A DNA stretch of 64,000 nt from assembly GCA_004369045.1 (NCBI GenBank), contig ML213513.1, positions 722,968 through 786,967 of the forward strand. Reading direction: 5' to 3'. Positions within the stretch are counted from its first letter, which is position 1, and every line of letters begins with the position of its first letter. Both the position numbers and the translations under genes were made by a program. Shown piece after piece: positions 1 to 64,000 of this stretch. This DNA is from Heliocybe sulcata. Lineage: Eukaryota; Basidiomycota; Agaricomycetes; Gloeophyllales; Gloeophyllaceae. Under the pieces are notes generated by a model. The model was given only the letters and a program-made list of their open reading frames with translations. It did not search any database and was not told where the DNA came from.

Positions 1-1953
1 ATTTTATTGACCATAGGGAATAGGAAGGACGTCAACCGATGTCCTGTTAGTACAAGACACTAAGCGGCCCGGAGGTTGCTACAGATGAATAACAGGGATA
101 TGGGACATGAATGAAAGTGATGAAAGTGTCCGCTATAGGAATAGAGCACTACGGCTCCTTCGAAGTGATCGAGGACAGTGAATGGTCGCGGAACTCTTGA
201 GTATGCGAGCTTGACACTAGTCCTTCCACCGAGAGGTCACGTGAGACTTGAGTCTCGTGCGCTGAATGAAGGTGGCAGACACTGAGGTGTGCCGGCGAGA
301 TTATGGACATCGAGCCACAGAACCAGATAAAGGCGATGAACATGTTCGTCCTGTTTGAAAGTGTTTGAAAGCGAGGGTTTCTCGTTAAGGCGCACTTTCA
401 AGAGCGACGTCAGCGTTATGCCACAGGTGATCGGACACCACCTGAAAATGCGAGAACAATCTCGACAAGAACAATGGTCGAAAACGAGGCAAAATCAAAT
501 TAGGTCGACGTAGTAAGAAGCCTCAAGGCTACCCCTGTCCAAGGACAATGGCGACATCACTGATGATATGGACGTACCAGAGCATGGCGTTATCATCAGT
601 GACCGTGCATTGCAATCCGTGGTCTCCGGGTCACAGGTTGATGTGGCATTTTCTTGAAACATTAGAGTGAGGTACCAGTTAAATGGAAGTGAGCTTCCAA
701 TGGGTCAGTAGAGACAAAGGGACACTTCCTAGTTACGTCGACCGTGCGCGATTGACAAGGGGACAAATTCTCCAGAGCTCGTCCGATCTGAAAGAAGCGA
801 TGGACAAAGGGAGGTAGGGGCCCGCAGATTAGCCTCGTCAGCTTTAGTTTTCCACGCCGTAGGTAATATTAGCGGAATCATATCCACCTCTTCTCACTGA
901 CTCTGCCGACAAACGAGCAGGTAATGGCGGTATTCCCTGCGTTATCGACGAGCAGAGCTGTGGTACACGAATCTGCCACAAAGGAGATGCAGCGGATAAG
1001 CGCGGAAGGAGATATCAAACGGCATGACGCTACTCACCAACGTCCCGGATTGTGCGGTCCGATTATGGGAAGATGGAGCATGATGGCGAACAATGGGTAG
1101 GCTACTGGAAGCAGTCGCGTAAGGCAACTGGAAGCATTACCAGAGTGCCACAAGGCAACTGCCAGACGCGGCGTGGCCGATGGTCGCTTGCGAGATGCAT
1201 ATCCCAATGCGCTTGCTTGAAAGTAAAGCTCAACATACATATGAGATACCCTGAAGATTAGTTCCTCGGCCGATGGGCGAGTTGAGGCCTTCTGCAAGCA
1301 CCTGTGGCATGAGCTTGCCCATTGCAATAGCAGTCATGTAATGCTTGGAGGTGCCTAGAGCGAGCGTCTGAGACAGGCGTCGGTTACGATTCATGCCACA
1401 GGATTACTAAAGAGGGCATGTGACGCCGGCAAGTTCAGGGTGGCTGAGAATCATCGCTGCTGAGAAAATTGCGAATATGGACGTACCCGCTCAAGATCTT
1501 TCATCCGGACGAAGTACACGTCCCTGTTCGTTGTTAGGCAGAGGCGTGCCACGCAATTGGATTAGCGCATCCCTTTCTTCTCATTGTGGCAGGAGCATGT
1601 CGGCTATCTATAACGGACGTAAGAGTAGAGTAAATTTTCTCAAATAGTCTCTGCAATTTAGGCAACAAGCAGTACACTGCAGACAGCCTTCGGCTATAGG
1701 AAAGAACGTTTGCGGGCTTATTGTTCCACGTTTTAGGATGGTTGAGCCACAGCAATCACAACGTGGCTGCCGCCACCGGCCACACCGGTTTGGAAAATTA
1801 GATGACGCGGGCCAGACCGGGTAGAAATGATGGGATACCCCGGGTAAATCGGAGACCACCGGAGACCACCGCCGAGGCAAAATATTCCCATATGTGGCAG
1901 CAGCGCCGTGCCACATCCATGCCACACCGCGAGAAGCCACAGGAAGCCACATC
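1..1953. other. No recognisable gene
   Basis: I see no conserved protein motif, transposon end or RNA gene here. Open frames are short, unspliced and overlap on both strands. The last 200 bp are richer in short repeated AGCCACA-like words and run into the promoter of the gene at 2088. Confidence 0.5.
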
Positions 1954-1960
1954 TATAAAG
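1954..1960 (+). promoter_or_regulatory. TATA-like box
   Basis: TATAAAG lies about 128 bp before the ATG at 2088. There is a TTTTAG acceptor-like site a few bases before that ATG, so the 5' leader may be spliced. Confidence 0.45.
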
Positions 1961-2087
1961 AGGCAAAGCATGCTGCACGCAGTTTTCCCCCACTCGCTGT
2001 GGCTTTTCCGTCTCCATCTCCGTCGACGACGTACGTATCGTCGCCGCCGTACTCAATGACTGGGACTCACCTGTGTTTTAGACGCGT

Positions 2088-4727
2088 ATGGGGCGACCTA
2101 ACGACCGGGACAGGCCCGACAACCACGATAGGCGCAACGACCACGACAGGGAGCGCAATGGCCGCGACGGAGGGCGCAACGATCGCGAAAGAGGCCACGA
2201 CAGGGAGCGCGACAAGGAGCGTACTAGGGAACGTGACAGGGAACGCGACAGAGCACACGACAGGGAACGAGACAGAGGTCATGAACACGACAGGGAACGA
2301 GACAGAGGTCGTGAACCCGACTACGACCGCGAACGCGCTAGGCGACAGATAGCAACGTCTGCTCCTCCGGGACATCCTGTTCCAGCAAACGTCGCTTGGC
2401 ACAACACCATACAGACGAACTGGGAGCTCTCCTTCAGCCAGCAACAATCCGGACAACTTCCAACTGTGCCTCGTGTTGAGACACCTGCACTACTTTACGA
2501 TCCCACCGTATTCGACGTTGTCCTAGTGCCGCACCCGCTCGTCGGAAGCATTGCTCGTATGGTGAACGAATATATGCAAGCGCGCGCACCCACATACCAT
2601 CCAGAGGCCCTGCGCGATCGATATCAATCACAGAGGAAAGAACGCGAGTCCGCATCGGCGCACCCGCTGCAGTCTCAACCGAATCGTGGAAATCGACTCG
2701 CAGACGCGCGCTTGGACCCGCGTCCCCAGCCCCAGCAGGTGCCGTACTATCCATATCCTTCTGTTTCCTCTGCCCGCCCTATACCACAAAGGATTCCGCC
2801 ACCTGTCCCACCCTACTTTCACGATGACATCGAGAATATTCGGCCCTCGTCCCAGCCCCGTGCACCCCATCCGCCGCATCACCGGCAACCACCACCACCA
2901 TACCATCTGCCTCGCATACAACCAGCTCCACCTCCGCCTCCGCCTCCCCGTCCTCAGCCACAGCTGCAGCCGTACCCGCAGTATCAGCATCTGCCACCTC
3001 AGGTGCCTCCAAATCGTCAGTACTACCGCCCTTCTGCGTGGCCTAATGGACGTTCCTTCATGCCACAAGATGCGCCATCTCTTCCCACTCCCAGACTGCA
3101 GTCTATTGCCGATCATCGCGACTCCATCTCTCCGGATCGGGCCTCCAGCCCTATGCCGCTTGATGACGAATCTAACGAGGAACATGATGAACCGCCTATC
3201 AGTGCCGAGCCTGCGAGTCCCAAATCACCGTACTACAACACAGAGGGAGAGAGCGAGATTAGCGAGGATGTGGATCAGTTGGAAGAAGATGATGACGATG
3301 GTGGAAACGGACGTGGTGGACCGTCGGTACGTCGTCGTGCTCCTGCCAGGAGGGGAGGAAAGAAGGGTCGGGCTCGTGGAGGTCGCGCTGCTGCGACTGC
3401 TTCATCTGTGGTTCGTGCTCAGCCATCGCGTCCGGCTCTCGCTCGCGCTCCTGCTTCTGCTTCTGCCTCTGCCGCCGCTCCTGCTCCTGCTGGTCCTGCT
3501 GCTCTGAACCTTGAACCTTCAGTCGCCGAGCCCACCCCTGCCGATGACATGGCTGTCATCATGTACGGCGAGCGCCCAGCGAGGAACGCCTCTGCTTCCG
3601 CCTCTCCCGCTGGCTCGGGTGCAGCATCTCCGCGGACCGCGAGCCCCTCCGAGGACGGCGATGTGGCAATGTCCGACCCCTCCGCAAACCTCCCGCCTCG
3701 TGCCCGCCGCAAAAAGCGCCCCAGGAGGAGCACCCGCAAGCCCGACAGGGAGGAGCCCGCCCCCAAGCGTGCTCGGCCCTCCGACCCCGGCGAAGGTCCC
3801 AGCAACGCCGATGCCGCCCAAGAAGGCTCGTCCACCTCCGTCATGAACCTCAACACGCACGAAGCGACCTGCATCTGGCCGCTGCCCTTCCACGAAGACC
3901 ACCCGCTGGACATGCGGCGGCGCCTCGCCGAGGGCACCTACCAGCTCTGCAACCAGACGCTGAACCTGCGCCGGCAAAACGAGTCCAAGAAGCACATTGT
4001 GAACCACATCCTCGTGCTCAAAGGCAGAGGCCTGGTGGGCGAGCACATCAAGTGCCCCTGGCCTGACTGCGCGCAGTACGCGAAGCTCGAGAACCTCGCG
4101 CGCCACATCAGCCATGTGCACCTCCACCTCAATTTTACGTGCCGGTTCTGCGGGAAGAGTCTGGCCAGAAAAGACGCGCTGAAGCGGCACTGCGCGAGTC
4201 AGCATCCGAACATGATCCATGGCGATTTCCCGCTCGACGACGACGCGGAGGATGAGCCGGATGATGGTCCGTCCATGGAGGCTGCACAAGAGGCTAGCGT
4301 CACGGAGGAGGAAGGCGCTGCGGAGGAGCAGGGCGAGCAGGAGGGTGCCATCCAGGTCCAAGCAGAATCGGAGGAGGCCGTACAGGATCACTCACACGAG
4401 GCGGAGGTTCCTCAAGCTCAGGCTGTGGGAATGGAGGTTGCGACAGAGCAGGCCGCACCGGAGGAGGGCCAACGGACTGAAGTACCGCACCCGCATCAAG
4501 CCACACCGGTACAGTTCTCGCAAGGCGAGATCGCCAGGGTGCAAGCCGTGTTGGAGGCGCTCGCGCGAGCCCACCAGCAGCAACAGTACGCTCAACTGCA
4601 AGCCCAGCAAGCGCAGGTCCCCCAGGCTCAAGCTCCGCCTGCGCCAACCCCGCCGCCGCCGCCGCCTCAGCAGCAGCCTGGCGACACGAACCACGACGAT
4701 GCGGCTCCCATGGACACAGCAGCTTGA
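2088..4727 (+). CDS. Long low-complexity C2H2 zinc-finger protein
   Basis: Single open frame of 879 aa. Residues 1-85 are an Arg/Asp/Glu tract built of short RDRERDR-type repeats. A Pro/Gln/Tyr-rich stretch follows (about 190-350), then an acidic patch and basic RRAPARRGGKKGRARGG-like segments (about 390-430). Around residues 594-706 lies a Cys/His region with at least two C2H2 fingers: CPWPDC...HISHVH (about 654) and CRFCGKS...HCASQH (about 684). The C-terminus is Glu/Gln-rich with poly-Pro and resembles an activation region. A nuclear DNA-binding regulator is inferred; targets are unknown. The first ATG after the TTTTAG acceptor-like site was taken as start. The neighbouring VHS gene is convergent. 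Overlapping open frames on the opposite strand come from the high GC and are not counted as genes. Confidence 0.82.
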   Translation: MGRPNDRDRPDNHDRRNDHDRERNGRDGGRNDRERGHDRERDKERTRERDRERDRAHDRERDRGHEHDRERDRGREPDYDRERARRQIATSAPPGHPVPANVAWHNTIQTNWELSFSQQQSGQLPTVPRVETPALLYDPTVFDVVLVPHPLVGSIARMVNEYMQARAPTYHPEALRDRYQSQRKERESASAHPLQSQPNRGNRLADARLDPRPQPQQVPYYPYPSVSSARPIPQRIPPPVPPYFHDDIENIRPSSQPRAPHPPHHRQPPPPYHLPRIQPAPPPPPPPRPQPQLQPYPQYQHLPPQVPPNRQYYRPSAWPNGRSFMPQDAPSLPTPRLQSIADHRDSISPDRASSPMPLDDESNEEHDEPPISAEPASPKSPYYNTEGESEISEDVDQLEEDDDDGGNGRGGPSVRRRAPARRGGKKGRARGGRAAATASSVVRAQPSRPALARAPASASASAAAPAPAGPAALNLEPSVAEPTPADDMAVIMYGERPARNASASASPAGSGAASPRTASPSEDGDVAMSDPSANLPPRARRKKRPRRSTRKPDREEPAPKRARPSDPGEGPSNADAAQEGSSTSVMNLNTHEATCIWPLPFHEDHPLDMRRRLAEGTYQLCNQTLNLRRQNESKKHIVNHILVLKGRGLVGEHIKCPWPDCAQYAKLENLARHISHVHLHLNFTCRFCGKSLARKDALKRHCASQHPNMIHGDFPLDDDAEDEPDDGPSMEAAQEASVTEEEGAAEEQGEQEGAIQVQAESEEAVQDHSHEAEVPQAQAVGMEVATEQAAPEEGQRTEVPHPHQATPVQFSQGEIARVQAVLEALARAHQQQQYAQLQAQQAQVPQAQAPPAPTPPPPPPQQQPGDTNHDDAAPMDTAA

Positions 4728-5105
4728 AGCTTGAACGAGTACGTTCCCAGAATCGGATCATATGCACGAATTTCTTTCTCTATGCACGACGTTCTGTTCT
4801 CTCTATGGTTAAGATATGCAGTTCCTTTGGATTGTCGCCACGCATGTACCATTTACGTTCTTTAGTCCTTCTTTTCCCAGCAATGTGTGGAAGTATCCTG
4901 TATAGATGTAGTCTACCACTGTAAATAGCTACGGGATAAAAATTTGAATGCAACAGTTGACCAGTGCAAGTACAAAACTAGAAGCTCGCACACTCCTAAC
5001 CCGAGGTCGCCGGCTTGCCAATACAGTCCAAAGTACCGTGAACCGGAAGAGAATCAATCAATAACATAACAAAACTCCGCTCAGTAGAATACAACGACAC
5101 CACGA
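4728..5105. other. Convergent 3' intergenic region
   Basis: AT-rich spacer between two converging stop codons, presumably 3' untranslated regions and polyadenylation sites for both genes. No other feature seen. Confidence 0.5.
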
Positions 5106-6785
5106 TCAGAACAACCCCGCCAAATCCGCGAATGGATCCTTCCCCTGCTGTTGCGGCTGCGTCGTCGAACCCGTACTCCCATTGATTTGCGCAGGCTGCT
5201 GAGCCTGCTGCGGCCGCGGTGACATCCCGGCCCCCATCCCCATCCCATTCCCAAGCGTCTGCACGCCCGTCCCCATCCCGTTCCCAGAGCCACCGAAGTA
5301 GTTCGGCGAGCTGACCCTCTGCATCCCCATCCCTGTCGTCTGCGGCGGCATCTGCGGCGTTCCAGGGAGCATAATCGAGCCAAACTGCTGAGGCGCGGCG
5401 AAGCCGCCTTGCGGGGGCTGACTTGATGTAGAGAACATGTTCGGGTTTAGCCCAGCCTGCTGAGGTGGAGCGGATGTCGAGGACGAGGAGGGACCGAATA
5501 ACTCCGCTAGCTCGTCAACGGGGTTAGAAGGCCCCGATGTATGAGCAGGTGATGGCTCATCAAAGTCAATGAGGGATGTGCTAGTTGACTGAGAAGGCCC
5601 AGCAAGCTCCGCTGGGACGGCGGAGATGCTGTAGTCGCCCTTCTTGTAGGCTTCGTAGCGGTTGATGACCGTGTTGATTTGGTCATTTATTTGCAGGTAC
5701 GTGTCTAGGGAAGGGTAAGAAGCAGAAAGGAAAGAGATGGAAATGGGACGTACCCAGGGACTCTGGGTCTTCTGTCTCGGCGTCTGATATCCATTTCTGT
5801 ATTCTTGGACGTGCGTTGACAAGGATCTGTGCGACTTGCTGGAACGACCATGGCCGTCAACATCGAAGCTGAGCATAGAAAGTAACATGACGCACATCGT
5901 ACACATCCCCCGACACGAACTTCTCTCCCCGTTCCCTATCCACATTGTCCAGCATCTCGTTCATCAATATAACCTTCTGCTCCAGCTTGTTCAGCTCATT
6001 CAGCGCCTGCGAGCGGTAATCTGGTTTCGCTTCTGGATTGGCACCGGCGAGCGACTTCATCAGCTCCTGCGCGGCTGCAAGGTCGCGAGGTGTCCCACGG
6101 CGGATGAGTTCCTGCAGCTTCGCTTCCTGCGCTTCTCTGTCTTCCGCCTCCAGTTCGTCCGCAGATTTGATATTCTACAGAACGTTTAGTTCTCAGTCTG
6201 CAGCTACGGGATAGTGAACGTACCGACGCGGATGCAAGATTCTGGCTCGCCCGGGGCATCTCGCGGAAGCGATAGCCTTTGAATGTGAGAAGACGGTGCA
6301 TGTCTCTAATATTCCCCAAATCTTCCTTCCACCGCGATGTCGCGCAGATGCCTTCCTTCCAGCTGTGGATCAGGTCGAGGATGCGCTGCATGACAGGGCC
6401 AGGGAAAGGCGGCGGACGTTCAGGAAACCTCCTAACCAGCTCGTTCAGAAACTCCTTCGTCCCAATCTGAAGGTGGAATGGGTAGCCACACGACTGCACG
6501 AGCGTCTCGAGGAGCGCGAGTGCAAGCATGCCGATGTGAGGATTGCGGTGGTTCGCGAGGCGGGCGACGAGCATGGCGGCTTCGCGGGGACTTGGGTGAG
6601 GGTCACGCAAGCGCACATAGGGGAGAACGAGGGCGCACATACGTGTTCGCCTTCTTTTTGTTAATGTAGTCTGCGACCTCGAGATGGAGTGCGTAGTTTG
6701 GTTCTGGCAGGGAGGGGTTGCATGCTGTCGTGACGAGCGTTTCGATGGGTGTGACATTTAGCCATGTCGTCGGATTGCTGAGCAT
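5106..6785 (-). CDS. VHS-GAT domain adaptor protein (GGA/TOM1-like)
   Basis: Clathrin/ubiquitin-type sorting adaptor of the trans-Golgi and endosome. Five exons: 6785-6643, 6590-6224, 6174-5896, 5838-5754 and 5704-5106, with introns of 48-57 bp and intact GT-AG sites. The joined frame gives 490 aa. Residues about 5-140 match a VHS domain (ADYINKKKANTPREAA, LALLETLVQSCG, ILDLIHSWKEG). A helical GAT-like region follows (about 165-310: LNELNKLEQKVILMNEML, NARPRIQKWISDAE, YLQINDQINTVINRYEAYKKG). The rest is a disordered Pro/Gln/Gly/Met tail that ends in DPFADLAGLF and carries LIDFDE, which resembles a clathrin box. There is no GAE ear, so it is closer to short fungal VHS-GAT proteins than to full GGAs. 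The start is the only ATG in frame just before the VHS fold. Confidence 0.9.
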
Positions 6786-8212
6786 CGTGCCGTATAGATA
6801 GAAAAAAGGAGAGTAGACTGCGCTGGATCGCGTACAGTCGAAGTGTGCTCGCTGCAGCGCCTGTGCACGCCGGTGCCACGACAGCCAAACACAGCACGCC
6901 CGGTCGTATGCGTAAGTACTTGAGCGAATTAGGCGCCCACTTGGACACTTACCCTTCCGCTAATGGTCGACTGTAAGCAGCGCCGAAGTCTCCTACGATT
7001 TTTGTGTCAGTCGCTGGACTCTTGGAAGAGTCTCTCTCTGAGAGCAAAAGGCAAAAGAAACCAAAAAAACGGAATGAATTCACAACACATGACCTCGAAG
7101 TCCAACGACGAAAGCTCAGATTTACTGTCTCGGGGCTCGAAGCCTTTTTTTTTTAGCAAGGTGTAGTAGAGGATGTTATTTATCTTGACAATCTCACAGG
7201 AATGCGAAGACGCAAATGACACTTACTAAGTAAATGTTATCCAATCTAGCAGGGTGAGTGAGTTAGTTCCAAGCCCTCTCATGAGATGTTATCATGAGAG
7301 TTCGGAGGCAGTCGGATGTCAAGTCCGTGGCGAGCGCGAACCGTTCAACGTTCGACTTGCGCCAAATAAGTGGAGGGGGGGAAGGCAATCGCCCTGAGAG
7401 CAAAGGGCCTCCCGCCTTATATATGAGAGAAGACTGGGAAAGTGACGTATGTATCATCAGTCTCGGAAAGAGAGAAAAGTACGAGAGAAGCAATTGTGAA
7501 GTGGTGTGAAAGACATAGTGAAAGGGGATATGTCCAGACCATATTGGGTCAATAATCACGTGCACGATTGTGGCACGCATATGACCCGGGCATTACTTAT
7601 AGACTTACAGGAAGTCGAGCATGGTACTATCCATGTTCAAGCTAAAGTCAATATTCCTATGTGCACATGAATGCTTTAACTAAAGGGCGTACTGTGGTTT
7701 TACGAGACGAGCGGCTCAAACCTGAAATTATTAGGGAACTTCGCCACTGTTACTCCATGTCACGCAGTCAGTCGCTGCGGGAAATGATGAAGTCTGAGGG
7801 CGAACCTACCGCTTTTCTATTCCCTTGCAGAACGATTTCTATGGCAGTAATTTCCGGCAATGTATCCTCGGAAGCCGCGTCGCATACTCTACTCTGATAA
7901 TAGAGACTATATATCTAACACAAGAGTCTTCCATAGACAATATTATGACTAGTGATCACGTAGTCATTCTTCGTTGGCGACTTTATAGATACACGCAGCC
8001 CTGTGTCGCATAGAATTGCCGTTATGACAGAGGGAAGGCAGTAGCTCGTAAGCTTGAGGGAACGGGAACAGTATTGATATGTAAGCTATACACGAAGAGA
8101 GATCTAGAGAAACAGTAAAAAACAGGAATACATGCGTACGACTGTCACAGTGGCATCTTACACTAGCACAACGCGTATGCAAACTATGGGATAGATTCTG
8201 TATATTATCTTC
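6786..8212. other. Intergenic region, no gene seen
   Basis: Upstream region of the VHS-GAT gene and downstream region of the C2H2 gene. It contains a T9 run near 7147 and a G7 run near 7374. The short frames here lack splice support or recognisable motifs. Confidence 0.5.
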
Positions 8213-10331
8213 CTATGCCTTTTCCTCCGGTGCCTTCTTCGAATGGACATTGATAATATGACGGTTCCTCCCGTAGTAGTCCGTGCTCGCGTTCCACTTG
8301 CAGCCCGACATCGGACACCGGATTTGACGTGCCTTCAAATGTATGTCCATAATGTGCTTTTGAATGCTGTCACGCTTCATGGGTCGAGATGTGCACGCTA
8401 CCGCAGGACATTTCACTGTCTCCCCGTCGCCCCTGGTGAGCCCGCCATGAGAAGTCAAGTGGGCCATCATGTTGCATAAACGAAACGTTTCCTTGCACTC
8501 AGAATAAATGCATGCGAACTGGCGCTCTGGATCACCTGAGAACTGAAGAAATCGCCTGACGGCTAGGGCCTCGTCGTTGCCATCTAGCGGAGTGGCCGCA
8601 GTCACGGGAGTCCCTTCCAAAGCATCGGTTGAATGGTACTCCGTCATCAGTGACAGAGAACCGTTGAATGTCTCGCGCGAGGAAGAGGCTCTCGAAGCCT
8701 CTACGAGATCTTCCGAGAATTCGAACTCGGGAAGATTTTCGCCCAGACAGGAGCTGAATATTTCCAGTCCGATATCAAGCTCGTAATCCGACAAAACCTG
8801 TGGTTGCACATTCATCAGAGCTGGAGTTTCTTCGACGAGGTTCACAGTCGCAGAACACTCAACCGGAGCGAGAGGTGTGGGCTGCGGAAGTTCAGGCATA
8901 GTTGAAGAATCCGTCGCCTCCTGGTCGGTGACCTGGTGCTTCCTCGGAAATGCGATGCCGTAAAGATCATAGGAAGAGATCGAGGCATCCAAGAGTGTGA
9001 TGCCGGAGGCAGCCTCAACGTGCTTGGGAGGAATGACAGGAGCTTGAGTGCTCAAGTCCCTTCCGAACAAGCCTTGGTCACCTGCTGGGGCCAAAACGTC
9101 TGGCAAGGCTACTCCAGCAGAATAGCTCGGAGGCACATAGCACAGCTCTTGTGCTGAGATGCCATCCAAGAGTGCCGCCTCCGCCAATAGGTCCGGTCCC
9201 AGCTCAGACTCGTGCAAGGAGGCGACGAGCTGGTGCAACAGAGAGTCCGACTCTGAACCCGAGTCGTAGGTCTGCAGTAGCGTGGCGGAGTCTGCCCAAG
9301 ATGGGATTGAAGAAGGATCCGGGGAAATTGCCCCATGGCCAGTGATTTCGAGCGGAGTGCGACGACCATCCCCTGCATGGCATGGGGATGTGACGAGCTC
9401 TAAGGTGGAGTCCGAATGCAGTGGTAGTGTGCTAGACTCAAACTCCTGCCACAAGTCCAGATTCGCCGCTCCGTCTGTATCGTTCTCGAGGCGAGAGTAT
9501 GGGGCACTTTCTTCGTGACATTGAACGGTTAAGAGATCTGAGCTGCCGGAGCCCGCAAGTAGCGGTAGTGTTGTAGATTGGGTTTCAAGCCGTAAGCTGA
9601 GCGGAGGATCTCCAGTAACAGACACTGGTCCACAGCTCTCGTACAGAAAGGTTTCCTGACGGTCTTGGGAGTATCGGGCAGTGGTGGCAATGTGCCGCCT
9701 TCTTTTGGTATTAGACGACACCCGATAAGCTTCTTCTAATGTCGACGGCGGAGCGTTCTCCTGAGCCACTTTCCGCTTGCCGAGAACCTTGTCGAAAGCA
9801 GCCACCTGACTAGGAGGAGGGAGCAATAAAAATGGTCCGGTTGGTGGCAGCGCTCGACGTTGGCCCGTCGAGTGTGACCGACCGCGAACAGTGGGAGGTA
9901 TGTTCTCGAGGTCCTCCGGTCTACCAAGGAATTGACTAAGACTGTGGCGAATAGATGTGGAATGCACTTGCTGGGACACTTCATTCTGTTGACCACTCTG
10001 ATATCCTAATCCAGACGAGTGCCCACCCTCGGTGGCCGGCGGGTAAGATGGGCGAGAGGAAGAACTCTGATGCGGTCTGTTGCATGGACCGAGGAGCGAG
10101 TAGGCAGGAGAGAAGCTGGCGTTCCTTGAGGCTTCAGCTTTAGAATCGGCAGACTTGGATGGTCTGCGAGCCACATCTGTCAGTCAAGCCACAAGCAAGA
10201 AAGATCAATAGACGAACTGTAACTTGGTCCTCGCAATCGGGACCGGCGGTTTCTGCCTGAGGGATTGTCAACAATCAGCCCATATATTAGCAGAAAAGAG
10301 GCACTCACGGACTCGTATAAACGTCAGTCAT
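8213..10331 (-). CDS. Three-finger C2H2 regulatory protein
   Basis: The large exon 10176-8213 opens in frame only after a TGACAG acceptor, so the protein starts upstream. The best model uses ATG at 10331 with two tiny exons (10331-10309 and 10252-10224), giving 671 aa in a continuous frame that begins MTDVYTSPNRRSRLRG. The first about 560 residues are Ser/Thr/Leu/Glu-rich and disordered. The last about 110 hold three Cys/His units: CIYSEC...HLTSH, CPAVAC...HIMDIH and CPMSGC...HIINVH. A nuclear DNA-binding role is inferred from these. The protein ends a few residues after the third unit (KKAPEEKA). The two 5' micro-exons are the least certain part. No close family is recognised beyond C2H2. 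Confidence 0.78.
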
Positions 10332-10731
10332 GACGGTTGTTCCCGCACAAGGAAGCTTGCCGACATTGCTGGTCCTCGAGGGACGTGATCTTGATGTATG
10401 GGAGATAGGGAACATACTGATGTTATGGAGTTGAGACAGTGGAAAGACGTGAGTCCGTAAAGTGACGAACTTTCAACGATGTGGTAGTGGGGGAACTGAG
10501 AGGGAGCCACAATCTGGTCGTGGCGCGCCTTTATCGTGTGACAAGCCACAAGCCACACTGTCACAGTGCACGTCGCGTCACGCCTTCGCCGCACTTTGTG
10601 GCGAGCGCTCTCGCTATCAAATATCAGGTTCACAAGGCATCGCGAAACTGGGAATATCCTCCGCCGGAAGAGATCTTCACCGGGTGTTATGACCGAGCCG
10701 CGAAGGCATATAGGTGGACGGCGGTGGTACG
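10332..10731. other. Upstream region of the C2H2 gene
   Basis: Probably carries the promoter of the minus-strand C2H2 gene. I see no convincing TATA box or separate gene. Confidence 0.4.
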
Positions 10732-11500
10732 CTACCTAGAGAGATTCGGGCGAATTAGCGCCGATGAAAAATTGGTCTCTGCAGTGATCACCTCTGGCGC
10801 CTCTGTATCTCTCTCATCTTCAGGCCTGAAGAATCTTGAGAGGTACTCGATGAAGTCATGCTCCCGAGGGGGCAAGTGGACTTGGCTTGAGATACGTCTG
10901 AAATACCGGACGTGCCTCCGAGCTTCACAATCGATATGTGAGTTTTCGTTTAATCATGTCGTCCGCAATATGGTCTGACTCTGGTTCTGGACATGGACGC
11001 CCTCGTATCAGGCTTGAAAAGGAACATCACGACGGGCGCTCGGTGGGCAAAACTTGTCTCTCACTTTATATGCAATAATGTAAGTCTCTACCATTTGCCG
11101 TGAGTGTGAACATCAAGTCCCATGTTCAAGTAGACAGACTTGAAATCGTTACCAGGTTTAGGGGACATCATAATATATCCTGCAAAACAAATCAGAGGGG
11201 AACACCTCGGATAACGTTTAGCACGGTCCTACCTGGACATGATCTCCGGCGATAGGAGTCCTATCGCCGAGCTTGCAAGGTGAGGATGCATCACATACGC
11301 GTTCGGTACATACAGGTGGATAGGCACGCTTTCCCGAGACTGGATCTGCCGCGACGCGATCCTCTCGACGTTGAGGACAGCTTCTCCTTAATCCCAAACT
11401 CGTCTTCATTGAATCCGCAGTGAGTGAGGGGAAAGATATGTGCAATGGACGACGTACCATGGCTGGTGACCTAATCGATTCTTGTTTGGTTGGCGAATTA
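10732..11500 (-). pseudogene. Possible decayed host gene
   Basis: On the minus strand three stretches read like protein exons separated by GT-AG-like gaps: about 11385-11233 (HLYVPNAYVMHPHLASSA), about 11179-11090 (MMSPKPGNDFKSVYLN) and about 10898-10732 (HDFIEYLSRFFRPEDERD, stop at 10732). Their phases do not join cleanly, so either the gene is broken or my exon edges are wrong. No family is recognised. The nearby Helentron A1 begins about 260 bp beyond. Confidence 0.25.
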
Positions 11501-11757
11501 AATTTGATCACAGGACCTTTCGCGCATGCAGGAAAGCTCTGCTCTCACAAGCTGTTCCTCAATCATTCGATGTAGGTTGGATGTATGGTGCAGATGTCCA
11601 TGCTCGCTGACGCAAGGGTCAAGGGTCCGCGTCCAGGACGCTGTCAAGCTGTACAGTCCATCTCAATCCTTTTAACAATGGCTCGAGGATAACTCTATCG
11701 GGCACATACCGTGACAGAGTCACCCTCCCCGATACACTTTTAGGTTAGAAGAGTATT

Positions 11758-14700
11758 ACGAGTCCTGAGGAACGAAGGAGGAGTCTTTAGCGGCCTTGGG
11801 CCGAACAATGATGACTGTGGGAGTAAGATGCCGAGTGATTGTGGGAATCAAAAGTGTAGTCTTGAATACATCTGTTTCAAAGTCCGCCAGTAGTCGAGAC
11901 TACAATTTTGGATTTGTAGTGCCACATTTCAGTAATCTGTCCAGTGCTCGCCCTCCTGTTGCCATGACTGTCTAAAATTTCAAATATATTATCTAGACCA
12001 TATTACACACCATCTCAAATATTTTGGTGATTTTACGAGGCCTCCTGGGTGCACAGTGGGCGTGTTTGTGGAACAGACACTACAAATTGTCCACTTACTC
12101 ATTGCTTACCGTGGAATTATTCCCGCGGAGTTTCAACTACAAGATTTCCGCGCCGGTTGACATTTGAGGCTTCTGATTGGCTGCTGGCTTGCCATTAGAG
12201 CGCTCCTTAGTATTAACTACAAATTGTTGTAGTCGTGTTATTGAAGATTACACTTGAGGCAACTATGACGCAATCAGACCGTAAAAGTTTGAAACTTTTA
12301 CAGTCCAACTACGTCATAGCCCTGCTCAGCCACAACCTGCCTTCAGTCAGTGCTCTGAGACCGATAAAAATACCGTAAAAATCACTAAAAATCAGAATAT
12401 ATTACTGAGAGCAGAAGCGGTGTTATATGATCTATTAAGAGCACCATATATTGTGCGGTAAATCATAGAATCGCTCCTGTAAGCCCAAATGAAGTCCAAT
12501 AAATGTTCTAAATTGCCCAAAAAATCAGGATGACTGGGAAGTACACAATAACCAATGATTCTAGCTTATGTAAGCCCAAAACTGGTGTGGAGTGGCTTCT
12601 GACAGTCCAGTGATGTAAAAAATTGCTTAAAAATGCGCAAAAGAAACCAGGACAACTGGCAGTAATTAGCTGGGCAGTGAATTCATGATTATGTAAACAT
12701 TGAAAAAATGCAGAACAGGTGTTGTACTAGGATTGCTGGGATAGGCCCTAGTAGACCAAAACTTGCTCAACCCAATTTCAGGCATGTGTCTGTCATTACA
12801 GCACGAAATGCTCATAGAGATAGAATCAATCTGCTTGGTGCACAGCAGTTTGCAAATGATACACAGCAGCAGCTTGTAGACTTTTATTCTGTGGATAAGT
12901 GGAAGGTGCCCACACAACACAATAAGCAGAAAAATAGGAAGAAGTCTAGGCATCTACATGCTTCTGAGAGTATTGAATCAGCTACACAGGAAATTCTTTG
13001 GGGCTTGCCCCCTAATTCCACTCAACATGTTCCTGGGAAATTATCAATCTGCAAAGGTATGCCTGTACTTATCAAAAAGAATGAAGCAACTGAGTGCTGT
13101 ATCACAAATGGTGCTGAGGCTAAAATTGTATCATGGCATAGTCATCAAGAAGACAGAGTTGCTGTTCTCGACACTCTGTTTGTTGAGCTAATTAATCCCC
13201 CACGTAATATACAGCTTGATGGGCTTCCACCAAATGTCGTCCCTCTTACCAGAAATTCTGTGGATATCACATGCAAAATGCCAGATGATACAGAGGAACG
13301 GATTTCCAGACAACAGATCCTAGTATTACCTAACTTTGCAATGACTGATTATGCTTCACAGGGCAGAACTAGGCCTAATAATGTTGTAGACCTGAATAAC
13401 TGTTCAAATCATCAGTCTTACTACACCTGTTTATCTAGAAGTGCATCTGCAGAAGGGACTATTATGATACAAGGTTTTGATCCTAATAAGATCATGGGAG
13501 AAGCATCAGGTTATCTTCGACAAGAGTTCCGAGAGCTTGAAACTTTGGATCATATTACTGAGCTGCATTTTGATAATGCTCTTCCTAGTCATATAGAAGG
13601 ACACCGGAGAAACACTTTGGTTACTGCTTATCAGTTATGGAAGAAAGATGAATGCCCAAAAAAAGTACATACAGCAATAAAGTGGTCCCAGTCAGATCCA
13701 TTCAAACTGGTAGATCCAACTGAAGATGCTATATGGCCATATAAGCATGATAAGCAGACTAATGTAGAGAATGTAAAGAAACCAATAAGGACAGTCTCTC
13801 TAGTAGAACCTCCAAATGTCAAAGCCAAGCAATCAGAACATGCTCTAGAACCAAATGCATATACCAATGACATGGCACCTAGGGGATTCATATGGCATTC
13901 AACTTATAGTTGTGCATATGATGCTTTGCTAACAATAATTTATAATGTTTGGAGAGAAAATCCAGTCAAATGGTCACGAGAACTACAGGTCAATGACTCT
14001 ATGACATTGCTATTAAATGGTTTTGAAGAGATACAGGAAGGTTCCAGGACTATGGAGAGCTGCAGAGATGACTTAAGAAAGGCTCTAAATATAATGGATT
14101 GCCATAGATTTCCACTTAGAAGAGGAGAGGGCACCAGCGTTGCAGAATTATGCAATGAACTATTCAAAGTGCAAGATCTTGGCACAGTGACCTCTGACTG
14201 TCATACCTGTGGCTCAAGCAAAGATGTGCCAATTGAGACTCTGCTCTTTAACTGTTATGCACAAGCAGAGATCCATACAAATGAGACTCCTAGACTGACT
14301 ATCAAGCATTGGCTATCTTCATACCTTGCTCCTTCTGGAGTATACCATGGTGTACGGTGCTGTGGACAGAATGTGCAGACCATAACAGCCTTAAGAAAGA
14401 CCCCATGTTTTTTTGCTTTCAGTATAGCTCACTCTAATCTTGCCCTTACAAGGTCTCTGACACTTACAGTCAATAAGAAAAAGAGGCTTACCCTACGTGG
14501 TATAGTGTACTTTGGTGAATTCCACTTTACATGTAGATTCATTACTAAAAGCAGAGATGTATATTTCAATGATGGTGCACAAACTGGGTGGCAGTGTATC
14601 CTTGAAGGTAATCTGGAGAATATGGATATATATAGTCTACTTACATGTCGGGGAAAATCAGCCTCCCTAGCACTGTATATGCAGTCTCTGTGACAGACTC

Positions 14701-15030
14701 AGTGGTAGAATTTCAATCTCATTTTTTAGATCTTATCCTCAAATGTACATAAACAAGCATGTGCTCTCATGTGTATATGTTCTTCTATGTCTATCAACTT
14801 TTTTGACCTCAGTATCTAGGTATGTGCTCTTATACTTTGGTTCTTCATGTAGATAGCAGATCTGTCTGTGTATATAGATACTATATCAACTACTTGTAAA
14901 CTATTGTGGAACACACTGCCTCTTTACGACTGTACATCATATTTGAGTGAAGTGTGCCTAAATTATCTCAGAAAGTCTCAAGCTCAGGACTCGTATCATG
15001 CCATGCATAGCAGTGGCCCACTTCCACAAG
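11758..15030 (+). mobile_element. Helentron copy A1, internally deleted
   Basis: Rolling-circle DNA transposon. It starts with ACGAGTCCTGAG after TT (11758-11769). The inverted word CTCAGGACTCGT lies at 14983-14994, exactly 36 nt before the end, and is followed by a GTGG...CCAC hairpin and a terminal CAAG next to T. These asymmetric terminal inverted repeats and the T/T target are the hallmarks of Helitron2/Helentron. A leader of about 950 bp is joined directly to the last part of the helicase gene, so the Rep and front helicase parts present in copy B are missing. The leader is about 95% like that of A2 by eye. The junction with coding sequence lies at 12715-12730 beside the word ACTAG, which also occurs at the matching place in copy B, suggesting deletion through microhomology. 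Confidence 0.9.
12708..14693 (+). CDS. Truncated Helentron protein: helicase tail plus cysteine-peptidase-like domain
   Basis: Uninterrupted 661-codon frame with a true ATG that comes from leader sequence. From about residue 8 (RIAGIGPSRPKLAQ) it is colinear with the end of the copy B helicase protein. It keeps the SF1B C-terminal motifs (VSVITARNAHRDRIN; DYASQGRTRPNNVVDL; YTCLSRSASAEG) but lacks Walker A and B, so it cannot be an active helicase by itself. After a linker comes the peptidase-like domain: WHSTYSCAYDALL (Cys about residue 400), a CHTCG...C zinc-like knuckle (about 500), FHFTCRF (His about 606) and YFNDG (Asp about 621). Many differences from copy B are at third codon positions, with no stop in 661 codons, which suggests selection acted on the lineage. 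It could be an untranslated remnant or a trans-acting partner of full elements. Confidence 0.75.
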   Translation: MQNRCCTRIAGIGPSRPKLAQPNFRHVSVITARNAHRDRINLLGAQQFANDTQQQLVDFYSVDKWKVPTQHNKQKNRKKSRHLHASESIESATQEILWGLPPNSTQHVPGKLSICKGMPVLIKKNEATECCITNGAEAKIVSWHSHQEDRVAVLDTLFVELINPPRNIQLDGLPPNVVPLTRNSVDITCKMPDDTEERISRQQILVLPNFAMTDYASQGRTRPNNVVDLNNCSNHQSYYTCLSRSASAEGTIMIQGFDPNKIMGEASGYLRQEFRELETLDHITELHFDNALPSHIEGHRRNTLVTAYQLWKKDECPKKVHTAIKWSQSDPFKLVDPTEDAIWPYKHDKQTNVENVKKPIRTVSLVEPPNVKAKQSEHALEPNAYTNDMAPRGFIWHSTYSCAYDALLTIIYNVWRENPVKWSRELQVNDSMTLLLNGFEEIQEGSRTMESCRDDLRKALNIMDCHRFPLRRGEGTSVAELCNELFKVQDLGTVTSDCHTCGSSKDVPIETLLFNCYAQAEIHTNETPRLTIKHWLSSYLAPSGVYHGVRCCGQNVQTITALRKTPCFFAFSIAHSNLALTRSLTLTVNKKKRLTLRGIVYFGEFHFTCRFITKSRDVYFNDGAQTGWQCILEGNLENMDIYSLLTCRGKSASLALYMQSL

Positions 15031-15550
15031 TAGTCCGATGCAGGGTTGCAAGCATGGTACCGAGTTCCATGCATGAAGCCACGCTTCTTGGAGAACGATC
15101 TGCAAGTTCGGGATCGACTAGTGGGTGTCCGCGTAATGCGATATATTCCAGGAGCGGAGTCAATTACCCGCTTATTCGTATTTGTAGGGGTATATAGCGA
15201 GATTGACCGTGAGATATCCATAAGAGCGGCGGTCTTCGCTATGGGAATGTAATCCACTGGTATGAGAGTGCGAGGAAATTCATGGCTGTTATTTGCAGTC
15301 GTCATTTTGTTGCAATTCCTTGACGGTGTAGGACTGGAGCCCTGCTGGCTGCTCTCTCTTGAGGGACTCGTCAAATATACAGTGCTTGGTCATCAGTTGT
15401 CAACCTGAGCGACGTTCAGTAGGATCTCAGTCGGACACATCAAGCTGTAGAATGTGCAAAGCAGATACAGTATAACATAGTAAAGCTCGCATCTTTAATG
15501 CAGTACGCAGCACCTCCGCAAGAGAGTTGACCATATATGTAGGGTTCATA
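15031..15550. other. Host spacer between two inverted Helentron copies
   Basis: 520 bp of non-transposon sequence between the 3' ends of A1 and A2. A minus-strand frame (15374 down to about 15031) has no recognised motif. The two elements have different flanks, so they arose from separate insertions. Confidence 0.5.
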
Positions 15551-16729
15551 CTTGTGGAAGTGGGCCACTGCTATGCATGGCATGATACGAGTCCTGAGCT
15601 TGAGACTTTCTGAGATTGATATTTAGGCACACTTCACTCATATATGTTGTACAGTGGTAAAGATGCAGTGCATTCCACAGTAGTGTACAAGCAGTTGGTA
15701 TAGTATCTATATGCATGAGGAGCACTGTTCAATTTAACTAATCTTCCAGTTCACTTTTGTGGTCAAAACCTGTTCTGCAATTCTTCAATGCTTACATAAC
15801 TATGAATACACTGCCCAACTAATTACTGCCAGCTGTCTTGATTTTGTTGTGCAATTTTAAGCAATTTTTAACTTCACGGGACTGTCAGAAGCCACTCCAC
15901 ACTGTTTTTGGGCTTATATAAGCTAGAATCATTGGTTGTTGTGTACTTCCCAGTCATCCTGATTTTCTGAGCAATTCAGGACATTTATTGGACTTCCTTT
16001 GGGCTTACATTAGTGATTCTATGATGTACCGCACATTATATGGTGCTATTAATAGATCTTATAACACTGCTTCTGGTCTCAGTAATATATTCTGATTTTT
16101 AGTGATTTCTATGGTATTTTTATCGGTCTCAGAGCACTGACTGAAGGCAGATTGTGGCTGAGCAGGGCTATGACGTAGTTGGACTGTAAAAGTTTCAAAC
16201 TTTTACGGTCTGATTGCATCATAGTTGCTTCAAGCATAATCTTTAATAAAACGACTACAACCATTTGTAGTCAATACTAAGGAGCGCTCTAATGGCAAGC
16301 CAACAGCCAATCAGAAGCCTCAAATGTCAACCGGCGCGGAAGTCTTGTAGTTGAAACTCCGCTGGACTGGTCCCACGGTAAGCAATGAGTAAGTAGACAA
16401 TTTGTAGTGCCTGTTCCAAAGACATGCCCACTGTGCAGCCAGGAGCACTTCTAAAATCACCAAAATATTTGAGATGGTGTCTAATATGGTCTAGATAATA
16501 TATTTGAAATTACAGGTAGTCATGGCAACTGGAGGGTAAGCACTGGACGGATTACTGAAATGTGGCACTACAAATCCAAAATTGTAGTCTCGACTACCAG
16601 TGGACTTCGAAAAAAATGTATTCAAGACTACACTTTTGATTCCCACAATTGCTCGGCATCTTATTCCCACAGTCATCATTGTTCGGCCCAAGGCCGCTAA
16701 AGACTCCTCCTTCGTTCCTCAGGACTCGT
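15551..16729 (-). mobile_element. Helentron copy A2, non-autonomous
   Basis: Reads 5' to 3' on the minus strand. The 5' end ACGAGTCCTGAG is at 16729-16718, and the inverted word at 15598-15587 lies 36 nt from the 3' end (15551), with the same GTGG...CCAC hairpin and terminal CAAG. It is 1179 bp long: about 950 bp of leader homologous to A1 joined to about 220 bp of 3' end, with no coding sequence. The leader breakpoint follows the word GCAGAACAGGT, the same place where A1 lost its interior. Flanks are TT on the 5' side and T on the 3' side. Confidence 0.9.
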
Positions 16730-17111
16730 AACAGGTTGATACTTTCAATAAATTACCAGGGAAATGTCCAAGGGGCGGACAGAAATAAAATAAAAGACCG
16801 GACGTCAGAAATCTCAGTTAAGGGTCTCTAGGCTCCCCCCCCCCCCCCGTGGGAATGTCCCACGGTCTAAAAAGGCAAATGTCGCAAAACATATTTTTCT
16901 CCATAGTGTGATAAATATCCTGTACCTGCCCCGGCACTCTGGACAGTGGTCTATGGCTCTGTTATTACTTGGAAAATAGTTTTAATGAGAAGCAAGTGTT
17001 TTATAAAAGACTATCCAAAGTGGTATATAAGAGAGAGTTAAGCAATATACGTCGCATTAATCGGGCAACGGGTAACGAAGCCGCAAGCTGCTTACGTCCA
17101 TACGGGATAGT
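16730..17111. other. Intergenic spacer
   Basis: Lies between Helentron A2 and the end of the PHD-bearing gene. Apart from the poly-C tract at 16835-16848 nothing is recognised. Confidence 0.4.
16835..16848. repeat. Poly-C tract (14 C)
   Basis: A run of 14 C in the spacer beside Helentron A2. Its length may vary or be miscalled. Confidence 0.7.
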
Positions 17112-20100
17112 TCAGTTTGTCCTCTGCTTCTTTCTTGAGCCAAGAGAAGGGACTCTGATCTTGAGGTTCAAGCGGGCTTTCGACTCACAGGTGTCTGAGC
17201 AGAACCAAGCGCCCGAGGGCTCTTCGAGCAAATCGACACACTCGAAATGAAACTGAGGATATGTCAGCAAAAGAACAGCGAAGATTAGAATTAGCCTGAC
17301 CCATCCGCTACAGTCCGGTCCATCACACTTCACCATGTCGCCTTCCTCGGGACCCCTGCACCAGCAGAACTCGTCTCTGTCTGCATCGTCTCTCTCCGGA
17401 GGTGCAGCATTACGACCCGCGCTAGTTACAGACTCACACTGTTGAGAATATTTGACTTCATAAAGTAAATAGATGAGCCTGGCGCCGCTTGTATGACACA
17501 AGGATCACACTTACCGTTCACCAAAGCCGCGATGTCAGGTTCATTGATCTCTGCATCAGCGGCAGTCCGCTTCCTGTTCCTTAAGTCAGGAACAACGCAC
17601 GACGGTGCTGGCGCTCGAAAATCCTCAGCATCGTCGTGTCCGGTCGTTGATTGCTCAGTAGCAGTGGTGGCCTGGGATGGGGGTCCTGCAATGACAGCTT
17701 GGTCGAGTCCGGCATTCGAAGCGGCGGGTATATCACAGGAGGTCACAGAGGGCGACAGTGGCATGGAACTGCCAAAGAAGTCATCCACAGTAGGATCGGT
17801 CTCCTCCAAACTATGGGTATCGGGAGCCCTGCATAGCCGAAGTAAGCATACTGTAGTGTTTTGATCAATTCGGCACGGCCTGTGACTCGTGACCCATTTG
17901 ACGGATTCGTCAGTTCGTCAGAGCTGTGCATGACCCGTGACAGCCTCCAAATATCCGTCAATATCCGGTTCTAGCAGGGTGTTTCTCTGATAATCTTTAC
18001 CTTCCAGCATGGTGAACTACTAGCTGCACTAGTATGGTACTTCTGCTAGCATCTTTAAAGGCCTCTGCACATGTCGGAAAAAAATTGAATTTTTTACAAA
18101 TATCTTCACCAAAAAACACTTTCGTCAGTCGTCTCTGTGACCCGTGACATGCGTCAATTTTTGGCTCTGTCAGTGCCCTCCGTGACCCGTGACTGCCAAA
18201 TCGATTTAAACACTACAGTAATCACCGAACAATATAGAAAAGATTAATACCTCATCACTACGCGAGAACTGTGAGCTTCGGAAATAGGGAGCGCAACAAC
18301 TCGCTTCGCTTTGGCACGTTGTTTCCTTGGCTTGGTCTTGTACCGCTCTCGCATTGAGTCCCTTTCGGCATCTGAGATTGCGAAGGCCGCACAATGGCAC
18401 TCTTTGTCTACCCTGGGATGAACCGTGTCAAAGTGTGCATCGAAGTTATACTTCCAGATTGCATCCGACGGAGTCGGACAAGCAGGGCACACTGTTGGGA
18501 CATTTGTACATGGTGAAGTCTTCGTGCACTTTCCTGCACTAGTGAGTTGCACCTTGTAGAGGTTCCGACATTGGGAGTGTTGCATGTCAATGATATCCTT
18601 ACCACCGGGACCCTTGCACAGCCGGATTCTGCACAGATTCCCCAAGTTAAGGCACAAGCCGCACGGCGAATCTGCGCGGAGGATTTGGGCATCGAAAAGA
18701 AGGTGAAGTGAAATATGTTCAATGAGCTTGGGTCCTTTATCGATAACGAGCCATGGGCAGAGGTGGCAGCGGTGTTCTTCATTGCAGCTATCCTGTGAAT
18801 CGACATCCACATCGCATAAGAAGCAAGCTTTCTCTAAAGGATCGTGAGGCCAGGAATGGCGAGAAAATGACAAAACACGCACCATCAAAAGAACGGTAAG
18901 GAAATGTCAAAGTCAGGGGTAATTTGGGGAGATCGTCGATCTCCTGCTTCAGCCGTTCATATAAGAGAAGGGAGGCCGCCTTCAGCGACTCTGAATCAAA
19001 AATATATGTCGGTGCACTATCCTGGGTCTTCCGAGTGCTAGGCTTGAGCTCCGGGTTCACAACTTCAACCCAGCACCCCTCAAGCTCCCTCGACAACGAG
19101 ACTCCGGGTAATTGTTCGAATTCACTCGTCCACTCTCATTCTTCCGTGGATGTATTGCGTGCAGCGTCGACCGATTCCAGCTGTGCGCGAGACCGCTGCA
19201 CAAGGCGCATAATCTGCACTCTGACACGGACACTTGGCTCACGCAGATCAGAGCACGGTACGGTCTGTACGGTTTCGTTATTGATACGAATGTCGATGAC
19301 AAGGGCAGCTGCAAGAAATACACGGCCATTACATCGTACAAGAGTGAGGACGGGGCTGTGGATATCGAGAAGAGACAGCCCCTCGTCGTACGAGCACACA
19401 AGGGTCCTGGCTGTAGATTCATTATATGCAGACAAGCCATTGATGCGCCGCAGGCGATCCTTTGAGCTCTGGATACTCATTGGTTTTGAGTACATCTGTA
19501 AGATCCTCGCCTTGTGCTGTCGATTGGCTAGATCCGGGACCCCAGCATCCATCGGAATCCAGGCGCTGTATGTCACGCACATAGTAGTATCGCCCGGCTC
19601 CTGAGGATTCACAACCGTGGGCATTTCAGACGAGACCAAGTCCTCGAGTTCAGGTTCCACATCCTCATCCTGGTCGACTGCCGACTTTTCCGGAGCTCCA
19701 TAGCCAGGCTGTATCTCGGTGGGATCAGTGACAGCGACTGGGCTCCCTTGGAGTGTGATGCCCATCTCGTCTTGCTCTTCAACATCCTCTTCTCGTTCCC
19801 TGGCACATATACCACCGATGAGCATGACTTTATCTTGACCGAACGGGCAGAGTATATCAAAGCCGCCAGATGACTCCATTTTTTCGAACAGAGGCGTGAA
19901 CCGGCACTGCTGAAGTGCTTTTACCGCCTTGTGCTTCCCGAGTTGCCATGACGTGAGTAGGACAACACGATTCAAGGATACATCACCCTTCCACGAGGAG
20001 GGATTTATATGATCGTACTTACGAGCCACTACCCCGTCACCTGAGCATAAAGTCGGTAACTTCAGGCGGCGAGGACCCTGATCCCATTCCGGATGCAACT

Positions 20101-20432
20101 GAAGTAGCGAAGAGCAGAGGGAGGCGGTTGTTAGTCTAGACGATAACTGTAGCTGATCTGTGTTGGTATCATTCCCGACCATAGTCCGTACAATGCCGAA
20201 TAGTGTTTCCAGAGAGTCTGTTCCCAGAAGGATCAGGTAGAACTTGCCATTCGGGTTTGCTGACATTGCTTTCGCGACACAGAAGTACGCATTCTTGATC
20301 ATGGTCATCACATCGTAGTACAATTGAACTGGAACGAAGCCACCCTTGTTCTCGGCGTAGAGCGCCAGACAGAGATGAGCGGCCGCCGAAAGAGACTCCA
20401 GCTGTCCACTCAGATCAAGTTGAACATCAGTT
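17112..20432 (-). pseudogene. Repetitive transposase-like gene with zinc-binding and PHD regions, 3' part
   Basis: Large minus-strand gene cut by Helentron B at 20432/20433. Exons: 20432-18883, 18833-18251, 17828 to about 17510, then two PHD exons (about 17445-17301 and 17252-17112). The first exon reads AAAHLCLALYAENKGG...LYYDVMTMIKNAYFC and DSLETLFGIVRTMVGND, resembling the region around the last acidic residue in RNase H-fold transposases (hAT/P/KDZ type); this is inference. Then come VEVVNPELKP, a Cys/His-rich region (CHLCPW, CGLCLNLGNLC, CPACPT) and a PHD finger (CWC...CDGPDCSGW|FHFEC...WFCSDTC) split by a 48-bp intron. It matches a multicopy mushroom gene family as I remember it. An in-frame TGA near 19136 and an unclear splice phase near 17450 suggest it is dead even apart from the insertion. 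Confidence 0.6.
17851..18218. mobile_element. TA-flanked MITE inside an intron
   Basis: About 368 bp with terminal inverted repeats: the left end CTGTAGTGTTTTGATCAATT matches the inverted right end CTGTAGTGTTTAAATCGATT with few mismatches. Both sides are flanked by TA (17849-17850 and 18219-18220), the target duplication of the Tc1/mariner superfamily. It contains no coding sequence. Several copies of GTGACCCGTGAC-like words lie just inside both ends and could be transposase-binding repeats. It sits in a 422-bp intron (17829-18250) of the transposase-like/PHD gene, whose other introns are about 50 bp, so the extra length is explained by this insertion. Confidence 0.75.
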
Positions 20433-21697
20433 ACGAGTCCTGAGTTTACGGAGGAGGAGTCTTTAGCGACATGGAGCCGAATGATGATGATCGTGAGAAG
20501 AGTATGCCGAGAAGTGGTGGGAATCTAAAGTGTAGTCGAGACTACAAAATATTGATACTCCGCTTGTAGTTGAGACTACAATTCTGGATTTGTAGTGCCA
20601 CATTTCATTAATGCGCCCAGTGCTCACCTTCCGCTTGCTGTATCAATCCCATATTTCAAATATAATATTTTCATTACATTCCCTACCTCTCCAAATATTT
20701 TCGTGATTTTACGGTTGAATCTGAGCCTGCAGTGAGCATCACAACAAACTGGAGACTACAAATCACTTACTTACCTGTTGCTTATCGTGAGAGAGAATTG
20801 TCGGAGTTTCAGCCACAGGATTTCCGCGCCGGTTGGGAATCCTGGCTTCTGATTGGCTGGTGGCTTGTAATGGAGCGCTACTTACTATTGACAACAAAGT
20901 TTTGTAGTCGGACTATGATAGATTCTGCTTAAGGCAACTATGACGCACATGCAGCTCGAGAATTGCAACTATTGCACCTGCAAGTGCATCATAGCCCTGC
21001 TCTGACATAATCAGCATGATGTAAACTTGTGCTGCCTTCAAATGAAGCGATAAAATATGGGAAAATCACGAAAAATCACGAAATATTACAGGAGACAGGG
21101 GCAGTGCTATAATAGCTATTAATAGCACTTTGCCGCTCACGGGGTCCTGTATAAAAGCTTTCAGCTGTTGAAATCAGGTCAAAAAATTGCCAAAAATGTG
21201 CCAAAAATCAGGATAAGCAGTGGTACTTAGCTGCTCAGCATTTTATGCTTATGTAATCATCTAGCTAGTTCTGGGTGGCATTCAGCAGCCTCAAATAAGT
21301 GTAAAAATGCCCCAAAAAATTGGAATAATCAAGAGCAATCAGCCACCTGTATATCTATGCTTACATAAGCACATGAAAAATGCGGAATAGCCTCTTATAG
21401 CAGAAATAAACTAAAAACATCGTGCAAAAATGCGCAAAAAATCAAGATAACCAAGGACACTCAGGTAACCAAGTATTGATGCTTATATAAGCACAAAAAC
21501 CAGTAGAAATAAAGTGATAAATGTGCTGAAGTGAACAGTGCTGTGCATTTGGCCGGCATCTTCCAGTAGTCCTAATATAGAAGGTGCAACTGTATAGCTG
21601 CAAGTCCATATTCTCACGCAACTTCCTCTACTGTTTGAGTCACATTTTTTCAGTGTTAACACCACTAACTCTGACTTCTGAGACGGTGCTACCACAC

Positions 21698-24600
21698 ATG
21701 CAGAACTGTCTCAACACCTCTTGGATCTCTATGCTCCTGGCCCTTATTGGGCATACTGCAATGCTTCAAATCTTGAAGTACTGTATCTCAGGCTTTGCCT
21801 GGCTCCATCATATGGAGTATGTCTCAGGCTCTGCCTGGCTTCTTATGAAGTACTGTGTTACAGGCATGTCCTGGCTCCTAATTATGGAGTATCACTTTAC
21901 TTGCCCTATTATGGTGCAATACTATACCCAGCTCCTGATTATGGAGTATCACTATACTTGGCCCATGATGGAGCATTGTACTACAGCCATGTCCTGGCTC
22001 TCTATTACAGAGTATTATATGCATGTGATCCAGCAGGCCCTTTTGCAAGGTATTGAAGCCACTTCCTTATGTCATATAGAAACCCTCTTATTAGGGACTA
22101 TAATCTTTGCTTTGGTTTTGATAGTATTTATCATTTGGATGGTATTTACGAAGAAATGTTTTTCACTTCCTCAGTATAAATATTTTGGTTTTGCTCTTAT
22201 TTGGATATGCCTGGGATTAACTGGGGTTAACTCTGTTTCAGTTTCCACCAATCAGCCAAAATTACTTGGACCTCTAGCAGAGTTTGATGCTGTGAATAAT
22301 AGCTCCAATATATCAGCTTCAATGTCTTTATCTTATCCCTTCCCCGCTCCATGTCTTCCTTCAGAAAATATAGATATATATTGCACTTCTGATGCTGCTG
22401 CTTCTCATTCCATTTCTTATATATTAGAATATGACTCTGCTGAAAATAAACAATATCCATTATATCTAAGCTTTTCCATGATCCAATCAATCCACAAGAA
22501 TATCGTCATGCTTTTCTTACAATTTCAATCAGGAAATAGGGCTATCATTGCTGCTACTCTTGTTAGTCTCTCAATTGTCAGGAATACCATACGGCATCAT
22601 GATTATATTGCCATGGTACGCAAATATCTCAAATTATTTCATAACAAACTCCTCCACTGTCAGTTGAATCAATTCTTCTACTATTTGATGCAGGGAAATG
22701 CTTCTTTGTATCCACAGGTTAAGAGTCAATGTGGGACAGCCAATATCGCTAAGTTTACCAGTAGTGATCCAAGTGCATATGACATACCCAGGATAAATCA
22801 AATTGGAGGGGCAGTACGGCGTACCAGAGCCATATTCACCAAAGAAGATATCCTCAAAAATCCATATGTAATTCCAGATAGCTCTCAGTCTTTGTCTATT
22901 TTGAATAGCCCTCATGTCCACTTCAAGTTCTTGGATTATTGCTTGTGGGATGAAGCTGTGTATATGTACAAAAGTGAAGATAGTGTAATCTTTAGCAAGA
23001 CACCACACTCCCATTTAGCAATGAATTTACCTAAAGTCAGGTTACAGGTGCTGGCTGAGCTGCATGGATTAACCATTCCGGAAAAATGCTCAGTTGCTGA
23101 ATTCAGAGATACTATTATGAGACATGAGTGCAAGAATTGTCCAGAGTATCATACTGTATTATTAGCTTATATTCCTGGTTCCAAAACAGCCTACTTCCAA
23201 GAAATCATAGCAAAAAGACGGAACAACGATCACAGGAATTGGTCTTTGAAGGGTGACAACCAGAAAATGATGTATATAGCCTCAAGTGATAGTACTGAAG
23301 ATATTAAATTTCCACCTAAGTCTACATCCAAAGAATTGTTACAGAAAATTATCTATGATTTTGTTGATGCTCAAAAACCTACATTAATAGAAGAGTCTGG
23401 CTGTACTGTATGTGGAGTTCTTTGTCCTCTATCGATAATGGGTGATATTGGAAATTACCAGAATCAAATGCATCTTTTAACTATTCCTGACAAGCTTGTT
23501 ACCCGGAAGGAAAGATTTACATCAGCAGATCCCATTGAAACTATCCCTGGACCTATCCTAGCACATAATAAAAAGCATATATGTCCTGAGTGTGTTATTT
23601 CTCTGGAGAAAGGCCAAGCTCCAGACCAAGCATTAGCTAATGGTTTATGGTTGGGTAATATACCTAATGAGCTACAAGACCTTACACTAGCTGAAAAGTT
23701 TATGGTAGCAAAGGTGCGACACAATCGATGTGTGGTTAGAGTGGCTTCTGGAGGTTCCAAGATGAGAGCAAATGCTGTAATGTTTGCCAATCCCACGCCA
23801 AAGATTTATAACAGTTTACCTCCTCCTCGGAGCGAGATGGATGAAGTTTTGGCATTTATATATACTGGACCAGTACAGCCCACAGAGGAAGATTTCAAGC
23901 GTACCCCTTTATTAGTTAGTCATAAAAGAGTGAGCAAAGCACTTGAGTGGTTGAAGTTAAATCATAGTGATTATGAAGACCTTAATATCTCATATGATAA
24001 TCTAAGAGAATATCAAGATAATAGTCCACCGGTAGTAGTAGGTTATCACCCTCAGCATGGAGCCAAAGAAGACCTTGGAAAGAGTCTCCATCATAATGAT
24101 GATGAAGGTACTGAGTCAGGTTCTTGTCCCTTGACAGTGCATGGAGTAACAGGAAGTCAGCTTAGTACCAAGAGTATAAAAGCTCTGAAGGCCATGGCCA
24201 TGAGACACCTGACATCTGGTGGGAAGGTCCTTGCTGTAGGCCATGCAGAAAATCCAGAATCTATCTACAATAATCCTGGACTATATCCACAGATGTTTCC
24301 TTGGTTGTTCCCATATGGTCTTGGTGGCTTAAGCAATGATAATGGATATAAGAGTGTTCCAGAGATCACGCACAAGCGTCAGTTATTGATGTATTTTGAT
24401 AAAAGATTTCAGATGGACCAATACTTCCCAATTATTGCTTTCAATCAAGAGCAGATCAAGTCAAGTACATCTGGTGGATTTCTCTTAGCAGAGCGAAGAT
24501 CTTTTGATGATATCACAGACCGCCTCCTATCAATAGATAAATCCACTTTATCTGATCTTTCACAAAGATTATCCAAAGGTGAAAGGGTTCAACCGAATAC

Positions 24601-25375
24601 TGATGAAGAGAAAGCTTGCTTCCAATTACTCAATGACTTGGATTTGATTGGCAATCATGTTGATGGTTCTGTAACAAACAAAAAGTATATGCGAAATGAA
24701 ATATGGTCTCTCATTGCATACAAGGGTGCTCCATCTTGGTTCATTACTTTTGCACCTGCTGATGTGCAGCACCCTATATGCTTATATTATGCTAATACCG
24801 GGGAAACATTCAAGTCTCATATATTGCCTAAAGATGAGAGAGCAAAGCTGATAGCAAACAATCCTGTTGCTGGGGCAAGATTCTTTGACATGATGGTGAA
24901 GTTATTTATCAAACATGTACTGGGAGTGAACTCTGACCATGATGGACTATATGGAAAAACAGCTGCATACTACGGTACGGTTGAGCAACAAGGAAGGCTT
25001 ACACTACATCTGCATCTGCTACTATGGATTACCAACTCACTAAGTCCTCAGGAGATACGTGATAGAATACTGGATTCTCGGTCAGAATTTCGGAAAAAAA
25101 TGATTGATTATCTTGAAAGTGTACATCAAGGAGAATTCATTGGTAAAACAATGACTGAGTACAAAATGATACTCTTTATGCATCATCAGATCCAGACTAT
25201 AAGGATCCGACTCAAACTCTACCAGAAGCTCCGCCCTATCCTTGCAATCACCAGTCTGATGAAAAATGTGAAAATTGTAAAAAGAGTGATAATTGGTGGG
25301 AATTATTCAAGGATACCACAAATGACTTGCTCTATAGATCTAACATACATAGTTGCGGGGATCACTGTATGGTGA
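21698..25375 (+). CDS. Helentron Rep protein, N-terminal and HUH part
   Basis: First ATG in a frame open to 25375. Residues 1-115 are short imperfect repeats around MEY/SWLLIMEYH, followed by two hydrophobic spans (about residues 125-150 and 162-178) that look membrane-like. A Cys-bearing region (CTVCGVLCP) leads to a DUF6570-like block (LTLAEKFMVAKVRHNRCVV; VLAFIYTGPVQPTEEDFKR). The Helitron-like N domain follows (RFQMDQYFPIIAFNQEQIK; EKACFQLLNDLD; YMRNEIWSLIAYKGAPSWF). The HUH motif is TLHLHLLLWI at about nt 25010. Homology leaves this frame after MTE at nt 25159 and continues in the next frame (VQNDTLYASSDPDYKDP), which fits loss of one base there. The codons after 25159 in this frame are therefore probably not native. 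The catalytic tyrosines lie in the next entry. Confidence 0.8.
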   Translation: MQNCLNTSWISMLLALIGHTAMLQILKYCISGFAWLHHMEYVSGSAWLLMKYCVTGMSWLLIMEYHFTCPIMVQYYTQLLIMEYHYTWPMMEHCTTAMSWLSITEYYMHVIQQALLQGIEATSLCHIETLLLGTIIFALVLIVFIIWMVFTKKCFSLPQYKYFGFALIWICLGLTGVNSVSVSTNQPKLLGPLAEFDAVNNSSNISASMSLSYPFPAPCLPSENIDIYCTSDAAASHSISYILEYDSAENKQYPLYLSFSMIQSIHKNIVMLFLQFQSGNRAIIAATLVSLSIVRNTIRHHDYIAMVRKYLKLFHNKLLHCQLNQFFYYLMQGNASLYPQVKSQCGTANIAKFTSSDPSAYDIPRINQIGGAVRRTRAIFTKEDILKNPYVIPDSSQSLSILNSPHVHFKFLDYCLWDEAVYMYKSEDSVIFSKTPHSHLAMNLPKVRLQVLAELHGLTIPEKCSVAEFRDTIMRHECKNCPEYHTVLLAYIPGSKTAYFQEIIAKRRNNDHRNWSLKGDNQKMMYIASSDSTEDIKFPPKSTSKELLQKIIYDFVDAQKPTLIEESGCTVCGVLCPLSIMGDIGNYQNQMHLLTIPDKLVTRKERFTSADPIETIPGPILAHNKKHICPECVISLEKGQAPDQALANGLWLGNIPNELQDLTLAEKFMVAKVRHNRCVVRVASGGSKMRANAVMFANPTPKIYNSLPPPRSEMDEVLAFIYTGPVQPTEEDFKRTPLLVSHKRVSKALEWLKLNHSDYEDLNISYDNLREYQDNSPPVVVGYHPQHGAKEDLGKSLHHNDDEGTESGSCPLTVHGVTGSQLSTKSIKALKAMAMRHLTSGGKVLAVGHAENPESIYNNPGLYPQMFPWLFPYGLGGLSNDNGYKSVPEITHKRQLLMYFDKRFQMDQYFPIIAFNQEQIKSSTSGGFLLAERRSFDDITDRLLSIDKSTLSDLSQRLSKGERVQPNTDEEKACFQLLNDLDLIGNHVDGSVTNKKYMRNEIWSLIAYKGAPSWFITFAPADVQHPICLYYANTGETFKSHILPKDERAKLIANNPVAGARFFDMMVKLFIKHVLGVNSDHDGLYGKTAAYYGTVEQQGRLTLHLHLLLWITNSLSPQEIRDRILDSRSEFRKKMIDYLESVHQGEFIGKTMTEYKMILFMHHQIQTIRIRLKLYQKLRPILAITSLMKNVKIVKRVIIGGNYSRIPQMTCSIDLTYIVAGITVW

Positions 25376-28300
25376 AAGGTGAATGCAAAGCTAGATTTCC
25401 AAGACCTTATGTAGAAACTACAACAGTTGATGAAAAAGATGGATATATCACTTTGAAGAAGTTGGAAAGAAGGCTAAATACGTTCACACCAGCACTCACC
25501 TATCTGTTAAGATCAAACTCTGATGTGACCAGTTTACTCTCAGGAACAGCATTGAAGTCCATGGTGGCATATGTTACTGACTACATTACTAAGACACCAT
25601 TAAAAACTTACACTATCTTCCAGACTATCCGTGATGTTTTTGATCGGCAAACAACAATGATTGGAGGTACTCTTAGAGATCAAGAGAAAGCACGAAAATT
25701 ACTCACTCAGATAGTGAACTCTCTCTCTGTGAAAATGGAAATTGGAGCGCCCATGGCTGCAGCTTACTTACTGGGAAATCCTGATCATTACACTAGTCAT
25801 CATTTCTGCACTGTATATTGGAAGTCATATGTCAATGAGGTACTGAAAATTTGGGATAATCCAGATCTGAATCAGCTTGCAGTGAATGATAAACCTAATC
25901 CTAAGGATCAAGTAGTTGTGAAGAGATCTGCTGAAGGGTATACAGCATATACTCCTATTATGGATTATATATATCGTCCAAAGCAATTTGAACATGTATG
26001 CCTGTATGACTGGGTACGCTTGTCACATAAGAGAATATTAACCAATATCAAGTCTAAGTCCAGCTCATCTACAGAAGTGACAGCAGTAGACCTTGAACCA
26101 CAGAAAGATACTATGGATGGAGAAAAAATAGACCATCAAGAGTTGACATTTCTACCAGGCCATCCTCAGCATGGTAGTCATTATGTGACTTTGACACAGG
26201 AATCATCAGCTCTAGTTCCAAATTTCATTGGTGGTTCTCTGCCACGCCGTGATACTGGCAATAGGGAATTTTACTGTGTTACAATGCTTACCCTATTCAA
26301 ACCATGGAAAACTGGATTAGACCTCAAATCTGAAGATGACTCTTGGGATGATACCTTCTCATGCTATCATTTTACATCCAGACAAAAGGAGCTGCTATCT
26401 TTCTTCAATACCAAATATGAATGTTATGATGCCCGAGATGATTATTCCCGACAACGCAAAGCAGGAATCTCAGGCATCCCTACTCTACATAACAAGGAGC
26501 TTTTGCAACATTTAGGAATTGATGGTGATCAAGAGGATGAATTAGACTATGCAGAATATGCACAACATCCTGAGGCATCTCAATATGATAAGCTTGGAAA
26601 TCAGACACTGAAACATCTCAGAGAAATGAATGAAATGGAAAGTATTCTCAAAGGTGCTGGATGGCTCGGTGGTACTCTCCCACTAAGTGTTGCTCGGGAA
26701 TTTACTGACTCTCAGATCCCTTATAAAAACAGACAGCAGTGGATAGATTTAATACAATCTAAGCGAGCTAATATATTGGAGCAGAGGGAAAGTGACCATA
26801 ATATAGCTATAAGTACCCAACCTAGCCAAATGGCACTGCGATGGAGTGAAGTTAAAGTTGTTGATCAGTCTTACTTGATGAAAGATTACAAGACAGCATA
26901 TTCAGATTGTCTGGACTTACAACAGCAGATTATCAACCAATTTTTCCTTCGGCCAGAGCAAGAAAGAGCCTTTAGAATTGTTGCCAATCATGCTTCTCAA
27001 CCTCAGAGTGAACAGCTAAAAATGTACTTGGGTGGAATGGCAGGCACAGGAAAATCACAAGTCATAAAGGCACTCATGGAATTCTTCAAAATATGCAAGG
27101 AATCTCATAAGTTCCTGGTTTTAGCTCCTACCGGTTCAGCCGCTGCAATAGTTGGGGGTTCAACTTACCATTCAGCACTGGGAGTCAGTGATAAATTTGA
27201 TCATATCAATAACAGCTCTTCTAATAAAGCACAAATTCAAGCAAGACTTGAGGGTGTTGAGTATATTTTTATTGATGAGCTATCCATGATATCTTGTCAT
27301 GACTTATATAAAATATGCTCACAATTATGTAAGGCAACTGGAAATACAGATGATCCATTTGGTGGAGTAAACATGATCTTATGTGGAGACTTTGCACAAC
27401 TGCCTCCTGCAATGAACCATGCAGCCCTTTACAACTCTAATGTAGGCACTAATATCTCTCCAAGAATGTCGGTTCAATCACAGGAGACTGCTTTGGGAAA
27501 GGCATTATGGCATCAATTTACCACAGTAGTTATACTACGGGAAAACATGCGACAGAGGACACAGTCTCCAGAGGATGCTCAACTAAGGGTGGCATTAGAA
27601 AATATGAGGTATAAATCATGTACTGAACAGGACATTGCATTCTTGCGCACTAGAATTGCTGGGATAGGTCCTAATAGGCCAAAACTTGCACAACCAAAGT
27701 TCAGGCATGTATCAGTCATTACAGCGCGGAATGCTCACAGAGACAGAATTAATTTACTTGGTGCACAGCAGTTCGCAAATGACACAGAACAGCAGCTCAT
27801 AGACTTTTATTCTGTGGATAAATGGAAGGTACCCACACATCACAATAAGCAGAAACATAGGAGGAAGTCTAGACATATACACGCCTCAGAAATCATTGAA
27901 TCAGCTATGCAAGATATCATTTGGGGTTTACCCCCTAATTCTACTCAACATGTTCCTGGGAAATTATCAATCTGCAAAGGTATGCCTGTACTTATCAAAA
28001 AGAATGAGGCAACTGAATGCTGCATCACAAATGGTGCTGAGGCTAAAATTGTGTCATGGCATAGTCATCAAGAAGACAGTGTGGCTGTTCTCGATACTTT
28101 ATTTGTTGAGCTCATTAATCCCCCACGCAATATTCAACTTGATGGGCTTCCCCTAAATGTTGTCCCTCTTACAAAAACTTCCATAGATATCACATGCAAA
28201 ATGCCAGATGATACAGAGGAGCGGATCACCAGACAACAGATCCCAGTATTACCCAACTTTGCAATGACTGATTATGCTTCTCAGGGTAGAACCAGGCCCA

Positions 28301-29673
28301 ATAATGTTGTAGATCTGCATAACTGTTCAAACCACCAATCTTACTACACTTGTTTATCCAGAAGTGCATCAGCAGAAGGTACCATTATGATCCAAGGTTT
28401 TGATCCTAATAAAATCATGGGAGGAGCATCAGGTTATCTTCGACAAGAATTCCGAGAGCTTGAAGTTCTGGATCATATTACTGAGCTGCGTTTTAATAGT
28501 GTTCTGCCTAGTCACATTGAAGGACACCGAAGGAACACCTTGGTCCACGCATATCAATTATGGAAGAAGAATGAATGTCCAAAAAACGTACATCCTGCAA
28601 TAAAGTGGTCCCAGTCAGATCCATTCAAGCTAGTAGATGCTTCTGAAGATGCTATGTGGCCATATAAGCATAACAAGCAGAACAGCATAGAGAATGGAGA
28701 GGATCCAGTAAAGAGAGTCTCTCTAGTAGAAAATCCAAATATCAAATCTAAGCAATCAGCACATGCTCCACAATCCAGTGCACATACCAATGGCATCGTG
28801 CCCAAGGGATTCATATGGCATTCAACTTATAGTTGTGCATACGATGCTTTGCTAACAATAATTTATAATGTTTGGAGAGAAAATCCAGTCAAATGGTCAC
28901 GAGAACTACATTTCAATGACTGTATGAGATTGCTCTTAAATGGTTTTGAAGAGATAGAGGAAGGTTCAAGGGCTATGGAAAGCTGCAGAGATGACTTAAG
29001 AAAGACTCTAAATGAAATGGATCACTATAGATTTCCACTTAGAAGAGGAGAGGGCACCAGTGTCAGTGAATTATGTAGTGAATTATTCAAAGCACAAGAT
29101 CTTGGTACTGTGACCTCTGATTGTCATACCTGTGGTTCAAGCAAAGATGCACCAATCGAGACTCTTCTCCTTAATTGTTATGCCCAAGCAGAGATCAATG
29201 TAGATGAGACTCCTAGACTGACTATCAAGCATTGGCTATCTTCATATCTTGCTCCTTCTGGATTATACCATGGTGTCCGGTGCTGTGGCCAGAATGTCCA
29301 GACCATAACAGCTTTAAGGAAGACCCCACGGTTGCTTGCCTTCAATATAGCACACTCCAGTCTTGCCCTTACAAGGTCTCTGACACTTACAGTCAACAAG
29401 AAAAGGAGGCTTACACTACGTGGTATTGTATATTTTGGGGAGTTCCACTTCACATGTAGATTCATTACTAAAAACAAAGATGTATATTTCAATGATGGTG
29501 CACAAACTGGGTGGCAATGTATCCTTGAAGGTAATCTGGATGATATGGATATATATAGTCTACTGACATGTCGGGGAAAATCAGCCTCTAGCACTGTATA
29601 TGCAGTCCCTGTGAGAGAGTTAGTGGCAGAATTTCAATTTTATATGTTGGATTGTATCTTTAAACTTGCATAA
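25159..29673 (+). CDS. Helentron Rep tyrosine region, Pif1-type helicase and cysteine-peptidase-like domain
   Basis: Frame open from 25159 to the stop at 29673. It completes Rep with a CxxC-type segment (CENCKKSD, HSCGDHCM) and the tyrosine motif MVAYVTDYITK at about nt 25561. The Pif1-family SF1B helicase follows: Walker A GGMAGTGKS (about nt 27030), Walker B IFIDELS (about 27265), CGDFAQLPP (about 27380), and C-terminal motifs ending in DYASQGRTRP and YTCLSRSASAEG (about 28265-28380). The last about 330 residues are a separate module with YSCAYDALL (28825), CHTCG (about 29125), FHFTCRF (29445) and YFNDG (29485), in the Cys-His-Asp order of ubiquitin-specific proteases. Rep is expected to nick and join single strands during rolling-circle transposition and the helicase to unwind; the peptidase role is unknown. 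Confidence 0.85.
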   Translation, partial: VQNDTLYASSDPDYKDPTQTLPEAPPYPCNHQSDEKCENCKKSDNWWELFKDTTNDLLYRSNIHSCGDHCMVKGECKARFPRPYVETTTVDEKDGYITLKKLERRLNTFTPALTYLLRSNSDVTSLLSGTALKSMVAYVTDYITKTPLKTYTIFQTIRDVFDRQTTMIGGTLRDQEKARKLLTQIVNSLSVKMEIGAPMAAAYLLGNPDHYTSHHFCTVYWKSYVNEVLKIWDNPDLNQLAVNDKPNPKDQVVVKRSAEGYTAYTPIMDYIYRPKQFEHVCLYDWVRLSHKRILTNIKSKSSSSTEVTAVDLEPQKDTMDGEKIDHQELTFLPGHPQHGSHYVTLTQESSALVPNFIGGSLPRRDTGNREFYCVTMLTLFKPWKTGLDLKSEDDSWDDTFSCYHFTSRQKELLSFFNTKYECYDARDDYSRQRKAGISGIPTLHNKELLQHLGIDGDQEDELDYAEYAQHPEASQYDKLGNQTLKHLREMNEMESILKGAGWLGGTLPLSVAREFTDSQIPYKNRQQWIDLIQSKRANILEQRESDHNIAISTQPSQMALRWSEVKVVDQSYLMKDYKTAYSDCLDLQQQIINQFFLRPEQERAFRIVANHASQPQSEQLKMYLGGMAGTGKSQVIKALMEFFKICKESHKFLVLAPTGSAAAIVGGSTYHSALGVSDKFDHINNSSSNKAQIQARLEGVEYIFIDELSMISCHDLYKICSQLCKATGNTDDPFGGVNMILCGDFAQLPPAMNHAALYNSNVGTNISPRMSVQSQETALGKALWHQFTTVVILRENMRQRTQSPEDAQLRVALENMRYKSCTEQDIAFLRTRIAGIGPNRPKLAQPKFRHVSVITARNAHRDRINLLGAQQFANDTEQQLIDFYSVDKWKVPTHHNKQKHRRKSRHIHASEIIESAMQDIIWGLPPNSTQHVPGKLSICKGMPVLIKKNEATECCITNGAEAKIVSWHSHQEDSVAVLDTLFVELINPPRNIQLDGLPLNVVPLTKTSIDITCKMPDDTEERITRQQIPVLPNFAMTDYASQGRTRPNNVVDLHNCSNHQSYYTCLSRSASAEGTIMIQGFDPNKIMGGASGYLRQEFRELEVLDHITELRFNSVLPSHIEGHRRNTLVHAYQLWKKNECPKNVHPAIKWSQSDPFKLVDASEDAMWPYKHNKQNSIENGEDPVKRVSLVENPNIKSKQSAHAPQSSAHTNGIVPKGFIWHSTYSCAYDALLTIIYNVWRENPVKWSRELHFNDCMRLLLNGFEEIEEGSRAMESCRDDLRKTLNEMDHYRFPLRRGEGTSVSELCSELFKAQDLGTVTSDCHTCGSSKDAPIETLLLNCYAQAEINVDETPRLTIKHWLSSYLAPSGLYHGVRCCGQNVQTITALRKTPRLLAFNIAHSSLALTRSLTLTVNKKRRLTLRGIVYFGEFHFTCRFITKNKDVYFNDGAQTGWQCILEGNLDDMDIYSLLTCRGKSASSTVYAVPVRELVAEFQFYMLDCIFKLA

Positions 29674-29970
29674 ACAAGCATGTGCACCCACATGCCTATG
29701 TTCTTCTATGTCTGTTTTTGCTTCTCAACTTATTCTTCCCCTTTACTATGTAGGTATGTGTGGTTGTTATTTAGTTCTTCTTGTAGATAGCACCTCTGTC
29801 ACTATATATAGATAATGTAGTAACTACTTGTACATTATTGTACATGCAATGAATGCATTGACTTTGCTGTTGTCCTCTATATTTGAGTGAAATGTGTCTA
29901 AATTAGCTCAGAATATCTCAATCTCAGGACTCGTACCATGCCATGCATAGCAGTGGCCCACTTCCACAAG

Positions 29971-30352
29971 TCAATGGATATCGAGTATACCGCCAGAATC
30001 TACCAGTAGAGCACAGAGACGTCGCCGCTTCTATCACCGTTCGACAATCGGTACGCCCCGTGTTCTAACCATCACGAGGATACACGAAAATGGGACATCC
30101 TAAAGGAGGACAATCGGAGTCTCGGTGAGAAAGCGACACCATATCGGCGGTGGCTGTAGAGCAAGAGTCGTTTTCCTGAAACGGGAAAGGAAATTGCATA
30201 AACTGGTCCGATATCTCAGAATTACTTTCGGTAATCTGAAATTGAGTATAGCCTGGAGAGCAATCAACCGTGCCCACTGTGACACGCGTTCCTGTGAGTG
30301 TTGCCAACAAGCCTCGATTTTCGCCCAGATTCGTACGAAAATGATGCATCAC
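29971..30352 (-). pseudogene. 5' fragment of the gene split by Helentron B
   Basis: Exon 29999-29971 begins after a CTACTGGTAG acceptor and reads ILAVYSISIETD, continuing without a break into DVQLDLSGQLESL on the far side of copy B at 20432. Further upstream, 30352-30065 holds an open minus-strand stretch (SNSEISDQFMQFPFPFQEND) that may be an earlier exon, though no clean donor joins it. The rest of the 5' end is not recognised before the tandem array starts at about 30.4 kb. Confidence 0.45.
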
Positions 30353-31733
30353 ACGTCAGGAAGCGGTTGGAACATATGAGGACGACGGTAGCATATATGG
30401 TATGGTCCTGTGCCCTTGCCATCACATATCGGACCTACTGGATAGCACTTAGACCCCCCCGCGTGCCGGATATGTACGCTCGACACGTACCTGGACGATA
30501 CACCCGAACCTAGCCCATCGCCTCCCTCTTCCCATCCCCATACTATCTCGACACGCACAAGCTGTCCAGTACTCTACCACACCGAAGCTAGGCCTGCCAC
30601 ATCATCTTGAACGCTTCCAAGAAGGCAAAAAGCGTATTTGAGGTTGCCAAAGACCAGCCGTATACCTGTCCTTAGTACGCAGAGTCCAGAAGTACCAAGA
30701 AGACGAAGTGGCCAAGAGACGACGCACCAGGCGCGTAGACAAAGGGACCACTTCGCGGTCACGTGTCCATATCTCATAACCCACCACTCGACGCGATAAC
30801 ATCGTGCCACCGACCATCACCCTCGAATTAACAAGATGCTGCACCCGCTCGTATCTTCACTCAGATTGAGCGATGAAACCCCTCACAGCGGCTTTCGGAA
30901 GGCGGGTACGTCTGAGCGTTAATAAGCCTGGTAGCGCGACAGGGCGGCGAGGATGTCAGGGACGATTGCGGAGAACGGCTGCGATGATTGAGCGAAGCGA
31001 TCCAGGTAGATATCGAGTATGCGAACGACGGTGTGCGCGCGCGCCGAACAGCGGCGATGCGGGCAAAAGGGGGACATGTCAGGCGATTGTAGAGGGCGGC
31101 TTCGATGGTTAGGCGGCGCGATGTCAGCGGATGTCGAGTGGGCGGGCGGAGGCAACGAGGAAACATAGGCACTGCCAGGTCGGCCAAAGTCTGCATGTAG
31201 AACCCGTCAGATGGGTACTAGACCTCATTCTTTGATTCTTAGAGTTCAGAGAAGAGCGGTCGATTAGAAAGCAGAATTAGTAGCGTCAGGGTTGCGGAAC
31301 CAGGCCAGGCCGACTTTGATGCTACCGCAGGGGCGTGTGAAGAGATAAGCAGAAGTCGCGATACCACGAGGTGCGCCATCAGCGAACATCCGGGAGCCTG
31401 ATAGCTTGCTCGTCGTCTGCGACGGCGCTGAGCATACTTTTCGACATTAAAACTTGACATCTATGTTTGCAAGCCTGAGGGCTAGTTACTGCAACTTGGA
31501 TCAGCGAAACCAATAGAGAAAGTCCGGAGAAAATGGCCTACAGGAAGGTCGCACTCTGCAGTCTACTTTTCCGTCGATTGCAAACTTCCTACCCTTTAGC
31601 GATTATCCTGAGGCGGTGGTCGGTGCGCCTTCCCTCTGATCCATGCATAACATGCGTGTTCTTCGTTTCGCATTCCGACGCCAAACCATCTGGGCGTTCG
31701 GGTAATCTCGGGCGCTTGTCGTCCTACTGGAGA

Positions 31734-31740
31734 ATAAAAA
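31734..31740 (+). promoter_or_regulatory. TATA-like box of the U1 gene
   Basis: ATAAAAA about 96 bp before the ATG at 31836. The same position holds ATAAAAG in units 2 and 3, so the box is conserved across copies. Confidence 0.5.
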
Positions 31741-31835
31741 GCGGCCGTCAGCTGCATTCCCCTCATCCATAATCGCCTACTTCGATAGACCGTTCATACC
31801 TGTTAATCTTGCCATCGCATTCAATACCACTCATC

Positions 31836-32570
31836 ATGAAGCAGCCTCGTCATCTCGCCAGGATACCGTCCTTCGAGTTATTGGACGGGATCAGTGCCGC
31901 CCTGGACGACCGTACTTTGCCTATCAAAGATACGCTCGGCAAGATGGGGGCTCTGGTAGGTGATCTCGATACCCTTCCTGTCGATGTTGCTCACGTTCGC
32001 TGCTGTACTTCTTCCAGTTTCCCAAAGCAACCCCCGTCCCGCAAGCCGAGGGTCAAGGCATAGCGATGCCTAGCCGAGTCGCCGAGCTCGTGAGTACTCC
32101 TCCTTGTATACATGTAACAACGGATGCTTACATCTAGCTAGGATGTTGAAGATGTCACGGGCATCGAGCTGTCATCGTCGTTCATGGCTGACATGATACC
32201 CTCTAGAAGGGAGCGTGACCGTGAGGAGGCGCCTCTCCCTCTCGATGGGCCGCTTCACAGGCGGATTCGGGAATACCGGAAGCAGAGGCTATCGCAGAAA
32301 ACATCCAAGAGGCAGATCACTCCGTACCCGATACCCTCCTCATTGTTCACCTCGTCCTATCTCACGTCCCCGACGCAATCAACGTCGACCTCTTATCACA
32401 ACGCGAAAGGTGTGTTCTGTTCCACCCCGGGGCAGAATGGAAGGGGCGTCAACCAAGCATCCGACGCGCTGGGTACAACATCCCAGCCCACTGTCCAAGT
32501 AGACTGTAACATTGTGCCCAAGAGCGAGGGCTCTGGCGGAACGAAGCCGGTAACGGGTAGCGACGCTTGA
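31836..32570 (+). CDS. Small orphan protein, array copy 1
   Basis: Three exons (31836-31955, 32018-32089, 32142-32570), all joined in phase 0 with GT-AG introns of 62 and 52 bp, giving 206 aa. It begins MKQPRHLARIPSFEL. A conserved middle follows (IAMPSRVAEL, then SSSFMADMIPSRRERD and PLDGPLHRRIREYRK), with a Ser/Thr/Pro-rich tail after that. The basic RRERD...HRRIREYRK helix is the best conserved part between copies. There is no signal peptide, no membrane span and no recognised domain. Copy 2 keeps the same exon structure and frame despite many changes, which supports a real coding gene. The function is unknown. Confidence 0.6.
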
Positions 32571-32743
32571 AGGAGGGCGAGGGGGACTTGGTGAACTGTC
32601 GAGCGCAGACCTATGCAAAGATTTCGTTCGTTTTATGCCTATCTCTTTACCTTCATATGTCATCTATGCCATGCCTGAGTTATATGCAATCTCTATGTCT
32701 ATGTCCTTTCCCGATCCAGCTGAGCACCCGCGGACTCTGTGCC

Positions 32744-33060
32744 CCATGCCCACATCAGCGTCGCCTATCTTCGCCATAAGGCAAAAGACACTTGCCGAGT
32801 CTGGCCTTGTGGCAATCAGTACCCAGGTGCATCCGGCGGTGTTACCAAAAGCACCCCCGCGACGCGTACTAGCGGCCAACATCGCCTTGCGCATGGAGCA
32901 CGAGGCTACTGAACTTCCTTTGGTCTAGCGTGGACGACAAGCTCCGAACGAATATCATGCTTGGCATGCCCACTGGAGAGGCTCAGGCTCGCGCTAGCAT
33001 TGCGCGAGAAGGTCTTGCATGCTTCCATATACTGATGCGTTGATACGCAGTGTGGTAGCT
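32744..33060 (+). pseudogene. Decayed exons downstream of the copy 1 gene
   Basis: Protein-like words recur at this place in all units. Here they are HISVAYLRHKAK, then in another frame LAANIALRMEHEATEL, then IMLGMPTGEAQARA. Unit 2 has LRLMRSPCAPPRR and VILCLEHEATGLLL; unit 3 has HISVVYLREKAKKLAEHGLV. The frames do not join within one copy. I read this as a second ancestral gene that was co-duplicated and is now broken. Family unknown. Confidence 0.35.
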
Positions 33061-35055
33061 GGGACAACTGGCATGTCTGACTTCCCCGTCCATCCAGGTG
33101 CCTTCGCATCTGCCTGTAATGTCACTTCACTCTCGCGTATCGGCAAGCATGCACTTGCTTGGTCCAGCCTTCTTCCACCGAAGCCTGGAACGAGCGGACG
33201 AGCGTTACTTGGGGGTCGCGCAGTATCAAGTTTCTCCTTGTTCGAGCAGCTGGGCGGGAATCTGGATGTCGTAGACGCGCAACCCTACAGGCGGGTCTCC
33301 GTGACCGTCTATCCGTATTTCATAGGCATGATTGGCGCACCTTCCATGGGCAGTGATTGAGCCGGTAAATGCTACCGACCCAGTGTGGCGTCTAAGTTAG
33401 CCTCAGAGTACGTCCATCGTGATGCATCCACGACACATCAGTCCGGGCTGGCTCTAGATCTCAACTCATCCACCTGGCACAGATGCTTGTGCGGCGCTGC
33501 ATCACACCAGAGGAACCGGCGTTTCAAGACCCTAATCTCGACGGTATGCGTCATGTCAAGGAGCTGTTGGGTGACGTCTAGCTATAGGTTCTCCCTAAGA
33601 ACTCATTGCAGTAAGTCCTCCTAAGATGCATACCTATGTCATAATGATCCTTCATTCCATGCACTGAGGTCTTTCCACGTCATGCTCCTCTTTGACTATC
33701 GCCTTTGCGACTAACCTCTCAGACTGAGACTTTGGCGCCCTCCCGATGCGATGTATACTTCGCAACGCTCTTCTGACAAACTCCAAAAATCGCCGCCTGT
33801 CCCTTCATAACATTTCGCAGCCCTTCTCCGCTTTTGTCGCAACGCGTGTTGGTCTAAACCAGTGGTGCACTCTTTCCGGCCTCATCTGTTGTTGCCATGG
33901 ATGATGGTAGTACAAAGCAGAGTTTGCAGCATCTCGCACAGCAGTGATACCGAATGCCAAGAGGAGAGGGCGTCAGAAAGCCCCGATACTGAGAAGCACA
34001 GTGAATTAGAACACCGCGGCGATATTCTACGACATCGTACCCATAGTTAGCAGGGGTTGAACCAAATCAGGAAGTTTCCCCGAGCGCTAACTGGGAGCGT
34101 CTTCGAGTGGTCCTAACTTCGCTAACGTAGCTGGTCACTATTTGTTCTGTTGCTGGGTTGGATCTTTTGTCTTGCGGAGATATCCCACCGAGCTGAACAT
34201 TGAACGCTGAACAGCCGATGAATTGGCTAAACTATAGGGTCGAGGAAGTAAATATTGACAAGGTTCTTACCGGTCCTATCAGAGTACTTAGCTAAGACAA
34301 AAGTGGCATTCGCCTCAGCGTTCCTAAAAGTTCGTCCAAGAGTGATTAGTGCCAGTAAAGATACCTCGTCGGATTTGCGAATCTCCCAATCTGCTCGGTT
34401 CTAACAGGCGTTCGATGTCAAGGAATTACCAACGCCCAGCGCTGTTGCGTACCGGATGCCACGGAGCCCCAGAGTGTTCGAGATAGAGAGTTGTTGCGTA
34501 CTTGAACGTTAAACAATGGACGCGATTTTGGAGTGGAAAGGTACCTGCGACTACTAGAATCATATCGATCTGACTCGGGTTGGCAGTGGCAACAGGAGAT
34601 TTCCTGCAGACGTACAATCGGCATTCCGTGGATATCCGCAGTATCGCTTGTAACTCGTGGGACACGTTCAACATGATCCACTCGAGAAGCCAGACGTCGG
34701 TATGCATGTCCTACGCCGTCCACAGTGCAACCTCCGATCATGCCACCCCTGCCACCAAACAGCGCTCGTCTTCGAGATTCAGGCTACGTCAAGATCCAGA
34801 ACCAGGTTGAATCCTGACGCCGTTAAAGTCCATGAGGCCCAACTATCGGATCGAGACAAGCATGATAGCAAAGATGTGGAAGAACGGGCATCGGCAGCGA
34901 AGTATCTTCCTGCAGTGTGGAATGACGGTGTACGGATTGCTCGAAGATTTCAGAACCACTCCCCAGCATGACACACTCCCGCCTACTTTGGCACGTGCAC
35001 TCATTCGTGGTAGCGGCGACGACAGCGCTCCATTCGCGCTAAATTCTCTGCAGTA
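33061..35055. other. Non-coding remainder of unit U1
   Basis: Contains blocks repeated in unit U2 (for example about 33860-34140 against about 38780-38960) but no frame that stays open in both units. No gene called. Confidence 0.45.
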
Positions 35056-36393
35056 GCATATTCCTCACAGTGTCATGTCGTTACGGCCAGACATCAGACC
35101 TACTGGAGATCATTCAGTAACGCGCGCGTCACGGGTAAGTATAGTGGACACGTACCTCGATATCACACCGAGGCCCGACCCGTCGTCTGCTCACTCCCAT
35201 TCGTATAGCACTCTCGAGCGGTGTGAGCGATGTCAGCGTTCTATCATGCCACATGATTTTGGATGCTCTGAAGAAGGCAGAAGGAGAGCAACGCGGCAAA
35301 ATGGCATCCACAAAGAATGTAGTTAGCCCTTAAAGCCCAGAGACAGGGAAGATAATGTGTAAAAGAAACAATATAGCTGGCAGGAAGACGAGGGAAAGAA
35401 ATTCGCGGTCACGTGCCGTCTCTCATAACCGACACTCGACGCGATAACATCGTGCCACCAACCATCACCGTCGAGCTGACAAAATGCTGCAACAGCCGCC
35501 CGTATGCTCTCTCAGGAAGTGCGGCGAATTCCCTCACATCGGCTTTGGGACGGCGAATACGTGTGAGCGTCAATCAGCTAGGTAGTGCGAGAGGGCGGCA
35601 TGGACATGTCAGGGACGATTGCGGAGGATGGCTGCGATTGTTTAGCGGCGCATTCCGGGAGGATGTTGACTATGCAAACGAGAGTATACGCACGCCAACC
35701 GGGGCGAAGCGGACGTCAGGGTAGTTGGTATGGTCAGGAAATTTTAGAGGGCGGCTTCGATGATTACGCGGCGCGACGTGGGCGGTTATCGAGCGGGTGG
35801 GCGAAGGCAACGAGGAAGGCTAGGCATCTCCAGCTCGACCAATGTCTGCACGCAAAACCCATCAGATGATTACAAGGCCTCATGTCCTGATCATCAAGGG
35901 TTTAGAGAAGAGCAGTTTATTAGAAAGCAGCACTACTAGTATCAGGGTTGAGAAGCCAGACCAGGCCGACTTTGATGCGACCGCAGGGGTCGTGTGAAGA
36001 GATAGGCAGAAGTCGCGATAACACGAGGCGCGCCATCACCGAACATCCGGAGGACCGATGCCTTGCTCGTCGTCTGGGACGGCATCGAGCATAGTCCTTG
36101 AGATACAAACTTGACATTCATGACCGCAAGCATCAGGGCTAGTCACCGCAACTTGGATGAGCAAAATCCATAGAGAAAATCCCGGAAACATTGGCTTACA
36201 GGAATGGCGGACTTTGCACTCTGCTCCCCCATCGATTGCAAGCTTCCTACCCTTTAGCGATCATGCTGAGGCGGTGGTCAATTGCATCTTCCCTCTGATG
36301 CATGCATAGGAAGCATGTCCTACGTTCCGCATGGCGACCCAAAAACCGTCTGGACGTTCGGGCAATCTCGGCATTGGTCGTCCCTACTGAGGG

Positions 36394-36400
36394 ATAAAAG
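36394..36400 (+). promoter_or_regulatory. TATA-like box of the U2 gene
   Basis: ATAAAAG about 90 bp before the ATG at 36490, followed by GTCGTCAGCT as in unit 1. Confidence 0.5.
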
Positions 36401-36489
36401 GTGGTCGTCAGCTCGATCCATCTCCAACATCTATTACCGCCCACATCGGACAGTGCCTACACTTTTCAACTTCGAATTGCATCTATAAG

Positions 36490-37234
36490 ATGAGTCATCG
36501 TCTTGCCAGAATCCCCTCCTTCGAGTTAGAAGGGGGGTTGAGCGCCGGCCAGGCCGACCGTACCTTGCCTACGCAGAATACTTTGGGAGAGCCGAGGGCT
36601 ATGGTATGTCATTATAACGCCCTCTGTTTTACTGTTGCTCACGTTCGCTGTTATACTTCTAACAGTCGCATGGAGTGTCACGGTTGGCCCCGATCCCGCA
36701 GGCACAGAGCCTCGCAATGGCGATGCCTAGACGAGTCACGGATCTTGTGAGTACTCCAGCTTCTATACATACAACAACGAAGTACTTACATCTCGCTAGA
36801 AGGTTGAAGAGGCTGCAGAGAGCAGCGCTGAGTTTTCTTCGTCGTTTCTGGGCGAGATGATACTCTCCAGGAGGGAGCGCGACCTCGCCGAGGTGCCCCT
36901 GACATTCGATGGGCCGCTGCACAGGCGGATCCGGAGGTATCGCGAGGAGAAGGCATCCCGAAAGACCTCCCGCGACCACCGCGCCCTCTACCGGATGCCG
37001 TCATCGTTGTCCTCGACATCCTACCCCACGTTCCCAACATCGCCGACATCGTCCTCCTCTAACGACGAGAGGGACGTCATGCCTGACCGGAATGGGCGGG
37101 ACGTGGATCAAGGACCCGATGCACTGGGTACAGTACCCCAGTCTACTGTCCAAGCAAACTTGAATACCGTGCCCAAGAGCGAGGGCCCTGGCGGAGGAAA
37201 GCGAGAGAAGGCGGTCAAGGGTAGGGACGCTTGA
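36490..37234 (+). CDS. Small orphan protein, array copy 2
   Basis: Same three-exon structure as copy 1 (36490-36603, 36666-36746, 36800-37234), phase 0 throughout, 209 aa. It begins MSHRLARIPSFELEGG. Exon 2 reads AMAMPRRVTDL. Exon 3 has SSSFLGEMILSRRERD, FDGPLHRRIRRYREE and a Ser/Thr/Pro tail ending KAVKGRDA. The retained frame and splice sites, and the conserved SRRERD and GPLHRRIR blocks, argue that the product is used. No known domain. Confidence 0.62.
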
Positions 37235-37399
37235 AGGAGGGGCGAGGGCGGATTTGGTGCGGAGAAGTGAAGTGCTGAGTGCTGGCCTATGTAAACATTT
37301 CGTTCGTTTTATGTTTTCTCTTTGCCTTCGTGTGTCATCTATGCCATGCCTATGTTATATGCAATCTCTATGTCCTTTCATGATCCAGCTGAGTGCCTG

Positions 37400-37800
37400 C
37401 GGATTCCGCCCATCTTCTCCACAAGGCAAAGACACTTGCCGAGTCTGGCCCTGCGCCGACCGAGACAAAGTTGCGTCTAATGAGGTCGCCATGCGCGCCC
37501 CCGCGACGCATATTCCGGGCCAAGGTCATCTTGTGTCTGGAGCACGAGGCTACTGGACTTCTCCTGATCTACGGTGGTGAAACGCACCCTACTTTGGGTC
37601 CTGTGGGCGAGTTCCGGACATGCCAGACGCTCATGGCACTGCTTCGTAACCTTATGTCAACACATCCTCGGAGCAATGGTGCAGGCACCTTGCGCATGAT
37701 GCTTTCTCCTTTATCCGAATATCCGCAACATCAGTGTCACCTATCTTCGTCATAAGGTAAAGCACACCTACGGAGCCTGGTCCTGGAGACAACCGAGACC
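37400..37800 (+). pseudogene. Decayed downstream exons, unit 2
   Basis: An open frame 37393-37755 reads HKAKTLAESGPAPTETKLR, VILCLEHEATGLLLIYGGE and GPVGEFRTCQTLMALLRNL. A second word NISVTYLRHKVKHTYG follows near 37730, so the first motif occurs twice here. This is the most complete version of the co-duplicated second gene. No start codon context or family is recognised. Confidence 0.35.
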
Positions 37801-39375
37801 GTCGAAATGAGACCGTCATGAGTCGCGGCCTTCTCTCCGAAAGATGGGCGGATAGTGATCCTGTCTGCCCGGTAGGCAGCGCTCCGCAAGCTGTCGAACA
37901 TGGTAAGACCGCTACTCGACGTGGATTATGTTAGCTACTCACCATCGCCGTTGTTTTCCCTGGAAATTCCACGGCAGCTGGAGTACTTGAAGCCACGGGT
38001 AGATATGCCGTCATGCGACAAGCCCTCGAGGCATCCCGAGGAAAGGGTTCCCTGGCTGGTACGCACCCTGCGCATACATCCTTGAAACAGAGCTTGTTCC
38101 AGCCCCAGTGAGCTGTCTTGCCCATCTCCATGTCGCGAGGTACCAACGCTTGGTCCCGAACCTCCAGCAGATGTTGCAGACCGGGTGCCGAACAAAACGA
38201 CTTCTGGCCCGATCCTCCCGCCGCAACCTCAATCTCCACGCAGCATCCAGGATGAGTCGAGGATGGTATTGTACGCAGTCTCCAATTCGGCGCGGACCTT
38301 CTTTCTGCTCAATCGTAGCTGAGATAGCAATATTCGAAGAATGCATTCCTCCAGGCTGTGCGTCACGCTCTATGGAATGCGTTGGCTGGCATTCAGCGGA
38401 CTCCCCCTCAAATTATGGTTGCTCACATACCTGCATGCTTCTTTCATAGTGGTCCTCTCCCTTTTGGAGCTGTACGGAAGCCCTGTCTTTTGTCATGCGT
38501 ATTTTTCACCATCGTCTTTGTTAGCAACCAACGTCCCGACCCCGACTTTGCGGCTTCTCTCGCAGGTTTTTCTCCGCAGCATTGTTCAAATCCACAGCAG
38601 AAGTAAGTGCCTGAGCTGTATTCGGGCCTCAGACTTGACCACTAGGCACCCGTCCTGCTTCTGTAATTTGCGGCGAACACGCTTGGGACTGCGTCACCCG
38701 CCATCTGTTAACGTCCGGTGCACGGGGCGTATCGGCACTAGTAGTAGTCGCGTACTGAAGCACATCGCACAATGATTGTTCCAGTCAAAGAGGAAGGGTA
38801 TTGAAAAGACCAAATACTAAGAAGCAAAGCATACGGAGGCGATATGGAACGTACGACGTATTTGGCCCCCCGGGAGCCGGGCCGGGAACTTGTACGCCCA
38901 GGGTTTCAAATGTTCTTAACTTCGCCAACGTAGCTGGTCACTGTTGCTTCATTTGTATGTCGGATTTCTGGTCGGATTTCTGCTTTGCCTAAAAGCTCAC
39001 TGATGTACTAATGAATTGGCGCAAACACAGATGCGACGAAGGAAATATTGTCGCCTTCTAATAATATCTATTAAATAACCGGCACCTTGGGGTACCTGGG
39101 TCTACGTGCAAAGATGTTTACTACCCGTAAATATACCTCATCGGATCTGTTCAGTACTGCTCGGTTCTAGCAGAAGAACAGAGGTCAAAGAGCTGTTGAC
39201 GCGAATGTCGGGTAAGCTGTGTGACGGAACCATGGTCACGATTTCGAGTCGAAAAGGCACTCGCGAGGACTTGGGTCATATTGACGACGACAATGCTTCA
39301 TTGGTGCTCGCGTCCGTACGGAAATAACGTCTCGCACGACAAAGAAGCACTCAAACGTCTAGGCGGCCTGTATCT
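37801..39375. other. Non-coding remainder of unit U2
   Basis: Matches parts of unit U1 but has no supported frame. No gene called. Confidence 0.4.
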
Positions 39376-40539
39376 TGAAGTGCCATGTCGGTATGGCCGA
39401 AATATCAGACCTCCTGGATAACCCTCAGAACGCCACGCATCTCAGGTAAGTGTAGTGAACACGAACCTCAATATTGCATCCCGTCATCGTCTGCTTCACT
39501 CCCATTCTCATAGACTCTGCGGGCTTTATCATCGTTCTTTCACACCAGCACCAGGCGTTCCACCTCATTCCGAGTGCTCCGAACAATGCAGAACGTGCGG
39601 CAACATTGCCATGTAGCAGCCATAGCAATGCCATCGCGCGCAGAATGCAGAGATCAGAAAGATCAACCGCGAAAGAGACAATACAGCAAGACGGGAAGAC
39701 GAGGGAAGGAAATTCGAGGTCACGTGACCTTTTCTCATAACCCAGCACTCGACGCGATACCATCGTACCCCCGCCCATCCTCGAGCTGACATTCCAGATG
39801 TTGTGCCACCAGCCCGTATCCCCAGCCAGAAGGCATTGCGACGTCCCTCATACCGGCTTTCGGACGGCAGGTGAGCGCGAGTGTCAACCAGCTGGGCAAT
39901 GCCACAAGGCGGCGGGGCCATGTCGGGGACGAGTGCAGAGGATGACATGCAAAGATTACACGGCGCGATGTAGGCGGATGTCGAGTGGGCAGTCAAAGGT
40001 CTCCGTAGCGTCAGGTCCGCGTATCCCTGCATAGAACCCATCAGATAATTACTAGGCCTCATGCTCTGACCTTAAAGAGTATAGAGAAGAGTGGTCCATT
40101 AGAAAGCACCGCTGCTAGCGTCAGGGTTGAGAAGCGAGGTTAGGTAGATTTTGATGCGACAGCAGGGGCCGTGCGAAGAGATAGGAAGAAGAGGAGATAC
40201 CACGGGGCGAACATCCGGGCGTCGGTGGCATGCTCGTCGATTGGGGCGACCTTGAGTGTATGTTTTGAGATGGATAATGGACATCCGTGTCTACTTGCGT
40301 CAGGCCCGGTCACTGGAGCTTGGATTAGCGAAATCAGTAGAGAAATCCCAAAGACAATGACCTACAGGGAGGTGGCACTCGGCACCTTGCTCGTCCGTCG
40401 ATCGCAGGCTTCCTACCCTTTAGCGAACATCCTGAAACGTAGGTGGGTGACATCTTCTCCATGACACATGCGTAAGCAGCAAGTTCTGCGTGCCACCTTC
40501 CCACCGTACAATATCGGGCATTGGTCAATCCTACGGGGG

Positions 40540-40546
40540 ATAAAAG
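40540..40546 (+). promoter_or_regulatory. TATA-like box of the U3 pseudogene
   Basis: ATAAAAG at the position conserved with units 1 and 2, before the first of two exon-1 copies (40634). Confidence 0.4.
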
Positions 40547-40633
40547 ACGGTCATCAGCTCGATCCATCCTCATCACCCCGTCACCCACCACCTACTGCTG
40601 TTCACCTCGCACTCACATTCCATACTACTCCTC

Positions 40634-41440
40634 ATGAATCACCACCCTCCCAAGATCCCGTCCTCCAAGTTGAGAGACGACTGTCATACCGGTCTGGCTG
40701 AGGCTACCTTGCCAACCGAAAGCAACCTCACACAAACCGGGTCGGACGATCGCTCACCCTGCAATTGCATCGATAGCACTCATGCATCGTCATCCCGCCA
40801 GGATATCATCCTTTGACTTGGAAGACAGCCTGGGTACCGGCTAGCTAACCCAGGATACTCTGGGAGGGATGGGGGCTATAGTATGTCATTTTAATATCCT
40901 TTTCCTTAGATATTGCTCACGTTCGGTTCCATACTTCTTCCAGCCACCTAACGCGTCGATGGCGACATGCAATGCACAGGCTGAGAACCTTGCAATAGCG
41001 ATGCCTGGCCGAGTCGCCGATCTCGTGAGTACTCGGGCTTCTATACATATAACAACGAAGTACTTACACCTACCTAGATCGCTGAAGAAGCTGCAGAGAG
41101 CAGTGCTGAGTTTTCGTCGTCGTTTCTGGGCGAGATGATACTCTCCAGGAGGGAGCGTGACCTCACCCAGGAGCCCCTGACGTTCGAGGGCTACTGCACT
41201 GGCACATCCGGATGTACCGGAAGGAGAAGATCACCTGTAAAGAAAATGGCTTCAGCTCCCACCGGAGAGTGTCGAGAAAATCATTGTTAGCACAACCAAT
41301 ATCAGGCGATCCTGTTATTCACCACTGGCGGGACTGAAGGCGGCAACCGACGGGCTGGGCACAATACCCCAGTCTGCTGTCCCAGCAAACTGAACTATTA
41401 AGCACGAGAGCGAGGGGGGCCGGTGAGGGTGAAGGACGGG
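40634..41440 (+). pseudogene. Orphan array gene copy 3, broken, exon 1 duplicated
   Basis: Exon 1 occurs twice: at 40634 (MNHHPPKIPSSKLRDD...ATLPTESNLTQTG) and at 40782 (MHRHPARISSFDLEDSLG). The second has an in-frame TAG shortly after, then a preserved GTATGT donor (about 40880). Exon 2 (about 40945-41025, AIAMPGRVADL) and the start of exon 3 (SSSFLGEMILSRRERD) are well kept. A one-base loss after that shifts the frame at the block that reads GPLHRRIR in copies 1 and 2. A short protein from the first exon-1 copy is possible but unsupported. Confidence 0.65.
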
Positions 41441-41599
41441 CGAGGCATGATTTGCTGCGGAAGGGTAGTTTGGTGAGGGATTACCTATGTGAATGTTTCA
41501 TTACTTTCCCTTTACCTTCGTATGATATATTTCATCTATGCCGTGCTTATCTTGTACGCAATCTCTATACCTTTGCTTCTCTGATCCACTTAAGCGACC

Positions 41600-41900
41600 G
41601 TTGACTCTGCGCAACATCCTCATATCAGTGTCGTCTATCTTCGCGAGAAGGCAAAGAAACTTGCCGAGCACGGCCTTGTGGCGAGTGAGACGGAGGTGCG
41701 TCTAATGAGCCACCACGAGCTCATGCGCGACTTGGACATGCGACCGGCTTTGCATTACTCGCATCTCCTGGTCGACGGGAGATGACAAGTCCAGGCTGAT
41801 GCCGACGTACACGCTGAGTGGCATCCCTACAGGAGGGGTTCAGTTACTGGTCCGTGAGACGGCCTTGCACACTCTACGCTGACGTTGGGCGCAATAGCTG
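41600..41900 (+). pseudogene. Decayed downstream exons, unit 3
   Basis: Reads HISVVYLREKAKKLAEHGLV followed by ASETEVRLMSHHELMRDL in one frame, then TLSGIPTGGVQLLVRET in a fragment near 41815, matching the words in units 1 and 2. It is not a complete gene. Confidence 0.35.
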
Positions 41901-43146
41901 GGGTAACTTTCCGTTGCAAAACCTGCACCACCTTGCGACTTTAGTGTCGCGTACTCTCGCTATGGCGCAAGAACGTCCTGACCGGCTGGTCCTGCGACGA
42001 CTGAGATTAGGAAAAGCACGAGTACGCTCTTCTAGGCGTGATCATAATTCGCGTCGTCTTGTTTCCGGAACACGGGAGGATCGACGATGGCTATATTTGC
42101 GTGGCTAGGCATGCTTCTACGGCTTCCTGGGCGCCTGTGACGCGCGCGGTCTGCACGAGAAAAAGCTGTTCTCGTGAACAGCAATCGTTCATAGGGTTTA
42201 TCTTACACACCTTGCTGTCCCACTCGATTGATTCCTGATGCAATAGCTGGGCAAAGTGCCAGCAAGGCCTAAGTACCAGGTCCTGTCGCTGTGGCGCCTT
42301 GTCCATCGATTTCTTAGTGTCCTTCACCTTTGCAGATGGACTGATGGCCTCGACGCCGACAGCACTCCATTCATTCACCAAGCGTGGAGACTTCATCGCG
42401 CCGGAACATAGCGCACGATGCCGTTCGGAAGTGATAATCCTCCCTACTAGGACCCATGGTTAATGATTTCCGGGACGCGTCTATCAGACCCTCTCAGATC
42501 TGAGCTCGAGACGGCTTACAATTTAACGAACACCTTGCACACGCAATACCAGTCGACTTTCATCCATGCGCGTCGAACTTTCTACGCGCCTTTTCGAGGG
42601 ACGTCGACTCTTACCGACGTGACGTATCCTTCGCAACGCTCTTCCGATCCACCCCGCAACCGCTTGCAATCACCGCAATATTTAGTACGAGTGATTCCGC
42701 AGCGTTCCATTGTGCTTCTCGCACTTTCGGCAAAGAGTGATTTGAACACCGTCGCCGACTCCACCGGTGCATGCGTTGCAGTTGATCTATCGCAGCGGGC
42801 TCCAAGAAGAGGCGTCCGTAGGAAGAGCGACTTTGCTGTCCAGGGAGCAGTTGGCAGCCCCAGAGCGAGGCGGAAGGAACCAGAAGGAACCGCGACGAAG
42901 AAGCCGCGACTGCGAGAGGACAACCTAATCAGGAAATTCCCGCGCCCTTAGGCGGCGCCACTGTTCTGCGAGCTTCCTTGCTGTTGATCGCCTCCATCGT
43001 CGTGGTGACTTCCCCGCCGCCATATATCTATCGCGCCCACCATGACGTCGACTCACCTCATTCTCCACCGGCAAACGGAGGAAGACGCTGAAAGAAGCCT
43101 TCGTTGGCGTCCGGGGCACAGCGCGCTCCACTACCCCATCTCGGCC
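41901..43146. other. Spacer before the SMP-repeat gene
   Basis: A 162-codon frame at 42463-42951 (+) and a 101-codon frame at 42396-42091 (-) have no splice support, repeats or motifs, and I do not call them. The block near 42620 (ATCCTTCGCAACGCTCTTCCGA) loosely matches 33755, suggesting the array once reached this far. Confidence 0.4.
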
Positions 43147-43147
43147 A

Positions 43148-43154
43148 TATATAA
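43148..43154 (+). promoter_or_regulatory. TATA box of the SMP-repeat gene
   Basis: TATATAA 99 bp before the ATG at 43247. Confidence 0.6.
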
Positions 43155-43246
43155 TCACGCCAGCTGTTCCACGGCGTCCACAGAATACCTTTCGCAACTC
43201 TTACTTCCTCTTGACGACAACGACCATTAATATAGACTCTACGACC

Positions 43247-45360
43247 ATGTCCGCAAACACCCCCGCCAACATCACCCAGGCTGCCGTTTCCGACGCCATC
43301 CGTATCGAGTCGGAGCGCGCTGCTGAGCAGATTGCGAACGCTACCGGTTCGACGGGCGGCGTCGACCTCCCTGACCTCAGTGCGAGTAAGTGCCTACATG
43401 CCTGAGGCGTTTCGCATGTCCTAACCAAATGCCGCAGAGGAAGCCAACAAGTTAGAAGGAGAGGAGCACAAGGCTCTGGGTTACCGCCCACCAAAGGGCT
43501 CGCTTGCTGCTGAAGCCAAGGCAGCAGCAGCACGCAACCCCGAGGGGTCTGGTGAGGAACTGAACCGTGCGGACCTGCGCCCGCTTGCAGAATTCGATGC
43601 TCAGAGAGTGGAGTAAGTAACCACTATAATTCCACGAGTACTCGGTAGCTGATGATAAGCTATGATAGATTGGAGCGCAACGCTGGAGCAGAGCCCGAAG
43701 CCGTCGTCGGCCACCTCACGGAGAGTAAGTAATTAGCTGCCTATTTTCATGTTATTTCCCTAACGTCAATTCTGTCGCAGAGGAGGCTCGCAAGCTGGAA
43801 TCTGAAGAACACAAGGCACTTGGTTACCGCCCACCAAAGGACTCAATTGCTGCTGAAGCAAAGTCAGTCGCGTCGAAGGAGCCGGGCTCCGGCCCGGAGC
43901 TCACACGGGCCGACCTCCGTCCAGTAGCGGAACTCGACGCTGCCCGCGTCGAGCTCGAGCGAAATGGCGTCCTCGGGGCGGCCGGCGCTGTTGATGGTAT
44001 CTCAGTCGGCTTCAGCGAGAAGGAGGCTCGCAAGCTGGAGAGCGAGGAACACAAAGCGCTTGGCTACCGCCCGCCGAAGGACTCGCTCGCTGCTGAGGCG
44101 ATGAGGGACGCTGCGCAGCACCCTGAGGGTACAGGAGGGCCTGAGCTCAACCGTGCGGAGCTGCGTGAGGTGGCAGAGGCTGACGCTGCACGGATTGAGG
44201 TTGAGAGAGGCACGGCTGATGCTGATGTGGTTGTCAACTTGGACGGTATCAGCGAGAAGGAGGCGAAGAAGTTGGAGAGTGAGGAGCATAAGGCTCTTGG
44301 GTACCGCCCACCGAAGGGTAGCCTTGCGGCCGAGGCGCAAGCTGAGGCGGCTAAGCATCCGGAGGGTGATGGCCGTGAGTTGAACAGGGCCGAGTTGAGG
44401 GAATTGGCTCAAGCCGACGCCGTCCTTGTCGAGTAAGCTTGCAATGCTCTGTGCGAAGATAAATCTCTAACGTTGCTCCTTCAGGGCTGAGCGATCGGAG
44501 CTCGATACTTCTTCCTCATCTCCAACCTCTTCGGCTCCTATCGACCTCAACAACATCAACGCAAAGGAAGCGCGCAAGCTCATGTCTGAGGAGCACAAGC
44601 TGCTCGGCCACCGCCCGCCTCCCGGCTCTTTGGCCGCTGAAGCGCAGTCTGCTGCCGCCAAGCATCCCGATGCCCCGGGCGCTGCTGGTGGTCGCGAGCT
44701 GAACCGGGCGGAGCTTCGCGAGGTCGCAGCCGAGGACGCTGCGCGCGTCGAGGAGACTGGTGAGCCCACGCTTCGCAGAGGCAGCCGTGGAAGCAGAGGC
44801 AGCCAGGGCAGTGCGGGCCGTATCAGCCCTACTGGTTTGACCGGCGCTGCAGCAAAGGTCGACCTCGAGAAGATCAGTGCCAGTGAGTGATTTGCTCGCG
44901 CTCGTAGGGAGCGAGGTCGGGAGCGACGACTGACAGGTGATATTTTGCAGAAGAGGCACGGAAGCTCATGTCTGAGGAGCACAAGATTCTTGGGTACCGG
45001 CCGCCTCCTGGCTCCCTTGCCGCCGAGGCACAGTCTGCCGCCGCTAAGCACCCTGAAGGCGTCGCCCCCAAGAAGGACCTTAACCGGAAGGAGCTGCGGG
45101 AGGCTGCCCTTGAGGACGCTGCCCGGATTGAGTCTGAGCGGCTGTCGCAGTCTCCGGGGTCTGTCGCGTCTGATGGTGCTGTGAGCGGTGCGGTGTCGGG
45201 GAATATTGATTTGGAGAATGTGACGGTGGGGCAGGCGAGGGAGCTGCAGAGTGAGGAGCAGAGGATTTTGGGGTATAGGCCGCCGAGGGAGTCGATTGCG
45301 GCTGCTGCGCAGAGTATGGTGGATAGGATGGAGAGTGCGCCGAGGGGGATTCAGGTGTGA
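43247..45360 (+). CDS. SMP (seed maturation protein)-like repeat protein
   Basis: Six exons (43247-43385, 43438-43612, 43669-43724, 43781-44432, 44485-44882, 44951-45360), all GT-AG, joined frame 609 aa. It contains seven repeats of about 55 residues. Six are built as (E/M)SEEHKxLGYRPPxGSLAAEAxxxA, then a Glu/Asp/Gly linker and ELNRAELREVAExDAARVE; the seventh is shortened. The core resembles the SMP domain of plant LEA-type seed proteins, which also occurs in fungi. Composition is Ala/Glu/Arg-rich, hydrophilic and helical, with no signal or membrane span. A stress or desiccation-protective role is plausible from the family but not shown. A Ser/Arg/Gly linker (RGSRGSRGSQGS) separates repeats 5 and 6. 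Intron positions repeat with the protein repeats. A fragment of its last exon recurs at 49.5 kb. Confidence 0.85.
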
Positions 45361-45563
45361 AGCCTCGAGGAGAAGGGGAAGTAAAAAAGCAATGTGTATA
45401 ATAGGTTTCGTTGTATTTGTGTTTGGAGGGTGATAGTGAATGTATGATTAGTATAATGAAGTAATATCCACTTATTATTGTCAGGTGTGCGTTTCGTCTA
45501 GAGGGTGTTAGTGTATGCGCGTAGAAGAGGAGTCTAGTTGGCGAAGAGCGGGGCAACTTAATC

Positions 45564-45914
45564 TTAATAAGGGTATCCTCCTACCGAATATGGTTGACGT
45601 GTGTTTTCTCCAGCTTTACCGGTCGACTCGTCGCTGCTTTGTGCCCGTACTGCCTGACGCTGTTGCCTTCCTCGAGCTCTGGGTACTACATGGCTAACAG
45701 GCTGGCTTCCGCGTTCTACGTCGGCGTGGACGGGTCGAGCTGTGGAAAGCGAGAATTGTGGAGAACGACGGAAGAAGGCGTCTGCGCCAGTCAAGACGCC
45801 TGAGATCAAACAAGACAGTGCGAACTTAGTCGATTGGTTTCTCGAAGAATGAGAAAGCAGAGGTGGGGTTCGGGTGGATTGAAAGCAGGAGGTGATTGCG
45901 TAGCGCGTAAGCAT
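45564..45914 (-). pseudogene. Possible decayed small gene, unit I
   Basis: The minus frame reads MLTRYAITSCFQS...CLISGVLTG...QSSDESTGK. Unit II keeps MLTRYAITSAFKL and QSSDESTGK but in broken frames (about 50630-50230). This suggests an old small gene between SMP and G; no family is recognised. Confidence 0.25.
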
Positions 45915-46709
45915 GAGACGGTTGGATGTGAGCGCTTGGATTATTGAATGCGACCCCTTGGGAAGTTAACAGACGGTTGGCTTCTAGAGTCGCTCTCTAG
46001 TCGAATATGGGGGGCATGTGTGATACCTGTATGCGTAGACTCGCAAGATGTGTGCACTGCCAAGGATGCCGGGAAGACTAGGAATCCCGTGTTCGTCGAT
46101 ACATGGCACTTAGGTACGCCCGCCTGCGGTGATAGTCGCTGGTAGGAGTACTGAAGCAGGTGTACAGTACGAGTCCAGCCTTCCTGCCTGTGGCCTTGCT
46201 GTTGACGTCGATGGAGGAATGCTGGAACTGACACTCAAGAGATCTGACCAGCTGAACTGTTTGTGCACTGGGGAAAGTTGCAGGGGATCCAGCGGTAGAT
46301 CGTGGTTCCCGTTTCGGTAAGGCTCCTGCCGTGTCTGATATACTGCCTAGCACGACTGTCTGGACCGTGGATGCCCTTCTAATCAGGGTGCATAGCGACA
46401 ATCAGCGCCGCCCTTCGTATTCCAGATGTTCGCCTTGCTGGTTATGCTTCCGGCCGCGCATGGAGTGGTCACGATCCCGTCGCCGTGGGTCGAGACATGG
46501 CCAATGGGTCCTCACCTTGTGGTGTCCGTACGCGGCGCTGGTATGGCGTATGGTGCAGGATCTGTTGTCGGTCCGCGCAATTGGGCGAGATATGAGCATA
46601 ACCATGGCATGACGATGGCGCTGCATAGACGGCATATGACAGAAGGTAAAGACGAATGCATAAATCGATCCATCCACTTCCCCTCTGGTATCATTCCGTC
46701 TCCCCTCTA

Positions 46710-47330
46710 TCAGGCTTTCGTAGCCTCCACCACTACCTCGCTCTTGGAGCCCTTGGTCTCGGGCACGGTTATTGAGTCTGTAAGGTTTGCGGGCTTGATG
46801 ACCGTTTCCAGGGCCTGAGGGTAGCCTCCCGGCTGCCCCACTCTCGGAGCTCTTGACCTCGGACACGGTTATTGGGTTTGCAAAGTTTGCGGGCTTGATA
46901 ATCGTCTCCAGAGCCTTAGGTAGCCGAGGGAGACATAGATCTTCGTCGTCGCCCTCGTCGTGCTGATCGAAGTCACGAATAGGTCTGCTGTCGTTCCTCG
47001 CCATGGAGTGGCATATGGGCGTAGCAATGACATTTCACATAGGCATAACTATGGTGGCGCACAGAGGGCGTACGATATAGAAGATCGAGAGGAACGCATA
47101 AGTCGATCCACCCACTTCCCGTCTGGTATCATCCGTCTCCCCGCCATCAGGCTTTCGTAGCCTCCACCGCCGCCCCGCTCTCGGAGCTCTTGGCCTCGGA
47201 CGCGTTTATCTTGTTCGCAGAGTCTGCGGGCTTGATGATCGTCTCCAACGCCTTGGGTAGCCGAGGGAGACATAGTTCTTCTTCGTCGCCCTCGTCGTCG
47301 TCGTCGAAGTCACGAACAGGTCTGTTGTCG
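46710..47330 (-). repeat. Extra copies of the last exon of the G gene
   Basis: Tandem fragments of the G-gene final exon with its 3' flank: one ending at 46710 (C-terminus only), one at about 46820-46980 (DEGDDEDLCLPRLPKALE), and one with stop at 47147 (DFDDDDEGDEEELCLPRLPK...VEATKA). Each is followed by a copied flank with GAGTGGCATATGGGC.TAGCAATGACATTTCA (47007, 47343). They lie just downstream of the full copy 1 and have lost the upstream exon. The period is about 340-450 bp. Confidence 0.65.
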
Positions 47331-47475
47331 TTCCTCGTCATTGAGTGGCATATGGGCATAGCAATGACATTTCATATAGGCATAACGACGTGGCGCGTAG
47401 ACGGCATATGACAGAAGACAAGGAGAAAAGAGAAAAGCATAAATCGATCCACCCATTTCCTCCCCAACCTTTCCA

Positions 47476-48032
47476 TCAGGCTTTGGTAGCCTCCGCCGCC
47501 GCCCCGCTCTCGGAGCTCTTGGCCTCGGACACAGTTGTATTGTTCGCAAGGTTTGCGGGCTTGATGACTGTTTCCAGGGCCTTGGGCAGCCGAGGGAGAC
47601 ATAGTTCTTCGTCGTCGCCCTCGTCGTCGTCGTCGAAGGCCGACTCGAAATCTTGGACACAGGCATCGAAGTCAACTCCGAGCTGACCCGCCTTAAACTA
47701 ACAAGGCATAAGCAGTGTTTATCATATGAGTGAGGACGGTACTCACATATTCAGGGATTTCAGTCTTCAGGCCATTGACGAAACTCGGGACCCTGAGCAC
47801 CTTAACAGGCGTCATCTGGAGTGCCGAGGGGTGCAGCTGAAGGGGGAGGAACGCTCGCATCAGTGTTCTCGTCAATACATCGAGAGGAACTTGCCATGTA
47901 CGCCGGCCTCCGCTTGCTCGGGGAGGACTTGGTAGGAGCTGCAGGGCGCTTCGGAGCGCCCGGAGCAGTTCTTCCGAGATTGGTGGCAGGCTTGGCAGGA
48001 GCACGACCAGGTGGCACGGTGTCCGACGACAT
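47476..48032 (-). CDS. Orphan acidic-tail protein G, copy 1
   Basis: ATG at 48032 (MSSDTVPPGRAPAKPATNL) opens a Pro/Ala/Lys-rich N-terminus. The final exon 47697-47476 encodes GVDFDACVQDFESAFDDDD, then LCLPRLPKALETVIKPAN and ends EATKA. A 49-bp GT-AG intron (47698-47746) precedes it after FVNGLKTEIPEY. The N-terminal frame and the FVNGLK frame differ, so one more intron is needed, most likely from GTACATGG to a CAG just before VPSFVNGLK; the exact acceptor is unsure. Roughly 130-150 aa. There is no known domain. Final-exon conservation across three copies supports a real protein. Confidence 0.5.
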
Positions 48033-49069
48033 TTTGAAGGTTGTGGCGGGAGTGGGGAACAGGCGATTTGCTATAGATGCTGGTAGGGCAGCGATCAGGA
48101 TGGAGAAACAATTCAGCTGACGGTGTCCTTTTATCATTAGCGCCCCCGATTTTTTCCGAGGTTCCGATTCTCCAGATAGTGCAGTTGATGGCAACGGAAG
48201 TCGTGCGTCTGATCCACGTTTTGGCGCGGAGGCTCGGGAGCCGCCGACGACGAACTTCAACCATCGTGTCACAGCCCGTATGCCCATTTCTTCTGTTCGC
48301 TCTTGGACGATTCGGCTGACGTGAGCTAGCATCTTCAAGTACTCGACATCTGCAGTAGTGGTGTCGATGTTATTGCCCGAAATGTGCGCTCGACAATGTC
48401 TCAGACGATGTGCAAGCCAGCAGACGCCGCAATCTTCGCTGATGACTCGACCTCGTGTTATCACGGACCCTTCTTAAAATTCGCACGAGTTTGGCCAAGT
48501 ATTACCGGCCGTCTGGCATCGCTTCTCAATCCTTGGTCTAGTCCGTTTTGCGTCTGATGCGCATTGTTCTTCTGACCCCCGGATTGGCAGGACATGAGGT
48601 TCGATGTTTAGTTTTTGCGCATAGGCGGCTGGATGGCCAGATGGGTCCATGTATTCCCTTCAACGGTACGTGAAGTATACTCGATATCGGCCCCTATCGC
48701 ACCGCTTCGTCGTCATCCACAACATCGTATTCGATGGCAAGGCAGCAGTAGAGAACGCGTCTATTATCGACAGCCTGTACAACCGAAGCCCGTGCCCATC
48801 TTCCATCTCAGAGGAGTCGATTCAATGTATCGATGAGTGACTAACAAGATTTACGGATGATTCCAACATTGGAGCAGAGGAGTGTGAGTGGTCTAGTGCT
48901 CGCCTGATGTCGCGTCCGACCCGTATTATCTCAGAGAAACACGTGACCGCGCATTTTTGACGCCCCCGAGCAACGTACAGCCTTGGCTAGACGACATTGC
49001 AAGTCTCACCCCCTCGTCAAAGTCATTTGAACGACGTGGCACGCTTGGTATCCCACGTCGGACATCGAC
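48033..49069. other. Promoter side of G copy 1
   Basis: Repeated in units II and III. The minus strand reads VEYLKMLAHVSRIVQERTEEMG and AVTRWLKFV here and similarly in unit II (RIVQERAEKM, AVTRWLKFV), but unit III has stops, so an upstream exon of G is possible and unproven. Confidence 0.4.
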
Positions 49070-49369
49070 GGTATGTGTCACCGCAAGGACTTGCAGTCGT
49101 AGAGGGGTTCAGTAGCTGGTACGCTATGATGGATCACGAGAAGAATTTGTTGTAAATGATGCGTGTAACATTTCACAGGCCATTTCCTAGGAGTCGGACT
49201 AGTCTCAAGACGTCCGACATTGCCATACCATCGAACCCTTCTGCGGGACTTGATCGCCAGACGCGGTAGGCATTCAGAATCGGTGATGTCCATGATTCAG
49301 GCTTATCCTCCTTTGAAACATAGGACATCCTCGAGACGCCCACAGGCGATGAGGTTCGTACCCCCTGTC

Positions 49370-49505
49370 AAGTGAGATATGAAGGTACCCGACTTGCGCA
49401 AGATCTGGCACTTTAGTGAAGGAAACCTCCGTTTTGTCTTCGTCTTCCTTGACAGAAGGGTCAGCATCGCAAATCACCTGCGGCTGCCACTTCCAACCTG
49501 TCCCC
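49370..49505 (-). pseudogene. Fragment of the end of ORF53
   Basis: The minus strand reads ADPSVKEDEDKTEVSFTKVPDLAQV, matching the C-terminus of ORF53 at 53185 (ADLSVKEDEDRMEVYFTKFPNLAEV). The similarity continues through the 3' flank (49070-49370 against about 52920-53210). The upstream part is missing; SMP-gene sequence begins within about 20 bp. Confidence 0.7.
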
Positions 49506-49514
49506 TCAGACTCG

Positions 49515-49770
49515 CTACCAATAGGCTGCCCTCGAGGACGCTGCCCATATTGATTCCAAGCGGCTGTCAGTCTCCGAGTTCTGTCGCGTCTGACGGTGCT
49601 GTGAGTCCTGGTATTGATTCGGAGGATGTGACAGTGGCACGTGGGGCAGGCGAGGGAGCTGCAAAGTGAGAAGCAGAGGATTTGGGGTATAGGCCGCAGA
49701 GCGAGTCGGTTGCGCAGAGTATGATGGATAGGATGGATAGTGTGCCGAGAGGGATCCAAAGGTGAAGCCA
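49515..49770 (+). pseudogene. Fragment of the last exon of the SMP-repeat gene
   Basis: Matches 45110-45365: ALEDAAHIDSKRLS against ALEDAARIESERLS, then GVGQAREL-like and RPP blocks with several small indels, and the same tail (MVDRM...PRGIQ) in altered frames. It is followed by the same 3' flank. It is a breakpoint relic of the segmental duplication. Confidence 0.75.
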
Positions 49771-51389
49771 AGAAGAGGGTAAAATCGAAGTAAAAGCACT
49801 CTGTACAGTAGGAGTTTTTGCGATTTGCATTCGTGTCTGTAGCATGGTCGTAGGGAATATTTGTATGAAATATTAGTATAATATGACATGAAGTTATCGT
49901 CGTCGGTTGAGGTGAATTTAGTGTGCATTAACCTCTTTTAAAGGTGTCGATGCTATACTTAACCTTCATTAATCTTTGATCCATGCTTCATATATACATA
50001 TTCGAATAAAGCATGCACATTGTGGCAAAAATCAAGCCAAGGCCGCCAAGTGGTGAAAAATACTCGATTCTTCAAACGAGCGGTGATAGAGTCTAAGATA
50101 CATCTGAACCAGCTTGTAACCCATACTTTCACTGTATAGGATAGCGCATGGACGTGGTGTTGCTAAAAACGACATTTCTAGACTTCAGGAAAGAGCAAAG
50201 CAGCTCAGGCTGGCGCGCGATTACAAGAGAAATTCGGGTGGCGAAGAGCGGGCCAACTTGATAAGGTTATGCTCTTGCCTGATATGGTTGACGTGCTGTG
50301 TTTTTCTCCTGGTTCTTTTACCGGTCGACTCGTCGCTGCTTTGTGCCTGTGCTGCCTGATATTGCTGCCTTCCCCTGACTTTATTCTTCTAGGAGGACCT
50401 TTCTGCGTCCTCTGTCGGCGTGGACAGTTCAGATGCGGAAAGCGAGACTCGTACAGGAAGATGGGCGATTTTGACAATCAAGACGCCCAAGATCAAACAG
50501 GACAGTGGGAGCAGAGTTAATTAGTTTTTCGAGGAAGGTGTGGTGTTGCAACAGGTGTATGAGATGCAGCACTTGCCTCGGGGACTGGGTTAGCTTGAAA
50601 GCGGAGGTGATTGCGTAGCGGGTAAGCATGAGACTGTTGGATTTGACCTTTTATGAATATAACAGATAAGTAGTTTCCACAATTGTTCGTCAGGTGAAGG
50701 CTGTGGGCCATGCGCCACAAGTTGTCCGTCCGGCCGAGGATGCCAGAAGACTATGACAGAGGGATACTGTGGCGATCGTGCCAGTATTGCATAAATCGGT
50801 CTTGAAATGTACGCCCGCAGGCACTGAGACTGCTGGTAGGAGCACTGATGCTTCTTCCTTGCAGGTGTGAAGTACGAGCTCAGCCTTCAGCGTCCTTGCC
50901 CTTGGCGTCAATAGAGGAATGTAGGAACTAGCCAAGAAATACCTCGAAATCCCTCGTGCGCCGGTGAAAGCCATAAGCAAGCGGTAAATCATGATTCCCG
51001 TTTCGGCAAGGCTCCTGCCGCATCTGATATACTGCCTAGCACGAATATCTGGACCACGGCCGCCCTTCCAATCAGGGTACATAGCGACAATCAGCGCCCC
51101 CCTTCGCATTCTAGATGTTCGCCATGCCGGTTATGCTTCCGGCCGCGCAGGAAGTGCTCACCGTCGATACAGGCGAATGGCCGCACGCGGCTTTCGTACG
51201 GAGTATGGTGCGGGATCCGTTATCGTTCTGCGCCATAGGGCGAGTGTGGGCATAGCAATGGCATATCATAAAAATCATATAGGCGTAACGACGGTGGCGC
51301 ATAGAAGTCATACGGCATGGAAGATAAAGAGAAACGTGTAATACAATCCGCCTGATTCCCCTCCAACCTCCCTCGGCCCCTCCTCCCCA
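49771..51389. other. Duplicated flank, tandem unit II
   Basis: Homologous to about 45370-47475. It lacks the mini-array of extra last exons seen in unit I. No intact gene. Confidence 0.5.
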
Positions 51390-51950
51390 TCAGGCTTTGG
51401 TAGCCTCCACGGCCGCTCCGCTCTCGGAGCTCTTGGCGTCGGACACGATTATTGGGTTCGTAGAGTCTGCGGGCTTGATGGCCGTCTCCAACGCTTTGGG
51501 CAGCCGAGGGAGACATAGTTCGTCTTCGTCGCCCTCGTCATCGTCGTCGAAGGCCGACTCGAAGTCATGCGCACAGGCATCGAAGTCAACTCCGGGCTGA
51601 CCCGTCTTGAACTATGTACCCAGGCATAAGCACTGTTTATCGCATGAGTGACGATGTTACTCACGTATTCTGGGACCTTATCCTTCAGGCCATTGACGAA
51701 CTCTGGGACCCTGAGCACCTCGACGGGCGTCGTCTGGAGCGCCGAGCGGGGCAGCTGAAGGGGACGGAACGCTCGCGTCAGTGCTCTCGTCAATACACTG
51801 AGACGAACTCGCCATGTACGCCGGCCTCCGCTTGCTCGGGGAGAAATTGGCAGGGGCGGCAGGGCGCTTCGGAGCGCCCGGAGCAGCTCTTCCGACATTG
51901 GTGGGAGGCTTGGTGGGGGCACCGTGAGGGGGCACGGTGTTCGACGACAT
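51390..51950 (-). CDS. Orphan acidic-tail protein G, copy 2
   Basis: ATG at 51950 (MSSNTVPPHGAPTKPPTNVG). Final exon 51611-51390 encodes FKTGQPGVDFDACAHDF, ELCLPRLPKALETAIKP and ends VEATKA. It is preceded by a 53-bp intron (51612-51664) after FVNGLKDKVPEY. As in copy 1, the N-terminal frame must be joined to the FVNGLKDK frame by an intron from the GTACATGG site, or the protein starts in the other frame at MSEELLRALRSALPP, which is also open to the same donor. An acidic stretch (DDDDEGDEDE) precedes LCLPRLPK. Function unknown. Confidence 0.5.
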
Positions 51951-53184
51951 GGTGAAGGTAGTAGCGAGAGCGGGAGAGAGGTGATTGCTATAGATGCTGG
52001 TGGGGCAGCGATCAGGATGGAGAAACAATCCAACTGACGGTGTCCTTTTTCATCATTAGCGCGCCCGATTTTTTCCGAGGTTCCGAAGAACGAGATAGTG
52101 CAACGAAAGTCGTGCGTCTGATCCACGTTTCGGCGCGAAGACTCGGAAGTCGCCGACGAACTTCAGCCATCGTGTCACAGCCCGTACGACCATTTTCTCT
52201 GCTCGCTCTTGGACGATTCGCCTGACACGAGTTGGCATTTTCAAGTACTCGACGTCTTCAGCAATGCGGTCGATATTCTGTCTCGAAATGTGCTCTCGCC
52301 GATGTCTCAGACGACGAGCAAGTCAGCGGACGCCGCAATTTTCGCTGATGACTCAACCTCGTGTTACCACGGACCCTTCCTAATCTTCGCACGATTTTGG
52401 TCAAGTATCACCGGCTGTCTGGCATCGCTTCTCATTTCTGAGTCTAGTCCGTTTTGCCTCTGATGCGCACTGTCCTTCTGACCCTCAGATTGTCAGGACA
52501 TGAGGTTGGATAATTATCTCTAAGGGGCCTTTTGCATGCAGGCGGCTGGATGGCCAGATGGGTCCATGTATCTTCCTCGCCGGTACTCGACATATACTCG
52601 ATATCGGCCCGTATCGCACCGCTTCGTCATCATCCACGACGTCGTTTTCGATGGCGAGGCAGCAGTAGAGAACGCGTCTATTATCAACAGCCCTTACAAC
52701 CCCTTCTCTGCTCAAAAGGTCTCACCGAGCACTCAGCCAAGATTAACTGATTCCACCGCTCATTAGAACGTTTGAGAAGAGGAGTGTGAGTGGTCTATTG
52801 CTCGCCTGACGTCGCGCCCGACCCGTATTATCTCAGGGAAACACGTGACCGCGAATTTGCTTCCGCTGCATGCCTTGGCTAGATGCCGAGTCTCGCGAGT
52901 CTCACGTCCTCACTAAAGTCATCGGCGATATGTCTCACCGCAAGGAGATGCAATCGTAGTGGGATTCAGTAGCTGGTGCGGTATAATGAATTATGAGAAG
53001 AACCCGTTGTAAATGATGGGTGCAACATTTGATAGGTCATGCCCCAGTTAATATTCAGACTGGTCTCGGAACCGTATCTTCTTCAGTATGCATGAGACAG
53101 GCTCGGACGCGAAAACAGAAGCTGATAGTAAGTCTTGGAGACGTTCATAGGCAAGGTCGTCTGTGCATTCTGTCAACTGAGATA
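51951..53184. other. Promoter side of G copy 2 and 3' flank of ORF53
   Basis: Repeats blocks of units I and III (CCCGATTTTTTCCGAGGTTC at 52067; GCGGCTGGATGGCCAGATGG at 52542). No separate gene supported. Confidence 0.45.
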
Positions 53185-54160
53185 TTAAGGTAGCGGGACT
53201 TCTGCGAGATTTGGAAATTTTGTGAAGTAAACCTCCATTCTGTCTTCGTCTTCCTTGACAGAAAGGTCCGCACCCCAAATCCCTCTCCAATCCATACCTG
53301 TGACACCTCCTTCAGGTTCGTCATACTGGAATATCACGCTGGCTTCCAAGCGAGCAATCTGAACGCCTCTAGCCACTATGTTCCAGGACCTTTCCTCGAA
53401 TGGCGGGATGATCATATACGGCAGGCCGGTAAAGTCCCCATTTGGGGATGAAGGAGTGATACGACAGAAGACGGTCCACGGACGAGGCAGCACGACGTAT
53501 AGGGCATCGTCCCGTGGCTCTGGAGTTATGAAAGAGCTTCCGAGAAGAGACTTGTAGAATCCGGGGCACTCCTTGGGCAATGCGGAGTAAGTGCGAGCTT
53601 CGCCTTGAAGCGGACAAACAGTGGCGTTGCCGTATCCAGGGTCCGTATAGCGGACAACGTAGGCGGAGCACTTCTGTGTTTCTGTAGCCGCAGCGCCATT
53701 GACGCCGAAGGTGCGATGTACGGGATCGGTTGCGCTTGATGGCACGTTGTGGAACATGGCTGTTGGTCCTGCATGTTCGCGGAAAGCAGCGAGCGAGGGA
53801 TTACCTTGGTACCTGAGTGTATATCAGCAGACTCTAAGACTCCCAGATGGTCGCTCACCTCACATCCCGGTCAGGATGCTTTTTCAGCCCAAGTAACTCT
53901 TCCAGCGCACGGAAAGTGATAATGGAAGCAGCGACGTTCCCTGTTCTACGAGGCGATAGAAGTCAGGTGTCCTTGTTGCCAAGTGAATCCACTGGGAGCG
54001 TGCACAGTACTGTACTGCACATCCGACGTAGGAGTCGAAATCCGATGAGGGGAGAACGCGTCCCTCCAAAGCCGAAGCTACTGGGCCCACAGAAATGGGA
54101 TCCTGCCCAGGCGACGGGTGAGGTCTGCTTCGTTCGAAAGCCAGCGATAACGAGCACAAG
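53185..54160 (-). pseudogene. ORF53: orphan gene, probably frameshifted near its 5' end
   Basis: The main exon runs from about 53813 to the stop at 53185: YQGNPSLAAFREHAGP, MFHNVPSSATDPVHRTFG, PWTVFCRITPSSPNGDF, EERSWNIVARGVQIARLEA, GMDWRGIWGADLSVKEDED. A GTGAGC...CTCAG intron joins it to ITFRALEELLGLKKHPDRD. Upstream, GCAVQYCARSQWIHLATRTP and DFYRLVEQ look like the preceding protein but are one frame off, as if one base were lost near 53940; a missed intron is the other explanation. No signal peptide or family is recognised. A 3' fragment recurs at 49.4 kb. Confidence 0.45.
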
Positions 54161-54329
54161 AATATACCGCTGCAGTTAACACACGCCGCATCTCCGCGAA
54201 TCGAACTGTTATCAGGTTCGTTGAGAAGTCAGCAGGGAGTGATTAACCCCTTCTTTGGGGAGGGGCATATATTTCTCGCGATGGCCTAGAGTCAGACGCA
54301 GGTTGAGCGCAGCAGGAGCTTGGTACTGA

Positions 54330-57110
54330 TTCGCTCGGCTGAAGGTACCACGCGTACGCGTCTTCTTCTCCGCTACTTTGGTCAATATCTTGTACTGAGG
54401 CTACCTGGCGCTACTCTCTTGCCTTTGATCAGTGCGACGCCAGTGACAGCGTCATCTGCATCCGAGCCGGCGTGGACGGAACAAGCTCTGGAAAGCAAGA
54501 CTAGTGCAGAACGGCGGAGGAGGCCTTTTACCATGATTGCGGCGGGACGTATCAAGGTGTTGTGGGCGGAGTGAACAGTTCACTGTAGGAAACGAGGTTG
54601 CGACAAAGATTTCACATTAGGAGGACTCGCGGACAAGATATCAGGAATATCTCCCGCACTCGGTCGAATCATAGGCATATAGGAGGGAGGTTGCGTCCCT
54701 CGCATGGGTGGAACTACCGAAGAAGAAGAATCTTATGGATAGATATTCGATTTTCGGCATTACTCTCCAGTCAGAGAGGGCAAGCCCATTGCACGCTATC
54801 CTGGTATGCATGAAGCTCTAAGTTTGCGTCCGGCCAAAGGATACCAGAAGAGCTAGGACAGAGGGATATCGTGTGGGCCGTGGTCGCCAATGAATGCACT
54901 GGTGTTGCATAACCGGCGCTCGATTTCCCGAGAAAGGTGCGCGCACCAATCTTCAGAATTACCAGTCCGAGCAACAATTTTTTCCCTTGCAGGCGCGAAG
55001 TAGAAGTTCAGCATTACGAAGGCCACCACGCACCCACGCCGTTGAGGTCAATGGAGGAGCATAGCAGCTTCCTACATAATATGCTGCCCGCTGGTAATTC
55101 TGTCTGCAGCGAAGGACCCTCGTCCTCGGAGCGAAGTCGCAATAGCCAAGGAAATTAGCGGTAAATCATAATGCCTGTTTTGGTAAACGTCTTACCGTCT
55201 CTGATATTGCCTAGCGCGAATGGATCTGGACCGCGGCCTCTCTTCTAATCAAGGGTGCATAGCGACAATCATTGCCCGCTTCGTATTCCAGATATTCGCC
55301 ATGTTGACCGTGCTTCCGGCCGTACGAGGGGTGCTTATGCTGACCCAGTCGATGCGTCTTGGAACGCTATCGCCGCATGCGCAGACACTGCAAGGACATT
55401 CTCACCTTGCCGCGTCCACGCGGACCATACCCGACGCTGCTATGGCAATGTGCTGAAGTATCCATTCGCGTTCCCAGCGATCAGTCGAGATATCAGCATA
55501 ACAAGAGCATATCACATAGGCATAATGATGGTGACGCATAGAGGACATATGGCAACGAAGATAAAGAGAAAAGCATGCACCGATCCACCCACTTCGCCTA
55601 CAACATTGCCCCGTCTCGTCCTCTCCATCAGGCTTTGGTAGCCTCCACCACTACCCCACTCTCAGAGCCCTTGGCGTTGGGCACGGTTGTTTGGTTCGTA
55701 AAGTTTACGGGCTTGATGATTGTCTCCAGTGCCTTGGGTAGCCGAGGGAGACAGAGCTCTTCGTCGTCGTCCTCGTCGTCCTCGTCGAAGGCCGACTCGA
55801 AGTCGCGCATGCAAGCACTGAAGTCAACGCCGGGCTGACCCGTCTTAAACTATGTACCCAGGCATAAGCACTGTGTATCACACGAGTGACGACGGTACTC
55901 ACGTATTCTGGGACCTTATTCTTCAGGCCGTTGACGAACTCTGGGACCCTGAGCATCTCAACGGGCGTCGTCTGGAGCGCCGAGCGGGGCAGCTGAAGGG
56001 GACGGAACGCTCGCGTCAGTGTGTCGTCAATACATCGAGAGTCACTTGCCGTGTACGCTACCCTCCGCTTGCTTAAGGATGAATTGGTAGAAGCAGCAGG
56101 GCGCTTCGGAGCGCCCGGAGCAGCTCTTCCGACATTGGTGGGAGGCTTGGTGGGGGCACCGTGAGGGGGCACGGTGTTCGACGACATGGTGAAGGTAGTA
56201 GCGAGAGCGGGAGAGAGGTGATTGCTATAGATGCTGGTGGGGCAGCGATCAGGATGGAGAAACAGTCCAGCTGACGGTGTCCTTTTATCATTCAGTGCGC
56301 CCGATTTTTTCCGAGGTTCCGATGTTCCAGATAGTGCAGTTGATGGCAACGGAAGTCGTGCGCCTGATCCACGTTTCCGCGCGAAGACTCGGGAGTCGCC
56401 GACGACGACGAAGTTCAGCTATCGTGCCACAGCCCGTATGCCCATTTCCTCCGCTCGCTCTTCGACAATTTGGCCGGCGCCAGTCTACATCTGCAAGTAC
56501 TCGACGTCTGCAACATCACTGTCGATGTTTTGTCTCGAAAAGTGCTCTCGGCGATGTCTCAGACGACGAGCAAGCCAGCAGACGCCGCAATCTTCGCTGA
56601 TGACTCGACCTTGTGTTATCGCGGACCCTTCTCAAAATTCGCACGAGTTTGGTCAAGTACTACCGGCCGTCTGGCATCGCTTCCCATTTCTGAGTCTAGT
56701 CCGTTTTTCCTCTGATGCGCACTGTCCTTCTGACCCCTGTATTGTCAGGACATGATGTTGGACAGTTATCTCTAACGGGCCTTTTGCATGCAGGCGGTGG
56801 AATAACCGGAGGCATCTCCGCATCTTTGCCGGCCTTTGCCATACTCGATAATGGCCCCTATCGCAGCGCTTCACCATCACCCACGACATCGTTTCGATGG
56901 CAAGGCAGCAGTAGAGGACGCGTCTATCATCGACAGTCTATACAATTGATGCTCGTGCCCCCTTACTGTTCGAAAGACGGTCTCACCTAGCACTCATCCA
57001 CGGCTAACACGGTCCATGGCTGATCTGAACGTTTGAGGAGATGAGTGTGAGTGGTCTATTCCTCGCCTGATGTCGCGTCCGACACGCATTATCTCAGAAA
57101 AGCACGTGAC
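54330..57110. repeat. Tandem unit III of the G-gene array
   Basis: Third unit. The left part (54330-55200) is strongly decayed. From GTGCATAGCGACAATCAT (55255) to the ACGTGACCGCGAATTTGCTTCCG block (57105) it matches units I and II well. Unique sequence follows. Confidence 0.6.
55628..56187 (-). CDS. Orphan acidic-tail protein G, copy 3
   Basis: Two-exon model: 56187-55903 and 55849-55628 with a 53-bp intron, 168 aa. Because this copy is one base shorter in the middle of exon 1, the N-terminal frame (MSSNTVPPHGAPTKPPTNVG) runs without an extra intron into LTRAFRPLQLPRSALQ, FVNGLKNKVPEY and the acidic tail (FDEDDEDDDEELCLPRLPK, ending VEATKA). In copies 1 and 2 the same region needs a splice. 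It may be a gain of an uninterrupted frame or a decaying copy that stays open by chance. Confidence 0.5.
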
Positions 57111-57635
57111 CGCGAATTTGCTTCCGCTGCGCCTCGCATCTTTCACTTTCCCGCTTCTCTCTCTCATTGACCCATTCCAGCAACCCGGGCTTCCTCCGGA
57201 CGGTCTCAATAGTGCCAGGCGCTAGTCGTCGCTAGCGGATAATGTGGCCTCTTGCCTTGTCACGCCGCTCGAACCTGCTTTGGCTCAACATCACAAGTTA
57301 TCGTTCGATGCCGGCAGCTTGACACTAAAATCCATACCTAGGACCTATTTTCTCGTAGGCGCCGCAAAATGGAGGTCTTCATCGTGCTGTGCGGTATTGG
57401 GATGTGGGCAACGGACGTCTTCAACACGTGAAACCCGACCTTTTACCGCCCATGGACCCACGAAACGACCGCCTCATCAAAGGACGGCGTTGCTCTGAGA
57501 GTCGACCTGGCTTTAAGCTGATACCGCCGTCAAGAGCCGCTGTCGGTCATCTCGGGATAGCTTCGTCGCAATAAAGGCCGGTATAGCTGTCGCAATTGGT
57601 GCTCCCGCCTTCAGATGTGCCATTCTCGTACTGCG
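56188..57635. other. Upstream flank of G copy 3 and unique spacer
   Basis: Array sequence to about 57110, then unique sequence. No gene recognised before the membrane-protein gene at 57636. Confidence 0.45.
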
Positions 57636-59672
57636 ATGTTATCATGGCTATTGCTTAGTGCTATTATTGCAAAATCCGTCGTCGGTGCGAAGATACAGAC
57701 GAATGCCACATGCACTGTTTCTGCATTTTTTGTACGTCGTTTTTGCTATGCCCGGATCAGGCGATATGACCTACCGCGTCCGGTATCAGAACAACAATTC
57801 CTTGGGGCAGTCGGTATGTCTCATAGGAGCTTATCTGAACAGCGTCTGTGAAGGTGGGTTTCCAAGCTGAACGAAAGCGGATAAGTACACACAACACTAA
57901 TTGCTGTACTCCCAAAGGAACACATCTTGAAGAAGGCCTTCTACCTGGGCGTTTTTACGAGCCTCAGGCGTCATGCATGTGCAACACAGTGAGTTATAAC
58001 GTATGGAGTGCTTGTGCGTACTGCCAGAATGGCCCGTGGTTGAGGTGAATCATCTTCTGCTCTCAGTTACGATGTGTGAAGTGACTGGTTTGGAAGCTGG
58101 CCCGATTGGTCAAGCCAATGCAGCAATCGCGGTATCGCACCGCAAGAAGGGTATAAGAACCGAGTAGCCCATCACATCTCTTTTGACTGTTTTGTCTTTG
58201 CAGTTTCCCGTACGCCCTGCCCTTTGGCTTCGCTACCCCGCACTGGGCGTATTATAATTACAGCGGCAATGTGTGCCTTGTCTGAAGCATTACTCGTTAC
58301 TGTCTGATTATTGTGCAGGTGAACGATACAAGATGGAATACGTCTATTCCGCATGCGTTGGGCGGTACGTGATTGATGTTCTCCTGGAGCAGTAAGGCAT
58401 GGCACTCGATATCTTGCAGAATTACCAGAGGCTACTGCTGCTGCTTCAAGTCAGACGGCGACAGAAGACTCTTCTTTAGGTATATCTGCGAGTACTAGTA
58501 CTGTAGCACCCGAAATCAAGAAGCTCGACGCGGCCGGGATCATAGGTGGCAGCGTGGTGGGAGGAATACTCTTTATCACGCTTGCCGTATTAAGCGTCTG
58601 TGGCATCATAATACGTCTTCGTCGAAGGAACAGTCAACCAAGGACGTTAGGTATGTGGACGACATCACTGTTATTAAGGATATACTCAGCTCCCATATAG
58701 CTAGCGGACTAGAACCAGGCATGATGTACTTGGGGGTAGCCGGCCACCGCTCACGTGGCATTTTTACGAGTCCTGTGGTAGCGTTGTGATTAAGTAACAC
58801 TAAATATAATACTATACATATAATACTACAGTGATCCCGGTAAATAAAACCCTCCAGTTGAATATACTTCACGCATCGTGCCATAGAATCGGGCTCAACT
58901 GACCTGCGCCACCGACTACAAGTCCCATTCAATGCGTATTCCCACGGTAACAGAGGTGAATTCGACAGGTTTGAAGGGTGAGGGATGCTAAAGGGGTGAT
59001 AAAATCTTGAAAATATTCCAGTACGCAGGTCCCATTCTCATATGCTTATATTCAAAATTTGAGGTGCAAAAGAGTGAGCATCATGGAGACCGACAAGAAT
59101 TAGTGATCGGGACCACTACAAAACGTGTTTCGTACTCCGCTTGTAGTCTCAATAGGGGCGGGGTTTCATTTGAGTGTATTGATAACTACAAAGACGTTCA
59201 TACTCCGATTACTCGGCATCTACTTTCCCACGGCGGGAACGTTCGGCAGCGCGCCCAAAAAATGCATGCAAAGACTCATCCTTCGTAAACTCAGGACTCG
59301 TAACGCTTCCAGTGCCCTGATGTCGCCCTCTGTTATGTCGCCTATGTCACCGTCTGCTCCTAAGTTATACGTACGTTGTTTCTCCTCCTTTCGGTACAAG
59401 ACATAACTCATTAACAGACTGGTATGCTTTAGGATCCATCAGACCCGTCAACCTACCCTCCACCAATCTCGGAACCTGTCTTCTCCCCTATCAATGGGTC
59501 CACGGGCGTGGTCACTGGCTGCTTGGAAGATCGCTATGGCCCTGCACCGGACTATACCCCGCCTTTCGCGAACGCCCCTCAGCCGCCGAGCCGAGAGAGA
59601 CTTGCCATTCCGCCGCAGCGCAGTGAGACGCCAATAGGTCGGTACCCCGGCCTTCCGGAGGCTCAGGCGTAA
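57636..59672 (+). CDS. Cys-rich single-pass membrane protein T1, interrupted by a Helentron
   Basis: Signal peptide (MLSWLLLSAIIAKSVVGAK), then exons 57636-57731, 57790-57853, 57918-58044, 58097-58150, 58204-58270, 58319-58364 and 58420-58650. The ectodomain has NNSLGQSVCLIGAYL, CMCNTVSYNVWSACAYCQNG, WPDWSSQC and ATPHWAYYNYS, a pattern common in mushroom surface proteins. It is followed by a Ser/Thr stalk and a membrane span (IIGGSVVGGILFITLAVLS) with RLRRR on the cytosolic side. The tail exons (about 59302-59370, ALMSPSVMSPMSPSAPKLY; 59433-59672, starting DPSDPSTYPPP) lie beyond a 573-bp element, and the frame across that insertion point does not join cleanly. T2 is its tandem paralogue with the same intron plan. 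The tail is probably lost in the current gene. Confidence 0.65.
58729..59301 (-). mobile_element. Short non-autonomous Helentron in the T1 gene
   Basis: 573 bp, reading on the minus strand. The 5' end ACGAGTCCTGAG (59301-59290) follows TT. The inverted partner CACAGGACTCGT (58777-58766) lies 37 nt from the 3' end, which has a GC-rich near-palindrome (GGTGGCCGGCTACC) and ends CCCAAG next to T. Near the 5' end, GAGTCTTT and the words TGTAGT and ATGCCGAG recur as in the A and B leaders, but the rest is diverged: a separate, older or distant subfamily. No coding sequence. It falls between the membrane-span exon and the tail exon of T1. Confidence 0.8.
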
Positions 59673-60211
59673 GGCGTTGCATCTCTACTATCTTCATTTG
59701 CGGAAGATCATTCCTCTCTTACGGATCTGTACCGGTCCGTGATTTGTTGAATGCTATTGTGATCGATATCCAAGCTATCTTACGTGCTGAGCGCTGGATT
59801 ATGTTTCTTACACCGTTGTTCCTCTGCTGACCAACGTACACCGTGTCTAAGCTGCAAGTACGCCCAAAGAGGAATCATTGATGTTAGTAAGTTCATCCTA
59901 GAAGTCGTGATCGTTCCTTCAATAAAGGCTGAATTGCTTAGGTCGAATTACGTCCGTCTTGCGCTCTAGTAGGCCGGGACTTGGCAGCCTGGGCGGCATG
60001 AACCCGAGCTGGCCAAGCCACGCTCATTTGTGGGTCCCGTCTCACTTGAGTATCACTTGCAATGCGTCTTCAGTCTCGGAAGCCGGCCGATCAATGCAGT
60101 CGCATGTAAGCTGCATTCCGCGCAGTCTCTGCACAGACAGCCAAGCGGAATAAAATTGCGAAGGCGATTATGCACACAGGTTTGCTTGTCGCTGCCAGTC
60201 TGGACTGTCTG
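59673..60211. other. Spacer between T1 and T2
   Basis: 3' flank of T1 and promoter side of T2. No further gene seen. Confidence 0.45.
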
Positions 60212-61714
60212 ATGATGTATGGAATATTGCTACTCCTGCACGGGTGGACTGCTCTGGCACTTGCCGATTCAATGTCCAACGCTACATGCACCGACTCTTC
60301 GCTCACTGTACGTATACCCGCACAAGCACCGCGGCTTCAAACTGTCCTTTCATCACTAGTACCTCAATTCTCTCGGTCAATCCCAATGCTACCTCGCCTA
60401 CAGAATACTGAAAATCAGCCAAGGTGGCATTAGCTGCAGTATCTCATTTCTCCAGTTCGATCTGACTCTTGCTATCCAGACATCACCTTCCTACCAGCTC
60501 TCGACAAGACATCCTACTATCCTATGGCCAACTCCACATGCAATGGTGTCGCCTACAACATATTCAGCGCCTGTACCGCTTGTCAGGGCGACTACTGGGG
60601 GGAGTACGTACTCTTTGCAGTAATGCGACGTCTAAAGAACTGACCAATGCATAGTTGGCTTGATTGGCAGAACACGTGCGATGTGCTTGGTTTTCCTGCT
60701 AGCAATGGGTTAGTCCTTCATGGCATACCCGCACATATCGTTCAGCTTCTGTTGTCAGATTTACGCAAGATATACCGTCTGGAGTTGCTATCCCGCACTG
60801 GGCGTATTACAATTATAGCGGCGGGGTGAGTGTCATTGGAGTTCTTGAGAACATTTACTGAATGATCAGGTCAAGGTGAACGACACGGAATTCAATAATT
60901 CTGTTCCGAATCTTGTCGGAGGTGACTGTCGAGTTCCCTTCAGTGTTCTGAGTGCCAGACTGATGAATTCCGCTGATAAGAGTTTCCTGAAATAACCGGT
61001 GTCCCCTCAGACGACAGTACTACAACCGTTACAAGCTCGACTGCTGCTGCCACTAGCTCCGATAGCGCGTCGTCACCCACTCTGAGCTTCGTGCCCATAC
61101 CCACTGTGCCCGCTAAGAGCCGCGTGAATCCGGGAGTTATCGCAGGAGGAGTTGTCGGAGGATTCGTACTTGCAGGACTATGCGCCTTGGCAATCGGAGC
61201 GTTCGTGATGCAGCAGAAACGAGGCCAACGTCGTACATCAGGTATGAGTTTGCAAGTTCACCGCCAGCTGCCTTCTACTAAGCATACCTTCTGATAGACT
61301 CTGGTTCGGACGCACCATATGTTGCACCTTTCAAAGGAAAATTATATGTGAGGCCCTTTCTCGCATGATTACAGGGCATTTGACGAGCCATGTGCTGTTA
61401 ACTGAGACTAATCTCGTTGTCAGGATCCCTCCGACCCGTCCACATACCCAGAAGAGACTCCGAAAACCTCGGAAGCTGCTGTGTACGATGGAGTCCGCGG
61501 GTCATTCACGTCGAATGACCTTGCGTCGACAGCAGTATCGAGCTACGGGGTGCAGACTCGCACAAGTAGTTCACAACCGCCTGACGTCGTGCTCTCTAGT
61601 CCGGGTGATAAGCAGGTGGCAATTATGAGTGCCACTCGCACTCGCGGAGACAGTTCAGTGCCGACGGGCAGCCATGCATCACTTGGACGGTTTACTGGAT
61701 TGCCTGAAGTATAG
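60212..61714 (+). CDS. Cys-rich single-pass membrane protein T2
   Basis: Nine exons: 60212-60307, 60360-60423, 60480-60603, 60655-60708, 60759-60825, 60870-60921 (start could be 60876), 61011-61241, 61298-61347 and 61424-61714. The joined frame is 342 aa. Signal peptide MMYGILLLLHGWTALALA. The ectodomain has NATCTDSS, NSLGQSQCYLAY, STCNGVAYNIFSACTACQGD, WLDWQNTC and AIPHWAYYNYSGG. A Ser/Thr stalk precedes the membrane span (VIAGGVVGGFVLAGLCALAI), a basic QQKRGQRR stop-transfer and a tail with DPSDPSTYPEETPK. It shares the exon plan and the DPSDPSTYP tail with T1, so the two arose by tandem duplication. Probably a plasma-membrane or wall-facing protein; the ligand is unknown. An upstream ATG at 60170 is in frame but would put Cys and Asp residues ahead of the signal peptide. 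Confidence 0.8.
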
Positions 61715-62001
61715 GACTGAGGTCAGGATACTGCTTTCCTCGCTGCGCGGTCCTCTAAACTCATCCGGACGATCAGGCCTGTCCTTTGGTTCTCGCTCCT
61801 TCTCTACCGTGCAAGACAATCTTGCTATTATGTATCCAATATTCGGGATGTCTCTAATGAATATTACGGCCAGTAGTGTCCTATAGCATCCTCTCTTCTA
61901 TTAAGTGCTAGCGATCATCGCCCTCCGTGTTCGAGATATCAATGAGCGACATGAGAATCAGGTGCAGAGTCCCATATATACCGCACGTCCTTTTCGTTCA
62001 T
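61715..62001. other. Convergent spacer
   Basis: Between the stop of T2 and the stop of the minus-strand gene. No feature recognised. Confidence 0.45.
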
Positions 62002-62679
62002 TTATGGATCAGCCGCGAAGGCTTGCGTTACCGAGGGTGACCGACTGGACCGTGCAGGCAGTACTGCAGTGACAGCAAGCTCGGATGCTATCCCTCCGCT
62101 CGGGACGGTGGCAGATCCTGTCGTGTCCGGTGCATCACTCTGCGTAGATACGACGGTACTGGCATCGCCAGTCCCGACAGGTACTCCAGCTATAGAGGTG
62201 GTGGACGAGGAATCAGACTGAGCAGGAGCTGTCGTGGGGGAAGCTGGCGTATCGTTGGACTTGTGCCGTCTTGCTGCAGTGCCACCCACTGCGCCTCCGA
62301 TAACTGCTCCCATAATGACGAGTAATGTCGCGATAACGATGATGGTCACTCCTCTGCCCGTACGCCACAAGGGCTTCTTGGGCTTGCTTGCAGCAGGCAA
62401 GCCTTGCTCGGTCTGGACGGGGGAATTTGAACGAGGCCTGGGAGTCCAAAGGGCATCACTACTGGAAGAGTAGGATCCGGAAGGTGGGCCATTGTACGGA
62501 GGCTTGCTGTCCAGCAAGTCGACATCGTATCCTCCCTATTTAAAATCATGTATACTTCAGCATATGTGACATGATGCACTTTCTAACCACATATGTAAAC
62601 GTACCTGCCTTTCCGCACGGCTCGCGGCCGGCGCACTAGCAAGAAGGCCATGGTCGTAGCTGCCTGATGGACTTGCCAT
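62002..62679 (-). CDS. Small membrane-anchored protein with Ser/Thr-rich outer part
   Basis: Two exons (62679-62605 and 62535-62002) joined in phase 0 across a 69-bp GT-AG intron, 202 aa. It begins MASPSGSYDHGLLASAP, then GGYDVDLLDSKPPYNGPPSG. There is no signal peptide. A single hydrophobic span (VTIIVIATLLVIMGAVIGGAV) follows a basic KPKKPLWRTGRG segment, and after it come AARRHKSND and a long Ser/Thr/Pro/Ala region. This fits a type II or signal-anchor protein with an O-glycosylated outer part. Its neighbours T1 and T2 are also single-pass surface proteins, but no sequence kinship is seen. Confidence 0.7.
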
Positions 62680-63250
62680 CAAATTCAACCTTGCGTGCTT
62701 GAGTGAGCGCACGTCGTTTGCAGTTGTCAAGACGGGCGTGCGGCAACCTTCATTCTAGCTACGGATCAGAAAGCTCTGCATGTTGATGGCATTTCCGCAG
62801 ACTGCCGCTTATACTTGATTGGGTGAGCGCTTATAAGGTCCGTGCCAGACATTGTGGCCTACAGCGGACATTTAGGGCTCGGCTTTGGGCCTTGGATATC
62901 CAGGCGGTCTGATTCAGCCAAAATCCTATAAATGACAATTTGATTCATATGGCTGGACTAGCTAGCAACAGGAGATGCGGCCAAAGACAGGTATGAATGA
63001 GACAACACTACTGTATATACTCTGGTCCGGAAGCGCTCGCCGGTAACGAGGGTATACGCGACAAAGCTACAATGACTAGAAGAATAGAATGCAATGTGCG
63101 CGCGATGCACGGAAGCATTAAGCAGCATAAGAAAGAAAGATTCTCATCACCAAGTAGGGCAACAACGTTCGGCAGTGGAATCTCGTTCAATGCAGTCAGC
63201 CTCGCGATACCATGGCCTATACTGCTTGAAAAAAGTCAAAACAATCGCGT
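62680..63250. other. Intergenic region
   Basis: Promoter side of the 62.7-kb gene and 3' flank of the reductase. Short frames are not supported. Confidence 0.45.
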
Positions 63251-64000
63251 CTACGTACGTCCAGGTGCAAGCTCACCTTTTTCCTTTGCCCGCGGCTTGG
63301 AAAACATGCCCCAAACGATGCTTAACACCCATGACCTAGGCAGAAAGGCCATAATCCGGAACATGGTTGACTTCCCACCGAGGAGCATGTAACTCGGTGG
63401 ATTGGAGCTAACAACCTTGCTGATGACACGCTCCGCGAAGACATCGCTGGGCATGGCATCATCTTCCCTCGCGGCTTCCAGACGCTGGCGGATATTGGGG
63501 AAGAAGCCAGTGTATATGGACTCGGGAGGAAGGCGATAATCATCATGCTTCCCAACGATTTTGGACTGAATACTGCTCGGAGCGACAAGCACCACCTTGA
63601 TATTGAACGGCCGACACTCCATCGACAGCACTTCAGACATAATACGGACTGCGCCTTTCGACGAATCATAAACTCCCATCCAAGGTGTCGGGCTAAATTA
63701 CGAATGTGAAACGTAATCGCCGTGGTCAGGAAATAGCGGCGTACTATTCTCCGACGATTGATCCCATGTTCACGATTGTCCCTTGTTTGCGTTTGGCCAT
63801 ACGAGGTACGACCGCTCGAGCCACTCGCTGGATGGAGAAGACGTTTGCGTCATATATGCTCTTCATCTCTTCGCTGGTATAATCAGTGGTCGGTCCTGCA
63901 TGACCGTTGAACGGTTTCTCGAAGTTCATTCAAATAGTCCTTGCCTACCCGGCGCGAGAACCCCTGCATTGTTGATAACCAGATCCACGTAGCCTTCGGC
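63251..64000 (-). CDS. Short-chain dehydrogenase/reductase, AYR1-like (5' part outside the window)
   Basis: Exons 64000-63949 (partial), 63895-63745 and 63692-63251, with introns of 53 and 52 bp. The joined frame reads VDLVINNAGVLAPGP, then VPRMAKRKQGTIVNMGSIVGEYPTPWMGVYDSSKGAV, then LSMECRPFNIKVVLVAPSSI. NNAG, the catalytic Ser (NMGS), Tyr (VYDSSK) and Lys are all present. The GSIVGE...PTPW and MECRPF blocks fit NADPH-dependent 1-acyldihydroxyacetone-phosphate reductase-like proteins, which work in lipid precursor synthesis at the ER or lipid droplets. A hydrophobic C-terminal part (MAFLPRSWVLSIVWGMF) could attach it to membranes. The Rossmann GxxxGxG start lies beyond position 64000. Confidence 0.85.

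Follow-up and report, generated by a model that had tools for sequence, protein, structure and literature searches.

What is the protein region that follows the PIF1 helicase of a Helitron-type element in this stretch of Heliocybe sulcata DNA (the window, 64,000 nucleotides)? The initial annotation had read it as a cysteine-peptidase-like domain resembling ubiquitin-specific proteases (USPs) and placed it in a Helentron. Our analysis points to a USP-like deubiquitinase or UbL isopeptidase, predicted and fused to the transposase, a reading to which we assign a probability of roughly 0.62. It draws on an in-frame fusion, the conservation of catalytic-type and zinc-type residues, purifying selection, codivergence with Rep, and a statistical resemblance to USPs in the C-terminal half. 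The host genome searched comprised 31.6 Mb. The element that carries the domain, and its parts, are as follows.

20430 to 29971, forward strand: Helitron2-type element A, about 9.5 kb, carrier of the domain, with a near-identical copy on contig C23
21581 to 25375, forward strand: open reading frame encoding DUF6570 and Helitron_like_N (Rep), Pfam E values of 2.6e-39 and 3.2e-33
25159 to 29673, forward strand: open reading frame encoding a PIF1-like helicase (residues 597 to 806, Pfam E value of 1.9e-23) and the C-terminal domain
20430 to 20444, forward strand: 5' terminus GTTACGAGTCCTGAG, the start common to copies A, B, C, and C23
20433 to 20444, forward strand: 5' arm of the asymmetric inverted repeat, the last 12 bases of GTTACGAGTCCTGAG
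29923 to 29934, reverse strand: 3' subterminal arm CTCAGGACTCGT, 37 bases from the 3' end
29960 to 29971, forward strand: 3' terminus ACTTCCACAAG(T), with the final T belonging to either element or flank; defined by four 3' ends with differing flanks

Both Rep (PF14214) and PIF1 (PF05970), the pairing of the Helitron superfamily, are present by Pfam. The copy on contig C23 is 98.0 to 98.6% identical to element A, and its flanks differ at both ends. Rep lies in the first of the two open reading frames, and the helicase and the domain lie in another frame. In the paralogue L055, DUF6570, Rep, PIF1, and the USP-like domain all occupy one open frame of 2,438 codons from stop to stop. Because these counterparts share one frame, element A carries a broken version of what is otherwise one continuous fusion protein. 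In a search for relatives elsewhere, a helicase alignment gave 33 helicase-level matches at 22 to 33% identity.

The ends of the element bear on its class. An asymmetric repeat, ACGAGTCCTGAG, lies at the 5' end of element A, and its complement is found near the other end, 37 bases short of the 3' terminus. Both arms, the asymmetric terminal inverted repeats typical of Helitron2, are also found in elements B and C, and the 12-mer occurs seven times in the window compared with an expectation of 0.01. All four 3' ends show a T after CACAAG, which could be part of either the element or the flank. No clear terminal hairpin, a feature of Helitron2 along with a T-rich insertion site, was seen at the element ends. 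Judged by its asymmetric terminal repeats, element A is Helitron2-like. An AP endonuclease fused to RepHel is the hallmark of Helentrons, and the study in PMC5148889 also found none in fungal Helitrons. Pfam scans of the two window open reading frames and of the 2,438-codon L055 frame revealed no endonuclease family. The Helentron label of the initial annotation is unsupported because the AP endonuclease was not found in the window open reading frames or in L055, and it was rejected in favor of the class suggested by the ends.

Two relatives of element A lie upstream in the same window.

11756 to 15032, forward strand: element B, a relative of A with an internal deletion, which keeps the domain at 13878 to 14687
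15549 to 16732, reverse strand: element C, about 1.2 kb, a nonautonomous relative of A

No copy of the USP-like domain was found in element C by tblastn. In the whole genome, tblastn with the domain gave 22 matches, of which 13 are substantial (the window copy included) and 9 are short. The 13 form alignment A1, in which 11 rows are full length and 2 (L013 and L021) are partial; the short matches, of 19 to 39 residues, were left out. Two of these (L022 and L026) fit the out-of-frame tail of the window open reading frame and adjoin L010 and L012, and the others are confined to a small part of the query, from residue 199 to residue 239. Identity to the window copy ranges from 40 to 100% among the full-length rows (100% being the window copy itself and the others reaching 97%) and is 85% and 37% for the partial rows L013 and L021, respectively. 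The features of the domain in element A are given below, with the numbers of rows that cover and conserve each position.

28801 to 29589, forward strand: predicted USP-like cysteine-peptidase domain, defined by 13 substantial copies, invariant residues, and a USP profile match
28834 to 28836, forward strand: presumed nucleophile Cys (YSCAYD), 11 of the 11 rows covering the position
29122 to 29133, forward strand: CxxC, first zinc-like pair, 12 of the 12 rows covering the position
29281 to 29286, forward strand: CC, second zinc-like pair, all 13 rows
29446 to 29451, forward strand: presumed catalytic His (29446 to 29448) and aromatic gatekeeper Phe, each in all 13 rows
29491 to 29496, forward strand: Asn-Asp pair, presumed third catalytic residue, each in all 13 rows

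The domain is conserved beyond chance: it has 13 substantial copies, and the residues named are invariant wherever they are covered. The initial annotation was correct that YSCAYDALL, CHTCG, FHFTCRF, and YFNDG stand in that order after the PIF1 helicase in the frame from 25159 to 29673 on the forward strand. It had also proposed that loss of Cys, His, or Asp among the copies would count against a peptidase, and all three are invariant in every covering row. Its zinc-like insert stands as far as the CxxC between Cys and His goes, to which the second pair, CC, has to be added, 49 residues beyond the first. The domain does follow the helicase as it had described, but the conserved part ends at about 29589 instead of 29673: the last 27 codons of the window open reading frame are unmatched in frame elsewhere, and the frames of other copies end, for example, in LALYMQSL or LAIYAQ and then stop. 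The residues run in the order Cys, His, Asn-Asp, with 15 residues from His to Asn and 16 from His to Asp, within the spacing of about 15 to 18 seen in USPs. Of the two residues in the invariant pair, the Asn, and not the Asp, may be the one that completes the catalytic triad. Members of the family share a Cys box, GFIWxSxYSCAYD. The position two residues ahead of the His is Glu in 10 rows, Asp in 2, and Gly in 1.

The copies appear to have been inherited as parts of transposases. Rep gave 11 matches in the genome, which correspond to 10 loci when two C6 pieces are counted as one, and at 9 of the 10 the domain lies 3.8 to 4.3 kb downstream on the same strand. The Rep of the tenth locus, which has no domain, is just 33% identical to that of A and, by its sequence, belongs to another lineage. 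Conversely, 4 of the 13 copies of the domain stand apart from any Rep match: that of element B (deleted), that on C44 (at a contig end), C5:303179, and C1:2280429. Among seven elements, the distances of Rep and of the domain are correlated (Mantel r = 0.93, matched by 4 of 5,040 permutations), and because these distances agree, the domain was inherited with the transposase and not captured repeatedly. When A/C23 are compared with the other five elements, identity is 77 to 81% for Rep and only 42 to 48% for the domain, so that, as measured by these identities, the domain diverges much faster than Rep around fixed active-site-like residues. The domain is nevertheless under purifying selection. 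Values of dN/dS were estimable in 7 of 13 domain pairs (dS was saturated in the remaining six) and ranged from 0.05 to 0.38; the value of 0.38 comes from the closest pair, which has few changes, and the other six gave 0.05 to 0.24, with dS >1.4 in two of them.

Database searches did not place the domain in a known family. Pfam scans of the 13 members up to E 10 gave no match to UCH, UCH_1, Peptidase_C98, or OTU, and the matches that they did give were to eight unrelated families, with a best E value of 0.0066. Likewise, none of the 24 genome matches to PF00443 (UCH) falls at a copy of the domain. In PDB sequence searches, P0001 gave no match up to E 10, the His/Asp half (A4) gave none, and A1 gave one spurious ribosomal match (E = 0.29) and no USP. 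No relatives of the domain were found in viral_contigs or genome_contigs, and the whole L055 protein had none in viral_contigs. AlphaFold models of the two window copies (A3 and A6) both have a pLDDT of 33 and are unusable. In both, a helix starts 3 to 4 residues before the Cys and the C-terminal half is mostly strands, an order that would fit that of papain-like enzymes and that carries no weight at this pLDDT. Foldseek with the first model returned 516 matches up to E 10, none of them with E <0.001, which we consider meaningless; no USP or other cysteine peptidase is among the best 50 of the 516.

Because Pfam gave unrelated families and the PDB sequence searches nothing relevant, a custom USP alignment was built from the host's own USP exons and USP pieces from the PDB. 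HHalign of A1 against this alignment gave a score of 28.2 (P = 0.0038) with a probability of 8.7%, and a probability of 8 to 9% is below any usual threshold. The score was reached by none of 300 column shuffles and none of 300 block shuffles, and with an earlier version of the USP set the score was 27.95, reached by 0 of 600 shuffles. In profile comparisons with 60 shuffles each, the z score was 4.7 for USP, 0.4 for UCH, −0.5 for OTU (a small set of four sequences), and −0.2 for Pif1. Reversed controls scored 18 to 21, over the shuffle mean: reversed A1 scored 21.0, and the reversed USP alignment had a z score of 2.1.

The register of the unguided alignment is of interest as well. In it, the second cysteine of CC coincides with the second zinc pair of USPs (their second CxxC), the stretch L-x-K-x-P-R-I-I-A-F (Leu-x-x-x-Pro) with USP S-L-S-R-L-P-P-V-L (L-x-x-L-P), the strand LRGIIYFG with USP Y-x-L-x-G-V, and Asn-Asp with USP [Asn/Asp]-Asp. 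The His is two columns off in this best alignment, in which the Gly-Glu-Phe of the query falls on USP Gly-His-Tyr. A lower-scoring alignment, to a shorter USP set limited to the C-terminal half, puts His-Phe on His-Tyr and Asn-Asp on Asn-Asp; in two series of 300 shuffles, 5 and 1, respectively, reached its score. The Cys-box region alone gave no in-register alignment with USP Cys boxes (score of 10.4, matched by 21 of 200 shuffles). The USP-like peptidase of the initial annotation is thus supported, not proved: the profile against null controls, the invariance of the residues, and the aromatic residue after His speak for it, and in the best alignment the Asn-Asp and the second zinc pair agree with USPs, whereas the His agrees only in the weaker one and the Cys box does not align.

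Set beside USPs (MEROPS C19, Pfam UCH), the domain shares the order Cys, CxxC, second Cys pair, His-aromatic, [Asn/Asp]-Asp, along with a Leu-Pro-like stretch between the zinc pair and the His and a final Tyr-containing stretch. It differs in having no HMM match, in the CC that replaces the second CxxC, in its length of about 270 residues, and in its Cys box, from which the Asn residues before the Cys in the USP box (G-x-x-N-x-G-N-T-C), seen also in host USPs, are absent. DUBs and UbL proteases are reported to be enriched 477-fold for a conserved aromatic residue immediately following the catalytic His, and this motif combined with distant similarity has served as a prediction criterion for DUBs and Gly-Gly UbL proteases, with one false positive, an acetyltransferase (PMC7391069). 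In the domain, the Phe follows the His in all 13 rows without exception, and the distant similarity is weak.

Several other readings have to be weighed against this evidence. The W-x5-C-x2-D spacing of the domain is one that we take to resemble USPL1, and it would favor an isopeptidase of the USP superfamily that is directed at SUMO or another UbL, similar to USPL1 (C98), instead of a deubiquitinase. USPL1 is indeed a SUMO-cleaving USP relative with the aromatic motif (PMC7391069) and keeps the Fingers (PMC10719079), but the absence of any Peptidase_C98 match among the 13 members leaves this reading doubtful. A papain-like cysteine protease that acts on something other than UbLs, for example, by cleaving the transposase polyprotein, would be suited by the variable linker before the domain (22% identity in a 60-column block ending at L055 residue 2154), and cleavage between Rep, helicase, and endonuclease has been proposed for the proteases of Helentrons (PMC4067079). 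We consider it unlikely, since an invariant Phe after the His is rare outside DUBs and UbL proteases (PMC7391069) and the paired zinc-like Cys residues are those expected of USPs.

A zinc-binding module for DNA or protein interaction, with no protease activity and a likeness to a triad by eye only, would account for the weak HHalign probability, the His out of register, the unaligned Cys box, and the failed fold predictions (pLDDT 33). However, such a module needs no strictly invariant Cys, His-aromatic, and Asn-Asp at identities down to 40%, and the USP profile score is above all 600 shuffles, so that this is a quite unlikely explanation. Membership in the OTU or VTD families known from animal Helentrons is highly improbable, despite an equivalent position and function within rolling-circle elements (PMC9741609, PMC4067079) and despite the Glu or Asp that 12 of 13 rows have two positions ahead of the His, which is superficially like the D-x-H of VTDs. 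The OTU label was rejected because its profile is at background (z score of −0.5, with the four-sequence set) and Pfam gives no OTU match. VTDs are set apart by description: they use D-x-H and have no aromatic gatekeeper (PMC9741609), whereas the domain has Phe after the His in every row, mostly Glu at the D position, and an invariant Asn-Asp after the His. The UCH-L label was likewise rejected (UCH profile z score of 0.4; no Pfam match up to E 10).

Under the favored reading, that of a USP-like deubiquitinase or UbL isopeptidase, the domain probably corresponds to the OTU and VTD modules found in animal Helentrons, and its fold, activity, substrate, and role in transposition are those that we infer for such an enzyme. 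The transposase would most likely carry its own isopeptidase, which would strip ubiquitin or another Gly-Gly-ending modifier from the transposase itself or, alternatively, from host proteins at the site of transposition, whether donor or target. Removal of the modifier could shield the transposase from degradation or edit the repair response of the host. Helitron VTDs from zebrafish cleave ubiquitin chains, and it has been proposed that VTDs keep proteins on which transposition depends from being degraded by the proteasome (PMC9741609); for OTU and Ulp1 domains in other transposases, the proposed function is in DNA repair (PMC2836005). The suggestion of the initial annotation that the domain counteracts ubiquitin-based control by the host may hold by analogy with this precedent in animal Helentrons (PMC9741609). 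More tentatively, and at somewhat less than even odds, the domain could represent an unrecognized lineage within the USP superfamily, observed to date only in the Helitron2 transposases of one fungus. Rolling-circle transposons would then have gained a deubiquitinase separately from OTU and VTD, and selection would have retained it while the remainder of the domain diverged to more than double the extent of Rep in the same elements, as though following a target in the host.

Unrelated transposons repeatedly contain OTU, VTD, Ulp1, or C19 modules (PMC9741609, PMC2836005), a hint that control over ubiquitin or SUMO is often needed for DNA to move in eukaryotes. A USP-like module in a fungal Helitron, if true, would add one more independent case and account for the large C-terminal region of such proteins that is not covered by the Pfam release searched. 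It would also make testable the question of whether the movement of Helitrons depends on their own isopeptidase.

Among known systems, animal Helentrons with VTD, OTU, or both are likewise rolling-circle proteins that bear a cysteine-protease module (PMC9741609, PMC4067079); their peptidase is OTU or VTD, whereas that of element A is USP-like, and their AP endonuclease was not found here. VTD-containing Helitrons have been reported from animals, and the VTDs that exist in Agaricomycetes are not described as parts of Helitrons in the text of PMC9741609. A transposase with Peptidase C19 from Trichomonas vaginalis, cited in PMC2836005, is similarly a fusion of a USP-type peptidase and a transposase, although it belongs to a protist Transposase_11 element and not to a Helitron. 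Ginger1 and Mutator transposases also bear a UbL-protease domain, C-terminal in Ginger1, but these are cut-and-paste elements with domains of the OTU/Ulp1 type, unlike the Helitron described here (PMC2836005).

The closest parallel in the layout of the element itself comes from FoHeli, a Helitron2 of Fusarium oxysporum, which likewise combines Rep and a Pif1 helicase with no endonuclease and has an asymmetric terminal inverted repeat alike in length (12 bp) and placement, with the 3' arm tens of bases from the end (PMC5148889). FoHeli1/2 differ in having terminal hairpins, which are not clearly seen in element A, and no peptidase is reported for FoHeli in the main text of PMC5148889, from which the words protease, peptidase, and ubiquitin are absent. 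A survey of Pleurotus Helitrons detected no cysteine protease in RepHel (PMC4289320), and we found no report of a USP-like domain in a fungal Helitron in the open-access literature searched. The fungal origin that the initial annotation had assumed for the sequence is borne out by 40 genome matches to PF04082 Fungal_trans.

The candidate peptidase-like domain is far more diverged than the Rep of the elements that encode it. When element A, the Helitron2-type element of the window, and its close copy on contig C23 are compared with five other elements of the same genome, the domain is 42 to 48% identical and Rep 77 to 81%.

Among the 13 domain copies aligned from this genome, the residue two positions before the presumed catalytic His is Glu in 10, Asp in 2, and Gly in 1. 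A Glu or Asp at this position recalls the D-x-H motif of the VTD enzymes, deubiquitinases known from animal Helentrons, and it is this Glu with which HHalign aligns the His of the ubiquitin-specific proteases. Judged from the alignment, the acidic residue is probably not catalytic, because one copy has Gly there. For one gene that a Pleurotus Helitron has captured, a domain from UL36, the large tegument protein of herpesviruses (PHA03247), is reported (PMC4289320). UL36 is the protein family to which the VTD deubiquitinases belong; the reported domain may or may not be the deubiquitinase part.

Two further elements of the window share their ends with element A, and the window holds other features as well:

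11756-15032, + strand: element B, related to A and missing a large internal segment
15549-16732, - strand: element C, about 1.2 kb, ends the same as in A and B
18244-20524, - strand: two ORFs of 220 and 462 codons, adjoining the 5' end of element A
47372-48956, 51274-52869, and 55511-57130: a 1.6 kb repeat present three times in direct orientation, its copies 82 to 84% identical

Element B retains a 670-codon ORF (12681-14693) comprising the C-terminal part of the helicase and the entire peptidase-like domain; a Pfam scan of this ORF gave no match to an E value of 0.01. Element C, in which no copy of the domain was found, is a non-autonomous member; it and B are about 0.5 kb apart and point in opposite directions. 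At 59270-59304 the 5' terminus of the element occurs on its own as a 35-base stretch with 97% identity, and no further element sequence was seen beside it.

A second Helitron lineage within the same genome is represented by the Rep locus L005 (G000:C1:1715277-1715918; Rep 33% identical), near which no copy of the domain was found. Neither ORF adjoining element A had a Pfam match to an E value of 0.01; the 220-codon one is Cys-rich. The three repeat copies carry minus-strand ORFs of 223 to 237 codons.
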